Shown in pieces: positions 1-64,000 of a stretch of DNA of 64,000 bases; positions within the stretch are counted from its first letter, which is position 1, and the number at the start of each line of letters is the position of its first letter. The position numbers were made by a program, and so were the translations under genes. This stretch comes from OCS116 cluster bacterium AG-390-A19 (lineage in GTDB: Bacteria; Pseudomonadota; Alphaproteobacteria; MED-G09), in NCBI GenBank assembly GCA_003278145.1, contig QCGV01000001.1, positions 75,616 through 139,615 of the forward strand. Reading direction: 5' to 3'. The notes under the pieces were generated by a model, which was not told where the DNA came from, searched no databases, and saw only the letters and a list, made by a program, of their open reading frames with translations.

Positions 1-860
1 ATCTTCCTATTCCTCAAGTTTTACATACAATGTGCCCTCATTATTGGAGAGAGGGCCTTGAAGGTGAAACAGAAGATGAATTTTCTTCAAGATGCGCAGA
101 TGAATTAGAAAAACTAATTTTGAAAGAGGATCCAGACACAATTGCTGCTTTTATTGGTGAACCTGTAATGGGTGCTGGCGGTCTTATAGTTCCCCCCTCA
201 GGTTATTGGGAAAAAATACAAAAAATTTGCAGAAAATACGATATTTTAATTATTGCTGATGAGGTTATTAATGGGTTTGGAAGAACCGGAAAGCCTTTTG
301 CATGCGAACTTTATGGTATCAAACCTGATTTTATAGTTTTATCAAAACAAATTACATCTTCCTATATGCCAATGGCGGCTGTTTTAATGACTGATAATAT
401 TTATCAGATTATTGCTGATAATACCCAAAAAAATATTATGTTTGGAAGTGGTTTTACTGCAAGTGCTCATCCAGTTGCTTGTGCTGTTGCATTAGAAAAT
501 ATTCGTGTTATTGAAGAAAATAAATTAATGGATAGAGTTCCTAAGCTACAAGGTCAATTTCAAGAAAGACTTAATATGCTTGAAGATATTGATATTGTTG
601 GAGAGGCAAGAGGTATAGGACTAATGGGCGCTGTTGAAGTTGTTCATGATAAGTCTCCCTCTAAACCTTTTAATCCAGTAGGAAGTGCTGGCCCTGTTAT
701 TGCCGAATGTGCACACAATAATGGTCTCATAGTTAGAGCTATCGGAGATACTTTAGCAGTCTGTCCCCCTCTAATTATTACTGAGGAGCAAATAGACGAA
801 TTATTTGATAAATTTTCTCAATCATTAAAAGATGGCTCAAAGTTATTAAAAGAAAAATAA
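1..860 (+). CDS. Class III (omega) aminotransferase, 5' truncated by window edge
   Basis: PLP-dependent transfer of an amino group between an amine or omega-amino acid and a 2-oxo acid. The frame is open from base 3 (LPIPQVLHTM...), so the true start lies upstream and only about the last 285 residues are present. Family motifs seen: FIGEPVMGAGG, the aspartate that contacts the PLP ring nitrogen in DEVINGFGRTG, and the probable Schiff-base lysine in VLSKQITSSYMP. The carboxyl end is complete. It converges with the quinone oxidoreductase, with 2 bases between the stops. The substrate cannot be read; taurine-, beta-alanine- and diamine-type enzymes share these motifs. Certain about family, unsure about role. 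Confidence 0.9.
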   Translation, partial: LPIPQVLHTMCPHYWREGLEGETEDEFSSRCADELEKLILKEDPDTIAAFIGEPVMGAGGLIVPPSGYWEKIQKICRKYDILIIADEVINGFGRTGKPFACELYGIKPDFIVLSKQITSSYMPMAAVLMTDNIYQIIADNTQKNIMFGSGFTASAHPVACAVALENIRVIEENKLMDRVPKLQGQFQERLNMLEDIDIVGEARGIGLMGAVEVVHDKSPSKPFNPVGSAGPVIAECAHNNGLIVRAIGDTLAVCPPLIITEEQIDELFDKFSQSLKDGSKLLKEK

Positions 861-862
861 AC

Positions 863-1828
863 TTAATTAATTTCTAAAATTATTTTTCCAATATTTTGAT
901 CTTTTTCCATTATTTCATGTGCTTTGTTTGCATCTTTAATATTTAATGTTTCATGAACAATTGGCTTAATTATTTTCGATTTAAAAAAAGGCCATACATG
1001 CTGATGTAGATCACTCATAATTTTGCCTTTTACAGATACGTCTCTTGCTCTGATGGTTGATCCAATAATTTTTTGCCTTTTCATTAAAATTGAGCCTAAG
1101 TTAATAGAAGATTTTACTCCACCCATAAGCCCTATTATCACTAACCTACCTTCCATAGATAAAACATTAATATTATCTTCAAAATAATTACCTCCAACTG
1201 GATCAAGAATTACATCAACTCCTTCAGGTGACCATTCTTTAATCTTTTTAAAAGGATCTTCCGTTCTTATTGCGCCATCACTAGCACCAAGTTCGCAGCA
1301 AAATTTAATTTTTTTGGAGGTACCAGCTGTTACAAATGACTTACATTTAAAAGCTTTACAAAGTTGAATAGCTGCGGTTCCTATACCGCTTGCTCCAGCA
1401 TGCAATAAAACTTTCTCGCCTTTTAATAAGTTTGCTTCTTGGAATAGATTTAACCAGCATGTCGCATAAACTTCTGGTAACGATGATGCTTCAATAAGAC
1501 TCACACCTTCAGGAATAGGTATGGCCTGAACTTCCGGGCATGATACATATTCAGCATATCCACCTCCTGCAAGAAGGGCGCAAACTTTTTCACCTACTTT
1601 TCTATTTTTAACATTCTTTCCAATTTTCTCAATTATACCGCTGCACTCTAATCCTAATATGCTGCTTGCCCCAGGAGGAGGTGGATAAAGACCATTTTTT
1701 TGAACAACATCAGCTCTATTTACAGATGTTGCACTAATTTTTATTAAAACATCATCATCTGAAATCAACGGTAAATCACTTTCGGACCATTCAAGATGTT
1801 TATTTTCTAATATATTTATTGCTTTCAT
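863..1828 (-). CDS. NAD(P)H quinone oxidoreductase-like MDR protein (PIG3 type)
   Basis: Medium-chain dehydrogenase/reductase of 321 residues that probably reduces quinones or enones with NADPH. The N-terminal GroES-like domain carries GLECSGIIEKIGK, and the Rossmann nucleotide site is HAGASGIGTAAIQL near residue 145. The zinc-ligand cysteines of alcohol dehydrogenases are absent, as expected for the quinone oxidoreductase branch. It is the last gene of a minus-strand run, 5 bases after the acetyl-CoA synthetase stop, so probably cotranscribed with it. Whether it detoxifies enones or works on an acyl-CoA intermediate is open. Confidence 0.85.
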   Translation of the reverse strand: MKAINILENKHLEWSESDLPLISDDDVLIKISATSVNRADVVQKNGLYPPPPGASSILGLECSGIIEKIGKNVKNRKVGEKVCALLAGGGYAEYVSCPEVQAIPIPEGVSLIEASSLPEVYATCWLNLFQEANLLKGEKVLLHAGASGIGTAAIQLCKAFKCKSFVTAGTSKKIKFCCELGASDGAIRTEDPFKKIKEWSPEGVDVILDPVGGNYFEDNINVLSMEGRLVIIGLMGGVKSSINLGSILMKRQKIIGSTIRARDVSVKGKIMSDLHQHVWPFFKSKIIKPIVHETLNIKDANKAHEIMEKDQNIGKIILEIN

Positions 1829-1833
1829 CGTAA

Positions 1834-3774
1834 TTAAAAGTTTTGTTTATTATCTATTAAATCATCTACCACTTTTGGCTCTGCAAGTGTGGATGTATCA
1901 CCAAGATCATCATAATCATTCGCAGCTATCTTTCTTAGTATTCTTCTCATAATTTTTCCAGATCTAGTTTTTGGTAGATTGGAAGAAAATTGAATAAAGT
2001 CTGGGCTAGCTATTGGTCCAATTTCTTTTCTTACCCAATTTATAAGGTCTTTTTTTATTTCGTCACTTACTTTTTCACCAGCATTTAGAGTCACGTATGC
2101 ATAAATGCCTTGTCCTTTAATTTCATGAGGAAATCCAACTACTGCTGCTTCAGCAACTTTGTTATGAGAAACAAGGGCGCTTTCAACCTCTGCGGTCCCC
2201 ATTCTGTGACCAGATACATTTATTACATCGTCAACTCTTCCTGTAATCCAGTAATAACCATCCTCATCTCTTTTACAACCATCGCCAGTAAAGTAAAAAC
2301 CATCATATTGAGAAAAATAAGTCTCTATAAATCTTTCATGATCACCATAAACTGTTCTCATTTGTCCAGGCCAACTGCTCTTAATACATAGATTTCCTTC
2401 AGTTGCACCTTTTAGCTCATTGCCATCGGTATCTAACAATACAGGAATAATTCCGGGAATAGGCTTAGAAGCAGAGCCAGGTTTTAGATCTGTTGCCCCA
2501 GGTAAAGGAGATATTAAAGTAGCACCTGTTTCGGTTTGCCACCAAGTATCAACTATAGGACATTTCTTTTCACCAACAACATTATAATACCATAGCCAAG
2601 CTTCTGGATTAATAGGTTCACCAACACTACCAAGTAATCGTAGACTATCTCTTTTTGTTGTTTTAACTGGTTTATCACCTTCTTTCATAAGAGCTCTTAT
2701 TGCTGTTGGCGCTGTATAAAAAATATTTACTTTGTGTTTGTCACATATTTGCCAAAACCTTGATGAGTCGGGATAATTGGGCACACCTTCAAACATTAAA
2801 GTAGTTGCCCCATTACACAATGGTCCATAGACTATATAAGAATGCCCCGTTACCCAACCTACATCAGCGCTACACCAATAAGTATCACCAGGCTTATAAT
2901 CAAAAATTATTTCATGTGTATAAGAGGCGTAAACAAGATATCCACCTGAAGTATGAAGAACACCTTTTGGTTTACCAGTTGAGCCAGATGTATAAAGAAT
3001 AAACAGAGGATCTTCAGCATCCATTACCTCAGCTTTGCATTCATCGCTGACATTCCTGATAATTTCATGATACCAAAGATCTCTTCCTTCAGTCATTTCT
3101 ACATTTGCATTATTTCTATTAACAACAAATACATGTTTAACATTAGGACATTTTAAAAGTGCTTTATCTGTATTTATTTTAAGTGGTATTACTTTTCCGC
3201 CTCTAACTCCCTCATCTGCTGTAATAACATAATGTGAATCACAATCAAGAATTCGTCCAGCAAGTGCTTCAGGTGAAAAACCTCCAAACACAACAGAATG
3301 AATAGCTCCAATTCTACTACATGCTAACATTGCATAAGCTGCTTCAGGTATCATGGGCATATAAATTGTAACTCTGTCACCTTTTTTTACACCATTATTT
3401 TTTAGTGCATTTGAAAAGTTACAAACTTTTTTATATAGTTCTTTATAGGTGATTTTAAGACTTTCTTCTGGATTATCGCCTTCCCAAATTATTGCAATTG
3501 AATCTGCTTTATCCTCTAAATGTCTATCAATGCAGTTTTCTGAGACATTAAGTTTTCCATCATAAAACCATTTAATGTCTACCTTCTCTTTCGACCATGT
3601 AACATCTTTAATGTTTGAATAAGGTTTTATCCAATCAATTCTTTTTCCAATATTATTCCAAAATTTTTCAGAATCAATCGAAGCTTGATGGCATAAATCA
3701 TCGTAAATTTCTTTAGTTACATGTGCTGAATTTTTATAATTATCTGGTACTGGAAATATTTTATCAGCAGTCAT
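1834..3774 (-). CDS. acs: Acetyl-CoA synthetase (AMP-forming)
   Basis: Activates acetate (possibly also propionate) with ATP and CoA to the acyl-CoA in the cytoplasm. At 646 residues it has the usual Acs length. Motifs: the P-loop [11 protein letters not shown] near residue 262, the WWQTETG motif, and a C-terminal [13 protein letters not shown] whose lysine is the site acetylated to switch off Acs in other bacteria. The N-terminal ACAS domain ([11 protein letters not shown]) is present, separating it from generic acyl-CoA ligases. It sits between the valine-degradation genes and a quinone oxidoreductase on the same strand, so it may serve C2/C3 products of that pathway. Confidence 0.93.
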
Positions 3775-3784
3775 AGTCTTAACT

Positions 3785-4678
3785 CTACTTTAATTTATTT
3801 TGTAATAATTTTATTACACCTGAAAAATCAATACCATCATGTCCTAATGTTTCAATTTCTTCGTATATTGAGGTAGCATTAGCGCCTAGTGGTGTTGAAG
3901 AAGAAGTCATTCTCGCAGCTTCTTGAGAAAGTCTTAAATCTTTTAACATTAAAGCAGATGCAAATCCTGGTTCATAATTATTGTTTGCAGGACTAGAAGG
4001 AACTGGACCTGGAACTGGACAATAACTTGTCATTGACCAACATTGACCTGATGCTGTAGAAGAAATATCAAAAAATGTTTGGGCATTAAGACCTAAATTC
4101 TCAGCCAAGTTAAATGCTTCCGCAGTTCCTATCATAGAAATACCTAGCAGCATATTATTACAAATCTTAGCAGCTTGACCATTACCGGATAGACCAGCAT
4201 AAATGATATTACCACCCATAATATCCAGAAACTCTTTTGCTCTATCAAAAGCGCTCTTTTCCCCACCAACCATAAATGTTAGTGTTCCTGCCTGAGCTCC
4301 TCCAACACCACCTGAAACAGGGGCATCAACTATATGAAGATTTTTTGATATGGCATTTTTAGAAACATCTCTAGCAGTCTCTACATCAATTGTTGATGAA
4401 TCTATCAGTAAAAGATTATCAGGTGCATTCTCAATGATCCCTTGATCACCAAGATAGACTGATTTTACAATCTTTCCCGATGGTAACATTGAGATCACAA
4501 CATCTGATGTTTGAATCGTAGAATTAATATCTTCAGTTGATTTTCCTCCTGCATCAACAAGAGTTTTTACTTGATCTTTTGCTAAATCAAATCCAGTTAC
4601 TGAATGACCAGCTTTTAATAGATTTAAGGCCATAGGAAGACCCATATTGCCTAATCCTATGAATGTAACTTCTGCCAT
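3785..4678 (-). CDS. mmsB: 3-hydroxyisobutyrate dehydrogenase
   Basis: NAD-dependent oxidation of 3-hydroxyisobutyrate to methylmalonate semialdehyde in valine degradation. The 297 residues are typical of the family. Seen: the N-terminal dinucleotide site [18 protein letters not shown], the substrate motif [16 protein letters not shown] near residue 120, and the catalytic lysine region KICNNMLLG near residue 171. The two flanking upstream genes encode the preceding steps of the same pathway, which strengthens the assignment over the related tartronate semialdehyde reductases. A gap of 12 bases to the upstream gene implies one operon. Confidence 0.93.
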
Positions 4679-4690
4679 ACATAACTCCTT

Positions 4691-5728
4691 TTAGTTAAAT
4701 TTAAGATCATCATCTAATTTATAAAAAAATTCATCCACAAAACTATCTTCTACTTCAGATATTTTATTTGGTTTCCAATTTGGATTATTATCTTTATCTA
4801 TTATAAGGGCTCTTACACCTTCATAAAAATCATGATCATTCATTACTTTATTAACCATTCTGAATTCCATCATCATACATTCTTCAAAATTAATTTCTTT
4901 GCCTAACCTAAGACTTTTTAAGGCAACTTTAAGCGATGTTGGAGATTTTTGTTTGATTGTCGAAAGTATTTTTTTTGAAAGATCAGAGTTTTCATTTTTT
5001 AAATTTTCAACTATTTCTTCAACAGTATTTCCTTTAAAAATTTTATCACAAAATTGACTAATTTTTTTAAATTCTGACTCACTTGGGTTTGTTGAGTATT
5101 TTTCAATTATATGTTTTGGGTCATTTTGCTCTTCAGAAAGATCTTCTAGCAAATCGGAAAAATTTTCAGATTTTATGTAGTTTGTTGCTGTTCCTAAGAA
5201 AATAGCATCTGAAGCTTTTATTCTATTTCCAGTTAGTGCAAGGTACGTTCCGGCCTCATAATCTAGTCTAGGGAGAAAAAAAGAACCCCCAACATCTGGG
5301 AATAAACCTATTCCAGTTTCTGGCATTGCAAAAGAATAGTTTTCTCCAGCTATTCTATGGCTTCCGTGAACTGAAAGACCAACTCCTCCACCCATTACAA
5401 TACCATTAACAAGAGAAATATATGGTTTTGAGTATCGCTTTATATATTGATTGAGAATGTACTCCTCTCTGTAAAACCCTGTTGCTTCCTTATCATTATT
5501 TCTACCCCAATCATGAAGGGCTCTAATATCACCGCCAGCACAAAAAGCTTTCTCGCCTTCAGCTTTAATTAATACATTTTTTACAGAAGGATTATTTTCC
5601 CATTCTTTAAGTTTTGGATGTATCTCTCTTACCATTGACAGAGTGAGGGCATTTAAGGCTTTAGGCCTATTTAGTGTTATAAGCCCAAGAGATCCTTTGA
5701 CTTCAAAGAAAACCTCTTCATCAATCAT
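4691..5728 (-). CDS. 3-hydroxyisobutyryl-CoA hydrolase (crotonase fold)
   Basis: Hydrolyses 3-hydroxyisobutyryl-CoA to free 3-hydroxyisobutyrate and CoA, feeding mmsB. The 345-residue length and the motifs NGIVMGGGVGLSVHGSHR and PETGIGLFPDVGGSFFLPRL identify the HIBCH branch of the crotonase superfamily; ordinary enoyl-CoA hydratases are about 260 residues and lack the long C-terminal part. The 5' end overlaps the upstream acyl-CoA dehydrogenase by 4 bases, suggesting translational coupling. The mammalian HIBCH enzyme also acts on 3-hydroxypropionyl-CoA, which cannot be excluded here. Confidence 0.92.
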   Translation of the reverse strand: MIDEEVFFEVKGSLGLITLNRPKALNALTLSMVREIHPKLKEWENNPSVKNVLIKAEGEKAFCAGGDIRALHDWGRNNDKEATGFYREEYILNQYIKRYSKPYISLVNGIVMGGGVGLSVHGSHRIAGENYSFAMPETGIGLFPDVGGSFFLPRLDYEAGTYLALTGNRIKASDAIFLGTATNYIKSENFSDLLEDLSEEQNDPKHIIEKYSTNPSESEFKKISQFCDKIFKGNTVEEIVENLKNENSDLSKKILSTIKQKSPTSLKVALKSLRLGKEINFEECMMMEFRMVNKVMNDHDFYEGVRALIIDKDNNPNWKPNKISEVEDSFVDEFFYKLDDDLKFN

Positions 5729-6864
5729 CTGTTTTCCTTAAGGATTTCTCTAGAAATAATAACGTTCATTATTTCATTAGTACCTTCAAGAATTTGATGA
5801 ACTCGAACATCTCTGAGATTTCTTTCTAAAGGATAGTCTTTTAAGTATCCATAGCCACCATGAATCTGTAAAGCTTCATTAACGATTTTAAAACTCATGT
5901 CAGTCACAAAACGCTTTGCCATTGCAGCAGCTTTTGTTTTATCAGGTGCGTTGTCATCAACTTTATTAGCTGCATCTCTAAGCATTAATCTTGATGCCTC
6001 AAGCTCAGTAGCCATATCAGCAAGCTTAAACTGAATGGATTGAAAATCTTGAATTTTTTTTCCAAATTGCTCCCTATCACCAGCATATTCAACAGCTTTT
6101 TCAAAAGCTGATTGAGCAGTCCCAAGCGAGCACGCAGCGATATTAAGCCTTCCACCATCCAAACCTTTCATGGCAATTTTAAATCCATCACCTTCACTAC
6201 CTATGATATTTTCTGCAGGAACTTTACAGTCTTCAAAAATAACTTGTGCCGTGGGTTGAGAGTTCCATCCCATTTTTTTTTCCTGTGCACCAAAGGATAG
6301 TCCAGGAGTATCTTTTTCTATTAAAAATGTTGAAATTCCTGATGCACTATCATCGCCAGTTCTCACCATTGTTACATAAACATCAGAATAGCCACCTCCA
6401 GAAATAAATGACTTAGTTCCATTAACTATATAAAAGTCACCATCTCTTTTAGCTTTTGTTTTGAGACTTCCTGCATCGGAACCCGCACCAGCTTCAGTCA
6501 GGCAATATGAGGCTATTTTATTCATTGAACATAGATCAGGAACAAATCTTTCTTTCAATTCATTTGAAGCAAAACTATCAATCATCCAATTTGCCATATT
6601 GTGTATTGATAAAAATGCTGATGTAGAAGTACAGCCTTGACTTAAGGCTTCAAAAATTAAACTCGCATCTAATCTAGATAAACCAGAACCTCCTAAATCA
6701 GGATTTACATATATTCCTCCAAAACCGAGAGCCGCAAGCTCTTGTAATGTTTCGATAGGAAATATTTTCTCTTCATCCCATTTTTCGGCATTTGGTGCCA
6801 TTTTTTTTAAAGCAAAATCTTTTGCAACGTCATAAAAAGCAATTTGTTCTTCAGATAAATGCAT
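5725..6864 (-). CDS. Acyl-CoA dehydrogenase, probable isobutyryl-CoA dehydrogenase
   Basis: FAD enzyme that introduces a 2,3-double bond; with the neighbouring hydrolase and mmsB it most likely oxidises isobutyryl-CoA to methacrylyl-CoA in valine catabolism. It has 379 residues. Motifs: YCLTEAGAGSDAGS (FAD/substrate loop, near residue 132), QIHGGYGYLKDYPLER, and a C-terminal LEGTNEIMNVII whose Glu sits at the classic MCAD-type catalytic-base position. The set lacks an adjacent methacrylyl-CoA hydratase, so a crotonase elsewhere must supply that step. Isobutyryl- and short/branched-chain dehydrogenases are close relatives, so the substrate rests on context. Confidence 0.9.
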   Translation of the reverse strand: MHLSEEQIAFYDVAKDFALKKMAPNAEKWDEEKIFPIETLQELAALGFGGIYVNPDLGGSGLSRLDASLIFEALSQGCTSTSAFLSIHNMANWMIDSFASNELKERFVPDLCSMNKIASYCLTEAGAGSDAGSLKTKAKRDGDFYIVNGTKSFISGGGYSDVYVTMVRTGDDSASGISTFLIEKDTPGLSFGAQEKKMGWNSQPTAQVIFEDCKVPAENIIGSEGDGFKIAMKGLDGGRLNIAACSLGTAQSAFEKAVEYAGDREQFGKKIQDFQSIQFKLADMATELEASRLMLRDAANKVDDNAPDKTKAAAMAKRFVTDMSFKIVNEALQIHGGYGYLKDYPLERNLRDVRVHQILEGTNEIMNVIISREILKENR

Positions 6865-6916
6865 AATTTTTTCTAATAGTTAACTTATTTAACTATATCC
6901 AACTTTCTTTGATAAT

Positions 6917-8311
6917 TTAATTTATTTTATTCATAACATCACCAAAGAGTTCTTCATCAGACATAAGATCTTTGGTTTGGCTTAAAGGTTTAGAAACCCA
7001 GGTTTCATTAATTAGATCTCTCCAAGAAATATTATTATTTGTACCATTTCCTCCCCATGATCCACATCCTAATGAAAATGTTTGTCTCATGCCATTCCAC
7101 AAATTTCCACTATTTGATGCTGCTTGAGGTTGATTGACCATAACTCTTGATGTTTTTGTACTGTTAGCGAGCTTCATAATATTTTCATCACTATTAGAGT
7201 AAATTCCACATGAATGACCCTGACCCTGATAAGCTTGTATGTTATTTGTTAATTCAATAGCATGTTCAATATTATCTGCTCTATATAAAGCCATAATTAC
7301 TGATAATTTTTCTCCTGAAAAAGGAAAATCTTTCCCCCAACCTGTTTCAGGTACTATGTAAAAGCCTGTACCCTCGGGTATCTCGATACCAGCCATATCA
7401 GCAATTTTTTCTGCTGGCTGAGCAACAATTGCTGTATTTAAATGACCCTCTTCATCCCAAAGTGTTTCTTTAAGTTTTTGTTTTTGTTCTTCATTTACAA
7501 GAAAACCACCCTTTTCTTTTAATTTTGAAATCATTTCATCATAAATTGAGTCCACTAAAATAACTGAATTATCTGATGAGCAAGAGGCTGCTAAATCAAG
7601 AGTTTTTGATATTCTAATTTTTTCAGAAGCATCATCTAAATCTGCTGTCTCATCAACGGTTATTACAGCATTACCAACTCCAACACCTAGGGCCGGCGTA
7701 CCGCTTGAATAAGCCGCATTTACCATTGCGCCTCCACCTGTGGCTAATACTCTATCGCATTGAGCCATAAGTTCATTTGTTAGTTCAAGACTGGGTATTT
7801 CAATTGCTTGAACTAAATCAGCAGGAGCTCCACATTTAACAATAGCTTCGCGCATTAAATCGCATATCTTTTTGTTTGTTAGTTTTGCTCTAGGATGGGG
7901 AGCAACAATAATCGAATTTCTTCCTTTTATTGCATGAATTGATTTAATTACAGGAGTAGCTTCAGGATTTGTAGATGGTGATAAAGCTCCTATTACTCCC
8001 ATAGGTTTTGCAATTTTTACAATTGCTCTCTCTGGATCTTCTTCAAGAATACCAACTGACTTATCATCAATTATGTCCATAAGTGTAGCACGTGTCTTTC
8101 TTTGAATTTTTAAAAATTTTCCGTCATAATTGCCCAATTGTGTTTCATCAACTGTAAACTGAGCAATTTCTTCAGCCATTCCTGGTTTTGCTACTGACCA
8201 AACCATTGCTCTAATAAGTTCGTCAACCTGCTCTTGAGTATAGTTTTCTATTTGTTTTTGAGCTTCTCTTGAGCGATTAATTAAAATTTCAATTTCTTTT
8301 TTTGCTGACAT
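6917..8311 (-). CDS. CoA-acylating aldehyde dehydrogenase (SauS/EutE/AdhE-N type)
   Basis: Oxidises an aldehyde with NAD(P) and CoA to an acyl-CoA. The 464 residues match the acylating branch: the catalytic cysteine lies in DLAASCSSDNSV, with the conserved ATGGGAMVNAAYSSGTPALG loop and LGCGSWGGNGTNNNIS near the C-terminus. It resembles sulfoacetaldehyde (SauS) and acetaldehyde dehydrogenases rather than methylmalonate-semialdehyde dehydrogenase MmsA. It stands 52 bases upstream of the valine genes on the same strand and may head that transcript. The substrate is therefore ambiguous: methylmalonate semialdehyde by context, acetaldehyde or sulfoacetaldehyde by family. Confidence 0.85.
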   Translation of the reverse strand: MSAKKEIEILINRSREAQKQIENYTQEQVDELIRAMVWSVAKPGMAEEIAQFTVDETQLGNYDGKFLKIQRKTRATLMDIIDDKSVGILEEDPERAIVKIAKPMGVIGALSPSTNPEATPVIKSIHAIKGRNSIIVAPHPRAKLTNKKICDLMREAIVKCGAPADLVQAIEIPSLELTNELMAQCDRVLATGGGAMVNAAYSSGTPALGVGVGNAVITVDETADLDDASEKIRISKTLDLAASCSSDNSVILVDSIYDEMISKLKEKGGFLVNEEQKQKLKETLWDEEGHLNTAIVAQPAEKIADMAGIEIPEGTGFYIVPETGWGKDFPFSGEKLSVIMALYRADNIEHAIELTNNIQAYQGQGHSCGIYSNSDENIMKLANSTKTSRVMVNQPQAASNSGNLWNGMRQTFSLGCGSWGGNGTNNNISWRDLINETWVSKPLSQTKDLMSDEELFGDVMNKIN

Positions 8312-8457
8312 TTGAGATACCCCTTAATTAAAATCATTTATTTATTAATTTAACATACAGTAAGTTTTACAATTGATAAAAAATATTGAAAAACTGATAA
8401 AATATTCTTTATTTGAAATAGCAAATCAATAATACTCTGTCGAGAAAATTTACCTTT

Positions 8458-8838
8458 TTAAGCAATATTTTCAACAGGCAGCCCTTTTGATTGCCAATCT
8501 GAAAAACCTCCTAAATTATGTACATCAGTAAAGCCAATATCTTTTAAAGCTTTACCTGCAAGTGCAGCCCTTGAGCCAGCAGCACAATAAAGAATAATTT
8601 TTTTATCTTTTGTAAAACCCTCAACTCCATTTGGATTAGTTTCTTTATTTTGAAATTCTATTAAACCGCGGGGTATATGAATAGAGTCTTTTACTTTCCC
8701 AGTAAGGACTAATTCATTTATTTCTCTGGTATCTATTATTAAAGCACCATTATCTTGCTCTTCTTTAGCTTTTTCAGGAGTAATAGTTGGTACTTCATTA
8801 AAGGCTTCCTGAATTATTTCTTGAATTGTTCTTACCAT
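8458..8838 (-). CDS. Single-domain rhodanese-like sulfurtransferase
   Basis: A small cytoplasmic protein of 126 residues with one rhodanese domain. The active-site loop YCAAGSRAALAGKAL places the persulfide-carrying cysteine at residue 85, and LIIDTREINEL and VHNLGGFSDWQSKGLPV are the family's usual N- and C-terminal signatures. The gene follows the P450 gene by 10 bases on the same strand, so both are probably cotranscribed. Role is unknown; single-domain rhodaneses move sulfane sulfur or detoxify thiol compounds. No sulfur-assimilation gene is adjacent. Confidence 0.88.
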   Translation of the reverse strand: MVRTIQEIIQEAFNEVPTITPEKAKEEQDNGALIIDTREINELVLTGKVKDSIHIPRGLIEFQNKETNPNGVEGFTKDKKIILYCAAGSRAALAGKALKDIGFTDVHNLGGFSDWQSKGLPVENIA

Positions 8839-8848
8839 TATATATTCC

Positions 8849-10090
8849 TTATTTGATTTTATATTTTATGGGTAATGATTTCAAACCAGACACAAAGCTT
8901 GCTTTTACCCAAGAAGGTTTACCGTTTAATTCAATTTTTTCAATTCTTTTAAAAAGTTCTTTGTATAATATTTCCATTTCCATTTTAGCTAAATGTTTTC
9001 CAAGACATAGATGCGCTCCGTAGCCAAATGCCAAATGTTTATTTGGAGATCTATCAACTTTAAATTTAAATGGTTCATCAAAAACTTCCTCATCTCTATT
9101 ACCTGATGGATAAACTAGTAATATTGAGTCATCTTTTTTAATTTTTTTATCACCAATAAAGCAATCTTCGGTTGCTGTTCTGAAGAAATTTTTTACCGGT
9201 GTAACCCATCTAATAGTCTCATCAACAGCCATTGGCATAAGAGATGGATTTTCTTTTAATTTTTTTAATTGATCTGGATTTTCTATTAAGGCAAGAACTC
9301 CTCCAGCTGTAGAGGATGACGTTGTATCGTGGCCTGCAGTTGCAATTATTGTGTAATATGACATAGCCTCTAAATGACCAATTTGTTCACCTTTAAAATT
9401 AGCATTTGCTATTACAGTTGCCACATCGTCTGTAGGATTTTTTCTCCTTTCCTCAGTTAGAGCGGTAAAATAGTTAAAGAAATCAGCAATCACATTACTA
9501 TCAATGCTTTCCTCTTCTGAACGTTTCATATCCTCATCATTACCACCAAAAAGTTGTTGGGTAAGTTTAAGCATTAGACTTTCATCCTCTGGAGGCACTC
9601 CTAAAATAGTCATAATTACCCTTAAAGGGTATAATGCTGATATGTCATTAACAAAATCACACTCAGAGCCTGAATCAAGCATTTTATCGACGTAATCTTT
9701 AGCTAAAAGTTCAATATCAGATTTAAGCTTGATTAGATTGGGAGGAGAAAACCATGATTGTGTCATAGCCCTGTAGATTTTATGATCAGGATTATCCATG
9801 TGAACTAATGTTCTTACAAGAAGATGACTGCCCCCTGTAAATTCCTTAATATAATTTTCTGCAGTAATATCCATTAAGGTTGTTCTGGGATGATTTATAA
9901 AAAAATCATTTTTTAATTCAATATCTGATATGTCAGAGTGCTTTGTAATTGCCCAAAAAGGTCTATAATTTTCTGGTTCAAGCCAACAAACAGGATCATT
10001 TTCGCGCATTGATTTTAGAATATTATGAAGTTCATCCTCATTTGTATAGGTTTCAGGGTATGCAATTTTTTCATAACCATTATTTGTCAT
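8849..10090 (-). CDS. Cytochrome P450
   Basis: Soluble bacterial haem monooxygenase, about 413 residues. Seen: the I-helix oxygen-activation motif AGHDTTSS, the ExxR motif in DETIRW, and the haem loop FGYGAHLCLG with the proximal cysteine near residue 359. I use the ATG at 10090, preceded by AAGG at a proper distance; a TTG two codons upstream is also possible. No ferredoxin or ferredoxin reductase is adjacent, so electrons must come from elsewhere. The layout resembles bacterial CYPs that hydroxylate terpenoid or steroid-like substrates, but no substrate can be assigned. Confidence 0.93.
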   Translation of the reverse strand: MTNNGYEKIAYPETYTNEDELHNILKSMRENDPVCWLEPENYRPFWAITKHSDISDIELKNDFFINHPRTTLMDITAENYIKEFTGGSHLLVRTLVHMDNPDHKIYRAMTQSWFSPPNLIKLKSDIELLAKDYVDKMLDSGSECDFVNDISALYPLRVIMTILGVPPEDESLMLKLTQQLFGGNDEDMKRSEEESIDSNVIADFFNYFTALTEERRKNPTDDVATVIANANFKGEQIGHLEAMSYYTIIATAGHDTTSSSTAGGVLALIENPDQLKKLKENPSLMPMAVDETIRWVTPVKNFFRTATEDCFIGDKKIKKDDSILLVYPSGNRDEEVFDEPFKFKVDRSPNKHLAFGYGAHLCLGKHLAKMEMEILYKELFKRIEKIELNGKPSWVKASFVSGLKSLPIKYKIK

Positions 10091-10111
10091 TAGCAAGCCT
10101 TATTATTTAAT

Positions 10112-10321
10112 TTAGTCTTCTCTAATTTCTTGATCAATTTGTCTGATATTAACAAAACGTGGTTTTCCTGAACCATTAATACTAAAAGGAGTGCCTTCAA
10201 TTTCTTGAAGCTCAGTCATTGCGTCTTGCATAGATGTTGCTGCGATAGTATTTTGTACCATCTCGCCTTTAACATTCATCCAATCCACTAAGTATCTATA
10301 TGTTGTTTCAATAGGGTTCAA
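10112..10321 (-). CDS. Small conserved-looking protein of unknown function
   Basis: I do not recognise this protein of roughly 69 residues. It contains TTYRYLVDWMNVKGE, then a polar helix (SMQDAMTELQEIEG) and ends in an acidic tail (QIDQEIRED); no signal peptide, membrane segment or cysteine. The start is uncertain: GAGG at 10328-10331 precedes a TTG at 10321 by 6 bases, while an earlier TTG at 10333 overlaps that site. It lies between the P450 gene and the RND operon on the same strand. Reading as a real gene rests on the ribosome site and compact placement. Confidence 0.5.
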   Translation of the reverse strand: MNPIETTYRYLVDWMNVKGEMVQNTIAATSMQDAMTELQEIEGTPFSINGSGKPRFVNIRQIDQEIRED

Positions 10322-10369
10322 TTTCTTCCTCAATTAATTTGGGCCGAGTATTATGCTATAAAATCTCCT

Positions 10370-13300
10370 TTATGTCGAGATTTTGCTAATTTGTCTTTTA
10401 GAAGTCTCTTTAATTTGGCTAATATAGTTTCTAATATCATCACCTATTAAATATAAACAAGGTACAAGAATTAATGTGACTGATGAGGAGAGGGCAACAC
10501 CAAATGATAAAGATATAACAGCAGGTTTTAGAAAATTAGCTTGAACAGATGGTTCTAGCATCATTGGCATCAGGCCAACAAAAGTAGTAATTGAGGTGAT
10601 GACAATTGGCCTAAATCTAGTAACGCCTGACTCCACTATACATTCTAGGATATGCTTTCCACTGCTCTTTAGTCTGTTTATATTATCTACCAATACAAGG
10701 TTATCGTTAACAACAACACCGCAAGCTGCTCCTATTCCCCAATAAGAAATCATCGAGAGTCCTTTACCAAAAATAATATGACCAAGAACAGCTCCGCCAA
10801 AGCCAAATGGAAGTGCAGAAAGAATAATTATTGGTAAAAAGTAAGATCTAAAAGCAATTGATAAAATTGCAAACATTGCGAAAACTGCGATTATTATTAA
10901 ATATTGAATCTCAGCAAAAAACTCGTCTTCTCCTTCAGACTCTCCCCCAAGTCTCCATGACGCACCTGGAAATCTTGTTTTCCACCCAGGAAGGTAATCT
11001 TCCCTTAATTCAGTGAGTATTTGAGTTTTAAAGTCACCTCTAATTTGAGTACTAACTGATGCACTTATTAAACCGTCAATTCTCTCAATCTTTTGAACTC
11101 CAGGGGATTGTTGAATTGATGCGACAGATAAAAATGGAACTTCTCTTCCATCAGGGGTTCTTACTCTAAACTTTGATAAACTCTCCAGAGATCTTCTTAA
11201 TTTCTTTGGATAATGAACCATTACTTTTACATCCTCACCATTTCTAGGAAGTCTTTGTACTTCTTCACCATAATATGCTTGTCTGAGTTGTCTTGAAATT
11301 TCACCAAGTGTTAATCCTAGTTTTTCTGCATTAGGTCTTACTGATATTTGGATTTCTGTAAACGAACTATTTAGACTATTTCTTACATCATAGGTTGCAG
11401 AGTAAGATCTTAAATTATTAATAAAGTCATTTAATGCAGGTATAAGGTCCTCAGATTTTGTTGCGGTAATATTAAAATTAAGATCTGCATCGGTTGGACT
11501 ACGTCCAATATCTTTTGAAACATCGAGACCTTCAGCATCAGGTATATCGCCAATTTTATCTCTAAGAATATCAGCTATTTCTGTTGCTGATGCTTTTCTA
11601 TCGCTTGGAGGATAGAGGTTAAAATATGCTCTTACTGAAGAACCAGTTGCATTAATGTAAGTATTTTCTATGCTATTATCTTTATTTTCATAATATTTTT
11701 CTGTCTCTATTCCTGCATTTTCAATAATTTTTGATACTTCAAGGGTTCTCTCAAAGGGCGATCCATCTGGTAGTTTTACACTTACTAATATTTCATCGTC
11801 TTCGATATTTGGAAGAAATGATTTACTTATCCAGGATGAACCAGAAAAAGTAAAAATAATTATTAAAAAACTGAGAAAAAATGAAATTGTTAAATATCTT
11901 CTTTTTAAAGAAGATATTAATATTGGCATATAATTAATTTTACCAAAATCAACGAGACTTTGAGCAAGTCTTTTTTGAAATTTTGCTAATTTTGATTCAT
12001 TGTTATTTGCTTTTAGGTTTGATAAATGAGAGGGCAGGATACAGAAAGCTTCTAAAAGAGAAAAAGCCAAAGCAAGTAAAACAATGATTGATATATTTTG
12101 AACAAATTGAACCTGCCAGCCTGTTAAAAATAACCAAGGGGCAAAGGCAATCATAGACGTTATAACTGCAAAAAATACTGGTTTTGAAACTAAATAAGCA
12201 CCCATGATTGCTGCATCAGCACCTTCTCGACCCTTCTCATGCTCTGAGTGAATATTCTCACCAACAATTATCGCATCGTCTACAACAATTCCTATGACTA
12301 GAAGGAATGCAAAAAGCGATATTACATTTAATGATACATCGTTTGATGGAAGAAAAATAAATGTTCCAGCAAATGCAGTTAAAATCCCTACAGCACACCA
12401 GAATGCTACAATTGGTCTTAAAAACATCATAAGAACAATAAATACTAGGAATAATCCCCCAAAGGCACTTTTTGAAATTAGCGACATTCTATCTTTATAA
12501 AGGTCAGATGTATCAGACCATAAAGACAGATTGACTCCTTGTTCCATATTTTTCTGTGCATTCGGTAGCCAGTTGTAAACAGCCTCTGATGTCTTAACAA
12601 CATTCATATTATCAGTTGATAGGACTTGAACAAGAAATGATAATTCTCCATTAAATGAGGCTCTTAGATTTTTATCTTCAAAACCATCAACAACTCTAGC
12701 TATATCGGAAACTTTAAGAGTGCCACCATCTGATGTTTGTCTAATTATGATTTTATCAAAATCTTTTTTTGTATCAGCTAAATTTCTTGTGGTTAATTGA
12801 ATGGTACCATTTTCACCCTTAATGCTACCCAAAGATGTGTTAATTGATGATTTTCTGACAGCTTGAGCAACCTGATCAAATGTAACATTATATCGCCTCA
12901 TCGCATTTTCAGAAAGTTCTATTGATATTTCTTCTTTTCTACTTCCTTGAACTTCAACAATATCTACATGATCTAAAAGTGACAGTTCATCTCTTATTTT
13001 TTCTGCTGCTCTATTTAGTTTTTTTTCTGAAGTATTTCCATGAACAGCAAGTGTAACTAAAGGTATTCTAAAGGACTCATCAGAAACTGTTGGAGGTAAA
13101 ACTCCATCTGGTATCGACTCAATTGAATCTACTTTTCGTTTTATATCTTGAATGAGCTTATCAATTCCTGAGCCTGAGGTAGCCTCAACAAGAATTGAGC
13201 CTAAATTTTCTCTAGCAGTTGATGTTATTTTTTTTATTTCCTCTAGATCATTTAGAGACTCTTCAACCCTTACAAGAATTTGATCTTCAATTTCTTTAGG

Positions 13301-13468
13301 TGATGCACCTGGCCATCCATATTTAATTGAAACTACTGGGGCCGTTATTATTGGGAAAACTTCCTTTTCAACCCTAAAAAAATTTAAAATCCCAATAATA
13401 ATTATACTAAACATCAAGAGATTAGCTGCTTTAGAATTTCTTACCCACCATGAAATAATTTTTAACAT
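10370..13468 (-). CDS. RND-family efflux pump, inner-membrane permease
   Basis: Proton-driven export pump subunit of 1032 residues, the expected size for a trimeric RND permease. The N-terminus has the first membrane helix and the family motif GWPGASPKEIEDQI. The paired aspartates for proton relay are in GIVVDDAIIVGENIHSE near residue 400, and a second half-repeat starts near residue 520 with further membrane helices near the end. It is the last gene of a three-gene operon, 5 bases after the adaptor. It resembles the broad multidrug/HAE-type permeases; heavy-metal signatures are not evident. The exported compound is unknown. Confidence 0.93.
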   Translation of the reverse strand: MLKIISWWVRNSKAANLLMFSIIIIGILNFFRVEKEVFPIITAPVVSIKYGWPGASPKEIEDQILVRVEESLNDLEEIKKITSTARENLGSILVEATSGSGIDKLIQDIKRKVDSIESIPDGVLPPTVSDESFRIPLVTLAVHGNTSEKKLNRAAEKIRDELSLLDHVDIVEVQGSRKEEISIELSENAMRRYNVTFDQVAQAVRKSSINTSLGSIKGENGTIQLTTRNLADTKKDFDKIIIRQTSDGGTLKVSDIARVVDGFEDKNLRASFNGELSFLVQVLSTDNMNVVKTSEAVYNWLPNAQKNMEQGVNLSLWSDTSDLYKDRMSLISKSAFGGLFLVFIVLMMFLRPIVAFWCAVGILTAFAGTFIFLPSNDVSLNVISLFAFLLVIGIVVDDAIIVGENIHSEHEKGREGADAAIMGAYLVSKPVFFAVITSMIAFAPWLFLTGWQVQFVQNISIIVLLALAFSLLEAFCILPSHLSNLKANNNESKLAKFQKRLAQSLVDFGKINYMPILISSLKRRYLTISFFLSFLIIIFTFSGSSWISKSFLPNIEDDEILVSVKLPDGSPFERTLEVSKIIENAGIETEKYYENKDNSIENTYINATGSSVRAYFNLYPPSDRKASATEIADILRDKIGDIPDAEGLDVSKDIGRSPTDADLNFNITATKSEDLIPALNDFINNLRSYSATYDVRNSLNSSFTEIQISVRPNAEKLGLTLGEISRQLRQAYYGEEVQRLPRNGEDVKVMVHYPKKLRRSLESLSKFRVRTPDGREVPFLSVASIQQSPGVQKIERIDGLISASVSTQIRGDFKTQILTELREDYLPGWKTRFPGASWRLGGESEGEDEFFAEIQYLIIIAVFAMFAILSIAFRSYFLPIIILSALPFGFGGAVLGHIIFGKGLSMISYWGIGAACGVVVNDNLVLVDNINRLKSSGKHILECIVESGVTRFRPIVITSITTFVGLMPMMLEPSVQANFLKPAVISLSFGVALSSSVTLILVPCLYLIGDDIRNYISQIKETSKRQISKIST

Positions 13469-13473
13469 TTAAG

Positions 13474-14652
13474 CTACCCATCAATATTTTTGTTTAACAA
13501 AATTGGTTTAAGAGCCATTCCAGTTTTTGCATTATTCAGAGGTGAAACAACCACTCTTTCTCCTTCAGAAATTTCTCCTTTAATAATGACATAATCGTTT
13601 TCTGTTCCAAGTACTTCTATTTTTCTTATTTCTAGGTTATCACTCGCGTTAATAATATATATATCTGAATTATTATTAATTGCAGAGTTAGGAACTAAAA
13701 AACCGTCTTTAATTGTTTTACCTTCAATTACAGCATCAACAAACATTCCTATGGCAAGTGGAGGGGACTGTTGGTATGGATTAACAACCTCAGCATAAAC
13801 ATATACTAACCTTGTTAAGGGATCAATTGAACCAGCAGTTCTAACAATTCTACCTGTCCATTCAGAATTTTTATTTGAGACTAAGGAATAAAAATTAACC
13901 TTTGGACCTGAAAATGTCCTTTCTTCTTCATAAGCCAACGGCAAACCTAAATAAGATAATTCAGTATCGGTTAGTGGCAATGCTATTAGAACCTCTTCAG
14001 TTGAAAACGCGGTTGCAAGAATGCTCCCTGTTCCGACAAATTGACCTACCCCTGTCTTTTTTTGACGAATTATTCCTTGAAATGGAAGTTTAACAACAGT
14101 TCTTTCTAAGTTTAGTTTTGCTTTTTCTAAATCTGCTAATGCTGCTTTTTCTGCAGCTTCAGCCTCTTTAAGTTGAGGTATCCTTAAGGTAAGAGGGCTT
14201 GCTTCACCGATTCCAAGTTCTTCCCAGTCATTCTTGGCAAGTTCACTTTCAGCTATTTCTCTTTCTAATAATTTACTAGCTTGAGCAACTCTAGATTCAG
14301 CTGAAATTACAGCTAATTTATAATCTCTATCATCAATCCAGACTAGGGGTGATCCAGCCTTAATAATTCCTCCATCAACAAATTCGTCAGCAGCTCTAAC
14401 AATTTGTCCAGAAACTTGAGAGATCAAATTAATTTCATTTAAAGGCCTAACTTCTCCATTGGTTAAAATCTTAAGCGTTATATCTTTTTTTGAAATAACT
14501 TCATAAAATACTGGTGTAGGTTTAGGCAGCTCAATACCCTTTTGGGGTTTAGGGCTCGATATTGATATTACAAACGCAAAAAATGAACCAATTAGAATAA
14601 TTAATATGGGAGCTATTCTTGAACCGATAATATATTGGAATAATCTTCTCAT
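13474..14652 (-). CDS. RND efflux periplasmic adaptor (membrane fusion protein)
   Basis: Links the RND permease to the outer-membrane channel. It has 392 residues: one N-terminal membrane anchor (about residues 10-30), then a biotinyl-lipoyl-like half motif (EVRPLNEINLISQVSGQI), an alpha-helical hairpin rich in Ala/Glu/Lys (about 115-190) and the second lipoyl half (VKLPFQGIIRQKKTGVGQFV). The beta-barrel domain follows. It is directly adjacent to both partners in an outer channel-adaptor-permease order. No lipobox is visible, so it is probably anchored by the N-terminal helix. Confidence 0.92.
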   Translation of the reverse strand: MRRLFQYIIGSRIAPILIILIGSFFAFVISISSPKPQKGIELPKPTPVFYEVISKKDITLKILTNGEVRPLNEINLISQVSGQIVRAADEFVDGGIIKAGSPLVWIDDRDYKLAVISAESRVAQASKLLEREIAESELAKNDWEELGIGEASPLTLRIPQLKEAEAAEKAALADLEKAKLNLERTVVKLPFQGIIRQKKTGVGQFVGTGSILATAFSTEEVLIALPLTDTELSYLGLPLAYEEERTFSGPKVNFYSLVSNKNSEWTGRIVRTAGSIDPLTRLVYVYAEVVNPYQQSPPLAIGMFVDAVIEGKTIKDGFLVPNSAINNNSDIYIINASDNLEIRKIEVLGTENDYVIIKGEISEGERVVVSPLNNAKTGMALKPILLNKNIDG

Positions 14653-16065
14653 TTAATTTTTTCCATAAACTGGTGTTGCAATAGCCATATACATTTTAAT
14701 TCTATTTGTAAGCCTTAATCTTTTTGCATTTATTAGTAAACTTTCAGAGTTAAGACGCCTTGATTGAGCGTTAAGTAATTCAAAAATTGTACTTAATCCT
14801 CTATTATATTGATCTAAGGTCAATTCTTCTGCTGCCTTAGACTCCTCAAAGGCTTTACTTATAGCAATTTCTCTCTTTGTTAAAGTTTCTTCCGCAGCTA
14901 TCGCATTTTCTGCTTCTTGAGCAGCTGCTAATAAAGCTTGAGCATAAGTTTCTAAAATCGCTTCTAATTGTGCTTTCTTAATTTTAGAATTTGCTATTCT
15001 TCTACCGCCCTGAAAGATACTTTGTGTAATTGATCCCACTATTGAACCCGCTAGCCTATCTGGTTCAAGTGCGTCAGACCAATTATCTTCTAAAGTATTC
15101 CATTGAGCATTTAGTGAAACGCTTGGAAGGAAAGCTAATCTTGTTGAAGTAAGTTGAAGACCAGCAGATTCAATTTGCGCTTCCAAGGATCGAATATCAG
15201 GTCTCAAAGGGAGCCTTTCTGCAGGAGTTCCAATGTTTGGATTTTGTGGAATTGATGGCAGATCCCCTGGTACAATATTTGCTTCTGGATACCTTCCTAT
15301 AATGACTTCTAAAGTTCTTGCGGTTTCATTGAAAATTTGTTGTTTATTAATAAGATCAGCTCTTGTAGACTCAACCTCAGAACGTGCCAGTCTCAAATCT
15401 CTGCTTTGTGCAATCCCTTTTATGTATCTATTTTCTACTTTCTTGAGGGTGCTTATTCTAGTTTCAAGATTTCTCTCAGCTAAATCCCTTTGTAATTTTG
15501 CCTCTGAAAACAGATACCATGATTGAGCTGTTAAACCTGCTATAGATAGTCTTGCAAATTCTAGATCAGCTTCTGCAGATTCAAGATCTTTATATGTGGA
15601 TCTTGATTGCCTGGATAGCTTTCCCCAAATATCTACTTCCCAATTTAATTGAACCCCCAGACTATCTTGATAAGCGTAAACCCTCTCTGGATTATTCTGA
15701 TTATCAATAATCACTGATGACTGAATTCTTGAAACATTTGTTCCTATTGTTGGCAGTAAAGGTGCAATAGAGGCTCTTGACGATGCTCTTGCTATATCTA
15801 ATCTACTAGAAGCAATTTTTAAGTCTTTATTATTTTCAAGAGCTTCTGAAATTAATTTTAGTAATTCTTCATCATTAAAAGTTTCAGCCCATCCATCAAT
15901 CTCTTTCAAAGACTGATATGATGAAGACCAATCAGAAGGAAGAGATGGCAGATCTCTATCATATTTTTCCTTTGTAGTTGAACACCCTGATAATAAGAAA
16001 AGAAATAGAGTTAAGAAAATTTTCATAGTAAAAAGAACATTATTTTTATTATTTTCTATTGTCAT
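14653..16065 (-). CDS. TolC/NodT-type outer-membrane efflux lipoprotein
   Basis: Outer-membrane channel of the tripartite efflux system, up to 470 residues. A hydrophobic stretch ends in FLLSGCSTT, a lipobox with the acylated cysteine around residue 28. Two OEP repeats follow, the second with RPDIRSLEAQIESAG near residue 277, typical of NodT lipoproteins. The start shown gives a long pre-signal segment; an in-frame ATG at 16026 would give a compact signal peptide, but neither has a clear ribosome site. It is the first gene of the minus-strand operon; its stop abuts the adaptor start. Confidence 0.92.
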   Translation of the reverse strand: MTIENNKNNVLFTMKIFLTLFLFLLSGCSTTKEKYDRDLPSLPSDWSSSYQSLKEIDGWAETFNDEELLKLISEALENNKDLKIASSRLDIARASSRASIAPLLPTIGTNVSRIQSSVIIDNQNNPERVYAYQDSLGVQLNWEVDIWGKLSRQSRSTYKDLESAEADLEFARLSIAGLTAQSWYLFSEAKLQRDLAERNLETRISTLKKVENRYIKGIAQSRDLRLARSEVESTRADLINKQQIFNETARTLEVIIGRYPEANIVPGDLPSIPQNPNIGTPAERLPLRPDIRSLEAQIESAGLQLTSTRLAFLPSVSLNAQWNTLEDNWSDALEPDRLAGSIVGSITQSIFQGGRRIANSKIKKAQLEAILETYAQALLAAAQEAENAIAAEETLTKREIAISKAFEESKAAEELTLDQYNRGLSTIFELLNAQSRRLNSESLLINAKRLRLTNRIKMYMAIATPVYGKN

Positions 16066-16096
16066 TAAAGAGCCTAAAGTAGAATCGTAATAATAA

Positions 16097-16110
16097 TAAC
16101 ATTTTTGTTA
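16097..16110. promoter_or_regulatory. Inverted repeat TAACA-N4-TGTTA upstream of the RND operon
   Basis: Arms TAACA and TGTTA flank four T residues, 32 bases upstream of the efflux operon start and 131 bases before the divergent MaoC gene. Placement is right for an operator of the efflux operon, but arms of 5 bases are short for such AT-rich DNA. Chance occurrence is quite possible. Confidence 0.25.
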
Positions 16111-16240
16111 GGATGTTTACGAATTAATAAAAATTAATATTACATTTCATATACTTTTATATAATTTTTTATATCAATAGTATGTATTATAAATATATAT
16201 AGAAGAACTTAGTTTCAGTTTATTTATAAGAGGATTAAAA

Positions 16241-16762
16241 ATGATTAAGAATTCAAAAGAAATTGGTCCAAATCATTACAGAGAAACTTTCGGTAGGTAC
16301 TTTGAAGATTTTCAAGTTGGAGATGTTTATGATCATAGACCTGGAAAAACTGTAACAGAATATGATAACCATTTATTTACACTTATGACATTAAACACTC
16401 ACCCACTCCATTTTGATTCCGAATATGGAAAAGCGACTGAATTTGGTAAAAATTTAGTTGTTTCAACTTATACTTTATCTTTATTAATTGGTATGAGTGT
16501 CTCAGATTGTAGCCAAAAAGCAATTGCCAATTTAGGTATGGATGATGTTAAATTTCCATCGCCAGTATTTTATGGCGATACAATCTATGGTTCTTCAGAA
16601 GTTTTAGAAAAGAGAGAATCAAAATCAAGGAAAGGTCAAGGAATTGTTAAAATAAAGACAACAGGCACTAACCAAAAAAATGAAATTATATGTACCTTTA
16701 TAAGACAAATACTTATACCCGGTAAGGGAAATGCTGTAGAGGATAAAGTTGAACAATATTAG
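16241..16762 (+). CDS. MaoC-family hot-dog dehydratase
   Basis: Probable (R)-specific enoyl-CoA hydratase or a mesaconyl-type hydratase, 173 residues, one hot-dog domain. The N-terminus reads GRYFEDFQVGDVYDH, the usual beginning of stand-alone MaoC proteins, followed by THPLHFDSEYGKATEFGKNLV, which aligns with the D-x(4)-H active-site region, although here Asp and His are arranged as H-FDSEY. An AAGAGGA ribosome site lies 6-10 bases upstream. It opens a plus-strand run that continues, with a 14-base overlap, into an exported amidohydrolase. The substrate is unknown. Confidence 0.85.
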   Translation: MIKNSKEIGPNHYRETFGRYFEDFQVGDVYDHRPGKTVTEYDNHLFTLMTLNTHPLHFDSEYGKATEFGKNLVVSTYTLSLLIGMSVSDCSQKAIANLGMDDVKFPSPVFYGDTIYGSSEVLEKRESKSRKGQGIVKIKTTGTNQKNEIICTFIRQILIPGKGNAVEDKVEQY

Positions 16763-18059
16763 ATATAAAAAATTTTTATTAATTTTAATTTCTATTATCT
16801 CATTAGGTCCTATTAGCTCTAATGCGTTAGCAAAATATAATATTGATGAGATTGTCAATTTATATAAATTTCTTCACTCTAATCCGGAGCTTTCTTGGCA
16901 AGAAGATAAAACTGCGAGTCATCTTGCAGATATTCTTGAGACTGATGGTTATGAAGTAACAAGAGGGGTTGGTAAAAAAGGCGTTGTTGCAATTCTAGAA
17001 AACGGTAGGGGTCCAACCTTGATGATAAGAGCTGATATGGATGCTCTGCCTGTTAAAGAAAAGACCAATCTTAAATATGCGTCTAAAGTGAGACAAATAA
17101 ATAGATTTGGTAAAGAGGTTCCAGTAATGCATGCTTGCGGACATGATATACATATGTCTGTACTGATTGGGACAGCAAAAAATTTGATTTCTATGAAGGA
17201 TAGTTGGTCTGGAACGCTTATGTTAGTCCTTCAGCCAGCTGAAGAAGTTGGCCAGGGTTCGCTAGCTATGTTAGAAGATGGCCTTTTTGAAAGATTTCCT
17301 AGACCCGATTTTAATTTAGCTCTTCATGTAGGTGGAATGGGCCCTGCAGGAACTATTGGTTATCAATTGGGTTATGCAATGGCAAATGTTGATAGTGTTG
17401 ATATAATTGTGAATGGTGTAGGAGGTCATGGAGCTTACCCTCATACAACAATTGATCCAATAGTATTAGCTTCCCAAATTGTTTTATCGTTACAAACAAT
17501 CGTAAGTAGAAAAATTGATCCTCTTGAACCAGCTGTTGTGACAGTTGGTTCTATTCATGGTGGGCTTAAGCATAATATTATTTCAGAGGAAGTAAGACTA
17601 CAATTAACATTGAGATCTTACAGCGATGAAGTCCGAGAAAAAACTATCGATGAAATAAAAAAAATTGTTAAAGGACTGGGTATTGCAGCAGGTTTGCCAG
17701 AGAGTAAAATGCCTAAAGTTTTGTTAAAGGATGAGTATACACCAGCATTATATAATGATCCTGAGTTTTCAAGAAAAGTTTTGAGTTTTATAAGTAAAGA
17801 AATTGGTGATGAAAATGTTAGTGAAATATCAGCTGTTATGGGTGGAGAAGATTTTGCTAGATACGGAAGACAAGATCCAAAAATACCAAGTTTATTGTTT
17901 TGGCTAGGGGGAACATCAAAGGAAGATTGGAAAAAATATCAAAATAATGAAATCGAATTGGTTTCTATTCATTCTCCTTTTTTTGCACCTGATCCTAAAC
18001 CCACAATTACAACTGGAATAAAAGCAATGTCAGCATCCGCTCTTGGATTATTAAAATAA
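16749..18059 (+). CDS. Exported M20 family metal-dependent amidohydrolase
   Basis: Di-zinc hydrolase of the hippuricase/aminoacylase (M20D) type, 436 residues, cleaving an N-acyl amino acid or similar amide. Metal-binding motifs: IRADMDALPVKE, HACGHDIHMS (near residue 128), QPAEEVGQGS with the catalytic Glu pair, and VGGHGAYPH in the dimerisation lid. The N-terminus (YKKFLLILISIISLGPISSNALA) is a signal peptide, so the enzyme acts in the periplasm. The start is a TTG at 16749 with AGAGGA 5 bases upstream, overlapping the preceding gene by 14 bases. No ATG would keep the signal peptide. Confidence 0.9.
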   Translation: MNNIRYKKFLLILISIISLGPISSNALAKYNIDEIVNLYKFLHSNPELSWQEDKTASHLADILETDGYEVTRGVGKKGVVAILENGRGPTLMIRADMDALPVKEKTNLKYASKVRQINRFGKEVPVMHACGHDIHMSVLIGTAKNLISMKDSWSGTLMLVLQPAEEVGQGSLAMLEDGLFERFPRPDFNLALHVGGMGPAGTIGYQLGYAMANVDSVDIIVNGVGGHGAYPHTTIDPIVLASQIVLSLQTIVSRKIDPLEPAVVTVGSIHGGLKHNIISEEVRLQLTLRSYSDEVREKTIDEIKKIVKGLGIAAGLPESKMPKVLLKDEYTPALYNDPEFSRKVLSFISKEIGDENVSEISAVMGGEDFARYGRQDPKIPSLLFWLGGTSKEDWKKYQNNEIELVSIHSPFFAPDPKPTITTGIKAMSASALGLLK

Positions 18060-18069
18060 GGAAAAAATT

Positions 18070-18840
18070 ATGAAATCAATATTTAATTTAGATGGAAAAG
18101 TGGCTTTAGTTACTGGTGGAGGTAGTGGTTTGGGAGCTTCTATAGCATTAACATTATCAAAGTCAGGAGCAAAAGTTGCTTTAGCTGCTCGAAGGAAGGA
18201 TAAACTTAGAGAAACTGAAGATCTTATTAAAGAATCGGGAGGTATAGCAGAGATCTATGACCTAGATGTGTCTGATGAAAATAATGTTAAATCATGTTTA
18301 AATTCTATCATTTCTAGTTTGGGTGAAATAGACATCTTAGTTAATAATGCTGGGACCACTACAGTAGGTTCTATAGATGGAACAACTTCTGATGAATGGG
18401 ATTTAGTAATAAATACAAATTTAAGAGGCCCGTGGTTTCTGGCAAAAGAGTGGGTTTCCAGCAGAAGAAAAAAAAATATTAAGGGTGGAAATGTTTTAAA
18501 TATTTCTTCAATTTGCGGAGAAGCTGCTCAAAAAGGAAATGGAGTATATTGTGTTTCAAAAGCAGGCTTATCTCACTTAACCAGGCAAATGGCTCTTGAA
18601 TGGGCAAAATACTCAATAAGAGTTAATGCTTTAGCACCTGGATATATGCGCTCTGATATTAATAAGGATTTTATTGATTCCGATATGAGCAATGATATGA
18701 TTAATAGAATCCCTATGAGAAGGGTTGGGGATTTTAGTGAAATGGATGGTCCATTATTACTTTTAGTAAGTGATGCTGGTTCGTACATTACTGGAGAAAC
18801 TATTATAGCAGATGGAGGTCATCTGCTTAGAGAGATATAA
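18070..18840 (+). CDS. SDR family oxidoreductase (classical)
   Basis: Short-chain dehydrogenase of 256 residues, probably NAD(P)-dependent on a hydroxy or keto substrate. Seen: cofactor motif VTGGGSGLGASIAL, NNAG in LVNNAGTTT, the catalytic serine in NISSICG, and a normal YCVSK catalytic pair. It resembles gluconate 5-dehydrogenase and 3-oxoacyl reductase-like members (KSGAKVALAARRKDKL suggests NADP preference). It lies 10 bases after the amidohydrolase and is followed one base later by a DsbA-like isomerase, so the genes are probably cotranscribed. Confidence 0.88.
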   Translation: MKSIFNLDGKVALVTGGGSGLGASIALTLSKSGAKVALAARRKDKLRETEDLIKESGGIAEIYDLDVSDENNVKSCLNSIISSLGEIDILVNNAGTTTVGSIDGTTSDEWDLVINTNLRGPWFLAKEWVSSRRKKNIKGGNVLNISSICGEAAQKGNGVYCVSKAGLSHLTRQMALEWAKYSIRVNALAPGYMRSDINKDFIDSDMSNDMINRIPMRRVGDFSEMDGPLLLLVSDAGSYITGETIIADGGHLLREI

Positions 18841-18841
18841 A

Positions 18842-19429
18842 ATGGTAAAAAATATTGAATTTCACTTTGATTTTGGAAGCCCTACAGCCTACTTGGCGTT
18901 CACACAACTAAAGATAATTGCCGAGAGAAATAAAACTAAAATTGAGTACTTCCCTATTTTACTTGGAGGGGTTTTTAAGGCTACAGGGAATAATCCACCT
19001 GCCTCAGTTCCTGCAAAAGGAAAATATATGATGATTGATCTCCAAAGATTTGCTGATAAGTATGGAGTTCCTTATGAGAGAAATCCGTATTTTCCAGTTA
19101 ACACTCTTACTTTGATGAGAGGAGCTGTTTCATATCAAGATGATGGCGATTTTATAAAATATACAGAAGTTATGTTCAAAAATATGTGGATAGAACCAAA
19201 AAATCTTAATGATGAAGATGAACTTAAAAAAGTACTTATTGAAAATAATTTTGATGTTGATGACTTTATCAGAAGAACTACAGATCAAAATGTTAAAGAT
19301 AAATTAATTTCCAATACTGAGAATGCTGTTAAAAAAGGTGTTTTTGGTGCTCCAACTATTTTTGTTGGTGATCAAATGTTTTTTGGGCAAGATAGAATGG
19401 AATTTATAGAAGAATATCTAAATAACTGA
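18842..19429 (+). CDS. DsbA-fold 2-hydroxychromene-2-carboxylate isomerase-like protein
   Basis: Thioredoxin-fold, GST-kappa-like protein of 195 residues. The N-terminal FHFDFGSPTAYLAFTQL carries the serine in the position typical of HCCA isomerases, in place of a CxxC pair, and the C-terminus has FGAPTIFVGDQMFFGQDRME. HCCA isomerases take part in naphthalene-type ring degradation and use glutathione. I chose the ATG at 18842, one base after the SDR stop with GAGAGAT as a ribosome site inside that gene's end. The real substrate may be any glutathione adduct; aromatic-ring genes nearby make an aromatic role plausible. Confidence 0.87.
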   Translation: MVKNIEFHFDFGSPTAYLAFTQLKIIAERNKTKIEYFPILLGGVFKATGNNPPASVPAKGKYMMIDLQRFADKYGVPYERNPYFPVNTLTLMRGAVSYQDDGDFIKYTEVMFKNMWIEPKNLNDEDELKKVLIENNFDVDDFIRRTTDQNVKDKLISNTENAVKKGVFGAPTIFVGDQMFFGQDRMEFIEEYLNN

Positions 19430-19492
19430 TTTTAAAAGATATTTATCTTAAAAAAACCTCAAATATAAAAAAAATTATTAATTTTCAAAAGT

Positions 19493-19508
19493 TGGTATTG
19501 AAATTGCT
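19493..19508 (+). promoter_or_regulatory. Sigma-54 (RpoN) -24/-12 promoter for the porin-amt operon
   Basis: The sequence TTGGTATTGAAATTGC contains the invariant GG (19494-19495) and GC (19506-19507) exactly 10 bases apart, with TTGC at -12. This is the RpoN promoter geometry (TGGCAC-N5-TTGC family; the -24 element here is TGGTAT). The -12 element is 44 bases before the TorF-type gene. An ammonium-transporter operon is a classic RpoN/NtrC target, which supports the match. I saw no clear NtrC-binding palindrome upstream. Confidence 0.7.
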
Positions 19509-19515
19509 TATTAAT

Positions 19516-19531
19516 ATTGCGATTTCGCAAT
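19516..19531 (+). promoter_or_regulatory. 7-bp inverted repeat at the expected transcription start
   Basis: ATTGCGA-TT-TCGCAAT is a perfect inverted repeat starting 9 bases after the -12 GC, so it spans the likely transcription start and early leader of the porin-amt mRNA. It could be a repressor site or a 5'-end hairpin, though a 2-base loop is too tight for a full RNA stem. It has no U-run and is not a terminator. Confidence 0.4.
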
Positions 19532-19550
19532 TAACTAATTGGAGGTTTAA

Positions 19551-20198
19551 ATGATTTTTAAAAAAACAACTAATAAAATTAAAAAATTTTTAGTTGCAGC
19601 AATATTGAGTATTTCAATGACTGGAGTAGCTACTGCAGCTGTTGAATGGAATACCGCTGTAACGAGTGAATATATTTGGCGTGGAATGTCTCAAGGTAAA
19701 GGTGCTGCTGTTTCAGGTGGTATTGATGTTTCAGGTGAATCAGGTTTTTCAGCTGGTGTTTGGGTATCAAATGTAGATTTTGGTGATAACGCTACTTATG
19801 AACTTGATATTTATGCTGGATATAGTTTTGGTCCTGTAAGCGTTGGTTACATTTACTACGCATATCCTGATAATACCGATGCTGGTTACGATTTCAGTGA
19901 AGTCAATATTTCTGCTGATATTGGTGCTTTTTCACTAGGAGCAAATATATTAGCCGATGCAGATTGGGATATGGATTTTGGTGACGATGTTTATTACACA
20001 ATCGATACTGGTTTTGCAGTAAATGATGCGATTGGTATTGGTCTTCATCTTGGTTTTTACGATTATGATGCAGCTGACGAAGAAACAGATTACGGTATTT
20101 CAATCGATTTTGATTCTGGTTTTTCATTCGCAATAATTGATAGTAGTAGAGATGACAGTGATCCTTTCTTTGTCATTACATATGCTATTGGCGGTTAA
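19551..20198 (+). CDS. TorF-family putative porin (Gcw_chp type)
   Basis: Predicted outer-membrane beta-barrel of 215 residues after a signal peptide (LVAAILSISMTGVATAA). The mature start VEWNTAVTSEYIWRGMSQGKGA carries the W-x(6)-SEY-x-WRG block that names the Gcw_chp family, and alternating aromatic/polar strands continue to the end. GGAGG sits 7 bases before the ATG. In many proteobacteria a gcw_chp gene stands beside glnK and amtB; here it is next to amt alone. It probably lets ammonium or small nitrogen compounds through the outer membrane, an inference from this linkage. Confidence 0.88.
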   Translation: MIFKKTTNKIKKFLVAAILSISMTGVATAAVEWNTAVTSEYIWRGMSQGKGAAVSGGIDVSGESGFSAGVWVSNVDFGDNATYELDIYAGYSFGPVSVGYIYYAYPDNTDAGYDFSEVNISADIGAFSLGANILADADWDMDFGDDVYYTIDTGFAVNDAIGIGLHLGFYDYDAADEETDYGISIDFDSGFSFAIIDSSRDDSDPFFVITYAIGG

Positions 20199-20222
20199 TT
20201 AATAATAATAAGGGAATAAAAA

Positions 20223-21515
20223 ATGAAAAATTTCATTAAAAAAACAATGATCATTGCTGGATTTTCATTCTTAGCTTTGACCGGAACAGCTAACGCTGAA
20301 GTGAGTGCTGAAACTGCTTATGTCTTCAATACTTTCTCTTTCCTTGTTAGTGGTTTTCTCGTAATGCTAATGGCTTTAGGTTTTACTTGTCTTGAAGCTG
20401 GTTTAGTAAGAACAAAAAACACAGCTACTATTTGTGTTAAAAATGTAGCTCTTTACAGTCTAGCTGGAATAATGTTCTATCTAGTCGGTTATGGCTTCAT
20501 GTATAATGATGTAAGCGGTTACATTGGTACACCTGCTCTTTGGAATCCTGAAGCTGCTGCAGATCCTGCAGATGGCTACTCAAAGATGTCAGATTGGTTC
20601 TTCCAAATGGTATTCTGTGCAACAGCCATGTCAATTGTTAGTGGTACTGTCGCTGAAAGAATTAAATTAGTTCCTTTCTTAATCTTTGCAGTATTTTTAA
20701 CAGGTATCATTTACCCTATCCAAGGTTCTTGGACATGGGGCGGCGGATGGTTGTCTGAAATGGGCTTCTCTGACTTTGCTGGTTCAACTATAGTTCACTC
20801 AGTAGGTGGATGGGCAGCATTAACTGGTGCCATAATAATAGGCCCACGTTTAGGAAAGTATGGACCAAATGGTGAAGTAAACGCCATACCAGGTGCAAAT
20901 CTTCCACTAGCAACTATAGGTACATTTATACTATGGTTCGGTTGGTTCGGATTTAATGGCGGTTCTCAATTAGCATTGGGTTCTGCAGCAGACGCAGCAG
21001 CAATGGCAAACGTTTATGTAAATACTAACATGGCTGCTTGTGCTGGTTTGGTTTCAGCATTAATTTTATCAATGGTACTTTATAGCAAAACAGACCTAAC
21101 ATTTGTTCTAAATGGTGCTTTAGCTGGTTTAGTATCTATTACAGCTGGCCCTGATGTAGCAACACCATTACAGGCTATAATAATCGGTGCTATTGGTGGT
21201 GTAATCTGTACATTAGCTATACCACTACTTGATAAGTTAAAAATTGATGATGTTGTTGGTGCTATTTCAGTACATTTAATCGCTGGAATATGGGGCACAC
21301 TCGCAGTTGCTATTCCAGGCTTAAATGGCAGTGGCGATATGGCAACTCAAATTATCGGTATTGTAAGTATTGGAGTATTTACTGTTGTTTTAAGTGCGAT
21401 CGGATGGATTGTTCTTAAAGTAGTATTTGGTCTAAGACCTACAGAAGAAGAAGAAACTTCTGGATTAGACGTTTCCGAATTAGGAATGGATGCTTATCCA
21501 GAGTTTAAGAATTAG
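20223..21515 (+). CDS. amt: Ammonium transporter (Amt/Mep/Rh family)
   Basis: Inner-membrane ammonium channel, 430 residues with a cleavable N-terminal signal segment (GFSFLALTGTANA) and about 11 membrane helices. Family signatures: FTCLEAGLVRTKNTATICVKN, AGSTIVHSVGGWAAL with the first pore histidine, and GAISVHLIAGIWGTLAV with the second. The C-terminal tail (VFGLRPTEEEETSGLDVSE) is where GlnK docks in relatives. It lies 24 bases after the porin and shares its sigma-54 promoter; a strong terminator ends the transcript. No glnK is present in the operon, which is uncommon. Confidence 0.96.
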   Translation: MKNFIKKTMIIAGFSFLALTGTANAEVSAETAYVFNTFSFLVSGFLVMLMALGFTCLEAGLVRTKNTATICVKNVALYSLAGIMFYLVGYGFMYNDVSGYIGTPALWNPEAAADPADGYSKMSDWFFQMVFCATAMSIVSGTVAERIKLVPFLIFAVFLTGIIYPIQGSWTWGGGWLSEMGFSDFAGSTIVHSVGGWAALTGAIIIGPRLGKYGPNGEVNAIPGANLPLATIGTFILWFGWFGFNGGSQLALGSAADAAAMANVYVNTNMAACAGLVSALILSMVLYSKTDLTFVLNGALAGLVSITAGPDVATPLQAIIIGAIGGVICTLAIPLLDKLKIDDVVGAISVHLIAGIWGTLAVAIPGLNGSGDMATQIIGIVSIGVFTVVLSAIGWIVLKVVFGLRPTEEEETSGLDVSELGMDAYPEFKN

Positions 21516-21551
21516 TCATTTACCTCCCCCCTTGTAAACATGACTAGTTTG

Positions 21552-21588
21552 CCACCGTACTCTCCCCCAGAGTACGGTGGTTTTTTTT
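21552..21588 (+). terminator. Strong intrinsic terminator after amt
   Basis: A perfect 11-base stem (CCACCGTACTC / GAGTACGGTGG) with a TCCCCCA loop and eight T residues. It starts 36 bases after the amt stop. The T tract touches the stop codon of the convergent FAD-oxidase gene, but the opposite strand lacks a U-run, so it serves mainly the plus strand. Confidence 0.95.
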
Positions 21589-22942
21589 AGAAAATTTTTC
21601 CAGGATTCATTATATTATTTGGATCAATCGATCTTTTAATTTGAGACATTATTTTTACAGAATTTCCTTTTTCAGTTTTTAGAAAATTTTTTTTCCCAAT
21701 ACCAATTCCATGCTCACCAGTCGATGTTCCTTTCATTCTTAATGCTCTTTCGACAAGTCTATCGTTAATCTCTTTTGCTTCATTTACCTCCTCTTTATCT
21801 TCAGGATTAAGAAGCAAAATTAAATGAAAATTTCCATCACCAACATGTCCAACAATTGGAGCAATTATATTTGAGGCCTCAATATCTCTTTTGGTTTCAA
21901 GAATACATTCTGTTAAAGATGAGATAGGTACACACACATCTGTTGTAAAAGCTTTTTTTCCAGGGCAAAGATTTAAAGCTGCATAATAGGCATTATGACG
22001 AGAGCTCCATAGTTTATCAATTTCGTCTTGTTGATCAGACCAATCAAATTCAATCAAATCATTTTCTTTGGATATCTCTTGAAATTGTTGAATTTGCTCT
22101 TTAACACCAAAAGGAGATCCATGAATCTCAATAAATAATGTTGGCTTCTCATTATGGTTTGTATTTTTATATTTATTGATAGCTTTTATTTGAACCTCAT
22201 CTAATAATTCAATTCTAGATAAAGGAAGACCAATTTGTATAGCTTCAATAACAGTATTTACTGCACCATTAAGGTTTTTAAAACTACATACACCTGCTGA
22301 AATTGCCTCTGGTCTTCCATGAAGTTTTAAATCGATTTCTGTAATGTAACCTAAAGTTCCTTCTGACCCTAGCATAAGGTGTGTTAAATCATATCCAGCT
22401 GAAGATTTTCTTGCTCTAGAACCAGTCTTTATGATTTCACCGTTAGGCATTACAACCTCTAAACCCATAACTTGTTGCCTAATAGTGCCGTATTTTACGG
22501 TATTTGTACCTGATGCTCCAGTGGAGCACATTCCACCTATTGATGCATTAGCCCCAGGATCCACAGGAAAAAATAAACCAGTATCTCTTAAGAATAAATT
22601 TAGATCCTCCCTTGTTACACCAGGTTGAACTTTGCAGTCCATATCTTCTAAATTAACTTCTTTAATTTTATTCATGTTAAGAGAGTTAATTGTAATACCT
22701 CCATTTAAAGCATGCACCTGACCTTCTAATGATGTACCTGCTCCAAAAGGTATTACAGGTATTTTATTATCATTTGCAAATTTTAAAATTATAGAGACTT
22801 CTTTAGTATTTTCAGGAAATATTACGGCATCTGGAAGCGATATTGGTACATGCCATGATTCATCGTGACTGTGTTGACGTCTTATCGCTTCAGATGTTGC
22901 CAATCTCTCTCCAAATATTTTTCTTAATTTAGAGAGATCCAT
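21587..22942 (-). CDS. FAD-linked 2-hydroxyacid dehydrogenase (D-lactate/glycolate GlcD type)
   Basis: Flavoprotein of 451 residues oxidising a D-2-hydroxy acid and passing electrons to cytochrome or quinone. The PCMH FAD-binding domain is shown by IPFGAGTSLEGQVHALNGGI near residue 65 and FFPVDPGANASIGGMCSTGASG; the C-terminal FAD-oxidase domain ends with STGEHGIGIGKKNFL. No iron-sulfur domain is fused, in contrast with GlcDF-type fusions. It follows an acyl-CoA dehydrogenase by 9 bases, probably as one transcript. Alternatives are D-2-hydroxyglutarate dehydrogenase or alkyl-DHAP-like enzymes. Confidence 0.88.
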   Translation of the reverse strand: MDLSKLRKIFGERLATSEAIRRQHSHDESWHVPISLPDAVIFPENTKEVSIILKFANDNKIPVIPFGAGTSLEGQVHALNGGITINSLNMNKIKEVNLEDMDCKVQPGVTREDLNLFLRDTGLFFPVDPGANASIGGMCSTGASGTNTVKYGTIRQQVMGLEVVMPNGEIIKTGSRARKSSAGYDLTHLMLGSEGTLGYITEIDLKLHGRPEAISAGVCSFKNLNGAVNTVIEAIQIGLPLSRIELLDEVQIKAINKYKNTNHNEKPTLFIEIHGSPFGVKEQIQQFQEISKENDLIEFDWSDQQDEIDKLWSSRHNAYYAALNLCPGKKAFTTDVCVPISSLTECILETKRDIEASNIIAPIVGHVGDGNFHLILLLNPEDKEEVNEAKEINDRLVERALRMKGTSTGEHGIGIGKKNFLKTEKGNSVKIMSQIKRSIDPNNIMNPGKIF

Positions 22943-22951
22943 TTTTTTTAT

Positions 22952-24154
22952 TTATAATCCAAGTACAAATTTTGCCATTATATTTCTTTGAACTTCGTCA
23001 GATCCACCGTAAATAGTTGATGCACGATTATTCAAATAAGAAGGAAAAGCTGTAAGAGCATGATCTGGACCAATTTTTTCAACATTTGAAAACGGTTGTC
23101 TTGCCTCGTTTTGCAGAGGCATTGTATAATAACCTACAGCTTCAACTGTAAGCATATCAACTTCTTGTTTTAAATTAGACCCTCTTGATTTTAAAATTGA
23201 TGAAGCAGGACCAGGATGACCTCTTTCAGCTATATCTGCCATAATCCTATGTTCTGTCATAAGAAGGGCCTGTGCTTTGATTTCTGTTTCAGAAAGTGAT
23301 TTTAAGAATGCATCATCCTCTAATAGACTTTCTCCTGTGTCTGATCTTTCAACGGATGCTATTTGTTTAATTTTTTCTATATTAGATTGAATTCCAGCAG
23401 CATAATTACCACCTCTTTCAAACTCCAATAAATATTTAGCAACTGTCCAACCATCATTTTCCTCACCAACAACATTTTCGACAGGAACTTTAACATTATC
23501 AAAAAATGTTTGATTAACTTCATGATCACCAGCCATTGTAATTATAGGTTTAATTTCAATCCCTGGAGTATCCATATCTATTAAAATAAAAGTTATACCT
23601 TGTTGAGGTTTTCCTGAGTTATCAGTTCTAACTAAACAAAAAATTCTATTTGCATGTTGAGCATGTGTAGTCCAAATTTTTGTACCATTTATTATATAAT
23701 GATCACCTTCTCTTATGGCTTTACATTGCAATGATGCAAGATCTGACCCTGATCCAGGTTCAGAGTAACCTTGGCACCAAAAATCTTCGCCAGACAAGAT
23801 TCTAGGTAAATAGAAATCTTTTTGCTCTTGAGTTCCATATTTCATAAGAACAGGACCAACCATCGCTAATCCCATTGCTGTAGGAGATGGAGCTCCAGCT
23901 TTAGAACACTCACTTGCAAAGATATATCTTTGCATATCATCCCAGCCTGTTCCTCCGTATTCTTTTGGCCACTTAGAACCAATCCATCCTTTTTTGTATA
24001 ATATTTTGTGCCATTTTGATGAGTATTCTACCTCACTAAAAACACTAGCTGTAAGTTTTCCCGCTTCCCTTAATTCAGTAGTTAGTTCTTTATCTAAAAA
24101 ATCTCTAACCTCTTTTCTGAATTCTTCATATTCAGGTTTAAAACTTAAATCCAT
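22952..24154 (-). CDS. Acyl-CoA dehydrogenase
   Basis: Flavin-dependent acyl-CoA dehydrogenase, 400 residues. Motifs: YSEPGSGSDLASL (near 138), IINGTKIWTTHAQHANR, and the C-terminal IYGGSDEVQRNIMAKFVLGL. The MCAD-type Glu position is Gly (YGGS), as in the FadE17/26-like bacterial branch, whose substrates in actinobacteria are often steroid side-chain or bulky acyl-CoAs. It is the first gene of a two-gene minus-strand unit divergent from the acyl-CoA synthetase at 24290, and may belong to the same pathway. Chain length is not predictable. Confidence 0.9.
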   Translation of the reverse strand: MDLSFKPEYEEFRKEVRDFLDKELTTELREAGKLTASVFSEVEYSSKWHKILYKKGWIGSKWPKEYGGTGWDDMQRYIFASECSKAGAPSPTAMGLAMVGPVLMKYGTQEQKDFYLPRILSGEDFWCQGYSEPGSGSDLASLQCKAIREGDHYIINGTKIWTTHAQHANRIFCLVRTDNSGKPQQGITFILIDMDTPGIEIKPIITMAGDHEVNQTFFDNVKVPVENVVGEENDGWTVAKYLLEFERGGNYAAGIQSNIEKIKQIASVERSDTGESLLEDDAFLKSLSETEIKAQALLMTEHRIMADIAERGHPGPASSILKSRGSNLKQEVDMLTVEAVGYYTMPLQNEARQPFSNVEKIGPDHALTAFPSYLNNRASTIYGGSDEVQRNIMAKFVLGL

Positions 24155-24289
24155 TTGTTACTCCAATCTATTTTCTTATTGAATTTACTTAATAACTAAA
24201 AAATACCATTTAGCATAGTATAAACATACTTGATTAGTTTAAAAATAGTAATTAAGAATAAATCTTGTTTTTTTTTGAGGGGAGAAGTA

Positions 24290-25867
24290 ATGCCTTACTA
24301 TGAAGACATAGTTCATTTATGTGATATTCCAAGATATCACGCTAAGCATAATCCAGATGAAATTGCTTTCATTTATGAAGATAAACAAACAACTTATAAA
24401 GATTTTGATTTAAAAACTGAAAAAGTTGCAAATGGCCTTGTTGCTCTTGGTGTTAAAGATCAAGATCGTGTTGCCTTTATGGACAAAAATTCAGATATTT
24501 TTTATGAAGTAGTTCTTGGTTGCTCTAAGGCAAATGCTGTAGTTGTTGGAATAAATTGGCGTTTAGCTCCACCAGAAGTTGCATATATCTTAAATGATAG
24601 TGGTGCAAAAGTTTTATTTGTTGGTGAAGAGTTTTTTGATCTGGCTGAAAAAATTCTTGAATTATCTACTAATGTTGAAAAGGTAATTTGTATTACTGGT
24701 TCGCGAGAGGGTTGGTTATCTTTTGAGGAATGGAAAAACTCTCAATCTAGCGAACAATGCTCAAGGCAATCATCTTTAGAAGATGTTGCAATTCAGATGT
24801 ATACTTCAGGGACCACAGGTCATCCAAAAGGTGTTCAGTTAACACATGGAAACTTTCATTCATCACGTAATCAAGAACCGCAAGAGGGAATGGAATTCGG
24901 CGAGTGGTCCGAAGATGATGCTAGTTTAGTTGCTATGCCAAGTTTTCATATTGGCGGTGCCGGATGGGGTCTTCAAGGTTTATATGCATGCGCAAAAAAT
25001 GTAGTTTTAAAGGAGTTTCTTCCAGAAGATGTTTTAGATGCAATTGGAAAACATAAAATTTCAAAAATTTTCATGGTTCCTGCAGCAATGAAGATGGTTT
25101 TAGATCATCCAAAATCGAGAGAGACAGATTATTCAAATATTAAATATATACTATATGGTGCCTCTCCTATTCCTCTTGACCTTCTGAAAGAAGCTATTGA
25201 GGTTTTTGAGTGCGGATTTGTCCAGCTTTATGGTATGACAGAAACATGTGGATCAGTAACTTATCTTCCCCCTGAAGATCATTCAATTGAAGGAAATGAG
25301 AGAATGAAATCAGCTGGAAAAGCTTATCCTCATTGTGAGATAGCAATTTTAGATGAAAATAGTAATGAAATGCCGACAGGAAGTGTTGGTGAAATTGCGG
25401 TAAGATCTACATCTAATATGCTTGGATATTGGAATCTTCCTGATGAAACTGAAAAGACATTAAAAGATGGATGGTTGAGAACAGGTGACGCAGGTTATAT
25501 GGATGCTGATGGATATGTATATGTTCATGATAGAGTAAAAGATATGATAGTATCTGGTGGAGAAAATGTTTACCCAGCTGAAGTTGAGAGTGCAATATTT
25601 GGTCATGAAAGCATTAGTGATGTGGCTGTGATAGGAATTCCTGATGAAAAATGGGGAGAGGCCGTTAAAGCTATTGTTGTTCTTAAGGAAGGAAAAAAAG
25701 CTAGCGAGAAAGAAATAATTGATTTTACTAGGGAAAGAATAGCTGGTTTTAAATCTCCAAAATCAGTCGATTTTATTTCTGAATTACCTAGAAATCCTTC
25801 TGGAAAAATATTAAAAAAAGAATTAAGAGCACCTTATTGGGAAGGAAAAGAAAGACAAATTAATTAA
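24290..25867 (+). CDS. AMP-forming acyl-CoA synthetase
   Basis: Activates a carboxylic acid as CoA thioester, probably the entry step for the downstream acyl-CoA pathway. It has 525 residues from the ATG at 24290, which follows GAGGGGAG by 5 bases; a longer frame upstream has no ribosome site. Motifs: MYTSGTTGHPKG, LYGMTETCG, the GWLRTGDAGYMDADGY hinge and the catalytic lysine in PRNPSGKILKKELR. Closest in layout to FadD3/FadD17-like long-chain or steroid-acid ligases, but substrate choice cannot be read. It begins a five-cistron or longer plus-strand cluster. Confidence 0.92.
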   Translation: MPYYEDIVHLCDIPRYHAKHNPDEIAFIYEDKQTTYKDFDLKTEKVANGLVALGVKDQDRVAFMDKNSDIFYEVVLGCSKANAVVVGINWRLAPPEVAYILNDSGAKVLFVGEEFFDLAEKILELSTNVEKVICITGSREGWLSFEEWKNSQSSEQCSRQSSLEDVAIQMYTSGTTGHPKGVQLTHGNFHSSRNQEPQEGMEFGEWSEDDASLVAMPSFHIGGAGWGLQGLYACAKNVVLKEFLPEDVLDAIGKHKISKIFMVPAAMKMVLDHPKSRETDYSNIKYILYGASPIPLDLLKEAIEVFECGFVQLYGMTETCGSVTYLPPEDHSIEGNERMKSAGKAYPHCEIAILDENSNEMPTGSVGEIAVRSTSNMLGYWNLPDETEKTLKDGWLRTGDAGYMDADGYVYVHDRVKDMIVSGGENVYPAEVESAIFGHESISDVAVIGIPDEKWGEAVKAIVVLKEGKKASEKEIIDFTRERIAGFKSPKSVDFISELPRNPSGKILKKELRAPYWEGKERQIN

Positions 25868-25882
25868 GTTTGGAGTTTATTT

Positions 25883-26293
25883 ATGAGTAATCAAAAACCG
25901 ATAGCAGATAATCTATTTACCTGGCCTTCAGATCAACCAAAATTATTGGGAAGTAGAGATACTGAAACTGGAAGGTATTTTTTTCCAGCAAAAAAATCAA
26001 ATACACATGAGCAAGTAGAGCTTTCAAGAAAAGGAAAGTTGTGGACATGGACTGTTCAGAGATTTATGCCGAAAACTCCATATATTGGAGCTGAAAACCC
26101 GGAGGATTTTAAACCATATGCAGTAGGTTATATTGAACTACCTGGAGAAATTATGGTAGAATCTAGACTTGAAGGAGTCGATCCAGAGGATTTAAAAATT
26201 GGTATGGAAATGGAATTATCTATTGACCCATTTGTAAAAAACGAAGATGGTGAAGAATTAATGATGTTTTCTTTTAGACCGTGTAAAAATTAA
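25883..26293 (+). CDS. DUF35-type OB-fold acyl-CoA-binding protein lacking the zinc ribbon
   Basis: 136 residues that read like the OB-fold half of DUF35/ChsH2 proteins: a long strand region (GKLWTWTVQRFMPKTPYIG), then PYAVGYIELPGEIMVESRLEG and a closing FSFRPCKN. Partners of this family help thiolase-like or hydratase enzymes act on CoA esters. Normally a rubredoxin-like CxxC-x(10)-CxxC ribbon precedes it; here the matching stretch (GSRDTETGRYFFPAKKSNTHEQ) has no cysteine at all, so no zinc would be bound. It sits 15 bases after the ligase and 15 before the thiolase-like gene, the usual pairing. Confidence 0.8.
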   Translation: MSNQKPIADNLFTWPSDQPKLLGSRDTETGRYFFPAKKSNTHEQVELSRKGKLWTWTVQRFMPKTPYIGAENPEDFKPYAVGYIELPGEIMVESRLEGVDPEDLKIGMEMELSIDPFVKNEDGEELMMFSFRPCKN

Positions 26294-26308
26294 TTAGGAG
26301 AATTATTT

Positions 26309-27454
26309 ATGTCAGATGTAGCTATAATAGGTATTGGAATTCATCCCTTTGGAAGAACAGAGGGTATGACTGGTTTGCAACAAGGTGTTCATGCAGCCCG
26401 TGAAGCTTTATCCGATGCGGAGATGGAATGGAGTGATATCCAGTTTGCATTTGGAGGATCCGCTGCTGCTGGAAGCGCTGATGCAATGGTAAATGATTTA
26501 GGTCTAACAGGCATACCTTTTATGAACGTCTCTAACGGATGTGCAACAGGAGGATCTTCTCTTCTTTCTGCATACACAACAATTAAATCTGGCCAATTTG
26601 ATATTGGAATGGCGGTTGGATTTGATAAGCATCCAAGAGGAGCATTTAATGCTGACCCTGAAGCATCAGGTTTACCAAGGTGGTACGGCGAAACTGGTTT
26701 AATGTTAACAACACAGTTTTTTGGAATGAAAATTCAACGTTATATGAATGATTATGGTATTACATCAGACTCATTAGCTTTGGTTGCTGAAAAAGCATTC
26801 AATAATGCTTCCTTAAACCCAAATGCATGGAGAAGAGAACCAGTATCAAAAGATACAATTTTAAATGCTATGATGGTTTCTGATCCTCTTACAAAATATA
26901 TGTTTTGTTCACCTGCTGAAGGAGCAGTTGCTCTAATTTTATGTAAAGCTGAACTAGCACATAAATATACAAGTAAGCCATTATTCCTAAAAGGTGCTGC
27001 TTTTAGATCTCGTCCATTAGGTTCTTTTGAGGTTTTTAGCCCATCCCTAGAAGTTGAAAGAGGTCCTAGCCCAACGGTTGGTGCATCTGATGCAACTTTT
27101 GAAATGGCTGGTATGACAAGAGAGGATATTGATTTAGCTCAACTTCAAGATACAGAGTCTGGTGCTGAGATTATGCACATGTCTGAAAATGGCTTTTGTA
27201 AAGATGGAGAACAAGAGAAATTGCTTCAAGATGGCGACACGAAATTAGATGGGAAGTTTCCTGTTAATACAGATGGAGGTTGTATTGCTAATGGTGAACC
27301 AGTTGGAGCCTCAGGTTTGAGACAGGTTTATGAAAACTGTGTCCAATTAAGAGGTGCGGCAGGTAAAAGACAAGTTCAAGGTAATCCGAAAACAGCTTAC
27401 ACACATGTATATGGTGCTCCAGGTATATCTGCTTGTACTATTATAACAACCTAA
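26309..27454 (+). CDS. Thiolase-superfamily lipid-transfer/aldolase-like protein (Ltp type)
   Basis: 381-residue thiolase-fold protein. The nucleophile-loop cysteine is kept (VSNGCATGGSSL, Cys78), but the C-terminal loop reads NTDGGCIANGEPVGASG: the histidine of the thiolase GHP motif is Glu. Such changes occur in SCP2-thiolase-like Ltp proteins, some of which (Ltp2) are retro-aldolases that work with a DUF35 partner on steroid side chains. The DUF35-like gene directly upstream fits this. Function as an aldolase rather than thiolase is inferred; ordinary SCP2-thiolase activity is the alternative. Confidence 0.85.
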   Translation: MSDVAIIGIGIHPFGRTEGMTGLQQGVHAAREALSDAEMEWSDIQFAFGGSAAAGSADAMVNDLGLTGIPFMNVSNGCATGGSSLLSAYTTIKSGQFDIGMAVGFDKHPRGAFNADPEASGLPRWYGETGLMLTTQFFGMKIQRYMNDYGITSDSLALVAEKAFNNASLNPNAWRREPVSKDTILNAMMVSDPLTKYMFCSPAEGAVALILCKAELAHKYTSKPLFLKGAAFRSRPLGSFEVFSPSLEVERGPSPTVGASDATFEMAGMTREDIDLAQLQDTESGAEIMHMSENGFCKDGEQEKLLQDGDTKLDGKFPVNTDGGCIANGEPVGASGLRQVYENCVQLRGAAGKRQVQGNPKTAYTHVYGAPGISACTIITT

Positions 27455-27464
27455 GAGAATTAAA

Positions 27465-28466
27465 ATGCTAAATAAAAAATTTACTCTCGCTGGGAGACCT
27501 ATTGGTCGCCCTATTTCCGATGATGATTTTGATTACAAAGAAGAAGAACTGAGAGATCTTAATGATGGTGAATTACTTCTAGAAAATATGGTTATCGAAT
27601 TTCAGCCTGCCCAAAAAGGTTGGATGGAAAACATATCTAATTATGTCGCGCCTCTTGAAATAGGGGATGTAATGCGTTGTAGCGGAATTGCTAGGGTATT
27701 AGAAAGTAAGTCCAAAAAATTTAAGAAAGGCGATATTGTTTCTGGTCAAACATGTTGGCAAACTCACCCTATATTGAACGAAGGGGACTTAGAAATAATT
27801 GAAGATACAGACATGCCAACAGCATATTTAGGTGCGCTTGGTGGTACAGGTTTAACTGCATATTTTGGGGTTACTAAAATAAGTAAACCAAATCCAGGAG
27901 ACACAGTAATTGTAACTGGTGCTGCAGGGGGTGTTGGTTCTTTAGCTGGTCAAATTTTTAAGATCGCCGGATGCAAAGTTTACGGTATTGCAGGGGGAAA
28001 AGAAAAGTGTGAAATGCTTATTAACGATTTTGGCTTTGATGGAGCGATAGATTATAAATCTGAAGATCTTAATGAAAGCTTAGGTAAGTTGTGTCCAAAT
28101 GGAGCTGATATTGTATATGATAATGTTGGTGGAAGAATTTTAAATGATTGCCTTTTACATTTAGCACTAAATGCAAGAATTGCTATTTGCGGAATAATAT
28201 CCAGACATAAAACTGATAATATGAACTTCGGACCTGAAAATTATTCAAATTTAATTTTCAAGAGAGCAACTATGCAAGGTTTTTTAATGTTAGATTATGT
28301 ATCCGAAACAGCTTCAGCTAGAAGTAAAATGAAAAAATGGATTGAGGAAGGCAAATTAATTTGTAAGGAAGATTTACGAGAAGGTTTTGAGAATGCACCT
28401 GACACTCTTAAAGGTCTTTTTGATGGCAAAAATAAAGGAAAACAACTATTGAAAATTGCTGATTAA
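27465..28466 (+). CDS. NADP-dependent MDR oxidoreductase (prostaglandin reductase/LTB4DH type)
   Basis: 333-residue zinc-free medium-chain reductase likely to reduce an alpha,beta-unsaturated ketone or acyl-CoA. The N-terminus keeps the family opening (FTLAGRPIGRPISDDDF), and the cofactor site is VTGAAGGVGSLAGQIFKIAG near residue 148 with GGKEKCEML after it. It follows the thiolase-like gene by 10 bases. In the pathway it could saturate an enone product of cleavage, though detoxification is possible. Confidence 0.88.
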   Translation: MLNKKFTLAGRPIGRPISDDDFDYKEEELRDLNDGELLLENMVIEFQPAQKGWMENISNYVAPLEIGDVMRCSGIARVLESKSKKFKKGDIVSGQTCWQTHPILNEGDLEIIEDTDMPTAYLGALGGTGLTAYFGVTKISKPNPGDTVIVTGAAGGVGSLAGQIFKIAGCKVYGIAGGKEKCEMLINDFGFDGAIDYKSEDLNESLGKLCPNGADIVYDNVGGRILNDCLLHLALNARIAICGIISRHKTDNMNFGPENYSNLIFKRATMQGFLMLDYVSETASARSKMKKWIEEGKLICKEDLREGFENAPDTLKGLFDGKNKGKQLLKIAD

Positions 28467-28489
28467 ATTATATAAATTTGGTCATTATT

Positions 28490-28519
28490 TTGTCGCATAG
28501 TAAAGACTCACAATATAGT
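28490..28519 (+). promoter_or_regulatory. Candidate sigma-70 promoter before the tandem acyl-CoA dehydrogenases
   Basis: TTGTCG (28490-28495) and TATAGT (28514-28519) are 18 bases apart, matching 4 and 5 of 6 consensus positions. It lies in the 104-base gap after the MDR gene, which is the only sizeable gap in this cluster, so a second transcript may begin here. Confidence 0.4.
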
Positions 28520-28570
28520 TTATTTTTTTAATTAAGTATCAAATCAGAATAATTAAATTTGGAGACTAAA

Positions 28571-29716
28571 ATGAATACACCTTTTAATTTTCGTTTAACT
28601 AAATTTCCTAATGAAGCGGAAATATTAAGACATGAAGTTAGAGAATTTCTATCTGATGCATTAAAGGATGTCCCTAAAGAAACCCGTGCCGAAACCTGGT
28701 ATGGAGCAGATGAAAATTTTAGTAGAAAAGTAGGTCAACAAGGCTGGATTGGATTGAACTGGCCTAAAGAACACGGTGGCGCTGGTAGATCTTCTATGGA
28801 ACGCTATGTAATTTTAGAGGAAATGCTTACTGCAGGTGCACCCGTAGGTGCTCACTGGATTTCTGATAGGCAATCTGGACCACTTATAATTAGATACGGA
28901 ACTGAAAAACATCAAAAAGAACTTCTTCCAGGAATACTTAAAGGAGAGTCTTATTTTTGTATTGGTATGTCAGAGCCTGATTCAGGTTCTGATTTAGCTG
29001 CTTTAAGAACTAAAGCTGAGAAAAAAGGTGATATTTATCTTGTTAATGGTACAAAACTATGGACCTCTGGAGCACATAGATGTCAATACATGATTGCTCT
29101 TTTCAGGACGTCTCAAGAAGAAGATAGGCACGGTGGATTTAGTCAGTTTATAGTAGATTTATCTTTGCCCGGTGTAACAATTAGACCAATTATTGATTTA
29201 GCTGGAAGACATCATTTTAATGAAGTTATTTTTGAAGATGTTGAAGTACCTCAAGATATGTTAATTGGTACTGAAGGAAATGGTTGGAATCAAGTAACTG
29301 CTGAATTGGCTCTAGAACGCTCTGGACCTGAAAGATATTTATCAAGCTATATGTTATTACAAGAGTTAGTAAATGAATTTTCAAATAAAAATGATGATGA
29401 AGGTGTTACCGAAATTGGTAGACAAATGTCTCATCTTACAACATTAAGACAAATGTCTGTATCTGTTGCCGGCATGCTTGATCAAGGAGAAAATCCAGCT
29501 TTAGAAGCTTCAGTTGTTAAAGATTTAGGAGCTGTTTTTGAACAGGAACTTCCTAATATAGCTCATAGATTAATGGGTCTTGAGCCTGACTCAAAAGGTA
29601 CAGATTTTCAAAGGTATTTAGCAATTCTTACTCAAATATCGCCTTCATTTTCTCTTAGAGGGGGGACAAGAGAAATATTAAGAGGCATTATTGCTAGAGG
29701 CTTGGGTTTAAGATAA
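28571..29716 (+). CDS. Acyl-CoA dehydrogenase, probable subunit of a heteromeric enzyme (large)
   Basis: FAD-dependent acyl-CoA dehydrogenase, 381 residues from the ATG at 28571, which is 6 bases after GGAG. Motifs: GMSEPDSGSDLAALRTKAEK (near 138), LVNGTKLWTSGAHRCQ and the C-terminal LRGGTREILRGIIARGLGL; the MCAD-type Glu position is Gly. The stop overlaps the next, smaller acyl-CoA dehydrogenase by one base. Such tandem pairs form alpha2beta2 enzymes (FadE28-FadE29/ChsE1-ChsE2) that oxidise steroid side-chain CoAs. The arrangement suggests the same here; the substrate is inferred. Confidence 0.9.
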   Translation: MNTPFNFRLTKFPNEAEILRHEVREFLSDALKDVPKETRAETWYGADENFSRKVGQQGWIGLNWPKEHGGAGRSSMERYVILEEMLTAGAPVGAHWISDRQSGPLIIRYGTEKHQKELLPGILKGESYFCIGMSEPDSGSDLAALRTKAEKKGDIYLVNGTKLWTSGAHRCQYMIALFRTSQEEDRHGGFSQFIVDLSLPGVTIRPIIDLAGRHHFNEVIFEDVEVPQDMLIGTEGNGWNQVTAELALERSGPERYLSSYMLLQELVNEFSNKNDDEGVTEIGRQMSHLTTLRQMSVSVAGMLDQGENPALEASVVKDLGAVFEQELPNIAHRLMGLEPDSKGTDFQRYLAILTQISPSFSLRGGTREILRGIIARGLGLR

Positions 29717-30756
29717 TGCTTAACGAGACTTCACAGCTTTTATCTGACAGTGTTGAAAAGATTTTTTCTGATCATGTTACCAAGGATTGTATTATCTCTG
29801 CTGAAAAAGGTGAATGGCCAGAAAGCCTATGGAATGAAGTTATCGAAAATGGTCTTAATCTAGTTTTAGTTCCAGAAAATCTTGGAGGTGTAGGCGGTTC
29901 ATGGTTTGATGCTGGTATCTTATTTAAAGCCATAGGCAGATATCAAGCCCCGATTCCTTTAGCTGAGAATATAGTTGCAGGATATTTATTAGGTTTAGGA
30001 GAAGTTCCTTTTCCAGAAAATTCTATAATTACATTGTTAGATGGTGAATTACAATTAAGTGATAATAAGCTTTCCGGGGTTTCACATAGAACCCCTTTTG
30101 GAAACCATTCTACACACGGTGTTGCTATTATAGGTGATAATAGTAAATCAAAATTAGTTTTAGTGCCAATTTTAGATAATTCTACAAGTGATGATAAGAA
30201 TATTGCACTTGAGAGTAGAAGTAATATTGAATTTAAGGATGTTGAAGCTCTTCATGTAATTGATGTTGATTTTTCATCTGATCTTATATTGAAGATAGGA
30301 GCTTTAATGCGTTCATGTCAAATTGCCGGTGGGTTAGAATCTCTTTTAGATCAATCTGTAAGATATGCAAATGAAAGAATTCAATTTGGAAGACCCATAG
30401 CAAAATTTCAAGCTATTCAGCAAGAATTAGCTGTTCTTGCTACACATGTTGCTGCTTCAGGTGTAGCAGCAGATTATGCAAGCTCATCTATGGATGACGG
30501 TGGAGATGAATTAGCAATTGCATCAGCAAAAAGTAGGGTTGACGATGCTATTTCAATATGTGCAAGTATCGCTCACCAGGTTCACGGAGCAATTGGTTTT
30601 ACCTATGAACATGGATTACATTTTTCAACAAGAAGACTATGGTCTTGGAGGGCTGAGTATGGCTCTGGAGGTTATTGGGCTAAAATACTCGGGGAAAAAG
30701 CAGTGTCTAACGGAGCTGATAATTTCTGGCCATCAATAACATCTGGAAAAATTTAA
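29716..30756 (+). CDS. Acyl-CoA dehydrogenase, shorter tandem subunit
   Basis: 346 residues, shorter than a self-sufficient dehydrogenase (about 380). The ATG overlaps the TAA of the preceding paralogue, so the two are translationally coupled. Seen: the N-terminal domain segment LNLVLVPENLGGVGGSWFDAG, and the C-terminal ACAD core with ANERIQFGRPIAKFQAIQQ and QVHGAIGFTYEHGLHFSTRRLW. The middle beta domain is reduced. This fits a beta-type partner of an alpha2beta2 acyl-CoA dehydrogenase. Catalytic Glu and FAD residues may be split between the two subunits. Confidence 0.88.
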   Translation: MLNETSQLLSDSVEKIFSDHVTKDCIISAEKGEWPESLWNEVIENGLNLVLVPENLGGVGGSWFDAGILFKAIGRYQAPIPLAENIVAGYLLGLGEVPFPENSIITLLDGELQLSDNKLSGVSHRTPFGNHSTHGVAIIGDNSKSKLVLVPILDNSTSDDKNIALESRSNIEFKDVEALHVIDVDFSSDLILKIGALMRSCQIAGGLESLLDQSVRYANERIQFGRPIAKFQAIQQELAVLATHVAASGVAADYASSSMDDGGDELAIASAKSRVDDAISICASIAHQVHGAIGFTYEHGLHFSTRRLWSWRAEYGSGGYWAKILGEKAVSNGADNFWPSITSGKI

Positions 30757-30758
30757 AA

Positions 30759-31223
30759 TTGCCAAATTTTGAAAAAGAATGGAGATATTATGAAGATGTC
30801 TCTGTTGGTGAAAAGAGAAAGTCTGAAAATTATTTTGTAACCGAAGATGAGATTATAGACTTTGCCTCTAATTATGATCCACAGTGGTTTCATACTGATA
30901 CAAATGAAGCAAAAAATTCAAGATTTAAAAGTATAATTGCAAGCGGTATCCATGTGGCTGCTTTGTGGCGACAACTAGATCACAAGATAAATGGCGATAT
31001 TAATTTTGTTTGTGGAATTGGTTGGGATAAAGTTCGATGGAAAAATCCTTTATATCCAAATAATGAAATTTATGTGACATCAGAATGTCTTTCAAAGCAT
31101 GATACCACCTCAAACGAAAAGGGTGTTGTGATTTTTGATCATGCTGTAAAGTTTGCAGATGGGAAAGATATTTTAGTTTTTACTGGAACTTGTTTAATAT
31201 ATAAAAGAAATTTAAAATTGTAA
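30759..31223 (+). CDS. MaoC-like enoyl-CoA hydratase
   Basis: One hot-dog domain in 154 residues, expected to hydrate the enoyl-CoA made by the preceding dehydrogenase pair. The N-terminus KEWRYYEDVSVGEKRKSENYFVTEDEIIDFA is the standard MaoC opening, then the active-site region FASNYDPQWFHTDTNEAKNS, with Asp and His in D-PQWFH; this matches the R-hydratase D-x(4)-H motif. The start is TTG, 2 bases after the previous stop. With the OB-fold protein at 25883 this would give the ChsH1/ChsH2-like combination, but the two are not adjacent. Confidence 0.88.
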   Translation: MPNFEKEWRYYEDVSVGEKRKSENYFVTEDEIIDFASNYDPQWFHTDTNEAKNSRFKSIIASGIHVAALWRQLDHKINGDINFVCGIGWDKVRWKNPLYPNNEIYVTSECLSKHDTTSNEKGVVIFDHAVKFADGKDILVFTGTCLIYKRNLKL

Positions 31224-31271
31224 TATATATTTAAATAAATTAGTGTGACTTATTAATTTTAGTTGTGTGAT

Positions 31272-32486
31272 ATGAATTTTGAAGAAGATACAAAAAAAGT
31301 TCTAAAAGGCTTTAGCGAAGAAAAAGAAAGAACTGGTCCTCCAGAGGGTTTTCCAGGTTTTCCTCTTATTCCAGGAAAGAGATATACTGACCCTGATTTC
31401 CAAGAACTTGAATTTAAATACCTTTGGCAAAAATCATGGGTTTATGCCTGTCATTTAGATGAAATTCCAGAAAAAGGTTCTTATTTACTATGGGATAAAC
31501 TCAAGGCACCCATCCTAATTGTTAATGCTGGTGATGATAAAATAAAGGCTTTTTACAATACTTGTAGGCATAGAGGCGCTCCTGTAACGAAAGAAAAAAA
31601 AGGAAAAGCTAAACTCCTTGTATGTACTTATCATGGCTGGAGTTATGATCTAGATGGTAATTTAATTAATTTAAGAGAGCCTAGAGATTTTGTAGATTTA
31701 GATAAGAGCTGTCAAAATTTGATAGAGGTTTCCTGTGATAGATTAGGTAAATGGATTTTTGTAAATTTAGATCCTGAGGCAGAAAATCTTCGTGATTATC
31801 TAGGTGTTGCTGCTGATCATATGGAACAGTTCCAACCAGAGAATCTAAGACATGTACATTCAAAAACCTATTCAGTAGATAGTAATGTCAAAGTACTATT
31901 AGATGCTTTTCTTGAAGTCTATCATGTTCCATCAATTCATCAAAAAACTGTTAATAGATTTATAGATATAGAAGGTACTACAATTAACTTGTGGCCAAAT
32001 GGCCATTCTAGAATGGTAACGCCTCATAGAAGGGATGATTGGAAAGATCCTGGTGCTATAGGATTAAAAGAAATTGATACTGTAACCGAAATACCAAAAA
32101 ATCATAATGCCTCGTATAGTTTTTATCCAAATTTAGTTACTCCGCCGTCTTCGACCGGTATACCATTTTTAACATTCTGGCCAACATCAGATAATACATG
32201 CGAGATTGATGTTCATTGGTTTTCTCCAGATTGGGGAGATGGTGACTTACCAGAAATATGGAAAACCAGGATACAAAATTTTGAGGATATTTTATTTGAG
32301 GACACTCAATTTGCCCCTGAAATTCAAGCAAGCGTATCTAGCCCAGGATTTAAGGGCGTACTTTTAAATTACCAAGAAAGAAGAATATATAGATGGCATG
32401 AAGAGTTGGATAAAAAAATTGGCCACAATAAAATGGAAGAAGATTTGAGTATACCAAAGGTTCTTGAACCATTCATAGAAAATTAA
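31272..32486 (+). CDS. Rieske non-haem iron oxygenase, alpha subunit
   Basis: Hydroxylates or dihydroxylates an organic substrate with O2. The Rieske [2Fe-2S] domain has C98-x-H100 (CRHRG) and C118-x2-H121 (CTYHGW). The catalytic domain shows the mononuclear iron ligands in DAFLEVYHVPSIHQKT. About 404 residues, single subunit; no beta subunit or reductase is adjacent. The ATG at 31272 is used; a TTG 3 codons upstream is equally unsupported by a ribosome site. It follows the acyl-CoA genes and precedes a dienoyl-CoA-reductase-like SDR, so may modify the same substrate. Substrate unknown. Confidence 0.92.
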   Translation: MNFEEDTKKVLKGFSEEKERTGPPEGFPGFPLIPGKRYTDPDFQELEFKYLWQKSWVYACHLDEIPEKGSYLLWDKLKAPILIVNAGDDKIKAFYNTCRHRGAPVTKEKKGKAKLLVCTYHGWSYDLDGNLINLREPRDFVDLDKSCQNLIEVSCDRLGKWIFVNLDPEAENLRDYLGVAADHMEQFQPENLRHVHSKTYSVDSNVKVLLDAFLEVYHVPSIHQKTVNRFIDIEGTTINLWPNGHSRMVTPHRRDDWKDPGAIGLKEIDTVTEIPKNHNASYSFYPNLVTPPSSTGIPFLTFWPTSDNTCEIDVHWFSPDWGDGDLPEIWKTRIQNFEDILFEDTQFAPEIQASVSSPGFKGVLLNYQERRIYRWHEELDKKIGHNKMEEDLSIPKVLEPFIEN

Positions 32487-32510
32487 AAATTATAAATTAG
32501 GGATATTTTA

Positions 32511-33380
32511 ATGCAGGATGAGCAAAAATTTGGTTTGTCATTTGAAGAACTGGCAACAAGAGAAACTGTTTACAGGGAAAATTTGCTAGAAAATCACTCT
32601 GTTCTTATTACTGGCGCAGGAAGTGGTATGGGTAAAGCGATGGCTTTTCTTTTTGCGAGGCTTGGTGCGAATGTAACAATATGTGGTCGTAAAGAGGAGA
32701 AGTTAATAAAAGTATATGATGAAATCTTAAGCCGATGTAACAAAGAAATTTACTGGCAGGTTTCCAATGTTCGTGATCCAGAAATGGTAGAAAGCATGCT
32801 TGATGGAATAATTGAACGAACTGGCAAAATAGACACTGTTATTAATAATGCAGGCGGTCAGTTTCCTCAAGATGCAATCGACTTTTCAAGAAAAGGCTGG
32901 CTAGCAGTTTTAGATTTAAATTTAAATGCACCATGGTGGGTAATGCAGGAAGCCGCAAAAAGGTGGAAAAAATCTGGAACTTCTGGAAATATAATAAATC
33001 TTGTTGCCAATGTTGAAAGAGGAATGCCTCAAGCTGCCCATACTTGTGCAGCTCGTGCAGGAACAATCTATTTATCAAAAACATTAGCAACCGAGTGGGC
33101 TCCTCATAATATTAGAGTCAATTGTATTGCTCCAGGGACAATTGAGACCGAGGGTTTTGAGGTATATCCCCCTGAAGCTCTGGAGAGATTTCATAAAGCA
33201 AACCCAATGCAAAAATTGGGTGATGTATGGGATATTGCTGAAGCATCTATTTACTTAGCGCATGACACCGGAAGTTTTATAACAGGTGAAGTTTTAACTA
33301 TAGACGGAGGAATGTCGCAATGGGGAGTTGTTTGGCCAGCTGGAATGCCAGATTATTTTAAAATGAATGGTGGGGATTAA
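32511..33380 (+). CDS. SDR oxidoreductase resembling 2,4-dienoyl-CoA reductase
   Basis: 289 residues with cofactor motif ITGAGSGMGKAMAF and INNAGGQFPQ. The classical Y-x3-K pair is replaced: the aligned segment AAHTCAARAG has Thr178 and Arg182 where Tyr and Lys are expected. Peroxisomal 2,4-dienoyl-CoA reductases also lack that Tyr and have a similar TEWAPHNIRVN-IAPGTI region, so a reductase of dienoyl-CoA is the best guess; the Lys to Arg change is unusual even there. It lies 24 bases after the Rieske gene. Confidence 0.82.
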   Translation: MQDEQKFGLSFEELATRETVYRENLLENHSVLITGAGSGMGKAMAFLFARLGANVTICGRKEEKLIKVYDEILSRCNKEIYWQVSNVRDPEMVESMLDGIIERTGKIDTVINNAGGQFPQDAIDFSRKGWLAVLDLNLNAPWWVMQEAAKRWKKSGTSGNIINLVANVERGMPQAAHTCAARAGTIYLSKTLATEWAPHNIRVNCIAPGTIETEGFEVYPPEALERFHKANPMQKLGDVWDIAEASIYLAHDTGSFITGEVLTIDGGMSQWGVVWPAGMPDYFKMNGGD

Positions 33381-33499
33381 TATAATAAAAAAATATTTAT
33401 ATTGATTAAAACTTTTTTTCAGTCAAAATTTAATTTAGTAAAAATTTAAAATAATTATTCAATTATCTGATTTTTAAAAAATTGTAAAAGGAGAGGGAA

Positions 33500-34474
33500 G
33501 TGCAGTTAAGTAAAGATAAGTTAATAGATGCGTATACACGGATGAAAAAGATCCGAGTCTTTGAAGAAACTATGCGTGACGAATTTGCTAAAGGAACAGT
33601 ACCAGCATTTATTCATCTCTATATCGGTCAAGAGGCTATTGCATCAGGAATATGCGTTGAGTTAAATGATAATGATACAATAGCAAGCACTCACAGAGGC
33701 CATGGTCATTGCTTAGCAAAGAATTCAAATCTCGAAAGAATGACTATGGAAATTTTTTGTAGAGCTGATGGATTATGTGAGGGTAAAGGTGGTTCAATGC
33801 ACATTGCAGATCTATCGGTAGGTATGCTTGGTGCAAATGCAATTGTTGGGGCTAATGCCCCTATTGCTGTTGGAGCAGCTTTAAGGCAAAGAGTTATGGG
33901 TGAAAATTTAGTATCTGCAGCATTTATTGGTGATGGCGCTTCCAATCAAGGAGCTGTCTTTGAGGCTATGAATTTAGCTAGTGTTTTAAAACTCCCGGTT
34001 TTATTCGTCTTTGAGAATAATGGTTATGCTGAATTTACAGGTGTAGATTATCATTGTGGTGGAGGAGATATTGCAGGAAGGGCCGAGGGCTTTGGAATGC
34101 CTTCATACAAATTAGATGGCTCAGACTTCTTTGCAGTTCAAGAAGCTGCCGCTGAAGCAGTTGAAAGAGCGAGGAAAGGCGAAGGTCCAAGTGCTATAGA
34201 GTGTTATGCTAAAAGGTGGTATGGTCATTTTGAAGGAGATCCTCAACATTATAGAACAAAAGAAGAGTTGGAAACTATTAGGAAAGATAATGATCCATTA
34301 ATAATTTTTAGGCAAAAGGTAGAAGAAGCAGGCTTGGTCGAGAGTAGTGAATTGGATATAATTGATGATGATTTAACTTCTAAGGTTTTTAATGCAGTAG
34401 AAAAAGCAAAAAATAGCCCTCTTCCAAATGTAGAAGAATTAACTACCAATGTTTATGAAAAAGGGAGTTATTAA
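33500..34474 (+). CDS. 2-oxoacid/acetoin dehydrogenase E1 component, alpha subunit
   Basis: Thiamine diphosphate enzyme that decarboxylates a 2-oxo acid or cleaves acetoin. 324 residues, the short AcoA/PdhA type. The ThDP motif runs from GDGASNQG to FENN, with about 26 residues between, and SMHIADLSVGMLGANAIVGA is typical. The start is GTG with GGAGAGGG in front. It overlaps the beta-subunit gene by one base. No E2 or E3 gene follows: a TonB receptor is next. A second set with E2 lies at 49.2-52.5 kb, so the E2 may be shared. Confidence 0.92.
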   Translation: MQLSKDKLIDAYTRMKKIRVFEETMRDEFAKGTVPAFIHLYIGQEAIASGICVELNDNDTIASTHRGHGHCLAKNSNLERMTMEIFCRADGLCEGKGGSMHIADLSVGMLGANAIVGANAPIAVGAALRQRVMGENLVSAAFIGDGASNQGAVFEAMNLASVLKLPVLFVFENNGYAEFTGVDYHCGGGDIAGRAEGFGMPSYKLDGSDFFAVQEAAAEAVERARKGEGPSAIECYAKRWYGHFEGDPQHYRTKEELETIRKDNDPLIIFRQKVEEAGLVESSELDIIDDDLTSKVFNAVEKAKNSPLPNVEELTTNVYEKGSY

Positions 34475-35487
34475 TGACAGTTAAAACTTACAGAGAAGCT
34501 ATTATTGAAGCTATGATCCTTGAAATGAAACGAGATGAAAAGGTTTTTGTAATTGGTGAAGATATTTCAGGAGGTAGGGGTTGTGAAGATTTTGAAGGTG
34601 AAGCAGCTGGAGGACCTATGGGTTTAACCCAGGGACTTTGGGATGAGTTTGGGGCTAAAAGAGTTATAGATACACCAATAAGCGAGACAGCAATTATGGG
34701 TGCTGCCGCTGGAGCTGCTCTATCTGGTCTCAGACCAATAGCAGAATTAATGTTTTCAGATTTCTTTGGTGTTTGTTTTGATCAAATTTATAATCAGGCA
34801 GCAAAATTTCGTTTTATGTATGGGGATCAAGGTGCTACTCCTCTTGTGATAAGAACTATGATAGGGGCTGGTATTGGTTGCGGACCTCAACACTCTCAAT
34901 CACCTTACTCAATCTTTGCTAATATTCCTGGCCTTAAAGTTGTAACTCCTTCCAATCCATATGATGCAAAAGGTCTATTAATCTCCTCAATAAGAGATAA
35001 TGACCCCGTTATTTTTTGTGAACACAAAGCCCTTTTAGGTATGGATGGTGAGGTACCAGATGAATCTTATGAAGTTCCTCTGGGGAAGGGGAAGATTTTA
35101 AAAGAAGGCAATGATATTTCAATTGTTGCTATTGGACAAATGGTAGGTGTTGTTCAAAACTGTATTAAAAGTTTAGAAGAAAAAGGCATATCAGCTGAAA
35201 TCATAGACCCCAGATCATTATCACCATTTGATGATGAGATGGTTTATGACAGTGTTGAAAAAACTGGGCGACTCCTTGTTTTGGATGAATCAAATCCCGT
35301 TTGTTCTTTTGGTTCTTGGATAACTAGTATGGTTTCGGAAGAAGTATTTTCATCTCTTAAAGCGCCTACTAAAGTTTTAACGCCTCCGCATTGTCCAGTT
35401 CCAGCTGCTCCAAATTTAGAAGCTGCGTATTTACCAGATGTGGAAACAATTATTAGTGCTTCTGAGAACTTAAAAAACTATAGTTAA
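34474..35487 (+). CDS. 2-oxoacid/acetoin dehydrogenase E1 component, beta subunit
   Basis: 337 residues, partner of the upstream alpha subunit; the ATG overlaps its TAA. Transketolase-like pyrimidine domain with KRVIDTPISETAIMGAAAGAAL, AELMFSDFFGVCFDQI and GAGIGCGPQHSQSPYSIFANIPGLKVVTPSNP; the C-terminal domain has the HCPVPAAPNLEAAYLP ending. Relative to the paralogue at 50.5 kb the core motifs match and the N-terminal insert (SGGRGCEDFEGEAAG versus VGGTGSPGGPEAIGG) differs, so the substrates may differ. The last gene of the catabolic run, followed by a 228-base gap with palindromes. Confidence 0.92.
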   Translation: MTVKTYREAIIEAMILEMKRDEKVFVIGEDISGGRGCEDFEGEAAGGPMGLTQGLWDEFGAKRVIDTPISETAIMGAAAGAALSGLRPIAELMFSDFFGVCFDQIYNQAAKFRFMYGDQGATPLVIRTMIGAGIGCGPQHSQSPYSIFANIPGLKVVTPSNPYDAKGLLISSIRDNDPVIFCEHKALLGMDGEVPDESYEVPLGKGKILKEGNDISIVAIGQMVGVVQNCIKSLEEKGISAEIIDPRSLSPFDDEMVYDSVEKTGRLLVLDESNPVCSFGSWITSMVSEEVFSSLKAPTKVLTPPHCPVPAAPNLEAAYLPDVETIISASENLKNYS

Positions 35488-35619
35488 TTTTACCTCAAGA
35501 TATAAAAATTCATTAGTGAAGTTTAAAAAAAATTTCCACATATAATTATATATGAGTTATTTTCATATTAAAATTATTTTGATTTTTAAATACCTTATAT
35601 TTTGTTATACAATTATATA

Positions 35620-35636
35620 AATAAACAGTGTTTATT
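35620..35636. promoter_or_regulatory. 17-bp palindromic operator 1 upstream of TonB receptor
   Basis: AATAAACA-G-TGTTTATT is a perfect palindrome around base 35628. A -10-like TATAAA (35616-35621) touches its left edge, where bound repressor would block transcription. It has the same arms as the second site 52 bases downstream; TetR-family operators often look like this, and a tetR gene is 3 kb downstream with a related AACAnTGTT site. Confidence 0.72.
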
Positions 35637-35671
35637 AACTTGAGTTTTTTTTAATTATGTGTTTGAATTTT

Positions 35672-35688
35672 AATAAACATTGTTTATT
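35672..35688. promoter_or_regulatory. 17-bp palindromic operator 2 upstream of TonB receptor
   Basis: AATAAACA-T-TGTTTATT has arms identical to operator 1 and differs only in the central base. The centres are 52 bases apart, close to five helical turns, so two repressor dimers could sit on the same DNA face. It ends 28 bases before the TTG start. Confidence 0.72.
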
Positions 35689-35699
35689 TAATTCAAAAA

Positions 35700-35708
35700 G
35701 GGGGGGGG
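35700..35708 (+). promoter_or_regulatory. G9 homopolymer serving as ribosome binding site
   Basis: Nine consecutive G in very AT-rich DNA, ending 7 bases before the TTG start at 35716; no other Shine-Dalgarno sequence is present. A run of this length can slip in replication, so the spacing or strength of the ribosome site might vary between cells. The consensus length could also be a sequencing artefact. Confidence 0.6.
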
Positions 35709-35715
35709 TAATTAA

Positions 35716-37926
35716 TTGAAAAAAATTTACAAAAATCTTTTTTTATTTTTATTTTCATTTTTCTTAATACTATCAACAAGTCAGTATTCTTTTTCTCAAG
35801 AAACCGACGCTTCATTAGGGCAAATTGAAGAAATTCTAGTAACTGCTCAAAGGAGATCTGAAAATATTGATGATGTTCCAATAGCAATTACCGTTGCAGA
35901 TAAAGAAGCACTAAAAAATGCTGGAATTGCAGATATTCGTGATCTAGGAAGTATTGTTGCTGGTTTAACTTTTGCAGGCCAAGGTGGAATTGCTGTTCCA
36001 TCAATTAGAGGAATGCAATCAAGGCTGGGAAGTGCTGGTAATGAGCAGCCTACAGCAATTTATTTAGATGGAGTCTATCAACCTAATCAGTTAGTTAATG
36101 TTTTAGAGCTTGCCGATGTAGAGCAAATAGAGGTTCTTAGAGGTCCTCAAGGTACTTTATTTGGAAGAAATAATACAGGCGGAGTAATACTTGTAAATAC
36201 AAAAAAACCTCAGTACGAGACTGAAGGAAATTTATCTCTAGATTATGGTTATTATACAGGTAGTGATCAAGACTCAGGAGACATGACTATTAAGGGTTAT
36301 CTTACGGGGGCACTTATCGAAAATACACTTGCATACAGTTTTTCAGGTTATTATAGGGATGTTGAGGGCTTTCTTACTAATATGAATAATGGTGGACGAA
36401 GTGGTAAACTTGAGAAATATCATTTGCGTGGTAAATTATTATGGGAACCTTCTCCAAACCTAAGTGCGCTTTTATCTGTTACAATAGGCCATGCTGATGA
36501 TTTAATGTCATGGGCAACACAATCTTTTCAAGGTAATGGTGCTTCTGGTTATTATGATGATGGAATTACATCTTCAAAACCATGGTATGTTGCTAGTGAG
36601 CTAAAAGACGGAAGTAATCCCCAAGAGCTTGATCAGGAACATATTTCTTTAATAGTTGAATATGATATTGATGGTTACGGTACATTAAGGTCAACAACCT
36701 CTTATTCGAATGATGATGTTGATTTTGTTGTTGATTTAGATACAGGAACATCTGCGTCATGTAAGGCTGCTTTTGTATGCCTTGATTTTTGGCAAGATTA
36801 TCCGAGCACTACTATACAGCAGGAATTTTTATTTTCATCGGAGCAATCAGGAAAATTTAGTTATGTTGTAGGCGCGTATTATTATGATACTGAAGCTGTA
36901 TTTGGTTTTAATGTTAATCCTGTTATTGTTGATGGCTATGCTGATAGAACTAGGTCAGGATTTAATTTTATAGGTCATTCAACTGATTTTATAGAATCTA
37001 GAGCAATATTTGGAGAAATTAATTATGATATTTCTGATCAACTTCGTCTTATAGCGGGTGTACGTTATACAGAAGAAGAAAAATATGGTGCGGGAACATT
37101 GAATCCAAGGTATCCAGCAGAGGGCGCAATAGAAGATGATGCCTGGACTCCTCGCGTAGCTCTTCATTATGACATAGATGAGGAAACTAGTATTTACGGA
37201 TCTATTTCAAAAGGTTTTAAAAGCAGTGTTTTAAATAATGCAACAGTCCAGAATGAATTTGGGACAAAACCTGAGTATGTAACTAATCTCGAGTTTGGTT
37301 TAAAGAGGAGTACTATAGATTATCGTCTGGCGATTGCTGTATTTGGGATGAAATACAAAGATCAACAGGCACAAGTATGGGACGGTCAAGCCGCAATCTT
37401 AAGTAACGCAGATGAGTCTGATATTTACGGGATTGAACTAGAAGGAAATTATAATGTAAACGAAAACCTTCAAGTTTATGGTACTTTTTCTTATTTGAAA
37501 TCTGAATATGGAAATTATAGCTCTACAGCTTATCAGTTACCGATGACAGCTGCAGGATTTGCATCAAATGAAGTTATTAATTTAGATGGTAGCCAACTTA
37601 TAATTGCACCTGAATATACTGGAAGTTTAGGTTTTAATTATCAAAGGGTAATTTCATCAGGCCTATTGGAGTTAAATGGTAATTTTTACTACAGCGATGA
37701 ATTCTGGTTTGATTTCTTAGAGAGGGTTAACCCTGGAAGTTATAATACATTGGCTGCTTCTGTTTCATTAACACCTAATTTTAATGAAAACATTAAGTTA
37801 TCTTTATTTGGTAGAAATTTAACTAATGAAGAATATTTTGCTAGCTCTTTACTCGGACCTAGCTCAGATGCACCTGTTTATATGCCTCCCCGGATGATTG
37901 GAATTTCTATAGACTATGATTTTTAA
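35716..37926 (+). CDS. TonB-dependent outer-membrane receptor
   Basis: 736 residues: a signal peptide (LFLFLFSFFLILSTSQYSFS), a TonB box region (EEILVTAQRRSENIDDVP), the plug with VEQIEVLRGPQGTLFGRNNTGGV near residue 140, and a 22-strand barrel ending in an aromatic residue (SIDYDF). Imports a large or scarce substrate using TonB energy. The N-terminal EEILVTAQRR form is common in receptors linked to catabolic loci rather than siderophores. Start is TTG behind a G9 tract. Two identical palindromes upstream suggest ligand-responsive control. It neighbours a cupin, a TetR gene and a Rieske oxygenase. Confidence 0.94.
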   Translation: MKKIYKNLFLFLFSFFLILSTSQYSFSQETDASLGQIEEILVTAQRRSENIDDVPIAITVADKEALKNAGIADIRDLGSIVAGLTFAGQGGIAVPSIRGMQSRLGSAGNEQPTAIYLDGVYQPNQLVNVLELADVEQIEVLRGPQGTLFGRNNTGGVILVNTKKPQYETEGNLSLDYGYYTGSDQDSGDMTIKGYLTGALIENTLAYSFSGYYRDVEGFLTNMNNGGRSGKLEKYHLRGKLLWEPSPNLSALLSVTIGHADDLMSWATQSFQGNGASGYYDDGITSSKPWYVASELKDGSNPQELDQEHISLIVEYDIDGYGTLRSTTSYSNDDVDFVVDLDTGTSASCKAAFVCLDFWQDYPSTTIQQEFLFSSEQSGKFSYVVGAYYYDTEAVFGFNVNPVIVDGYADRTRSGFNFIGHSTDFIESRAIFGEINYDISDQLRLIAGVRYTEEEKYGAGTLNPRYPAEGAIEDDAWTPRVALHYDIDEETSIYGSISKGFKSSVLNNATVQNEFGTKPEYVTNLEFGLKRSTIDYRLAIAVFGMKYKDQQAQVWDGQAAILSNADESDIYGIELEGNYNVNENLQVYGTFSYLKSEYGNYSSTAYQLPMTAAGFASNEVINLDGSQLIIAPEYTGSLGFNYQRVISSGLLELNGNFYYSDEFWFDFLERVNPGSYNTLAASVSLTPNFNENIKLSLFGRNLTNEEYFASSLLGPSSDAPVYMPPRMIGISIDYDF

Positions 37927-37964
37927 ATAGAATTTTTGATTTTATATAAAAAGGTGTAAAACTA

Positions 37965-37990
37965 TGGGTAAGCCCTTCTGGGCTTGCCCA
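37965..37990 (+). other. RNA hairpin between receptor and cupin genes
   Basis: TGGGTAAGCCC / GGGCTTGCCCA form an 11-base stem with one G-U pair and a TTCT tetraloop. No T run follows (ACAAATAAAGG), so it is a poor intrinsic terminator. It may lower read-through, block exonucleases and protect receptor mRNA. It ends 23 bases before the cupin start. Confidence 0.6.
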
Positions 37991-38013
37991 ACAAATAAAG
38001 GTGAGTAGTAATT

Positions 38014-38478
38014 ATGAGTGTTAATATAAAAAGAATTAATGAAGCAGAAATTATTTCTGATGCTGGTGATATAATTAAAGATACCAATAAGATGGAATGG
38101 ATTGAGGTTGGCGGCGGATCTAGGTTTAAAGTTCTTAAGGCCTGTTTAAATACTGGTAACTGGACACTTTATGTTCAAATGGACCCCGGTGCTGCCTTTC
38201 AAGCCCATAGACACCAAGGAAGTGGAGAATTCTTTATTACTAAAGGTGAATTGATATATGATATAGGCTCAGCACCTGCAGGAACTTATGGCTTTGAACC
38301 AGTTCATGCTGAGCATTATGATGCTAAATGCGAGGTTCAAACAGAAATGTTTTTTAGTGGTCAGGGTTCAGTAACTTATTATGATAAAGACAAGAACATT
38401 GATTGGATTTTAGACTCTGAATGGCTCCATAAACTTGCCTTAGGTGAGGTAGAGCTCGATGTTAGCCCAAAGGATTAA
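38014..38478 (+). CDS. Cupin protein, 2,4'-dihydroxyacetophenone dioxygenase-like
   Basis: 154-residue single cupin. Metal-ligand motif QAHRHQGSGEFFITKGEL (G-x-H-x-H with downstream Glu) near residue 67, and a second His in HAEHYDAKC near residue 97. Related proteins include the ChrR-type anti-sigma cupins and 2,4'-dihydroxyacetophenone dioxygenase, which cleaves a C-C bond of an aromatic ketone. AAAGGTGAG is the ribosome site. It lies between a TonB receptor and a TetR gene; catalytic or ligand-binding role cannot be told apart. Confidence 0.78.
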   Translation: MSVNIKRINEAEIISDAGDIIKDTNKMEWIEVGGGSRFKVLKACLNTGNWTLYVQMDPGAAFQAHRHQGSGEFFITKGELIYDIGSAPAGTYGFEPVHAEHYDAKCEVQTEMFFSGQGSVTYYDKDKNIDWILDSEWLHKLALGEVELDVSPKD

Positions 38479-38493
38479 TTTTTTATATAATTT

Positions 38494-38506
38494 TTAACAC
38501 TGTTAA
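38494..38506. promoter_or_regulatory. Candidate TetR operator TTAACA-C-TGTTAA
   Basis: A perfect 13-bp palindrome in the gap before the TetR gene. Its core AACA-n-TGTT equals the core of the two palindromes upstream of the TonB receptor at 35.7 kb. Placement 57 bases before the TTG start of the regulator suggests autoregulation. Confidence 0.55.
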
Positions 38507-38562
38507 TTTAATAAATCTCAAGGTATAGACTATTGATTTATATTAACGGAGATTAAGAAATT

Positions 38563-39174
38563 TTGAGTGTAAATAATTCAAAAAAATGGAAAAGAAGAAA
38601 AAAGGATAGAGCTGAAGAAATTTTAAATTCTGCATATAAAATTTTAAGTAAAGAGGGTAGATCCGGTCTTTCAACTAGACGAATTGCAAAAGATGCAGGT
38701 GTTTCGGTGGCTACAATATTTAAATATTTTAATGATAAGGATGATTTGATTGAGAAGTGTTATAATAGATTAGGTTTTGACTTTATTGATCAATTCCAAA
38801 AAGATTTGGATGGGATTGAAAATCTTCGTGATTGCTTAATTCATCTTGCGCGAACACATTTTGTAAGATTAAAACGCAATCAGAATTTATGGGATATTTT
38901 TACTCATGATATCAATAAGAGACTGAAAAAGAACTCAGAGATATATAAATTAAAATCAACTTATGAAGATTTAGTAAAAAAATTAATTTTAAAAGCAAAG
39001 AAAAATGGTGAAATTGAAATAGAAGCTAAAGACTCAGCTATTATCAATATTTATCATGGAGCAATTGAATATATTGCAATTAAATACAGGATGTATGGAG
39101 AAGATTTTGAAATTGATGAAACTGTAAATGATATTGTAAATATTATTTTTAAAGCATATGGCAAAAAGACTTAA
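38563..39174 (+). CDS. TetR-family transcriptional regulator
   Basis: 203 residues. The N-terminal HTH has RRIAKDAGVSVATIFKYFNDKDDLIEKCYNR (about residues 44-75, quoted in part: RIAKDAGVSVATIFKYF), the TetR recognition pattern; the C-terminal helical domain would bind a ligand. Start is TTG, 9 to 14 bases after GGAG. It is 5 bases from a Rieske oxygenase, in the same direction. AACAnTGTT palindromes before its own gene and the TonB receptor make those likely targets. The basic patch KKWKRRKKDR precedes the HTH. Confidence 0.9.
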   Translation: MSVNNSKKWKRRKKDRAEEILNSAYKILSKEGRSGLSTRRIAKDAGVSVATIFKYFNDKDDLIEKCYNRLGFDFIDQFQKDLDGIENLRDCLIHLARTHFVRLKRNQNLWDIFTHDINKRLKKNSEIYKLKSTYEDLVKKLILKAKKNGEIEIEAKDSAIINIYHGAIEYIAIKYRMYGEDFEIDETVNDIVNIIFKAYGKKT

Positions 39175-39179
39175 AGCTA

Positions 39180-40550
39180 ATGAAAATGAAAAATAGAGCT
39201 GAATTTAATTTTAAAAAAGGTTGGAAAAATAACCCTGAAGGAAAAGGAGTAGAGGCAAAAGAACCTTTTAAGGACTTTGGTACGGAAAGATTTAATCCTG
39301 AAAGATATTACTCCAATGAGTTTATGAAGCTAGAATGGGATAATGTTTGGACAAAGAAATGGCTTTTAGTTTGTAATGTTAATGATGTTTCTAATGTTGG
39401 AGATTTTTATAATTTTAAAATAGGTAAAGAGTCTATAATTGTTGTTCGATCAAGTGAAAAAAATATTAATGCATTTTACAATGTCTGTCCGCATAGAGGA
39501 AATAGATTAATTAATGAAGATTTTGGTTTTATAGAAAAAATTGGTTGTTCATTTCATAGCTGGGTATTTGATTTAAATGGTGAAAATGAACAAGTTCTAG
39601 ATAAAGAAACTTTTAGAAAAGAGGTTTTGGAAAATGATCTAAATTTATCAAAAGTAAAATGTGAAATCGAGTGCGGTTTTGTTTGGATTACAATGAATGA
39701 CAAAGCCAGGCCAGTAAGAGATTATTTGGGCCCAGTTGCAGATTACTTAGATAACTACAAGATAAATGAAATGAAGGTTGTTAGACATGTAAATTCATTA
39801 TGGAAGGCAAATTGGAAAACAGGTTTAGAAGCTTTTTATGAAACTTATCATCTTTCAACTGTTCATCCAGAAACTCAAACAATGATGGAAGATTATCATG
39901 TTCAAATTGATAATTGGGATAATGGTATGAATAGGATGATAGTTCCTTTTATAATTCCAAGCATTAGATATAAGGATCGTTCTACTATAAATGAAAGTAC
40001 AAGTTTTCTTCTTGGAGATGTAGGTATATCTTCTGAAGAATTTAATGGTAATATCCAAGAGGCAAAAAAATTAATTCAAAATAAAAAAAGAGAGATTTCT
40101 AAGAAATTCAATTTAGGTTATGAAAGATATACTGATGCGGAGTTAACAGATAGCTTTGATTATGGTATTTTTCCAAATATACAAATTGGATGTCATCCCG
40201 AGGGTGTTTTTCTTTTTAAGTTTTTACCTCATCCAACTGACCCTGAAAAATTTTATCTTGATACTACAATAAATTATAGAGTGGTTGAAGGTGAAGAATA
40301 TAGCGTCCCTGCATGGATGGGACTACCAGAGGATACTGATAAGTCCGGAAAAACTAGACCTGAAATAGTTTATTATGATGAGAATGAAAAACCTGATTTA
40401 GGTTTAATTCTTGAGCAAGACTCTGAATTAATTCCGTATGTTCAATCTGGTGTAAGATCAAGAGGTTTTAGGGGTGCATTATGGAGCGAGCAGGAACTTA
40501 GAATTAGACATTTTCATTATGAATTAAATAATTCAATTAAATCCAATTAA
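39180..40550 (+). CDS. Rieske non-haem iron oxygenase, alpha subunit (paralogue A)
   Basis: 456 residues. Rieske centre C103-x-H105 (CPHRG) and C123-x2-H126 (CSFHSW). Catalytic iron ligands in GLEAFYETYHLSTVHPET. It is a paralogue of the oxygenase at 55.2 kb: shared blocks include EFMKLEWD-WTK-W, the DYLGP and Y--ETYH--THP regions, and a lysine/glutamate-rich helix after residue 280. About 50 residues longer than the oxygenase at 31.3 kb. No ferredoxin or reductase is adjacent. It is translated right after the TetR gene, so may be its target. Confidence 0.92.
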   Translation: MKMKNRAEFNFKKGWKNNPEGKGVEAKEPFKDFGTERFNPERYYSNEFMKLEWDNVWTKKWLLVCNVNDVSNVGDFYNFKIGKESIIVVRSSEKNINAFYNVCPHRGNRLINEDFGFIEKIGCSFHSWVFDLNGENEQVLDKETFRKEVLENDLNLSKVKCEIECGFVWITMNDKARPVRDYLGPVADYLDNYKINEMKVVRHVNSLWKANWKTGLEAFYETYHLSTVHPETQTMMEDYHVQIDNWDNGMNRMIVPFIIPSIRYKDRSTINESTSFLLGDVGISSEEFNGNIQEAKKLIQNKKREISKKFNLGYERYTDAELTDSFDYGIFPNIQIGCHPEGVFLFKFLPHPTDPEKFYLDTTINYRVVEGEEYSVPAWMGLPEDTDKSGKTRPEIVYYDENEKPDLGLILEQDSELIPYVQSGVRSRGFRGALWSEQELRIRHFHYELNNSIKSN

Positions 40551-40605
40551 TAATTTTAAGTTAATTTTAATTATCTCTTTCTCTGATATTTCTTTATTTT
40601 TTATC

Positions 40606-42459
40606 TTAATTAATTTCAAAGCTAATTAATACATTTCCAGGCATGTTACCTCCATATTGGTAACCAGAGTTTATGTATAAGTTGTTACCGCTAATTACTG
40701 GACCTAAGCCTTCAATAGTACCGCCATATGCTTTGATATTAGAAAATTCTGAAAAATCTTTATTTGTATCAAATTCCCAGAGCAGATTACCTGTTTTACT
40801 ATCAAGTATGTAAAGCCATCCATCCATGCCTGCACCTACAATAATATCATTTGTCGATGTTAAGGCTGCCGAAATACCTCTATCACAAGAACTTAACCCA
40901 TTGCATCTATCTTTTGGCTCAAATCGCCAGTTAATATCCCCGTTTATTGCATTTAATGAATAAATACCTGGCGTAGCTGGTCCAGGAAATTTATTAATGT
41001 AATTTTTATCTGCAATTGGTGCATAGATATTATCATCATCTACTGTCATACCCCAATGAACACCACCTGCAAAACCACCTCTTCCAATCTTTCTTGACCA
41101 TAAAAGTTTACCTTTTTGATCTGGATCTAATGCATACACGTGACCTGATTTTCTTCCCCCAAAGAGAATATTTCTGCCTTCACTTGTTTTCATTAAGATT
41201 GTTGAAGCACCAAAATCCCAATCAGGACCGTCTTCCTTTGGACAACCTGATTTAGGTGAAATAAAGCAGCCCATATTCCATGCGTCACCACTTTGAGCTT
41301 GAAATGACCAAACAATTCCACCTTTTGATTTATCAATTGCAAGTATTGCATCGCTTGTATCTGCGGCTGGCGAAGTATATGACTCACCAGTCCCTACATA
41401 AACAAGATTTCTTTCATCATCAATAGTGGGTGAGTTCCAAACTGGCACACCTGATGGAGCTAATATTTTCTTACCGGACTCATTATAATCTCCAAGATGT
41501 TTTGCAGGAACTGGTATTGAGTATGTTGTCCATAACTCTTCACCAGTGATTGCATCCAATGCCATAACACCTCCTCTAAATGTACAGCATTCATAATCTG
41601 GATTTGCTCCATCGGCCCATTCTCTTGAAGATAAAGGCACATAAATAACCTTATCATATACTCTAACAGAGCCTGTGAGTATAACTCTTGGGTGATATCT
41701 CAATGATTTTGTCCATATATTCTGACCTGTTAGAGCATCATATTTATAGACATTTCCTTCATAATCTCCTGCATAAATAAAATAATTATTATTTATTTTT
41801 TCTATTACAGGAGCAGATCTTATTTCTCCTTGTGTTTTGGATTTCCATCTTACGCATCCAGTTTCTCTATCAAGAGCATAAAGATTTGAATTTTGACCGC
41901 CAATATAAATTACATTTCCAGAAACTGAAGGTTGTGATCTTGATCTTGTAGCTCCTGGGAATGCAAATACCCACTTAATTTCGATATTTTTCGCATTTTT
42001 ACTATTTATATTTGACTTTGCTCTTCTTGTATTTTGCTTATCATAACCCCATTGGTTATATGAGTTTTTTTCATCAAATTTAATCTTAGTATTTGAAATT
42101 TCTTTTTTACAAAAGTCAGGTTCCTGTATATTTGATGATACACTTCCACCCGAAATAAATTCTGCGAGTTTTATTTTTTGATCTTTGCTTAAGTGTGAAG
42201 CTTGAGATGACATTACACCATCAAGTGTTTCTAAAATATAGTCAGCAGACATTGCCGAAAAAGTGGTTGAATGCGGCGCTCTTGGTACACCCCCACTATG
42301 ACAACTTACACAAGACTCATTAAAAATTTTTGCAGAAGCTTTATCAGAAGCACCTGCAAATAAATCAGCATTTTTTAATTCCTCATTAGGTGAACTACTT
42401 GCAAATAAATTACTATTAATAATAAAAATTGAAACTAATAGAATATAAAAATTTTTCAT
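40606..42459 (-). CDS. Quinohaemoprotein dehydrogenase, PVA-dehydrogenase-like (cytochrome c + PQQ propeller)
   Basis: Periplasmic quinohaemoprotein of 617 residues with a signal peptide (FYILLVSIFIINSNLFA). The N-terminal haem domain has C50-VS-C53-H54 and a methionine-rich stretch around residues 65-90. From residue 140 an eight-bladed PQQ-type propeller is shown by tryptophan repeats (GCVRWKSKTQGEIRSAPV, TGQNIWTKSL, GEELWTTYS, GKLLWSRKIG, NLLWEFD). Domain order cytochrome-then-PQQ is that of polyvinyl-alcohol dehydrogenase; classic alcohol dehydrogenases have the reverse. Substrate may be another secondary alcohol polymer or oligomer. Converges with the Rieske gene. Confidence 0.88.
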   Translation of the reverse strand: MKNFYILLVSIFIINSNLFASSSPNEELKNADLFAGASDKASAKIFNESCVSCHSGGVPRAPHSTTFSAMSADYILETLDGVMSSQASHLSKDQKIKLAEFISGGSVSSNIQEPDFCKKEISNTKIKFDEKNSYNQWGYDKQNTRRAKSNINSKNAKNIEIKWVFAFPGATRSRSQPSVSGNVIYIGGQNSNLYALDRETGCVRWKSKTQGEIRSAPVIEKINNNYFIYAGDYEGNVYKYDALTGQNIWTKSLRYHPRVILTGSVRVYDKVIYVPLSSREWADGANPDYECCTFRGGVMALDAITGEELWTTYSIPVPAKHLGDYNESGKKILAPSGVPVWNSPTIDDERNLVYVGTGESYTSPAADTSDAILAIDKSKGGIVWSFQAQSGDAWNMGCFISPKSGCPKEDGPDWDFGASTILMKTSEGRNILFGGRKSGHVYALDPDQKGKLLWSRKIGRGGFAGGVHWGMTVDDDNIYAPIADKNYINKFPGPATPGIYSLNAINGDINWRFEPKDRCNGLSSCDRGISAALTSTNDIIVGAGMDGWLYILDSKTGNLLWEFDTNKDFSEFSNIKAYGGTIEGLGPVISGNNLYINSGYQYGGNMPGNVLISFEIN

Positions 42460-42463
42460 TTTT

Positions 42464-43105
42464 TTATTTTGATACCCCTGAAAGTAAATTATTAACTAAA
42501 TCAGAAGAGACTTTTCCAATATTTATATTCTTATGAGCAAGAACCTTTCTAAGTCCAATATGTTCTAGGCCACCAAGAAATTGATCTCTAAAAATGTCAA
42601 AATTAACAGTATTATTAATTTCTCCATTTGTAATCCCTCGTTCAAAAACTTTTTTTACTAAGTTAGAGTACCTTCTGTTCATCGCATGTATTGGTGAACC
42701 AACATAATTATCCCATCTGAGATGTTTAAACCAGATAATGTGTAATTTAGGTGCTGTTTTCATGCCTTCTAAATATCTAATAGCAATAAATAGAAGACTT
42801 GAGTGTAAATCAGAAATATCTTTAATATCTGTTTCCATTTTTTCTACAAATGGTTGCGCCCAATCAACATAAACTTGATTTAAAAGATCATTTTTATCAT
42901 TGAAATATTTATATAAAGTTGCTTCAGATACGCCAGCGGCCTTTGATATTTTCATCATTGATAGGCCTTTTATTCCTTTATCTTCCAATATTTTTTTTGC
43001 TGCTTCAATGATTTCGGGAGGTCTAGCATCTTTTCGTCGTCTCCATGATATATTCTGCATTTTATCAATGCTTATAACGCTATCTATTGTTTCCCCATTC
43101 TTCAT
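42464..43105 (-). CDS. TetR-family transcriptional regulator
   Basis: 213 residues. HTH with KISKAAGVSEATLYKYFNDKNDLLNQVY (about residues 50-77; core SKAAGVSEATLYKYF). It resembles the regulator at 38.6 kb in the HTH and the basic N-terminus (WRRRKDARP), but the ligand domains differ. It lies 4 bases upstream of the quinohaemoprotein gene on the same strand, so it probably controls that gene, and is divergent from a hot-dog pair. I saw no convincing palindrome in the 86-base divergent gap. Confidence 0.9.
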   Translation of the reverse strand: MKNGETIDSVISIDKMQNISWRRRKDARPPEIIEAAKKILEDKGIKGLSMMKISKAAGVSEATLYKYFNDKNDLLNQVYVDWAQPFVEKMETDIKDISDLHSSLLFIAIRYLEGMKTAPKLHIIWFKHLRWDNYVGSPIHAMNRRYSNLVKKVFERGITNGEINNTVNFDIFRDQFLGGLEHIGLRKVLAHKNINIGKVSSDLVNNLLSGVSK

Positions 43106-43191
43106 TATTTTATCTACTTTTAAATTATGTAATTACTATTATTAGATTTTAATTTATTATACATTTTATTTTATTGGAAGGTAAATTAAGT

Positions 43192-43695
43192 TTGGAAAAA
43201 TCAAAAAAAATTTACGAAAAATGGCAATATTTAACCAAAAATTCAAAAGACTTATCTTTGGATAGTTATTATGGTTTAGAATTTCCCGGTGGTGAATTTT
43301 TTATCGATAAAAACTCAAATCTTTTAGTCAATAACTCCACTGGAAATAAATTAAGTGGTGAAAATATAAACAGAATTATTCAAGCTCACCCCATATATTT
43401 TATGATCATTACCTTAAGGGGATCGGGAGCATCAATTCAAGATATTTTTGATTTATTAAATTATGATACAAAAAATGGTCCTATGTTAGGGCAATGTAAT
43501 ATGACCTTTAACACTCAATTAAAGGTAGATTGTAAATATTTTGTAAAAGGGCAAATTAATTCCCTAATTAAAAAAAATAGTAAAAAACTTGGTGAAATAA
43601 AAATTTTAGATTTCTCTTTAACTTTATTCGATGTTGATTCTAAAAATATTGGCAATGTTAACTATGTCTGGATACTACCCTTGGGAAAAAAATAA
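43192..43695 (+). CDS. Probable FAS1-like hot-dog dehydratase domain protein
   Basis: About 167 residues, weakly recognisable. The second half (NMTFNTQLKVDCKYFVKGQI, then long beta strands ILDFSLTLFDVDSKN, NVNYVWILP) reads as a hot-dog fold similar to FAS1-type dehydratase N-terminal halves. It overlaps by one base a MaoC-like gene, the usual two-gene layout of a double-hot-dog hydratase. I chose TTG at 43192: GGAAGGT at 43176-43182 precedes it by 9 bases, whereas an earlier TTG at 43174 lies in front of that site. No catalytic residues assigned. Confidence 0.6.
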   Translation: MEKSKKIYEKWQYLTKNSKDLSLDSYYGLEFPGGEFFIDKNSNLLVNNSTGNKLSGENINRIIQAHPIYFMIITLRGSGASIQDIFDLLNYDTKNGPMLGQCNMTFNTQLKVDCKYFVKGQINSLIKKNSKKLGEIKILDFSLTLFDVDSKNIGNVNYVWILPLGKK

Positions 43696-44099
43696 TGAAA
43701 TATAAAATAGGCGATACTTTAGAAAATTGGAGTTTTTCAGTTCTTCAAGAGAATATGAATTTATGGGCTGAAATTCTTAATGATCCCAATCCTATACACC
43801 TAGATGTGAATTCAGTTAAATCAATTGGATTGGGTGAGAAAACTATAAATCAAGGGCATGCAAATATTGCCTATATAATTAATGCAATAGATCAGAATTT
43901 CCCTGATTCAGAGATTATAAAGTTAAATAATAAAATGACTGACTCTATAGTTGAGGGTGATCAAGTAAATGTATCAGGCTATATTGAAAATATATCAACT
44001 AAAAATGATTCAACTATTATAACTTGCCGTCTTAAGCTAAATGTTGGGCAGGAAAAAGTTTCTGTAATTTCCGAAGCAGATATTTTAATTAATAATTAA
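43695..44099 (+). CDS. MaoC-like hot-dog hydratase
   Basis: 134 residues, one domain: KIGDTLENWSFSVLQENMNLWAEILNDPNPIHLDVNSVKSIGLG is the MaoC start with the D-PNPIH active-site motif (D-x(4)-H). The ATG overlaps the previous stop, so the two proteins are likely to form a hetero-oligomer. Enoyl-CoA or hydroxyacyl-thioester hydration is expected. Its stop overlaps that of the convergent ABM gene by 3 bases. Confidence 0.82.
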   Translation: MKYKIGDTLENWSFSVLQENMNLWAEILNDPNPIHLDVNSVKSIGLGEKTINQGHANIAYIINAIDQNFPDSEIIKLNNKMTDSIVEGDQVNVSGYIENISTKNDSTIITCRLKLNVGQEKVSVISEADILINN

Positions 44100-44512
44100 T
44101 AAACATTTCTAAGTTTTAACCACCAATCTTGAACTTCTGCAGCATGGCTTTCCCCATACTCTTTTGCTAAATCAGAAGCATCTGAAGGTATTTCCTCCAT
44201 TTTTGTAATACCAACAGGTGCAGCATCATCAATAGGGTCAAGCCATTCAAGATCAATACTCTCAATAACACCATCATATTGAGCCCCTGCCTCTTCATGG
44301 TGATCACTTATTTGATGCTTGAGTAAAAAATCTAAGTAGGTTGGATACACTAGAAGAGTGTAATATGAATTCTTCTCTCTTCCTCGATAATATTCATATC
44401 TTATTATACAATCTTCTTTAGCATGCGATTGCTTGTATAATTCCTTGGATAACTCTTCAAATTTTTTTTCTTGTCCATCAACAATTTTGATGTGTGCTAA
44501 TAATGATGACAT
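44096..44512 (-). CDS. Antibiotic-biosynthesis-monooxygenase (ABM) domain protein
   Basis: 138 residues with a ferredoxin-like ABM fold: LLAHIKIVDGQEKKFEELSKELYKQSHAKEDCIIRYEYYRG begins the domain, then a longer C-terminal tail. Members include quinol monooxygenases and small oxidoreductases for reactive aromatic products; others are non-enzymatic. It is separated by 24 bases from the MAPEG gene on the same strand. No special residue lets me choose among functions. Confidence 0.72.
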   Translation of the reverse strand: MSSLLAHIKIVDGQEKKFEELSKELYKQSHAKEDCIIRYEYYRGREKNSYYTLLVYPTYLDFLLKHQISDHHEEAGAQYDGVIESIDLEWLDPIDDAAPVGITKMEEIPSDASDLAKEYGESHAAEVQDWWLKLRNVY

Positions 44513-44536
44513 TTTTACTCCTTATAGATTATAATT

Positions 44537-44965
44537 TTATACTAAATTAATAGCTTCTCTAAATATCATAGTTGCTAAAGCAACCCAGCTTAAAATAAAC
44601 AATGAAAATCTTATCCAGACCAAGTTAAGAGTTGCCTGAAAAATTGAATGTATTATTCGAATTATTACGTAAAACCATGCACAATACAGATGTATTATAT
44701 CTGTATGCTCAAGTCCCCAAATAACAAAACTAATTGCATAAAATATTGTTGGTTGCTCAAATAAATGGTTATAGTTATCAGCTACTCTTTCCACCTTGCT
44801 AGGAAATATACCGCCTATAGAAGATGGATGCGAAAATTTCTGAACATCAATACCATCTTGTTCTAATTTTTTTGCAGCTGGTAAACGAGTTGCATACATC
44901 CATATCATCATAAAAAAGGATAATAAGCACATTACAATTACTGGCTGAAATATAAGATTATTCAT
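44537..44965 (-). CDS. MAPEG-family membrane protein
   Basis: About 142 residues with four hydrophobic helices (near 5-25, 65-85, 90-110, 118-138). The signature VERVADNYNHLFEQPTIFYA and RIIHSIFQATLN match MAPEG (membrane-associated eicosanoid/glutathione metabolism), a family with glutathione transferase activity in some members. I use the ATG at 44965, since GGAGG (44973-44977 region) precedes it by 6 bases and would otherwise lie in the gene. It may conjugate or handle lipophilic electrophiles produced by the oxygenases. Confidence 0.8.
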   Translation of the reverse strand: MNNLIFQPVIVMCLLSFFMMIWMYATRLPAAKKLEQDGIDVQKFSHPSSIGGIFPSKVERVADNYNHLFEQPTIFYAISFVIWGLEHTDIIHLYCAWFYVIIRIIHSIFQATLNLVWIRFSLFILSWVALATMIFREAINLV

Positions 44966-45051
44966 TAGGCCCTCCATTTATAAATATTTGCAACAAACAC
45001 TTCTTTTTGCAATAATTAATTTGATTATAATTTTTTAATTAGGGGGAAAAA

Positions 45052-45522
45052 ATGCCAATTAATGGAATGCATCACGCTGCAATATCAACGCCAAATATTG
45101 AACGCTTAATGAATTTTTATAAAGAAAATTTTAATTGTAAAGACATAGATAGCAGAAGTCAGTGGGATAAGGGTGCTGATGAGATTGATCAAGTTTTAGG
45201 TTTGAAGGGTAGCTCTGCAAAACAAGGTTTTCTTAGTTGCGGAAATGTTATGATTGAATTTTTTGAATATTCATCTCCTGAGCCAAAGGCTATGCAGGAA
45301 AATAGACCTGTTAATAATCATGGCCATACTCATGTTTGTTTTGATGTTACAAATATTGATGAGGTTTATAATGATTTAGTATCCAAAGGAGTAAAGTTTC
45401 ATTGTCCACCAAAAGATTTTGGGTCAGTAAAAGCAACCTATGGTAGAGATATAGATGGAAATGTTTTTGAAATTCAAGAAATTATTGCACCTGATCATCC
45501 AGCAAAAGTTTTTAAAGATTAA
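45052..45522 (+). CDS. VOC-superfamily (glyoxalase/dioxygenase-like) protein
   Basis: 156 residues, two beta-alpha-beta modules. The first begins GMHHAAISTPNIERLMNFYKENF, and the second NHGHTHVCFDVTNIDEVYNDL ends with RDIDGNVFEIQEI. Metal ligands His7-8 and Glu (FEIQEI) are in place. Fits epimerase, lyase or dioxygenase families alike. GGGGG is the ribosome site. It is followed 6 bases later by a SnoaL-like protein. Confidence 0.85.
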   Translation: MPINGMHHAAISTPNIERLMNFYKENFNCKDIDSRSQWDKGADEIDQVLGLKGSSAKQGFLSCGNVMIEFFEYSSPEPKAMQENRPVNNHGHTHVCFDVTNIDEVYNDLVSKGVKFHCPPKDFGSVKATYGRDIDGNVFEIQEIIAPDHPAKVFKD

Positions 45523-45528
45523 TTTGTT

Positions 45529-45918
45529 ATGTCTTTAATAAGTCAAAATGAATTACATTCATTATTACAAAATATTTATTTTGATAATATAGACTCTGTA
45601 AATTCTAAAGGTGCATCTAAGGCTATGCATGAAAATGTAGAATGGATACATACTCAAGTTTGGGAACATGATGGTCATGATGCTTCTAATATTGATATTT
45701 TAAGAGGAAGAAAAAGTGTAGAGGATTTTCTTGAGGGTAGAGTTTATGAAATTCAAAAAGAAGGAATTACACATAGGGTTGATAAAGTTTTAACAGATGG
45801 AAAATCAGGGTCATTTCTTGCAAATGTAGTAGGCAAGGATGGTACCTTGAAACCTTTTTTTGGCTGGGTGGAAATAGAGGATAAAAAAATAATTTTGTAT
45901 AAGGTTATCCCTATATAA
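45529..45918 (+). CDS. SnoaL/NTF2-like protein
   Basis: 129 residues, one cone-shaped alpha+beta barrel (NTF2-like). Segments: SKGASKAMHENVEWIHTQVWEHDGHDASNIDILRGRKSVEDFL, then antiparallel strands (SGSFLANVVGKDGT, PFFGWVEIEDKKIILYKVIP). Some members are isomerases, dehydratases or ring-hydroxylating beta subunits; the position of a His-Asp pair cannot be verified. It converges on the acyl-CoA synthetase with one base between. Confidence 0.7.
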   Translation: MSLISQNELHSLLQNIYFDNIDSVNSKGASKAMHENVEWIHTQVWEHDGHDASNIDILRGRKSVEDFLEGRVYEIQKEGITHRVDKVLTDGKSGSFLANVVGKDGTLKPFFGWVEIEDKKIILYKVIPI

Positions 45919-45919
45919 A

Positions 45920-47506
45920 TTATCCAAATATTTTTTCTCCAAGATCTAAGTTTTTTAATTTGAATTTTTGTACCTTTGTTGACGACATTGGCCATTCATC
46001 TACAAAGACAATATACCTTGGGATTTTAAAGTTTGATATTTGCCCTTTACAAAAGTCTATAAGCTCTTCTTTTGATATTTCTGTGCCAGGTTTTTTCTCT
46101 ATAAAAACTGCTGGTACTTCACCCAAATGATCATCATCAACACCAACAACTTGGCTAATTAATATTTTTTCATGACTATCAAAATATGCTTCAATTTCTA
46201 AAGCTGCAACGTTTTCTCCTCCAACTTTTAACATATCCTTTATTCTTCCATGAAAACGGATGTAACCATCATTTGTTAATGAACCTATATCACCAGTTGA
46301 GAACCAACCATCATCTGATAAGGCATTTTTTGTTGCTTCTTTATCATTTAAGTAACCAGAGAAAACATGTGGTCCTTTAATCTCGATAAGACCTTTCTCT
46401 TCGTTATTCATAACTTCATTGGTTTCAGGATCTAGTATCCTTATTTCCACATCTGGCCAAGGCTTACCACAAGTCGTTAATCTATGTTCAAGAGCGTCAT
46501 CAGGTGAACCAAAAGAAGTTACTCCTCCCACCTCTGTTAAGCCATAGGCCGAAACTTGTGTAGCTTGAGGAACTTTATTTTGAAACGCTCTTAGAGTTTC
46601 AATTGGCGCAACATTGTTAATAATTCTCAATTTACTGAGATTTTCAGGTGTAAAGTCATCATGATTTGACAATGCTACCATCACAGCTGGAAATGCTGGA
46701 AAGGCTATCGATACATCTTTTTCTATTAAAACCTTAATTGCGGCATCTGGATTAAAGTGAATTGTAGAGAGAAAAGTGGACTTTGATATTGAACATCCAA
46801 TAAAAGGTAAAATTGAGGACATATGAAACATTGGGAGAGGATCCCAAAAAACATCTTCATCGTTCATTTTCCATCTATCGACCATGGAATTTGCTACATG
46901 CAAAACATTTCTATGACTTAATGGGCATCCTTTTGGATTTGATGTTGTTCCAGATGTATACATTATGAAAGCAGGATCATCTTCTGATCCAGTTGCTTCT
47001 TCATTCAATGATTCGTCTACAAAGATTGATTCAAATTCTTTAAAGTCTTTAAATCTATTATCTTTAGAACCACCTATTATATAAACATCAGTTAGTTCCT
47101 CAGGTCGACCCTCTGTTGAGTCATAGACAGAACTTATAATTTCTGAAAAATTTGTTACCTCATCTGATTGTGAGCTAGTAAACAAAATTTTGCATTTACT
47201 ATCATGAAGAACATAGTTTAGTTCTTTCGCTTTATATCTTGCATTAATATTTACTGGAACAAAACCTGCATACATTGATGCATACATTAATAATAAATAT
47301 TCGATTGAATTGAATAGTAATATACCAACTCTATCACCTTTATTTAAATTTAATTTCTTTAATTTTTTTGCATATGAGGTAACAAGAATCGAAAATTGAT
47401 TAAAATTTAAACTGACATCATCAACAGTTAAACATTCTTTATTGGCTATTTCTTCAGGAAACTTAACAGCAAAATCAGCAATATTATTTATAATTTCTTT
47501 ATTCAT
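45920..47506 (-). CDS. AMP-forming acyl-CoA synthetase
   Basis: 528 residues. Motifs: IMYTSGTTSNPKGCPLSHRNV (adenylate P-loop), SAYGLTEVGG, DGWFSTGDIGSLTNDGY and the C-terminal lysine area MSSTKVQKFKLKN (SSTKVQK: the expected catalytic Lys is followed by Val-Gln rather than Ile-Leu). It lies head to head with another acyl-CoA synthetase at 47.6 kb. Substrate unknown; related to FadD13/CaiC-like ligases. Confidence 0.92.
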   Translation of the reverse strand: MNKEIINNIADFAVKFPEEIANKECLTVDDVSLNFNQFSILVTSYAKKLKKLNLNKGDRVGILLFNSIEYLLLMYASMYAGFVPVNINARYKAKELNYVLHDSKCKILFTSSQSDEVTNFSEIISSVYDSTEGRPEELTDVYIIGGSKDNRFKDFKEFESIFVDESLNEEATGSEDDPAFIMYTSGTTSNPKGCPLSHRNVLHVANSMVDRWKMNDEDVFWDPLPMFHMSSILPFIGCSISKSTFLSTIHFNPDAAIKVLIEKDVSIAFPAFPAVMVALSNHDDFTPENLSKLRIINNVAPIETLRAFQNKVPQATQVSAYGLTEVGGVTSFGSPDDALEHRLTTCGKPWPDVEIRILDPETNEVMNNEEKGLIEIKGPHVFSGYLNDKEATKNALSDDGWFSTGDIGSLTNDGYIRFHGRIKDMLKVGGENVAALEIEAYFDSHEKILISQVVGVDDDHLGEVPAVFIEKKPGTEISKEELIDFCKGQISNFKIPRYIVFVDEWPMSSTKVQKFKLKNLDLGEKIFG

Positions 47507-47576
47507 TTAAGCTAACACTTTTTTTAATTTATAATTTTATCTAATAAATTCTTATAATTTATAGATTAAACTTTGT

Positions 47577-47606
47577 TTGTTTGCTATTAAAAAGCTAGCT
47601 TATTAT
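47577..47606 (+). promoter_or_regulatory. Candidate sigma-70 promoter of the plus-strand acyl-CoA synthetase
   Basis: TTGTTT (47577-47582) and TATTAT (47601-47606) are 18 bases apart, in the 124-base divergent gap. The -35 match is poor (3 of 6), the -10 good (5 of 6). Confidence 0.3.
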
Positions 47607-47630
47607 TGGTTTAAGGGATAGGAAAAAATT

Positions 47631-49190
47631 ATGATTAATATTGGGTTGATTACTGCTAAACAGGCTAAGTTAAGACCAAATGCTTGGGCTGTTTACGATC
47701 AATCCTCAAAAAAAAGGATCACTTTTCTAGAACTTGATGAACTAGTAAAAAAAATCGCCAATGGCCTTATGGATCTTGGTTTAGAAAAAGGAGATAGAGT
47801 CTCCATACTTTCACAAAATACTATAGAATTTTTAGCACTTTTTTTTGCATGTGGAAGAGTAGGTTTAGTTGCGCATGCCTTAAATTGGAGATTGGGCTCA
47901 GATGAGTTGTTGCAAATTATAGAAAATGGCCAACCTAAAGTTATTATTACACAGGGGCAATTTTCAGAAACTACAAGAGATCTTCAAAGAAAAATAAATT
48001 TTATCGATCATTGGCTTGAATATGGTTCTGATAGTAATTCTTCTTTTGATGAATTAATTGCTAAGGCATCATCCAATGAACCAATTGTACCTTCGAGTAT
48101 TGGAGATGAAGATCCTTTCTTTATTTTATATACTGGTGGAACAACCGGTATATCAAAGGGCGCTCTTCATACGCATAGGTCGGCATATTTTGGTATGTTA
48201 AATCAAACTGTAGCAGAGAGGATAGTTCCATCCGATGTTTATATGCTTACTGGTCAAATGTTTCATATACCTGTTTTGCTTGCAATGAATTACACCTCTC
48301 ATGGATGTCCAATAGTTTTGATGAATTTTGATGCCGAACTCGCTCTAAACTTAATTCAAGAGGAAAAGGTGTCGGGATTTCTTGGTATTACTACAATGCT
48401 AAATTGGATGTTAGCAGTAGAAGGTTTTGATAATTATGATTTATCTAGTTTGCGATGCGTTCAATATGGAGGCGGCCCAATGCCTACCAGAGTAATAGAA
48501 GAAGTACTTCAAAAATTACCTGGAGGAATTATTCAGGGTTACGGTCAAACTGAGGGAACCACTATGACGTTTTTGTCTCAAGAAGACCATGTTAATGCTA
48601 TTAACGGTATTAACCCAGAAAGGTTAAAATCTTGTGGAAGAGCAGGTTATGTAACTTCGGTTCTGGTTGTTGATCCTGACGGTAAACCTGTTCCAAATGA
48701 TAACAAAACTCCTGGTGAAATTATCGTTAAATCTGATGCAAATATGTTGGGATATTATCGTCAAAAAGATTTAACAGATAAGTGTATTAAAGATGGTTGG
48801 ATGTGGACGGGTGATATTGCTACATGGGATGAGGAAGAATATATCTTTATTAAAGATAGGGCTAAAGATATGATCATTTCAGGCGGTGAAAATATATACT
48901 CCGTTCAAGTAGAGGAGGCTGTTTCCAAGCATGAAGCTGTTCTTGAAAGTGCAGTTTTTGGGATACCTGATGATGAATGGGGTGAGTCCGTCATGGCTTA
49001 TGTAGTTTTAAAACCAGGCATGAACGCGACTGAAAAAGATATTATTGATACAGCAAAAGAAAATCTTGCCTCATACCAAAAGCCTAGGGCTGTAAAATTT
49101 ATAGATGCTCTTCCAAAGGCTCCTACAGGAAAAATTTTAAAAAGAGAGCTTAGAGATCCTTATTGGGAAGACCAAGAGAATAAAATATAA
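47631..49190 (+). CDS. AMP-forming acyl-CoA synthetase
   Basis: 519 residues. Motifs: FILYTGGTTGISKGALHTH (P-loop with Gly in place of the first Ser), GYGQTEGTTM, GWMWTGDIATWDEEEY, and a canonical PKAPTGKILKRELRD lysine. The ribosome site AGGGATAGG precedes the ATG. It is divergent from the ligase at 45.9 kb and unlike it in the C-terminal lysine region; the two probably activate different acids. It is followed by the convergent E2 gene of a 2-oxoacid dehydrogenase complex. Confidence 0.92.
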   Translation: MINIGLITAKQAKLRPNAWAVYDQSSKKRITFLELDELVKKIANGLMDLGLEKGDRVSILSQNTIEFLALFFACGRVGLVAHALNWRLGSDELLQIIENGQPKVIITQGQFSETTRDLQRKINFIDHWLEYGSDSNSSFDELIAKASSNEPIVPSSIGDEDPFFILYTGGTTGISKGALHTHRSAYFGMLNQTVAERIVPSDVYMLTGQMFHIPVLLAMNYTSHGCPIVLMNFDAELALNLIQEEKVSGFLGITTMLNWMLAVEGFDNYDLSSLRCVQYGGGPMPTRVIEEVLQKLPGGIIQGYGQTEGTTMTFLSQEDHVNAINGINPERLKSCGRAGYVTSVLVVDPDGKPVPNDNKTPGEIIVKSDANMLGYYRQKDLTDKCIKDGWMWTGDIATWDEEEYIFIKDRAKDMIISGGENIYSVQVEEAVSKHEAVLESAVFGIPDDEWGESVMAYVVLKPGMNATEKDIIDTAKENLASYQKPRAVKFIDALPKAPTGKILKRELRDPYWEDQENKI

Positions 49191-49204
49191 TTTTGATCTA
49201 AATA

Positions 49205-50479
49205 TTATATACCTTCAGCTGCTTTAACAATCTCTGATAATGTTTGTAAGAAACGAGCTCCAACAGCACCGTCAATCGCTCTATGGTCGCATGACATAGT
49301 TACAGAAATTATTTTACTAAATACTGCTTTTCCATCATTTTCATCAACTTTGGTTTGCAAACCACCAACAGCAAGAATTGCACATTGAGGAGGATTAATT
49401 ACAGCTGTAAAATCTTTAATTCCTAGCATTCCCAAATTAGATATTGAGAATGTACCACCTTGATAATCCGATGGCATTAATTTGTTACTATGAGCAAGAT
49501 CAGATAATCTTTTCATTTCTGAAGAAATTTCTTGTACTGATAAATTTCCAGCATTTTTTATAATTGGAGTAATTAAACCAGCTTCTGTTGCAACTGCAAC
49601 AGATATATCTGCATTTTCAAATTGTAGAATTGCACTATCAGTCCAATTAATATTAATTTCTGGATGTTTTTTTAGAGCTGTAGCAACACATTTTATGATT
49701 AAATCATTCACTGAAATTTTTTCAGAATTATCTGCATTAAGTGAAGCTCTTTTATCCATTAAAGTATCAACCTCTAAGTCTACGTTTAGATAGAAATGAG
49801 GAGCTGTATTTTTTGAGCTAACCAACCTTTCAGCAATGACTTTTCTCATAGAGGTGTGCTCTATAGATTTTGAAGGATTGTCAGATTGACTTGCATCGGA
49901 TGAATCTTCCCCTTTATAAGCAGCAAGCTTTGCTGGATCAGCGGCTTGTTCCACATCTTGTACTGATATTCTACCTCTTCTACCTGAAGGAGTAATTGAG
50001 GAAACATCAACATCAAGTTCAAGAGCTACTTCCCAAGCTTTTGGAGAAATATTAACATCTTCCGGTGGAGATGAAGGTAATTCATTATTAGCAGATGAAG
50101 ATGTATTATTGCTTGCCTTTGCAGTAGGTGCTGGAGATGCTGGTTCGGATGAACTTGCGCTTTCTGGTTTAAAAGATGTGTCAGGAGCAACGTATGAATT
50201 TATGAATTCATCAATTTCTTCATCACTTGCATCGTCTGTAGCAAAGATCCCTAAAAGAGCACCAACAGCATAAGTTCCATCAGCTTCAACAACCTTTTTA
50301 CGAAGGGTGCTATCAATTTCTGCCTCGACTTCATTTGAAATTTTGTCAGTTTCAATAACAACTAGAGGATCACCCTTTGAAAAAGTTGTTCCTTCTTCAA
50401 TTAACCATTCAGTTAATTTACCTTCGTCCATCTCAATGCCCCACTTGGGCATAATAAGAGGTTCAATCTTTTTACTCAT
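49205..50479 (-). CDS. 2-oxoacid dehydrogenase E2 (dihydrolipoamide acyltransferase)
   Basis: 424 residues, core of a 2-oxoacid dehydrogenase multienzyme complex. One lipoyl domain with the lipoylated lysine at residue 46 in IETDKISNEVEAE; an Ala/Ser/Pro-rich linker (about 100-140); the E1/E3-binding domain with SPKAWEVALELDVDVSSITPSGRRGRIS (core ITPSGRRGRIS); and the acyltransferase domain with the active-site motif SCDHRAIDGAVGARFL near the end. It ends the operon whose E1 beta start is 9 bases upstream. No E3 is in the window. The acyl group (acetyl or branched) cannot be determined. Confidence 0.93.
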   Translation of the reverse strand: MSKKIEPLIMPKWGIEMDEGKLTEWLIEEGTTFSKGDPLVVIETDKISNEVEAEIDSTLRKKVVEADGTYAVGALLGIFATDDASDEEIDEFINSYVAPDTSFKPESASSSEPASPAPTAKASNNTSSSANNELPSSPPEDVNISPKAWEVALELDVDVSSITPSGRRGRISVQDVEQAADPAKLAAYKGEDSSDASQSDNPSKSIEHTSMRKVIAERLVSSKNTAPHFYLNVDLEVDTLMDKRASLNADNSEKISVNDLIIKCVATALKKHPEININWTDSAILQFENADISVAVATEAGLITPIIKNAGNLSVQEISSEMKRLSDLAHSNKLMPSDYQGGTFSISNLGMLGIKDFTAVINPPQCAILAVGGLQTKVDENDGKAVFSKIISVTMSCDHRAIDGAVGARFLQTLSEIVKAAEGI

Positions 50480-50488
50480 TTTAAATTC

Positions 50489-51499
50489 CTAACTAAAGTT
50501 AACTGTTTGCTCAATCACTGTTTTAATTTTTACAGGTGAAGGAAGAAAAGCTGCCTCAAGTTCTTTTGCAAAAGGCACTGGTGAATGAGGTCCAGTAACA
50601 GTTTTAATTGGAGCCTTGAGTGAGGAAAATACTTCACTTGCTGCCAAAGCCGCTATATCAGCAGCAAAAGAACATCTTGGAGGAGTTTCATCAACAACAA
50701 TTAATCTACCAGTTTTTTCAACACTATCTAAAATAGCATCTTCATCAAGCGGACTTGTTGTTCTAGGATCAATAATATCACAACTTATTCCATCTGCAGA
50801 AAGAGCATTTGCAGCATCTTCACAGAAGGATACCATCCTACCAGTAGCGACAAGAGTACAGTCATTACCTTCTGATACGATTCTAGCTTTTCCAAATGGA
50901 ACTAAATAATCACCCTCTGGAACTTCCCCTTGAAGACCATATAAAGTTTTATGTTCAAAGAAAATAACTGGGTCATCATCTCTAATTGCAGTTGTTAACA
51001 GTCCTTTTGCATCTGCAGCTGTCGAAGGCATTGCTACTTTAAGACCTGGAATTGCAGTAACCATTGGATGAGGTGATTGACTGTGTTGAGATGCTGCCTG
51101 CATGCCTGCACCATAGGAAGTTCTTAAAACCATTGGACAGGTTGCTTTACCACCAAACATATACCTAAATTTTGCAGCTTGATTCATTAATTGATCCATA
51201 CAAAGACCCATAAAATCTGCGAACATAATCTCTGCAACCGGTCTTTTTCCCGCTAGAGCAGCACCAGCAGCTGTACCGGCGATACCTGCTTCTGAAATTG
51301 GCATATCAATAACTCTTTCAGCACCAAATTTTCCAAATAATCCGCCAGTGACACCAAAAACACCACCAATAGCCTCAGGTCCACCAGGACTTCCAGTACC
51401 ACCAACAACATCTTCGCCCATGACAATTACATTCTCATCATTAGCCATTTCTTGATGAAGTGTTTCTGTTAAAGCCTCTCTATAACTCATTTTAGCCAT
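50489..51499 (-). CDS. 2-oxoacid/acetoin dehydrogenase E1 component, beta subunit
   Basis: 336 residues, ThDP-dependent E1 beta. Motifs: VIDMPISEAGIAGTAAGAALAG, AEIMFADFMGLCMDQL, GAGMQAASQHSQSPHPMVTAIPGLKVAMPST and the HSPVPFAKELEAAFLPS tail. It lies between its alpha subunit (12 bases away) and E2, with AGGAGAATT as ribosome site. It is a close paralogue of the copy at 34.5 kb but carries a Gly-rich insert (VGGTGSPGGPEAIGG). Confidence 0.93.
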   Translation of the reverse strand: MAKMSYREALTETLHQEMANDENVIVMGEDVVGGTGSPGGPEAIGGVFGVTGGLFGKFGAERVIDMPISEAGIAGTAAGAALAGKRPVAEIMFADFMGLCMDQLMNQAAKFRYMFGGKATCPMVLRTSYGAGMQAASQHSQSPHPMVTAIPGLKVAMPSTAADAKGLLTTAIRDDDPVIFFEHKTLYGLQGEVPEGDYLVPFGKARIVSEGNDCTLVATGRMVSFCEDAANALSADGISCDIIDPRTTSPLDEDAILDSVEKTGRLIVVDETPPRCSFAADIAALAASEVFSSLKAPIKTVTGPHSPVPFAKELEAAFLPSPVKIKTVIEQTVNFS

Positions 51500-51511
51500 A
51501 ATTAATTCTCC

Positions 51512-52480
51512 TTAGTATGAGACGTAAACGTCTGTAGTAACTTCTTCTGGTGATGGGACAGGTGCAGCAGCAGCTTCTTCTGCAGACGTCTCAATCAAAC
51601 TAATAACTTCATTATCAATTTTATCTAAATCCTCATCACTTAAAAGACCTGCCTCTGTAACTTTTGAACGGAAAATTTTAACACAGTCATTATTTTCCCT
51701 ATCATTTTTTACTTCATCTGGGCCTCTATAATTTTGTGGATCACCTTCAAAGTGGCCATAAAATCTAGTGGTCTCAAATTCAACAGCACAAGGACCGTTA
51801 CCTTCTCTACATCTTGCTATTAATTCTTTCATAACCTCATGAACTTCAAAGAAATCGAATCCATTTGCTTTAACAGTATGAATTCCAAAACCTTCAACAC
51901 GACTTGCAATACTTTCTGATGCAATAACATATGAGGCCCCTGTATGTTCTGAATATCGATTATTTTCATAAACATAAATACTAGGAAGGTTCAAAATTGC
52001 AGCAATATTCATTGATTCAAAAACTGGTCCTTGATTACAAGACCCATCCCCACCAAAAGACAATGCTACTCCTCCATTACCATCAAGTTTTGCAGCTAAA
52101 GCTGCTCCAGTTGCAAGAGGAGGTCCTCCACCAACAATTCCATTAGCACCAAGCATACCAACGTCCATATCAGCAACATGCATGGAACCACCTTTACCTT
52201 TACATAGACCATCCGCACGACCATAAAGTTCTTTCATCATGCCTTTTACATCACAACCTTTTGCTATGCAGTGACCATGACCTCTGTGGGTTGATGTAAT
52301 ATAGTCAGTGTCTCTTAAATTTTCGCAAACACCTACCGCAACAGCTTCTTGACCACCATATAAATGAGTAAAGCCACCTATAGTACCTTTGGCTATTTCT
52401 CTATGAAGATGATCTTCAAATTCTCTGATTGTTTTCATTTGACGGTAAGCTTGTTCGAGTTCTTCTCTTGCTAATTGCAT
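51512..52480 (-). CDS. 2-oxoacid/acetoin dehydrogenase E1 component, alpha subunit
   Basis: 322 residues. The ThDP motif starts at GGDGSCNQG and ends YENN; GKGGSMHVADMDVGMLGANGIVGGG is the AcoA-type active-site loop. It opens a three-gene minus-strand operon (E1 alpha, E1 beta, E2). AAGGGGAC precedes the ATG. Paralogue of the gene at 33.5 kb, with the same N-terminal layout (AYRQMKTIREFEDHLHREIAKGT versus AYTRMKKIRVFEETMRDEFAKGT, compared by eye). Confidence 0.93.
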   Translation of the reverse strand: MQLAREELEQAYRQMKTIREFEDHLHREIAKGTIGGFTHLYGGQEAVAVGVCENLRDTDYITSTHRGHGHCIAKGCDVKGMMKELYGRADGLCKGKGGSMHVADMDVGMLGANGIVGGGPPLATGAALAAKLDGNGGVALSFGGDGSCNQGPVFESMNIAAILNLPSIYVYENNRYSEHTGASYVIASESIASRVEGFGIHTVKANGFDFFEVHEVMKELIARCREGNGPCAVEFETTRFYGHFEGDPQNYRGPDEVKNDRENNDCVKIFRSKVTEAGLLSDEDLDKIDNEVISLIETSAEEAAAAPVPSPEEVTTDVYVSY

Positions 52481-52598
52481 TTATAGTCCCCTTTTTTAAA
52501 ATCTTAATTTGAGTTATGGATTTAAATGTTTTTTTCTCTTACTTTCAATCAAAAAATTAAAATTTTAAAAAATAAATATAGATTTTAATTTTTTTTAA

Positions 52599-53474
52599 TT
52601 ATTTTTGAATTTTTTTTAATTCTTTTGTCTCTTTTGTTACCCAGTCAATAGATCTTTTTAATAGAAGTCTGACGTTTTTATTTTCATAAGATTTAACGCC
52701 ATCTCCAAACTGTAGGTATGTTATTGCACTTTTTCTATAATATTTTGTCCATCCAACTATATTACTTCCATCAGGATGTTCCCAGCCTTCATTAGAGTTC
52801 ATTTCTCCATTTAAAGCATTTGTTGCAGAATAAAAATTATCTCTAATAAAATTATAATCACTTTTCAGTATAGGATTAATATCTTCCTCAAAAACATGAG
52901 AGAGATATAACTCATCTTCGATTTGAAAATCATTTATTCCTTTTGTAATTGGATGATCTCTAACTGAAGAAACTTTATAATTAACAAAATGACGGTACCC
53001 AGAATCTGATGATTTTTTTCCTCTTATATCTGCAGATTTATATAAAAATTTTCCACCTATGATATTACTGTATTCATCCCAAAGAGGCCAACCAGCTATT
53101 GAGTGATGAAGAAAAACACAACCCATACCTTCTTCTAATCTCTCTAAAAAATCATTTTTATATTCTTCTGGAGGATTTATAAAAAATTTTGAGTCATTGT
53201 TTATTTCTTCAAAATTAAGTCCGGGCATATCATAAAATAAGACTGCATCAAATTTTTTTAAATTATCTTTTTTAAAAAAACTTTGTGCTGCTGGGTGTTC
53301 GATATGACTCCAATCACACCCTAGTGCATCAACCATGCTAAAAAAATTATCCCTTTCAAAAGGGTGTCCTCTCGTAACAACTAAAAGATTTTTATTTTCA
53401 TCTTTGAAAAATGTTTGATTACCAGGTTTTCTTCCTTCCTCAAGTTCTTTTTCAATATCTAATGGTTCGGACAT
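52599..53474 (-). CDS. ThuA-like protein (trehalose-utilisation domain)
   Basis: 291 residues, glutamine-amidotransferase-like fold. Seen: LLVVTRGHPFERDNFFSMVDAL, FDAVLFYDMPGL, GCVFLHHSIAGWPLWDEYSNIIGGKF and HPITKGINDFQIEDELYLSHV. ThuA of Rhizobium takes part in trehalose/maltitol oxidation, and ThuA-like domains are common with sugar dehydrogenases. It overlaps the zinc alcohol dehydrogenase by 16 bases at its 5' end, so coupled. A shorter ThuA is at 57.9 kb. No catalytic role proven for this family member. Confidence 0.85.
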   Translation of the reverse strand: MSEPLDIEKELEEGRKPGNQTFFKDENKNLLVVTRGHPFERDNFFSMVDALGCDWSHIEHPAAQSFFKKDNLKKFDAVLFYDMPGLNFEEINNDSKFFINPPEEYKNDFLERLEEGMGCVFLHHSIAGWPLWDEYSNIIGGKFLYKSADIRGKKSSDSGYRHFVNYKVSSVRDHPITKGINDFQIEDELYLSHVFEEDINPILKSDYNFIRDNFYSATNALNGEMNSNEGWEHPDGSNIVGWTKYYRKSAITYLQFGDGVKSYENKNVRLLLKRSIDWVTKETKELKKIQK

Positions 53475-54499
53475 ATCATTACTTTACATTGGTCTTTTGA
53501 TGTTTTTAATGCTTCGAACGTATCAGGTAATTCATTGAAACCTATCTGATTTGTAATCATTTTAGATGGATCAATTCTTCCTTGTTCCATCATATCAACT
53601 GTGAATTGAAAATCATCTTTGAGGTAGGCGATTGCAAACTTGAGAGTTAGTTCTTTAATTGTTCCAAGGAAAGGCATAAAAGTATCAGGCTTGTCGCAAA
53701 CACCAATTAGTACAATTTCTGAGAATGGTGCAGCTATTTCCATACAATTTTGGATAACATTTGGAAATCCAACACATTCATAAATTATATCTGGTGAACC
53801 CCCAGTTTCTTTATTATAAATTGCTGCTAATTCTTCAGGGGGTGTTTTACCATCAATTATTAAAGTTGCTCCCATCTCTTTAGCCATTTTTTTTCTTTCT
53901 TCAGAAATTTCTGTAACAACTATATGTCTTGCTCCAAAAAACCTTAGCCATTGAATTGTTGCTAATCCTATTGGCCCAGCTCCTATAACAAGAGCTCTAT
54001 GACCTTGTTTAAACTTAGAGACTCTAACCCCATGAAGTCCTACAGCAAGAGGTTCGACTAATGTAGCAAAATCCCAACTAACCCCTTTTGGTATCTTAAC
54101 GCTCTCAGGTAATCCTATTCTAACAAATTCAGCATAACCACCTTGTATTTCAGGACTCATACCTGTTGATGATGTGCTAATTTCACAAAAAAAAGGATTA
54201 CCGTTTATACAAGGTTTACATTTACCACATGAAATAAATGGTAGAGATACGGCTGGATCACCAATTTTCCATGATGAATTTATATTTTTTCCAATTTCTA
54301 CAATTTCTCCACTAAATTCATGCCCAAAAATTGTACCAGTTGGAGGCTCCATAGATCCTCCATCACTTGCATGAAGATCCGTTCCACAAATACCACATTG
54401 TTTTACTCTCATTATCATTTCATTATCACCACATATTGGATCATCAACATGCTCTATGGATAATGGTTTACCTGGTGCGTGGAAAACTGCAGCTTTCAT
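53459..54499 (-). CDS. Zinc-dependent alcohol dehydrogenase (2,3-butanediol/sorbitol DH type)
   Basis: 346 residues. Catalytic zinc: Cys in CGICGTDLHAS, HEF in FGHEFSGEI; structural zinc: CGKCKPCINGNPFFC (four Cys); NAD domain VIGAGPIGLATIQWLRFFGA. NAD(P)-dependent oxidation of a secondary alcohol or polyol is expected. The gene follows a VOC protein by 20 bases and precedes ThuA. A ThuA-alcohol dehydrogenase pair is reminiscent of sugar oxidation, but with Rieske genes across the divergent gap a cyclic alcohol is possible. Confidence 0.92.
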   Translation of the reverse strand: MKAAVFHAPGKPLSIEHVDDPICGDNEMIMRVKQCGICGTDLHASDGGSMEPPTGTIFGHEFSGEIVEIGKNINSSWKIGDPAVSLPFISCGKCKPCINGNPFFCEISTSSTGMSPEIQGGYAEFVRIGLPESVKIPKGVSWDFATLVEPLAVGLHGVRVSKFKQGHRALVIGAGPIGLATIQWLRFFGARHIVVTEISEERKKMAKEMGATLIIDGKTPPEELAAIYNKETGGSPDIIYECVGFPNVIQNCMEIAAPFSEIVLIGVCDKPDTFMPFLGTIKELTLKFAIAYLKDDFQFTVDMMEQGRIDPSKMITNQIGFNELPDTFEALKTSKDQCKVMICPNH

Positions 54500-54519
54500 A
54501 ATCTTCTCCTAATAAAATT

Positions 54520-55056
54520 TTATAGTCTAACTTCACCCAGGTCCATTATAGGTGTTTTTTTATCCCAATTTTTTGATGCCTCATGCATTACATCAAAAAA
54601 ACCAAGACCTGCTTCAGATAGTTGAGCAATTTCTAAAATTGGACCTTCTTTTTCTTTGGTATCTAAATAAGCAAATTTTCCGTCATCCTGGGTTTTCCCT
54701 CCTTGAAGGTTAATGTAACCTTGAGACTCAAGAATACGAATGTCATTTTCAATGTCATTTGTTAAAGTGCACAAATGATGAAGAGGTCCTTTTTCATTAT
54801 TCACATACTCATTATATATTGATGGTGTATCGCAGTGTTGATTAACTAACTCAATTTGCATATTTCCTGTATAAGCAATCGCAACTGAAAAATCTAATTC
54901 AGTAGGTTTGTCCATATAGTAAACATCTTTTACATTTAAATGCTCTAATTTAAAAAAAGGTCCAATATTCATTTTTTTTGTCCAAAAATTTATCGGCCCA
55001 TCAAAATCATTAACTACAAATGCCATTTGCATCATAGGTCCAAATTTTTTTTCCAT
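54520..55056 (-). CDS. VOC-family protein
   Basis: 178 residues with two modules: MMQMAFVVNDFDGPINFWTKKMNIGPF and GPLHHLCTLTNDIENDIRILESQGYINLQGGK, ending in YLDTKEKEGPILEIAQL. His and Glu metal ligands (HHLC, ILEI) are recognisable. Methylmalonyl-CoA epimerase-like and lactoylglutathione-lyase-like members share this size. First gene of the minus-strand arm, divergent from the Rieske oxygenase at 55.2 kb with a 190-base gap. Confidence 0.85.
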   Translation of the reverse strand: MEKKFGPMMQMAFVVNDFDGPINFWTKKMNIGPFFKLEHLNVKDVYYMDKPTELDFSVAIAYTGNMQIELVNQHCDTPSIYNEYVNNEKGPLHHLCTLTNDIENDIRILESQGYINLQGGKTQDDGKFAYLDTKEKEGPILEIAQLSEAGLGFFDVMHEASKNWDKKTPIMDLGEVRL

Positions 55057-55247
55057 TATAATTCTCTCCCAATCTTTATTTATTCAATCCTTATCAAACT
55101 TAATCGTCAAGGCGCAAAATTACTTATGCAATTAAAACATTATCTTTACTTTTTTAATTCTATTTTTTAGATTTGATTGCTTTTTAAATTATTGTACATT
55201 TATTTAACTAGATATATTAGTATTATAAAAATAGATTGGAGAAATTA

Positions 55248-56612
55248 ATGGCCTTAACTAGATATGCTAAACCTGGAACACTTGGTGATAAAGCACCTGA
55301 ACCAAATTTAAATTATGATAGAATTCCAAAGGAAAGGTATACAAGTAAAGAATTTATGAAACTTGAGTGGGACCATATTTGGACCAAAGTTTGGTTAAGA
55401 GGTGGATTATCTCAAGACCTTCAAGAACCAAATAGTTATGTAACAACTGAAATCGGAAACTGGTCTATTTTAATAACCAGAGGCGAAGATGGAAAAACAA
55501 GAGCCTTTCATAATGTATGCAAACATAGAGGCAATACTTTAGCACAGCAACCGAGAGGTGTTTTAACAGACGGAACCTTTAAATGCGGATATCATCGTTG
55601 GCAATATGATGCTCAAGGTAAATTAGTGGAAGCTCCTGATCCAGAAACATTCCCTCAAGGAGTTTGTGATCCTTCATTACATTTAGATGAGCTACCATGT
55701 GAAGAATGGAATGGATGGGTTATGTATTCATTAAATAAAGATGTTAAACCACTTAAGGAATGGCTTGGTCCTATGGATGAGCATTTAAGCGCTTATAACT
55801 TTGATAAAATGAAATTAATAATGGATATGACTGTAGAGTGGAATTGTAACTGGAAGGCATCTGTTGATGCTTTCAATGAAACTTACCATGTTTGGGGAAC
55901 ACACCCGCAATTGATGGACTGGCTTGATGATATGAATGTTCAAATAGATTTATATGATATTCATAACAGATATTTGGTTCCTTTTGGAGTTCCTAGCCCA
56001 AGGCCACATATTGATCAGGAAGAAATCGGACCTAATTTAAAAAATTATATGGCGCAAAATGGTCTTGATCCAGAAACCTATAAAGGTAACGCTCAAGAAG
56101 TTAGAAGAGATATCCAACTTGCTCAAAGAGAGAGAGAAAAAACAGAGGGCTTTGATTTTTCAAAACTTAATGATGATCAGTTATCTGATGATTATCATTA
56201 TTGTGTTTTCCCAAATGTTACTCTCAACACACACGCTACAAATTATATGATGTTTACACAAAGACCTCATCCAGAAGATCCAAATAAATGTTTTTATGAT
56301 CTTCAAATGTTTACATTGCCAAACGATACTGACAATAAACGAACTGCCGATGTCGCTAAACGCGGTGGTCAAGATCAAACCGATGGTTATGTAAGACCAG
56401 AACATCAATATGTGAAAGATGGTGAAGAGCATACCCTTGGTGAAGTTCTTGATCAGGATGCTCATAATTTACCTTTTGTTCAAAAAGGAATGAACAATCC
56501 GGCATATAAAGGTCTCTGGTGTGGTAAGCAAGAGCGTAGAATTATTCATTTCCATCAGGTTGTTGATCGTCTTATTATGGAAGACGGTGGTCAAGTTCCA
56601 AAATACGAATAG
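55248..56612 (+). CDS. Rieske non-haem iron oxygenase, alpha subunit (paralogue B)
   Basis: 454 residues from the ATG at 55248, which follows TTGGAG by 6 bases. Rieske ligands C91-x-H93 (CKHRG) and C113-x2-H116 (CGYHRW); iron ligands in SVDAFNETYHVWGTHPQL. Shares its layout with the oxygenase at 39.2 kb (EFMKLEWDHIWTKVW, NETYHVWGTHP, the 280-300 charged helix, C-terminal YKGLWCGKQERRI). The next gene encodes a Rieske ferredoxin that could reduce it; no flavin reductase is in the locus. Substrate unknown. Confidence 0.94.
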   Translation: MALTRYAKPGTLGDKAPEPNLNYDRIPKERYTSKEFMKLEWDHIWTKVWLRGGLSQDLQEPNSYVTTEIGNWSILITRGEDGKTRAFHNVCKHRGNTLAQQPRGVLTDGTFKCGYHRWQYDAQGKLVEAPDPETFPQGVCDPSLHLDELPCEEWNGWVMYSLNKDVKPLKEWLGPMDEHLSAYNFDKMKLIMDMTVEWNCNWKASVDAFNETYHVWGTHPQLMDWLDDMNVQIDLYDIHNRYLVPFGVPSPRPHIDQEEIGPNLKNYMAQNGLDPETYKGNAQEVRRDIQLAQREREKTEGFDFSKLNDDQLSDDYHYCVFPNVTLNTHATNYMMFTQRPHPEDPNKCFYDLQMFTLPNDTDNKRTADVAKRGGQDQTDGYVRPEHQYVKDGEEHTLGEVLDQDAHNLPFVQKGMNNPAYKGLWCGKQERRIIHFHQVVDRLIMEDGGQVPKYE

Positions 56613-56638
56613 TAAATCTTATTGGAAAATAATTAGTT

Positions 56639-57025
56639 ATGACTGAAGATGAAAATGTTTTTGCACCCTTGTGTGCCTCTGAAGATATTGAGCCGGGTAA
56701 AGAATCTGTATTTAAAGTGAATGGAAGAGATGTTTTAGTTTGTCGTTCAATTGAAGGCGAACTTTTTGCTGTCGAAGATATATGCCCCCATGCAAATGCA
56801 TGTTTATCAGGTGGAAGATTTAGAAACGGTTTTTATGCTTGTCCACATCATGGGGCTCGTTTTGAGTTATCAACAGGAAAATCAATGACAAACCTGTCCA
56901 CAAAGCCATTAATATGCTTTGATATAAAAGAAGAAAGTGGGAAGATTGAAATTTTAGTACCAGAAAAGAAAAAGGTGGTTTTTAGTCCTGGTGGAGCACC
57001 TCCAGGTTTTGGACCGCCAATGTAA
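56639..57025 (+). CDS. Rieske-type ferredoxin
   Basis: 128-residue electron carrier with one [2Fe-2S] Rieske centre, ligands C49-x-H51 (CPHANACLSGGRF) and C68-x2-H71 (CPHHGARFEL). Such ferredoxins feed electrons to Rieske oxygenases (three-component type IV) or to hydroxylases with a P450. It has an unusual Gly/Pro-rich C-terminal tail (SPGGAPPGFGPPM). 26 bases after the oxygenase gene, so the partner is clear. The reductase must come from elsewhere. Confidence 0.93.
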   Translation: MTEDENVFAPLCASEDIEPGKESVFKVNGRDVLVCRSIEGELFAVEDICPHANACLSGGRFRNGFYACPHHGARFELSTGKSMTNLSTKPLICFDIKEESGKIEILVPEKKKVVFSPGGAPPGFGPPM

Positions 57026-57045
57026 ACAATCTATAGGAGGAAAAA

Positions 57046-57804
57046 ATGGATTTAGGATTAAAAGGAAAAAAAGCTATTATTACTGGTGGGAGTAAAGGTA
57101 TAGGACTTGCTTCTGCACATGCACTAGCTGACGAAGGTGTTGATGTAGCAATATGCTCTCGTAATATTGATGATGTTAATTCAGCACTTGATGCTTTAAA
57201 AGGCAAAGGTGTTAATGCTATCGGTGGTGCTGTGGATGTTGCAGATGGTGATGCCTTAAAAACTTGGATTGCCTCAGCAATAAGTGATCTTGGTGGTTTA
57301 GATATTCTTGTTCCACAAGTTAGTGCTGGAGGAGGAAATCCAAGTGAAGATGGATGGGCTGCGAACTTCCAAACTGACATTATGGGAACTGTTCGTTCTG
57401 TAGAGGCTTCATTAGAAGCGCTGAGAGCATCTAATGGATCAATTGTAATAATATCAACAACAACTGCTATTGAAGAAGGGCCAGGAAGTGGACCTTATGG
57501 AGCTGTTAAAGCAGGTTTATTAAATTACTCAAATCATATTGCTCAAACTGAAGGGCCTAACGGTGTTAGATCGAATGTTATTTGTCCTGGACCTATTTAT
57601 ATAGAGGGTGGACCTTGGAACTTCATCAAAGATAACATGGAAGATTTTTATAACGCTACATTAAAAAATATTCCTCTAGGCAAGTATGGTGCTGGCGAGG
57701 ATATTGCAAAAACTGTTGCTTTCTTAGCAAGCCCTGCAAGTGGTCATACTACTGGAACAAATGTTGTAATAGATGGTGGATTCACAAAAGGGGTTCAGTT
57801 CTAA
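57046..57804 (+). CDS. SDR family oxidoreductase
   Basis: 252 residues, cofactor motif ITGGSKGIGLASAHAL. Catalytic Ser in IIISTTT and Tyr-Lys in YGAVKAGLLNYS. The NNAG motif is altered: LVPQVSAGGGN, so the usual NNAG asparagine is missing though the fold is clear. AGGAGGAAAAA is a perfect ribosome site. It follows the ferredoxin by 20 bases. It could dehydrogenate the cis-diol or alcohol formed by the oxygenase, as SDRs do in many ring-hydroxylating pathways. Confidence 0.88.
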   Translation: MDLGLKGKKAIITGGSKGIGLASAHALADEGVDVAICSRNIDDVNSALDALKGKGVNAIGGAVDVADGDALKTWIASAISDLGGLDILVPQVSAGGGNPSEDGWAANFQTDIMGTVRSVEASLEALRASNGSIVIISTTTAIEEGPGSGPYGAVKAGLLNYSNHIAQTEGPNGVRSNVICPGPIYIEGGPWNFIKDNMEDFYNATLKNIPLGKYGAGEDIAKTVAFLASPASGHTTGTNVVIDGGFTKGVQF

Positions 57805-57850
57805 TTATTTAATTTTAATTAGAGTTTATAATTATTGGAGGGTGTGATTA

Positions 57851-58624
57851 ATGTCAGATGATATAAAAAAGAAAATTGATGTTGTCTTTATTGCAGGTGG
57901 AAAATTTCATGATATAGATTTTGCTAGGTTAGAAATTTTAAAACTTTTAGCTGAAGACGAAAGAATGAAAACCCGTGTCTTTGAAGATTACTCAAATCTT
58001 CACGCTATAGAAAATGCAGATTTTTTAATCACATATACTTGCGATGTTCGTCCAACTCTTGAACAGCAAAAAGCACTTAAGAAATATGTTGCCTCAGGTA
58101 AAAGATGGTTGGCTCTTCATGGAACAAACTCAATTTTACAATTTATGTCTGATGGAAAAGTTGATAGTCCAAGAATAGCTCCTATTATGATGGAAACACT
58201 TGGGTCCCAATTTATTGCACACCCTCCTATTGAACCTTATAAAGTGAAAGTTTCTCAACCGAACCATCCATTGGTAGAGGGTGTTGAGGAATTCGAAACA
58301 ACTGATGAGCTATACTTAATGGAGCTTCATGGTGATCTAGATGTTCTTCTTGAAGCAGATTATGATGGTAAAGCTGAAGGATTTGTTGAAGAAGATTGGC
58401 CTCAAGAAACATGGCCTGTTTTTTATACAAAAAAAGTTGAAAAAGGAGAGGTTCTCTATTTAACCTTAGGTCATTGCAGAGGTCACTACGATATGCATGA
58501 TCTTCCAGAACCTTTAGAATATTACCCTTCGGTTGAGAGATGTGCTTGGGATCTACCGGTTTTTTATACTCTTCTTAGGAGGGGTATAAATTGGGCCAAG
58601 GAAGAAGTTTTTGTAAATAAATAA
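57851..58624 (+). CDS. ThuA-like protein
   Basis: 257 residues, ThuA/GATase1-like fold: VVFIAGGKFHDIDFARLEIL, ADFLITYTCDVRPTLEQQ, KRWLALHGTNSILQFM, PYKVKVSQPNHPLVEGVEEFETTDELYLMELHGD and LTLGHCRGHYDMHD. Compared with the homologue at 52.6 kb it shares the H-x-TDELYL pattern and the GH-R ending but has a shorter loop. It sits between two SDR genes in a Rieske operon, an uncommon place for ThuA. Function not known for this context; a sugar-like or cyclitol substrate is one idea. Confidence 0.85.
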   Translation: MSDDIKKKIDVVFIAGGKFHDIDFARLEILKLLAEDERMKTRVFEDYSNLHAIENADFLITYTCDVRPTLEQQKALKKYVASGKRWLALHGTNSILQFMSDGKVDSPRIAPIMMETLGSQFIAHPPIEPYKVKVSQPNHPLVEGVEEFETTDELYLMELHGDLDVLLEADYDGKAEGFVEEDWPQETWPVFYTKKVEKGEVLYLTLGHCRGHYDMHDLPEPLEYYPSVERCAWDLPVFYTLLRRGINWAKEEVFVNK

Positions 58625-58627
58625 TTA

Positions 58628-59329
58628 ATGTCAGATAAGATTGCTCTAATTACTGGTGTAGGTCCAGGTACTGGATCATCTTTAGCAAGGTGCTTTCATA
58701 ACGAAGGCTATAAAGTTGCTATGATAGCTAGAAATAGAGAAAGACTTGATCATCTTGAAAATGAATTAGAAAATTCAAAAGGTTTTATTTGTGATGTTCG
58801 CAACCTTGAGTCAATTGAAAATACTGTCAATGAAGTAGTTGATAACTTTGGTCATCCAGATACCTTTATTCATAATGCTGTGAGAGGAATAAGAGGTAGC
58901 TTTTTAGATTTTACCGTTGGAGATCTTCAATCAAATTTTGATACAAATGTAACTTCTTTATTAAGATTCTCACAATTATTATGCCCTAAGATGATTGAGA
59001 ATGAAAAAGGCTCAGTTATTGTGACGGGAAATACATCTGCTCATAGAGGTAAAGCAGAGTTTGGTGGAACAGCATCAACAAAAGCTGCTCAAAAAATTCT
59101 TACAGAATCTATGGCTAGATACCTTAATCCAAAAGGAGTCCATGTCGCTTATATAACAATTGATGCTGCCATTGATGTTCCATGGACGAGAGAAATGTGG
59201 CCAGAAAAGCCTGATGATTACTTTATCAATCCAGACGATATTGCTAAAGAAGCTTTACATTTAGTTAATCAAAATAAGTCGGCTTGGACCTTTGATCATT
59301 GGCTAAGACCCTATGGTGAGCATTGGTAA
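58628..59329 (+). CDS. Atypical SDR lacking the catalytic tyrosine
   Basis: 233 residues. The cofactor motif is ITGVGPGTGSSLARCF (an incomplete GxxxGxG), NAG is replaced by HNAVRG, and the catalytic Tyr position is Thr148 in FGGTASTKAAQ while Lys152 remains. SDR subgroups with such changes exist (atypical c10-like), often of unknown activity. It begins 3 bases after the ThuA stop and ends the operon, with 120 bases before the TonB receptor. It may bind rather than oxidise a ligand, or use another residue. Confidence 0.85.
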   Translation: MSDKIALITGVGPGTGSSLARCFHNEGYKVAMIARNRERLDHLENELENSKGFICDVRNLESIENTVNEVVDNFGHPDTFIHNAVRGIRGSFLDFTVGDLQSNFDTNVTSLLRFSQLLCPKMIENEKGSVIVTGNTSAHRGKAEFGGTASTKAAQKILTESMARYLNPKGVHVAYITIDAAIDVPWTREMWPEKPDDYFINPDDIAKEALHLVNQNKSAWTFDHWLRPYGEHW

Positions 59330-59368
59330 GTTGCATAAAAGCAACACTTAGCTATATTTATTTATTTT

Positions 59369-59383
59369 ATTGTTGATAACAAT
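59369..59383. promoter_or_regulatory. Inverted repeat upstream of TonB receptor 2
   Basis: ATTGTT-GAT-AACAAT is a perfect 6-base inverted repeat with a 3-base spacer, 67 bases before the receptor start. It is related in composition to the AACA/TGTT palindromes elsewhere but inverted in order (TGTT first), so it is not the same operator. Chance cannot be excluded. Confidence 0.35.
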
Positions 59384-59449
59384 GCCATCATATGAGAAAA
59401 AGCATAAATTTTTTAAATTATTTTACTAATAACTGGGGAGTTAAAAAGT

Positions 59450-61699
59450 ATGAAAAATATAGTTTTCACTATGTTATTTTCGTTTGTCTCTCTTTTTGGG
59501 TTTAATCTTAATTTATCGGCCCAAGAAGAAAGCGTTAATAGCATTGCTGTTGAAGAAATTATTGTCACAGCAAGAAAAAGAGCTGAATCAATTCAGGATG
59601 TTCCTGTTGCAGTTTCAGCATTAAGTGTTGAACAAATTGAAACAGGTAATATTCAAAGAGTTCAAGATTTAGAAAAATTAGCACCAAATGTTGAAATTGT
59701 TGATATGCCATTCGCGGGTGGTGCCATAAGTGCTTCGATAAGAGGATTATCATTTGATGATCTTGAAAAAACATTCCAACCAACTGTGGGTGTTGTTATA
59801 GATGGCGTTTTTGCAGCATCTAATTCTGGTGTTGATCTAGACCTTTTTGATCTTGAGGCTGTTGAAGTTCTTCGTGGCCCTCAAGGAACACTTTATGGTC
59901 GAAATACTATTGGCGGAGTTATCAATATTAGAAGAACAAAACCAACAAGAGAGTTTGGCGCAAAAGTTCAAGTTGATTTAGAAGAAGACGATACAAGCGA
60001 TGTTAAGTTTATTCTAAATGCTCCAGTGGGTGACAATGGCGGTATAAAAGTTGCTATGAGAAAACTTCAAAGCGATTCTTTTATGTTTAATGTTACTAGA
60101 AACGAAAGAGAGAGAGGAAGAAAATTAGAATCAGCGTCAGTTGTATTAGATTTTGATCTCTCAGATAGACTTAATGCAAATTATACATTTGATTATTATA
60201 ATGATGACTCACAGCATAATATTGTGAATATAACAAAATTTTATGTGAACGCTCTTGGGGCCCCTCAAGGTGTTTTTGATCTTTTAGGTCAAGGTGCTGG
60301 AACTTCAGATGATCTTGCAAGGGCAAATGACTATGAAACAGTTTATTCAAAAGCTCCTTTTAATAGTGGTATTCAGGGTGTAAATCATACTTTAAGACTT
60401 GAATATGAATTAGATAATCATGTTATTAAATTAATCTCAGGTATAAATGATTTTGAAGAGCTAATGGACATTTGTTCTTGGGGCTCACCTGGTGGTGTTG
60501 TTACACCTGATTGCGTATTTCCTGTTGTTAGAGATCAAGATTTTGAACAGACTACACACGAAGTTCAGTTAGTATCTGATTTAGATGGACCTTATAATTA
60601 TGTTTTAGGTTATTATATGGTTGAGACTGAAGGTAATATGGACTCAGGACCAGTTCAGAATTTTAGATCTAAAATTGAGACAGAGGCTTGGGCTGTATTC
60701 GGCGATTTAACAATTGATCTGAATGATTTATGGACTTTGGGCTTAGGAGCTAGATACACTGAAGAAGAAGCAGACTTTTCAATACAAACATATGCATCAT
60801 TTAACGATAAGATAGCTAGAACACCAACAGTGCTTGATTTACCTCGTGACTTTAAGGATGACAATGCTCAGTATAAAATTTCAATTCAACGTAATACTGA
60901 TTTTGGTATGGTATATTTATCACATTCAACAGGTTTTCGTTCAGGTGGATTTAATGCTAGAGGCACAACTTTAGAGTCAGTAGGACCATTTAATTCTGAA
61001 GAAGTTGAAACTTTTGAATTAGGTTTAAGAAGCGAACTATTGGACAATCGTTTAATATTTAATATTACTGCATTTACAAATGATTATACAGATAAACAGG
61101 AGCAAGTTGTTACTCCTGGTGATGGTACAATTATAGTAGATGGTGTTCCTCAGAACTGCGGAACTACCTGTACCTTTATCCGTAATGCCGGTTCAGTAAC
61201 AATTGATGGTATTGAAATTGAGGGTACTTATAGAGCAACTGAAGCTCTAACATTTAGAACAGCAATCGGCTTTTTGGATTCAAAATATGATGTTTTTGAA
61301 TACGATGGAGTTAATGTTGCTTCGAATGCGGTTGTTCCTTTTGCGCCAGATATGACAGCTAGTTTAAGCTGGGAATATAGATCAGAAGTTGAAAGTGGCG
61401 AACTAATTTTTGCCGGTACTTTCTCAACAAAAGATGATTACATGGGAAGATATGACCCTGCGGCTTATATCTTTGGTCCTGGTGCTGACTTAAATGTTGA
61501 AGGTGAGAGTAAACTTGATTTATCTCTTACTTATAATAGAGATACTGCTAATGGTGGGAGTATGAAAATTACTATCTTTGGTAATGATATTCTGGAAGAA
61601 GGTGGATACCTTGTTCGTCCATTAGATGCAGGTGCCTTTGCTTTTGCAACACCTCAGAAGAGACAACATTTTGGTATATCTCTTGGAGTAGAATTTTAA
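59450..61699 (+). CDS. TonB-dependent outer-membrane receptor
   Basis: 749 residues: signal peptide (VFTMLFSFVSLFGFNLNLSA), TonB box area (EEIIVTARKRAESIQDVPVAVSA), the plug motif VEVLRGPQGTLYGRNTIGGVI, and an outer-membrane barrel with long loops; one loop carries closely spaced cysteines (CSWGSPGGVVTPDC, NCGTTC), probably disulfide-forming. It lies after the Rieske operon and before a terminator. Linked by position to the Rieske/ThuA locus, so likely imports that pathway's substrate. No TonB or FecR regulator is next to it. Confidence 0.94.
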   Translation: MKNIVFTMLFSFVSLFGFNLNLSAQEESVNSIAVEEIIVTARKRAESIQDVPVAVSALSVEQIETGNIQRVQDLEKLAPNVEIVDMPFAGGAISASIRGLSFDDLEKTFQPTVGVVIDGVFAASNSGVDLDLFDLEAVEVLRGPQGTLYGRNTIGGVINIRRTKPTREFGAKVQVDLEEDDTSDVKFILNAPVGDNGGIKVAMRKLQSDSFMFNVTRNERERGRKLESASVVLDFDLSDRLNANYTFDYYNDDSQHNIVNITKFYVNALGAPQGVFDLLGQGAGTSDDLARANDYETVYSKAPFNSGIQGVNHTLRLEYELDNHVIKLISGINDFEELMDICSWGSPGGVVTPDCVFPVVRDQDFEQTTHEVQLVSDLDGPYNYVLGYYMVETEGNMDSGPVQNFRSKIETEAWAVFGDLTIDLNDLWTLGLGARYTEEEADFSIQTYASFNDKIARTPTVLDLPRDFKDDNAQYKISIQRNTDFGMVYLSHSTGFRSGGFNARGTTLESVGPFNSEEVETFELGLRSELLDNRLIFNITAFTNDYTDKQEQVVTPGDGTIIVDGVPQNCGTTCTFIRNAGSVTIDGIEIEGTYRATEALTFRTAIGFLDSKYDVFEYDGVNVASNAVVPFAPDMTASLSWEYRSEVESGELIFAGTFSTKDDYMGRYDPAAYIFGPGADLNVEGESKLDLSLTYNRDTANGGSMKITIFGNDILEEGGYLVRPLDAGAFAFATPQKRQHFGISLGVEF

Positions 61700-61725
61700 T
61701 CAATAGATATAAATTCTTAAATTTT

Positions 61726-61752
61726 AAAAGGGCGCTTTAAGCGCCCTTTTTT
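61726..61752 (+). terminator. Intrinsic terminator after TonB receptor 2
   Basis: A 10-base stem (AAAAGGGCGC / GCGCCCTTTT) with a TTTAA loop, followed by further T for six in a row. The A run before and T run after make it bidirectional. It starts 27 bases after the receptor stop and separates it from the DUF3604 gene. Confidence 0.93.
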
Positions 61753-61806
61753 ATTTAACAAAAGTATTTTTAATGTATAATTAATAAATTTTTTTTGGGG
61801 GTATTT

Positions 61807-63726
61807 ATGCGTAATAAAAAAATTTTGTTTTTTGTTTTAATTGTTTTTTCATTTTCTTTTTTAAGCGCAGAAGAATATTCTCCTGGAGTAGGTCAAGATT
61901 ATCCTAAAAAACTTCTTTGGGGTGATACACATTTACACTCAAATCAATCAGCTGATGCTTACACAATAGGTAACTCAAATTTAACTCCTGGCGATGCTTT
62001 TAGATTTGCTCGTGGCGAGGAAGTAATTTCTGAAAAAGGAGTAAGAGCAAAATTAAGAGTTCCTCTTGATTTTTTAATGGTTTCTGATCATGCAACCTTC
62101 CTTGGTATGTTTAAAAGAATTGAAAATAGAGATCCTAAAATTCTAAAAACACCCCTTGGAAAAAGGTGGAGAAAATATATGGATGAGGATGATCCTAATT
62201 TATTTACCGAATTTGTTGATGGTTTAGATGGTAGATTAGAAGATACATTTTCAAAAGAAGATTATGTACCTATTTGGAAAGAAATTACTGAAAATGTTGA
62301 TAAATATAATCAACCTGGAGTCTTTACTGCACTTATTGGTTATGAATGGACTCCTGCTCCAACGGGAGATAATTTACATAGAGTTGTAGTTTTTAAAGAT
62401 GACGCAAAATTAGCACAAAAAATTGTTCCCTTTTCAGCAATTGATAGTAATAAACCAGAAGATCTTTGGAATTTTTTGAAAGACTATAATTCTTCAACTG
62501 GAGGTGAAGCAATTTCAATCTCTCATAACAGTAATATAAGTGGAGGTAGAATGTTCCCTCTAGAAAATTCATATGGAGAACCAATTGATAGTGCTTATGC
62601 AAATATGCGGAATAGATGGGAACCTTTAGTAGAAGCCACGCAAGTTAAAGGTGATAGCGAGACACATCCAGCTATTTCTCCCGATGACCCTTTTGCTGAT
62701 TATGAAACATGGGAAGGTAATATAGGAAGAAGTCAGACTAAAAGATTAATCAGGATAAGTACTACAGGGGATTGTAAGGATCCACTAAACTATAAGTGTT
62801 ATAAATATAAAGAAAAAGAAAAGCATAGGTATAAAGGTAGTTATGTTCGTTCTGGCTTAAGAAGAGGGCTAGAAATAGAAAAGAAAATTGGCTCTAATCC
62901 ATTTAAATTTGGTGTTATAGGTAGTACAGATAACCATACAGCTTTAGCTGCGTCTGAAGAAGATAATTTCTTTGGTAAATTTTTAGACTCTGAGCCAGGC
63001 CCTGGTCGTGTTGAAAGTTGCATGGGGGGATGTGGTAGGCCAGTTACTCAAGCGGATGGTGAAGATATACCTTCAGGAGATTTATGGAGAAATTGGCAAA
63101 TTACAGCCTCAGGTTATGCCGGAGTTTGGGCAAGAGAAAATACTCGAGAAGAAATTTTTAATGCCTTTAAAAGGAAGGAAACATTTGCAACTACTGGTCC
63201 AAGGATAGCAGTTCGTTTTTTTGGTGGATGGGAATTTTCTCAAGATGATGTATTTGACCCCAACTTTGTTGATTTAGGATATTCGAAAGGTGTTCCTATG
63301 GGGTCTGATCTTCCGTTAAAGGGTAATAAAAAGTCTCCAACATTTTTAATAATGGCTGCGAAAGATCCTAATGGAGCTAATTTAGAGAGAGTTCAAATTA
63401 TTAAAGGATGGACAAACAAGGATGGTTCTTCTTCCGAGAAAGTCTATGATGTTGACCTATCATCTGATGCTGGATCTAACACAGTTAATATTAAAACTGC
63501 TACATATAAAAATAATATTGGAGAGGCCCAGTTTATATCATTTTGGAAAGATCCAGATTTTAATTCAAAGGAACAAGCTTTTTATTATGTTAGGGTTATT
63601 GAAATACCAACTCCACGATGGACAACCTATGATAGTGTAGTTTTTGGAAATAAATTACCTAAATTTATTCCAGCATCTCATCAGGAGAGAGCATATACAT
63701 CGCCTATTTGGTATAGTCCAGAATAA
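61807..63726 (+). CDS. DUF3604 exported protein (PHP-like metal hydrolase)
   Basis: About 639 residues with a signal peptide (KILFFVLIVFSFSFLSA). Recognised as DUF3604 by LLWGDTHLHSNQSADAYTIGN (a PHP-type H-x-H metal site), DFLMVSDHATFLGMF, LIGYEWTPAPTGDNLHRVV, and GSTDNHTALAASEEDNFFGK with additional His/Asp ligands. The domain resembles polymerase-histidinol phosphatase esterases, and DUF3604 genes are frequent in marine bacteria with unknown substrates. I use ATG at 61807 behind GGGGG; the TTG 4 codons upstream overlaps that site. A periplasmic esterase/phosphatase is inferred. Confidence 0.9.
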   Translation: MRNKKILFFVLIVFSFSFLSAEEYSPGVGQDYPKKLLWGDTHLHSNQSADAYTIGNSNLTPGDAFRFARGEEVISEKGVRAKLRVPLDFLMVSDHATFLGMFKRIENRDPKILKTPLGKRWRKYMDEDDPNLFTEFVDGLDGRLEDTFSKEDYVPIWKEITENVDKYNQPGVFTALIGYEWTPAPTGDNLHRVVVFKDDAKLAQKIVPFSAIDSNKPEDLWNFLKDYNSSTGGEAISISHNSNISGGRMFPLENSYGEPIDSAYANMRNRWEPLVEATQVKGDSETHPAISPDDPFADYETWEGNIGRSQTKRLIRISTTGDCKDPLNYKCYKYKEKEKHRYKGSYVRSGLRRGLEIEKKIGSNPFKFGVIGSTDNHTALAASEEDNFFGKFLDSEPGPGRVESCMGGCGRPVTQADGEDIPSGDLWRNWQITASGYAGVWARENTREEIFNAFKRKETFATTGPRIAVRFFGGWEFSQDDVFDPNFVDLGYSKGVPMGSDLPLKGNKKSPTFLIMAAKDPNGANLERVQIIKGWTNKDGSSSEKVYDVDLSSDAGSNTVNIKTATYKNNIGEAQFISFWKDPDFNSKEQAFYYVRVIEIPTPRWTTYDSVVFGNKLPKFIPASHQERAYTSPIWYSPE

Positions 63727-63770
63727 TTAAATTTTTTTAAAAATATTTCTGCTTAGAAAAGTAGCTGATC

Positions 63771-64000
63771 ATGACAAAAAGATTTTATACAATTCTAGGA
63801 GTTTTCCTGGGTATTTTAATAGTATTACTCGGTCTCTTAAATAAAAAAGATTTAGATATTAATACAATTGTTATTAACGATAATATTTTGAATAATTTTT
63901 ATTTGGCAAATAGAAATTTAGAAGATCCAGCCTTTATTCAATACAATGATTTATCAGAAATACAAATTGCTTTAGTTAGGAATGATTATATAAAAAGAGA
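63771..64000 (+). CDS. Exported/anchored protein, 3' truncated; possible PpiC-type prolyl isomerase
   Basis: The frame runs from ATG at 63771 to the window end (76 residues, still open). The start is MTKRFYTILGVFLGILIVLLGLL, a hydrophobic N-terminal anchor or signal segment. After an Asn-rich linker comes DPAFIQYNDLSEIQIALVRN then DYIKR. This resembles the linker of prolyl isomerases found next to DUF3604 genes (the R-x-E-x-LYREA region would follow). Identity is a guess; only the anchored N-terminus is firm. Confidence 0.5.
   Translation, partial: MTKRFYTILGVFLGILIVLLGLLNKKDLDINTIVINDNILNNFYLANRNLEDPAFIQYNDLSEIQIALVRNDYIKR

Follow-up and report, generated by a model that had tools for sequence, protein, structure and literature searches.

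Judging from the systems described so far, tandem palindromic operators combined with autoregulation are typical of the TetR family. In tetO, two 15-bp operators have 11 bp between them, and PA3973 is an autoregulated TetR-family repressor with tandem operators (PMC9736018). A further point of comparison is offered by PheR of Sphingobium SHPJ-2, a repressor that acts locally on an operon for aromatic ring hydroxylation, with derepression by substrate, and that also affects TonB-dependent outer-membrane functions (PMC13273656).

The locus described here lies within a window of 64,000 nucleotides (the whole stretch of DNA that was analyzed) and contains three palindromes with a common AACAnTGTT core, namely O1 and O2, which stand in tandem upstream of a TonB receptor gene, and O3, which stands upstream of the gene for a TetR-family protein, T1 (Table 1). 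On the evidence of the sequence, we regard it as rather probable that these palindromes are the operators of T1 and that the whole constitutes a self-regulated accessory cassette. The arrangement resembles TetR/tetO and PA3973 in that the regulator is encoded beside its targets, the palindromes measure ~13–17 bp, and two sites lie at one promoter and one at the regulator's own gene. It differs from both in that the tandem pair precedes the TonB receptor and the single site precedes the regulator, and from tetO in having centers 52 bp apart and the core AACAnTGTT instead of TCTATCATTGATAGG. With PheR the locus has in common a local repressor (proposed in the case of T1), aromatic ring-hydroxylation genes, and TonB-dependent functions, but PheR is an IclR-family protein that recognizes GCAACG, and its TonB effect is a broader downstream effect (PMC13273656).

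T1 scores 45.4 bits against a cut-off of 24 for PF00440, the TetR helix-turn-helix, and 29.1 bits against a cut-off of 21 for PF08359 (TetR_C_4), the C-terminal ligand/dimer domain. A single-sequence fold of the protein contains helices only, at low confidence (pLDDT 46), and is too poor for structure search. The TetR_C_4 type of C-terminal domain is also that of Bacillus FadR, an acyl-CoA-responsive member of the TetR family that is among T1's best solved relatives, and acyl-CoA enzymes are encoded around T1. The best NCBIfam model for T1 is that of Bacillus FadR as well (NF053878), but T1 falls far below the equivalog cut-off, and we did not file it as FadR because it reaches 64.4 bits against a cut-off of 200. 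The operator of Bacillus FadR differs from the palindromes described here, and acyl-CoA as the effector of T1 is only a lead suggested by this analogy.

In gene content, the catabolic clusters on the sphingomonad plasmids Croceicoccus pCME4A9I and Sphingobium RAC03 pBSY17_1 resemble the locus and its surroundings through a cupin (43–45% identity), E1 alpha/beta, SDR, Rieske, and TonB receptor genes, and also, in one or other of the two clusters, through VOC, PQQ protein, and TetR genes. These clusters differ in their receptor and TetR lineages and in their gene order, and they have no AACAnTGTT operator. A TetR gene and a TonB receptor gene are divergent in a homologous catabolic cluster from a sphingomonad plasmid, and in the Croceicoccus cluster the region between the TetR and TonB genes contains no comparable palindrome. 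A match to T1 on Novosphingobium plasmid pSA1 was set aside as a T2-like protein (T2 being the second TetR-family regulator of Table 1) from a related catabolic cluster. The surroundings of the locus form a catabolic supercluster (window positions 33500–50479) with E1 alpha/beta, Rieske, PQQ protein, MaoC, VOC, and acyl-CoA ligase genes, and this gene set partly recurs on the Croceicoccus pCME4A9I, Sphingobium RAC03, and Novosphingobium pSA1 plasmids.

Table 1. Features of the palindrome locus and its neighborhood, in window positions
Feature	Position	Strand	Evidence or remark
Insertion with O1–O3 and the genes for receptor, cupin, T1, and Rieske oxygenase	35488–40605		Empty site in 8 congeners
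Palindrome 1, AATAAACAGTGTTTATT, proposed TetR operator O1	35620–35636		Exact 17-bp pattern in the genome here and at O2 only
Palindrome 2, AATAAACATTGTTTATT, proposed operator O2	35672–35688		Also center of a longer imperfect inverted repeat
G9 tract at receptor Shine-Dalgarno position, directly behind O2	35700–35708	+	Sole G/C run of at least 8 in the genome
TonB-dependent receptor, TTG start	35716–37926	+	Pfam Plug 7.6e-18, barrel 5.2e-39
G+C-rich hairpin, receptor-cupin gap	37965–37991	+	-22 kcal/mol, z = -5.6, no U run
ChrR-type cupin (Cupin_7) protein	38014–38478	+	Pfam 2e-31
Palindrome 3, TTAACACTGTTAA, proposed autoregulatory operator O3	38494–38506		Letter check and genome consensus search
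TetR-family regulator T1, TTG start, proposed repressor	38563–39174	+	TetR_N 6.8e-12, TetR_C_4 1.3e-6
Rieske-type ring-hydroxylating oxygenase alpha subunit	39180–40550	+	Pfam Rieske 2.8e-15, Ring_hydroxyl_A 2e-21
T2, second TetR-family regulator, located beyond the island	42464–43105	-	Orthologs 52–96% in 8 congeners

The preliminary description had claimed two 17-bp palindromes with identical arms and a related one of 13 bp, and a check letter by letter confirmed both the coordinates and the symmetry, with perfect palindromes centered at 35628 (O1) and 35680 (O2). The distance between these centers corresponds to 4.95 turns at 10.5 bp per turn, about 17 degrees short of full alignment, which bears out the same-face geometry proposed for the receptor pair. 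From the end of the palindrome to the TTG start of the gene behind it, the distance is 27 bp for O2 and 79 bp for O1 (receptor) and 56 bp for O3 (T1). O2 is additionally flanked by an outer inverted repeat, TTTGAATT...AATTCAAA (~35662–35697), which gives a 36-bp imperfect dyad that O1 does not have. With O1 and O2, O3 has the 9-bp core alone in common, the next base pair being different, and it is the weakest link, with the least evidence of the three sites. Promoter-like hexamers near the palindromes were not more frequent than in shuffles. Taken as a set, the sites are real and well delimited, and they are probably functional.

All three palindromes belong to a 5.1-kb insertion, or island, flanked on the left by a 2-oxoacid dehydrogenase E1-beta gene (34474–35487) and on the right by a PQQ-repeat gene on the opposite strand (40606–42459). 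In 8 congeners these flanking genes adjoin and converge, with stop codons ~5–12 bp apart and an otherwise matching gene order, and in the closest congener the flanking proteins are 96–99% identical; against these 8 congeners, the insertion was seen in one genome only. No integrase or transposase, as would mark a mobile element, was found among the ORFs of at least 90 aa. Clear terminal repeats or a target-site duplication were likewise not found at the junctions, which have only AT-rich words in common, and a 9-bp AT-rich word, TTAATTTTA, lies near both ends of the insertion. The assembly is a draft of 29 contigs that is 83% complete, and misassembly at the island is possible but unlikely because a single 402-kb contig contains the two flanks, and their order is conserved. 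The best reading of the sequence would be a horizontally gained cassette for substrate uptake and oxidation that brought its own TetR-family regulator, and the island genes are part of the catabolic repertoire of the lineage and of sphingomonad plasmids, in a combination seen here only.

Within the island, the receptor scores above the cut-offs for both the plug (PF07715) and the beta-barrel (PF00593) of TonB-dependent receptors. No relatives of it at E <= 1e-60 were found in the order, and the nearest relatives found have 35–36% identity, in another genus (two genomes), and ~32% on sphingomonad plasmids. The cupin, whose PDB relatives include the acetylacetone-cleaving enzyme 3bal, has relatives (78%) in three congeners, where they lie elsewhere in the genome, and for the Rieske protein four genomes from other genera contain relatives at 63–64%. 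The T1 and Rieske genes are separated by 5 bp and are very probably cotranscribed. Between receptor and cupin lies the hairpin GGGUAAGCCC-UUCU-GGGCUUGCCC, a single occurrence among the fetched loci, which could set the receptor/cupin ratio via processing or stability.

Across the 1.37-Mb genome, the TWAACANTGTTWA consensus was found 4 times against 1.7 expected, these being O1, O2, O3, and one copy within carB. The genome-wide scan for the motif that the preliminary description had proposed thus yielded a single further 13-bp match and not many copies in non-promoter places. Looser matches were rejected as extra regulon members, given that up to three mismatches returned 79 sites against 81 in a reversed control, which is noise, and most of the best two-mismatch sites lie within ORFs. 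Because the matches with up to three mismatches are at background, no wider regulon is readable from the genome. The 13-bp consensus was also counted in 17 further genomes of the order, which have 0–4 copies each, a number comparable to or below the reversed control, and the copies are never clustered; 14 of the 15 consensus sites inspected in these relatives are intragenic. Among the 384 other genomes sampled from the class, none has the tandem pattern (two TAAACANTGTTTA, 25–50 bp apart). It was found at equal spacing in one AT-rich IMG/VR viral contig without any of the island genes, an occurrence that we dismissed as coincidence, the contig encoding nothing related. Tandem palindromes were also discarded as a general trait of this genome's TonB receptors, as none was found at the other receptor genes, most of which have a readable upstream region. 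Searches of the order, the sampled class, a genome-contig collection, IMG/VR, and plasmids gave distant relatives only and no ortholog of either T1 or the receptor, so that the sites have no phylogenetic footprint. The idea of a small regulon made up of the receptor, cupin, TetR, and Rieske genes holds in that these four genes coincide exactly with the 5.1-kb insertion and that the motif is confined there, which suggests that the boundary of the regulon is the island; the membership of the cupin is less certain because the strong hairpin separates it from the receptor. The preliminary description did not mention the island, the G9 tract, the outer repeat around O2, or this hairpin.

Under control by T1, dimers of the protein on the tandem O1/O2 sites, aligned on one side of the helix in the promoter region of the receptor, would turn the receptor off and probably the cupin too, and one T1 dimer at O3 would limit T1 itself together with the Rieske oxygenase predicted to be cotranscribed with it. 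With its tandem site, the receptor would be held off more tightly than the regulator. A substrate of the cassette, or a compound produced by the surrounding Rieske/CoA-ester pathway, would upon entering the cell bind T1 and take it off the DNA, and this release would switch on uptake and oxidation jointly. Binding and repression by T1, the effector, and the operon structure are what we infer here from the layout of genes and sites.

How far could the pattern be a coincidence of two AT-rich palindromes and an unrelated third, with no common binding protein? The window has a GC content of 34% and the region upstream of the receptor one of 17.5%, odd palindromes with 8-bp arms are expected ~3 times per 64 kb and were seen 4 times, and a lone palindrome of such length is unremarkable in AT-rich DNA; the unrelated viral contig also shows that the tandem pattern can arise at equal spacing. 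We nonetheless consider coincidence very improbable, for under an AT-rich model with the dinucleotide content of the 228-bp gap before the receptor gene, two palindromes whose arms are identical have P = 5e-5 in that gap. The strongest evidence against chance is the genome-wide counts, in which the exact 17-bp pattern was found 2 times against 0.006 expected. Three consensus sites inside 5.1 kb give a Poisson P of ~4e-8, a surprise that is overstated to the extent that the pattern was picked after seeing the sites, and each of the three lies in an intergenic stretch ahead of a gene of one block.

If the sites are bound by a common protein, they might be the operators of another regulator, either T2 or an unlinked protein, the island having been captured with, or having acquired, the sites of a resident regulator. 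T2 is encoded ~4 kb from T1 and is its paralog (31% identity, with the same two Pfam domains), and paralogs can have common operators. We judge such an origin rather unlikely, and T2 is disfavored as the reader of the palindromes, since its orthologs are conserved in 8 congeners that have no such palindrome, with no TWAACANTGTTWA within the surrounding 11–20 kb and with the 13-bp consensus at background in those genomes. One would moreover expect a resident regulator to have one or more sites beyond the island, and none was found in a promoter there. T1, on the other hand, was found only together with the island and the palindromes, and because of this co-occurrence, in one genome, and of the position of O3 before its gene, it is the best candidate reader, so that the TetR protein at 38563, which the preliminary description had proposed to assay for binding, is favored over T2 by the congener comparison. 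A different proposal is that the palindromes act as RNA, forming hairpins close to the ribosome-binding site in the 5' leader of the receptor transcript and controlling translation or stability. Together with the outer repeat TTTGAATT/AATTCAAA, O2 could form a stem of -8.4 kcal/mol immediately before the G9 Shine-Dalgarno, and mutual pairing of O1 and O2 reaches -19.3 kcal/mol (z = -2.8), but such pairing of two identical palindromes is an automatic outcome of the sequence. O1 alone folds no better than shuffles (z 0.1) and O2 slightly better (z -1.3), no Rfam family was matched, and action as RNA accounts neither for O3 nor for the restriction of the motif to the island; we therefore hold it to be quite improbable and keep operator sites for T1 as the preferred reading.

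The G9 tract at the receptor start may add to this control. From composition, 0.2–1.3 G/C runs of at least 8 are expected in the 1.37-Mb genome and one was found; its existence is unsurprising and its location striking. Many TonB receptor genes of the genome have GGGGAG or GGGGG at the Shine-Dalgarno place, and G9 may be an expanded version of these. Homopolymer tracts at expression-determining places can slip, and G9, as a long homopolymer at such a place, has the first feature looked for in a phase-variable locus and may be a slippage-prone site of phase variation. Poly-G tracts in the cupin region of congeners were rejected as its counterparts, as they lie within coding sequence, and no paper was found in the literature that links poly-G tracts, Shine-Dalgarno sites, and phase variation to TonB-dependent receptors. 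A double control of the receptor, with a tandem operator for T1 and a G9 tract making translation phase-variable, seems doubtful to us. Were both layers present, a streamlined bacterium would keep a new uptake system substrate-switched and at the same time hedged by random on/off variation. Outer-membrane receptors are common phage entry points.

The locus provides a concrete operator-regulator prediction for a cassette of TonB receptor and Rieske oxygenase, and it presents what would be a self-regulated catabolic cassette as a clean insertion whose empty site is found in 8 close relatives. It may illustrate how streamlined bacteria acquire substrate-uptake modules along with their own switch. 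The regulator-operator layout is ordinary, but it is visible unusually cleanly in this block.

The TonB receptor barrel family has 24 matches in the 1.37-Mb draft genome, which is high for its size. Upstream of another TonB receptor gene (genome C1:338061-342329), a perfect palindrome with arms of 10, GCATAATTTGTCAAATTATGC, lies ~58 bp before the start and is probably the operator of another regulator. A further palindrome, AAAAGGGCGCTTTAAGCGCCCTTTT, lies at window positions 61726–61750, just 3' of the TonB receptor gene at 59450–61699, and is probably a transcription terminator.
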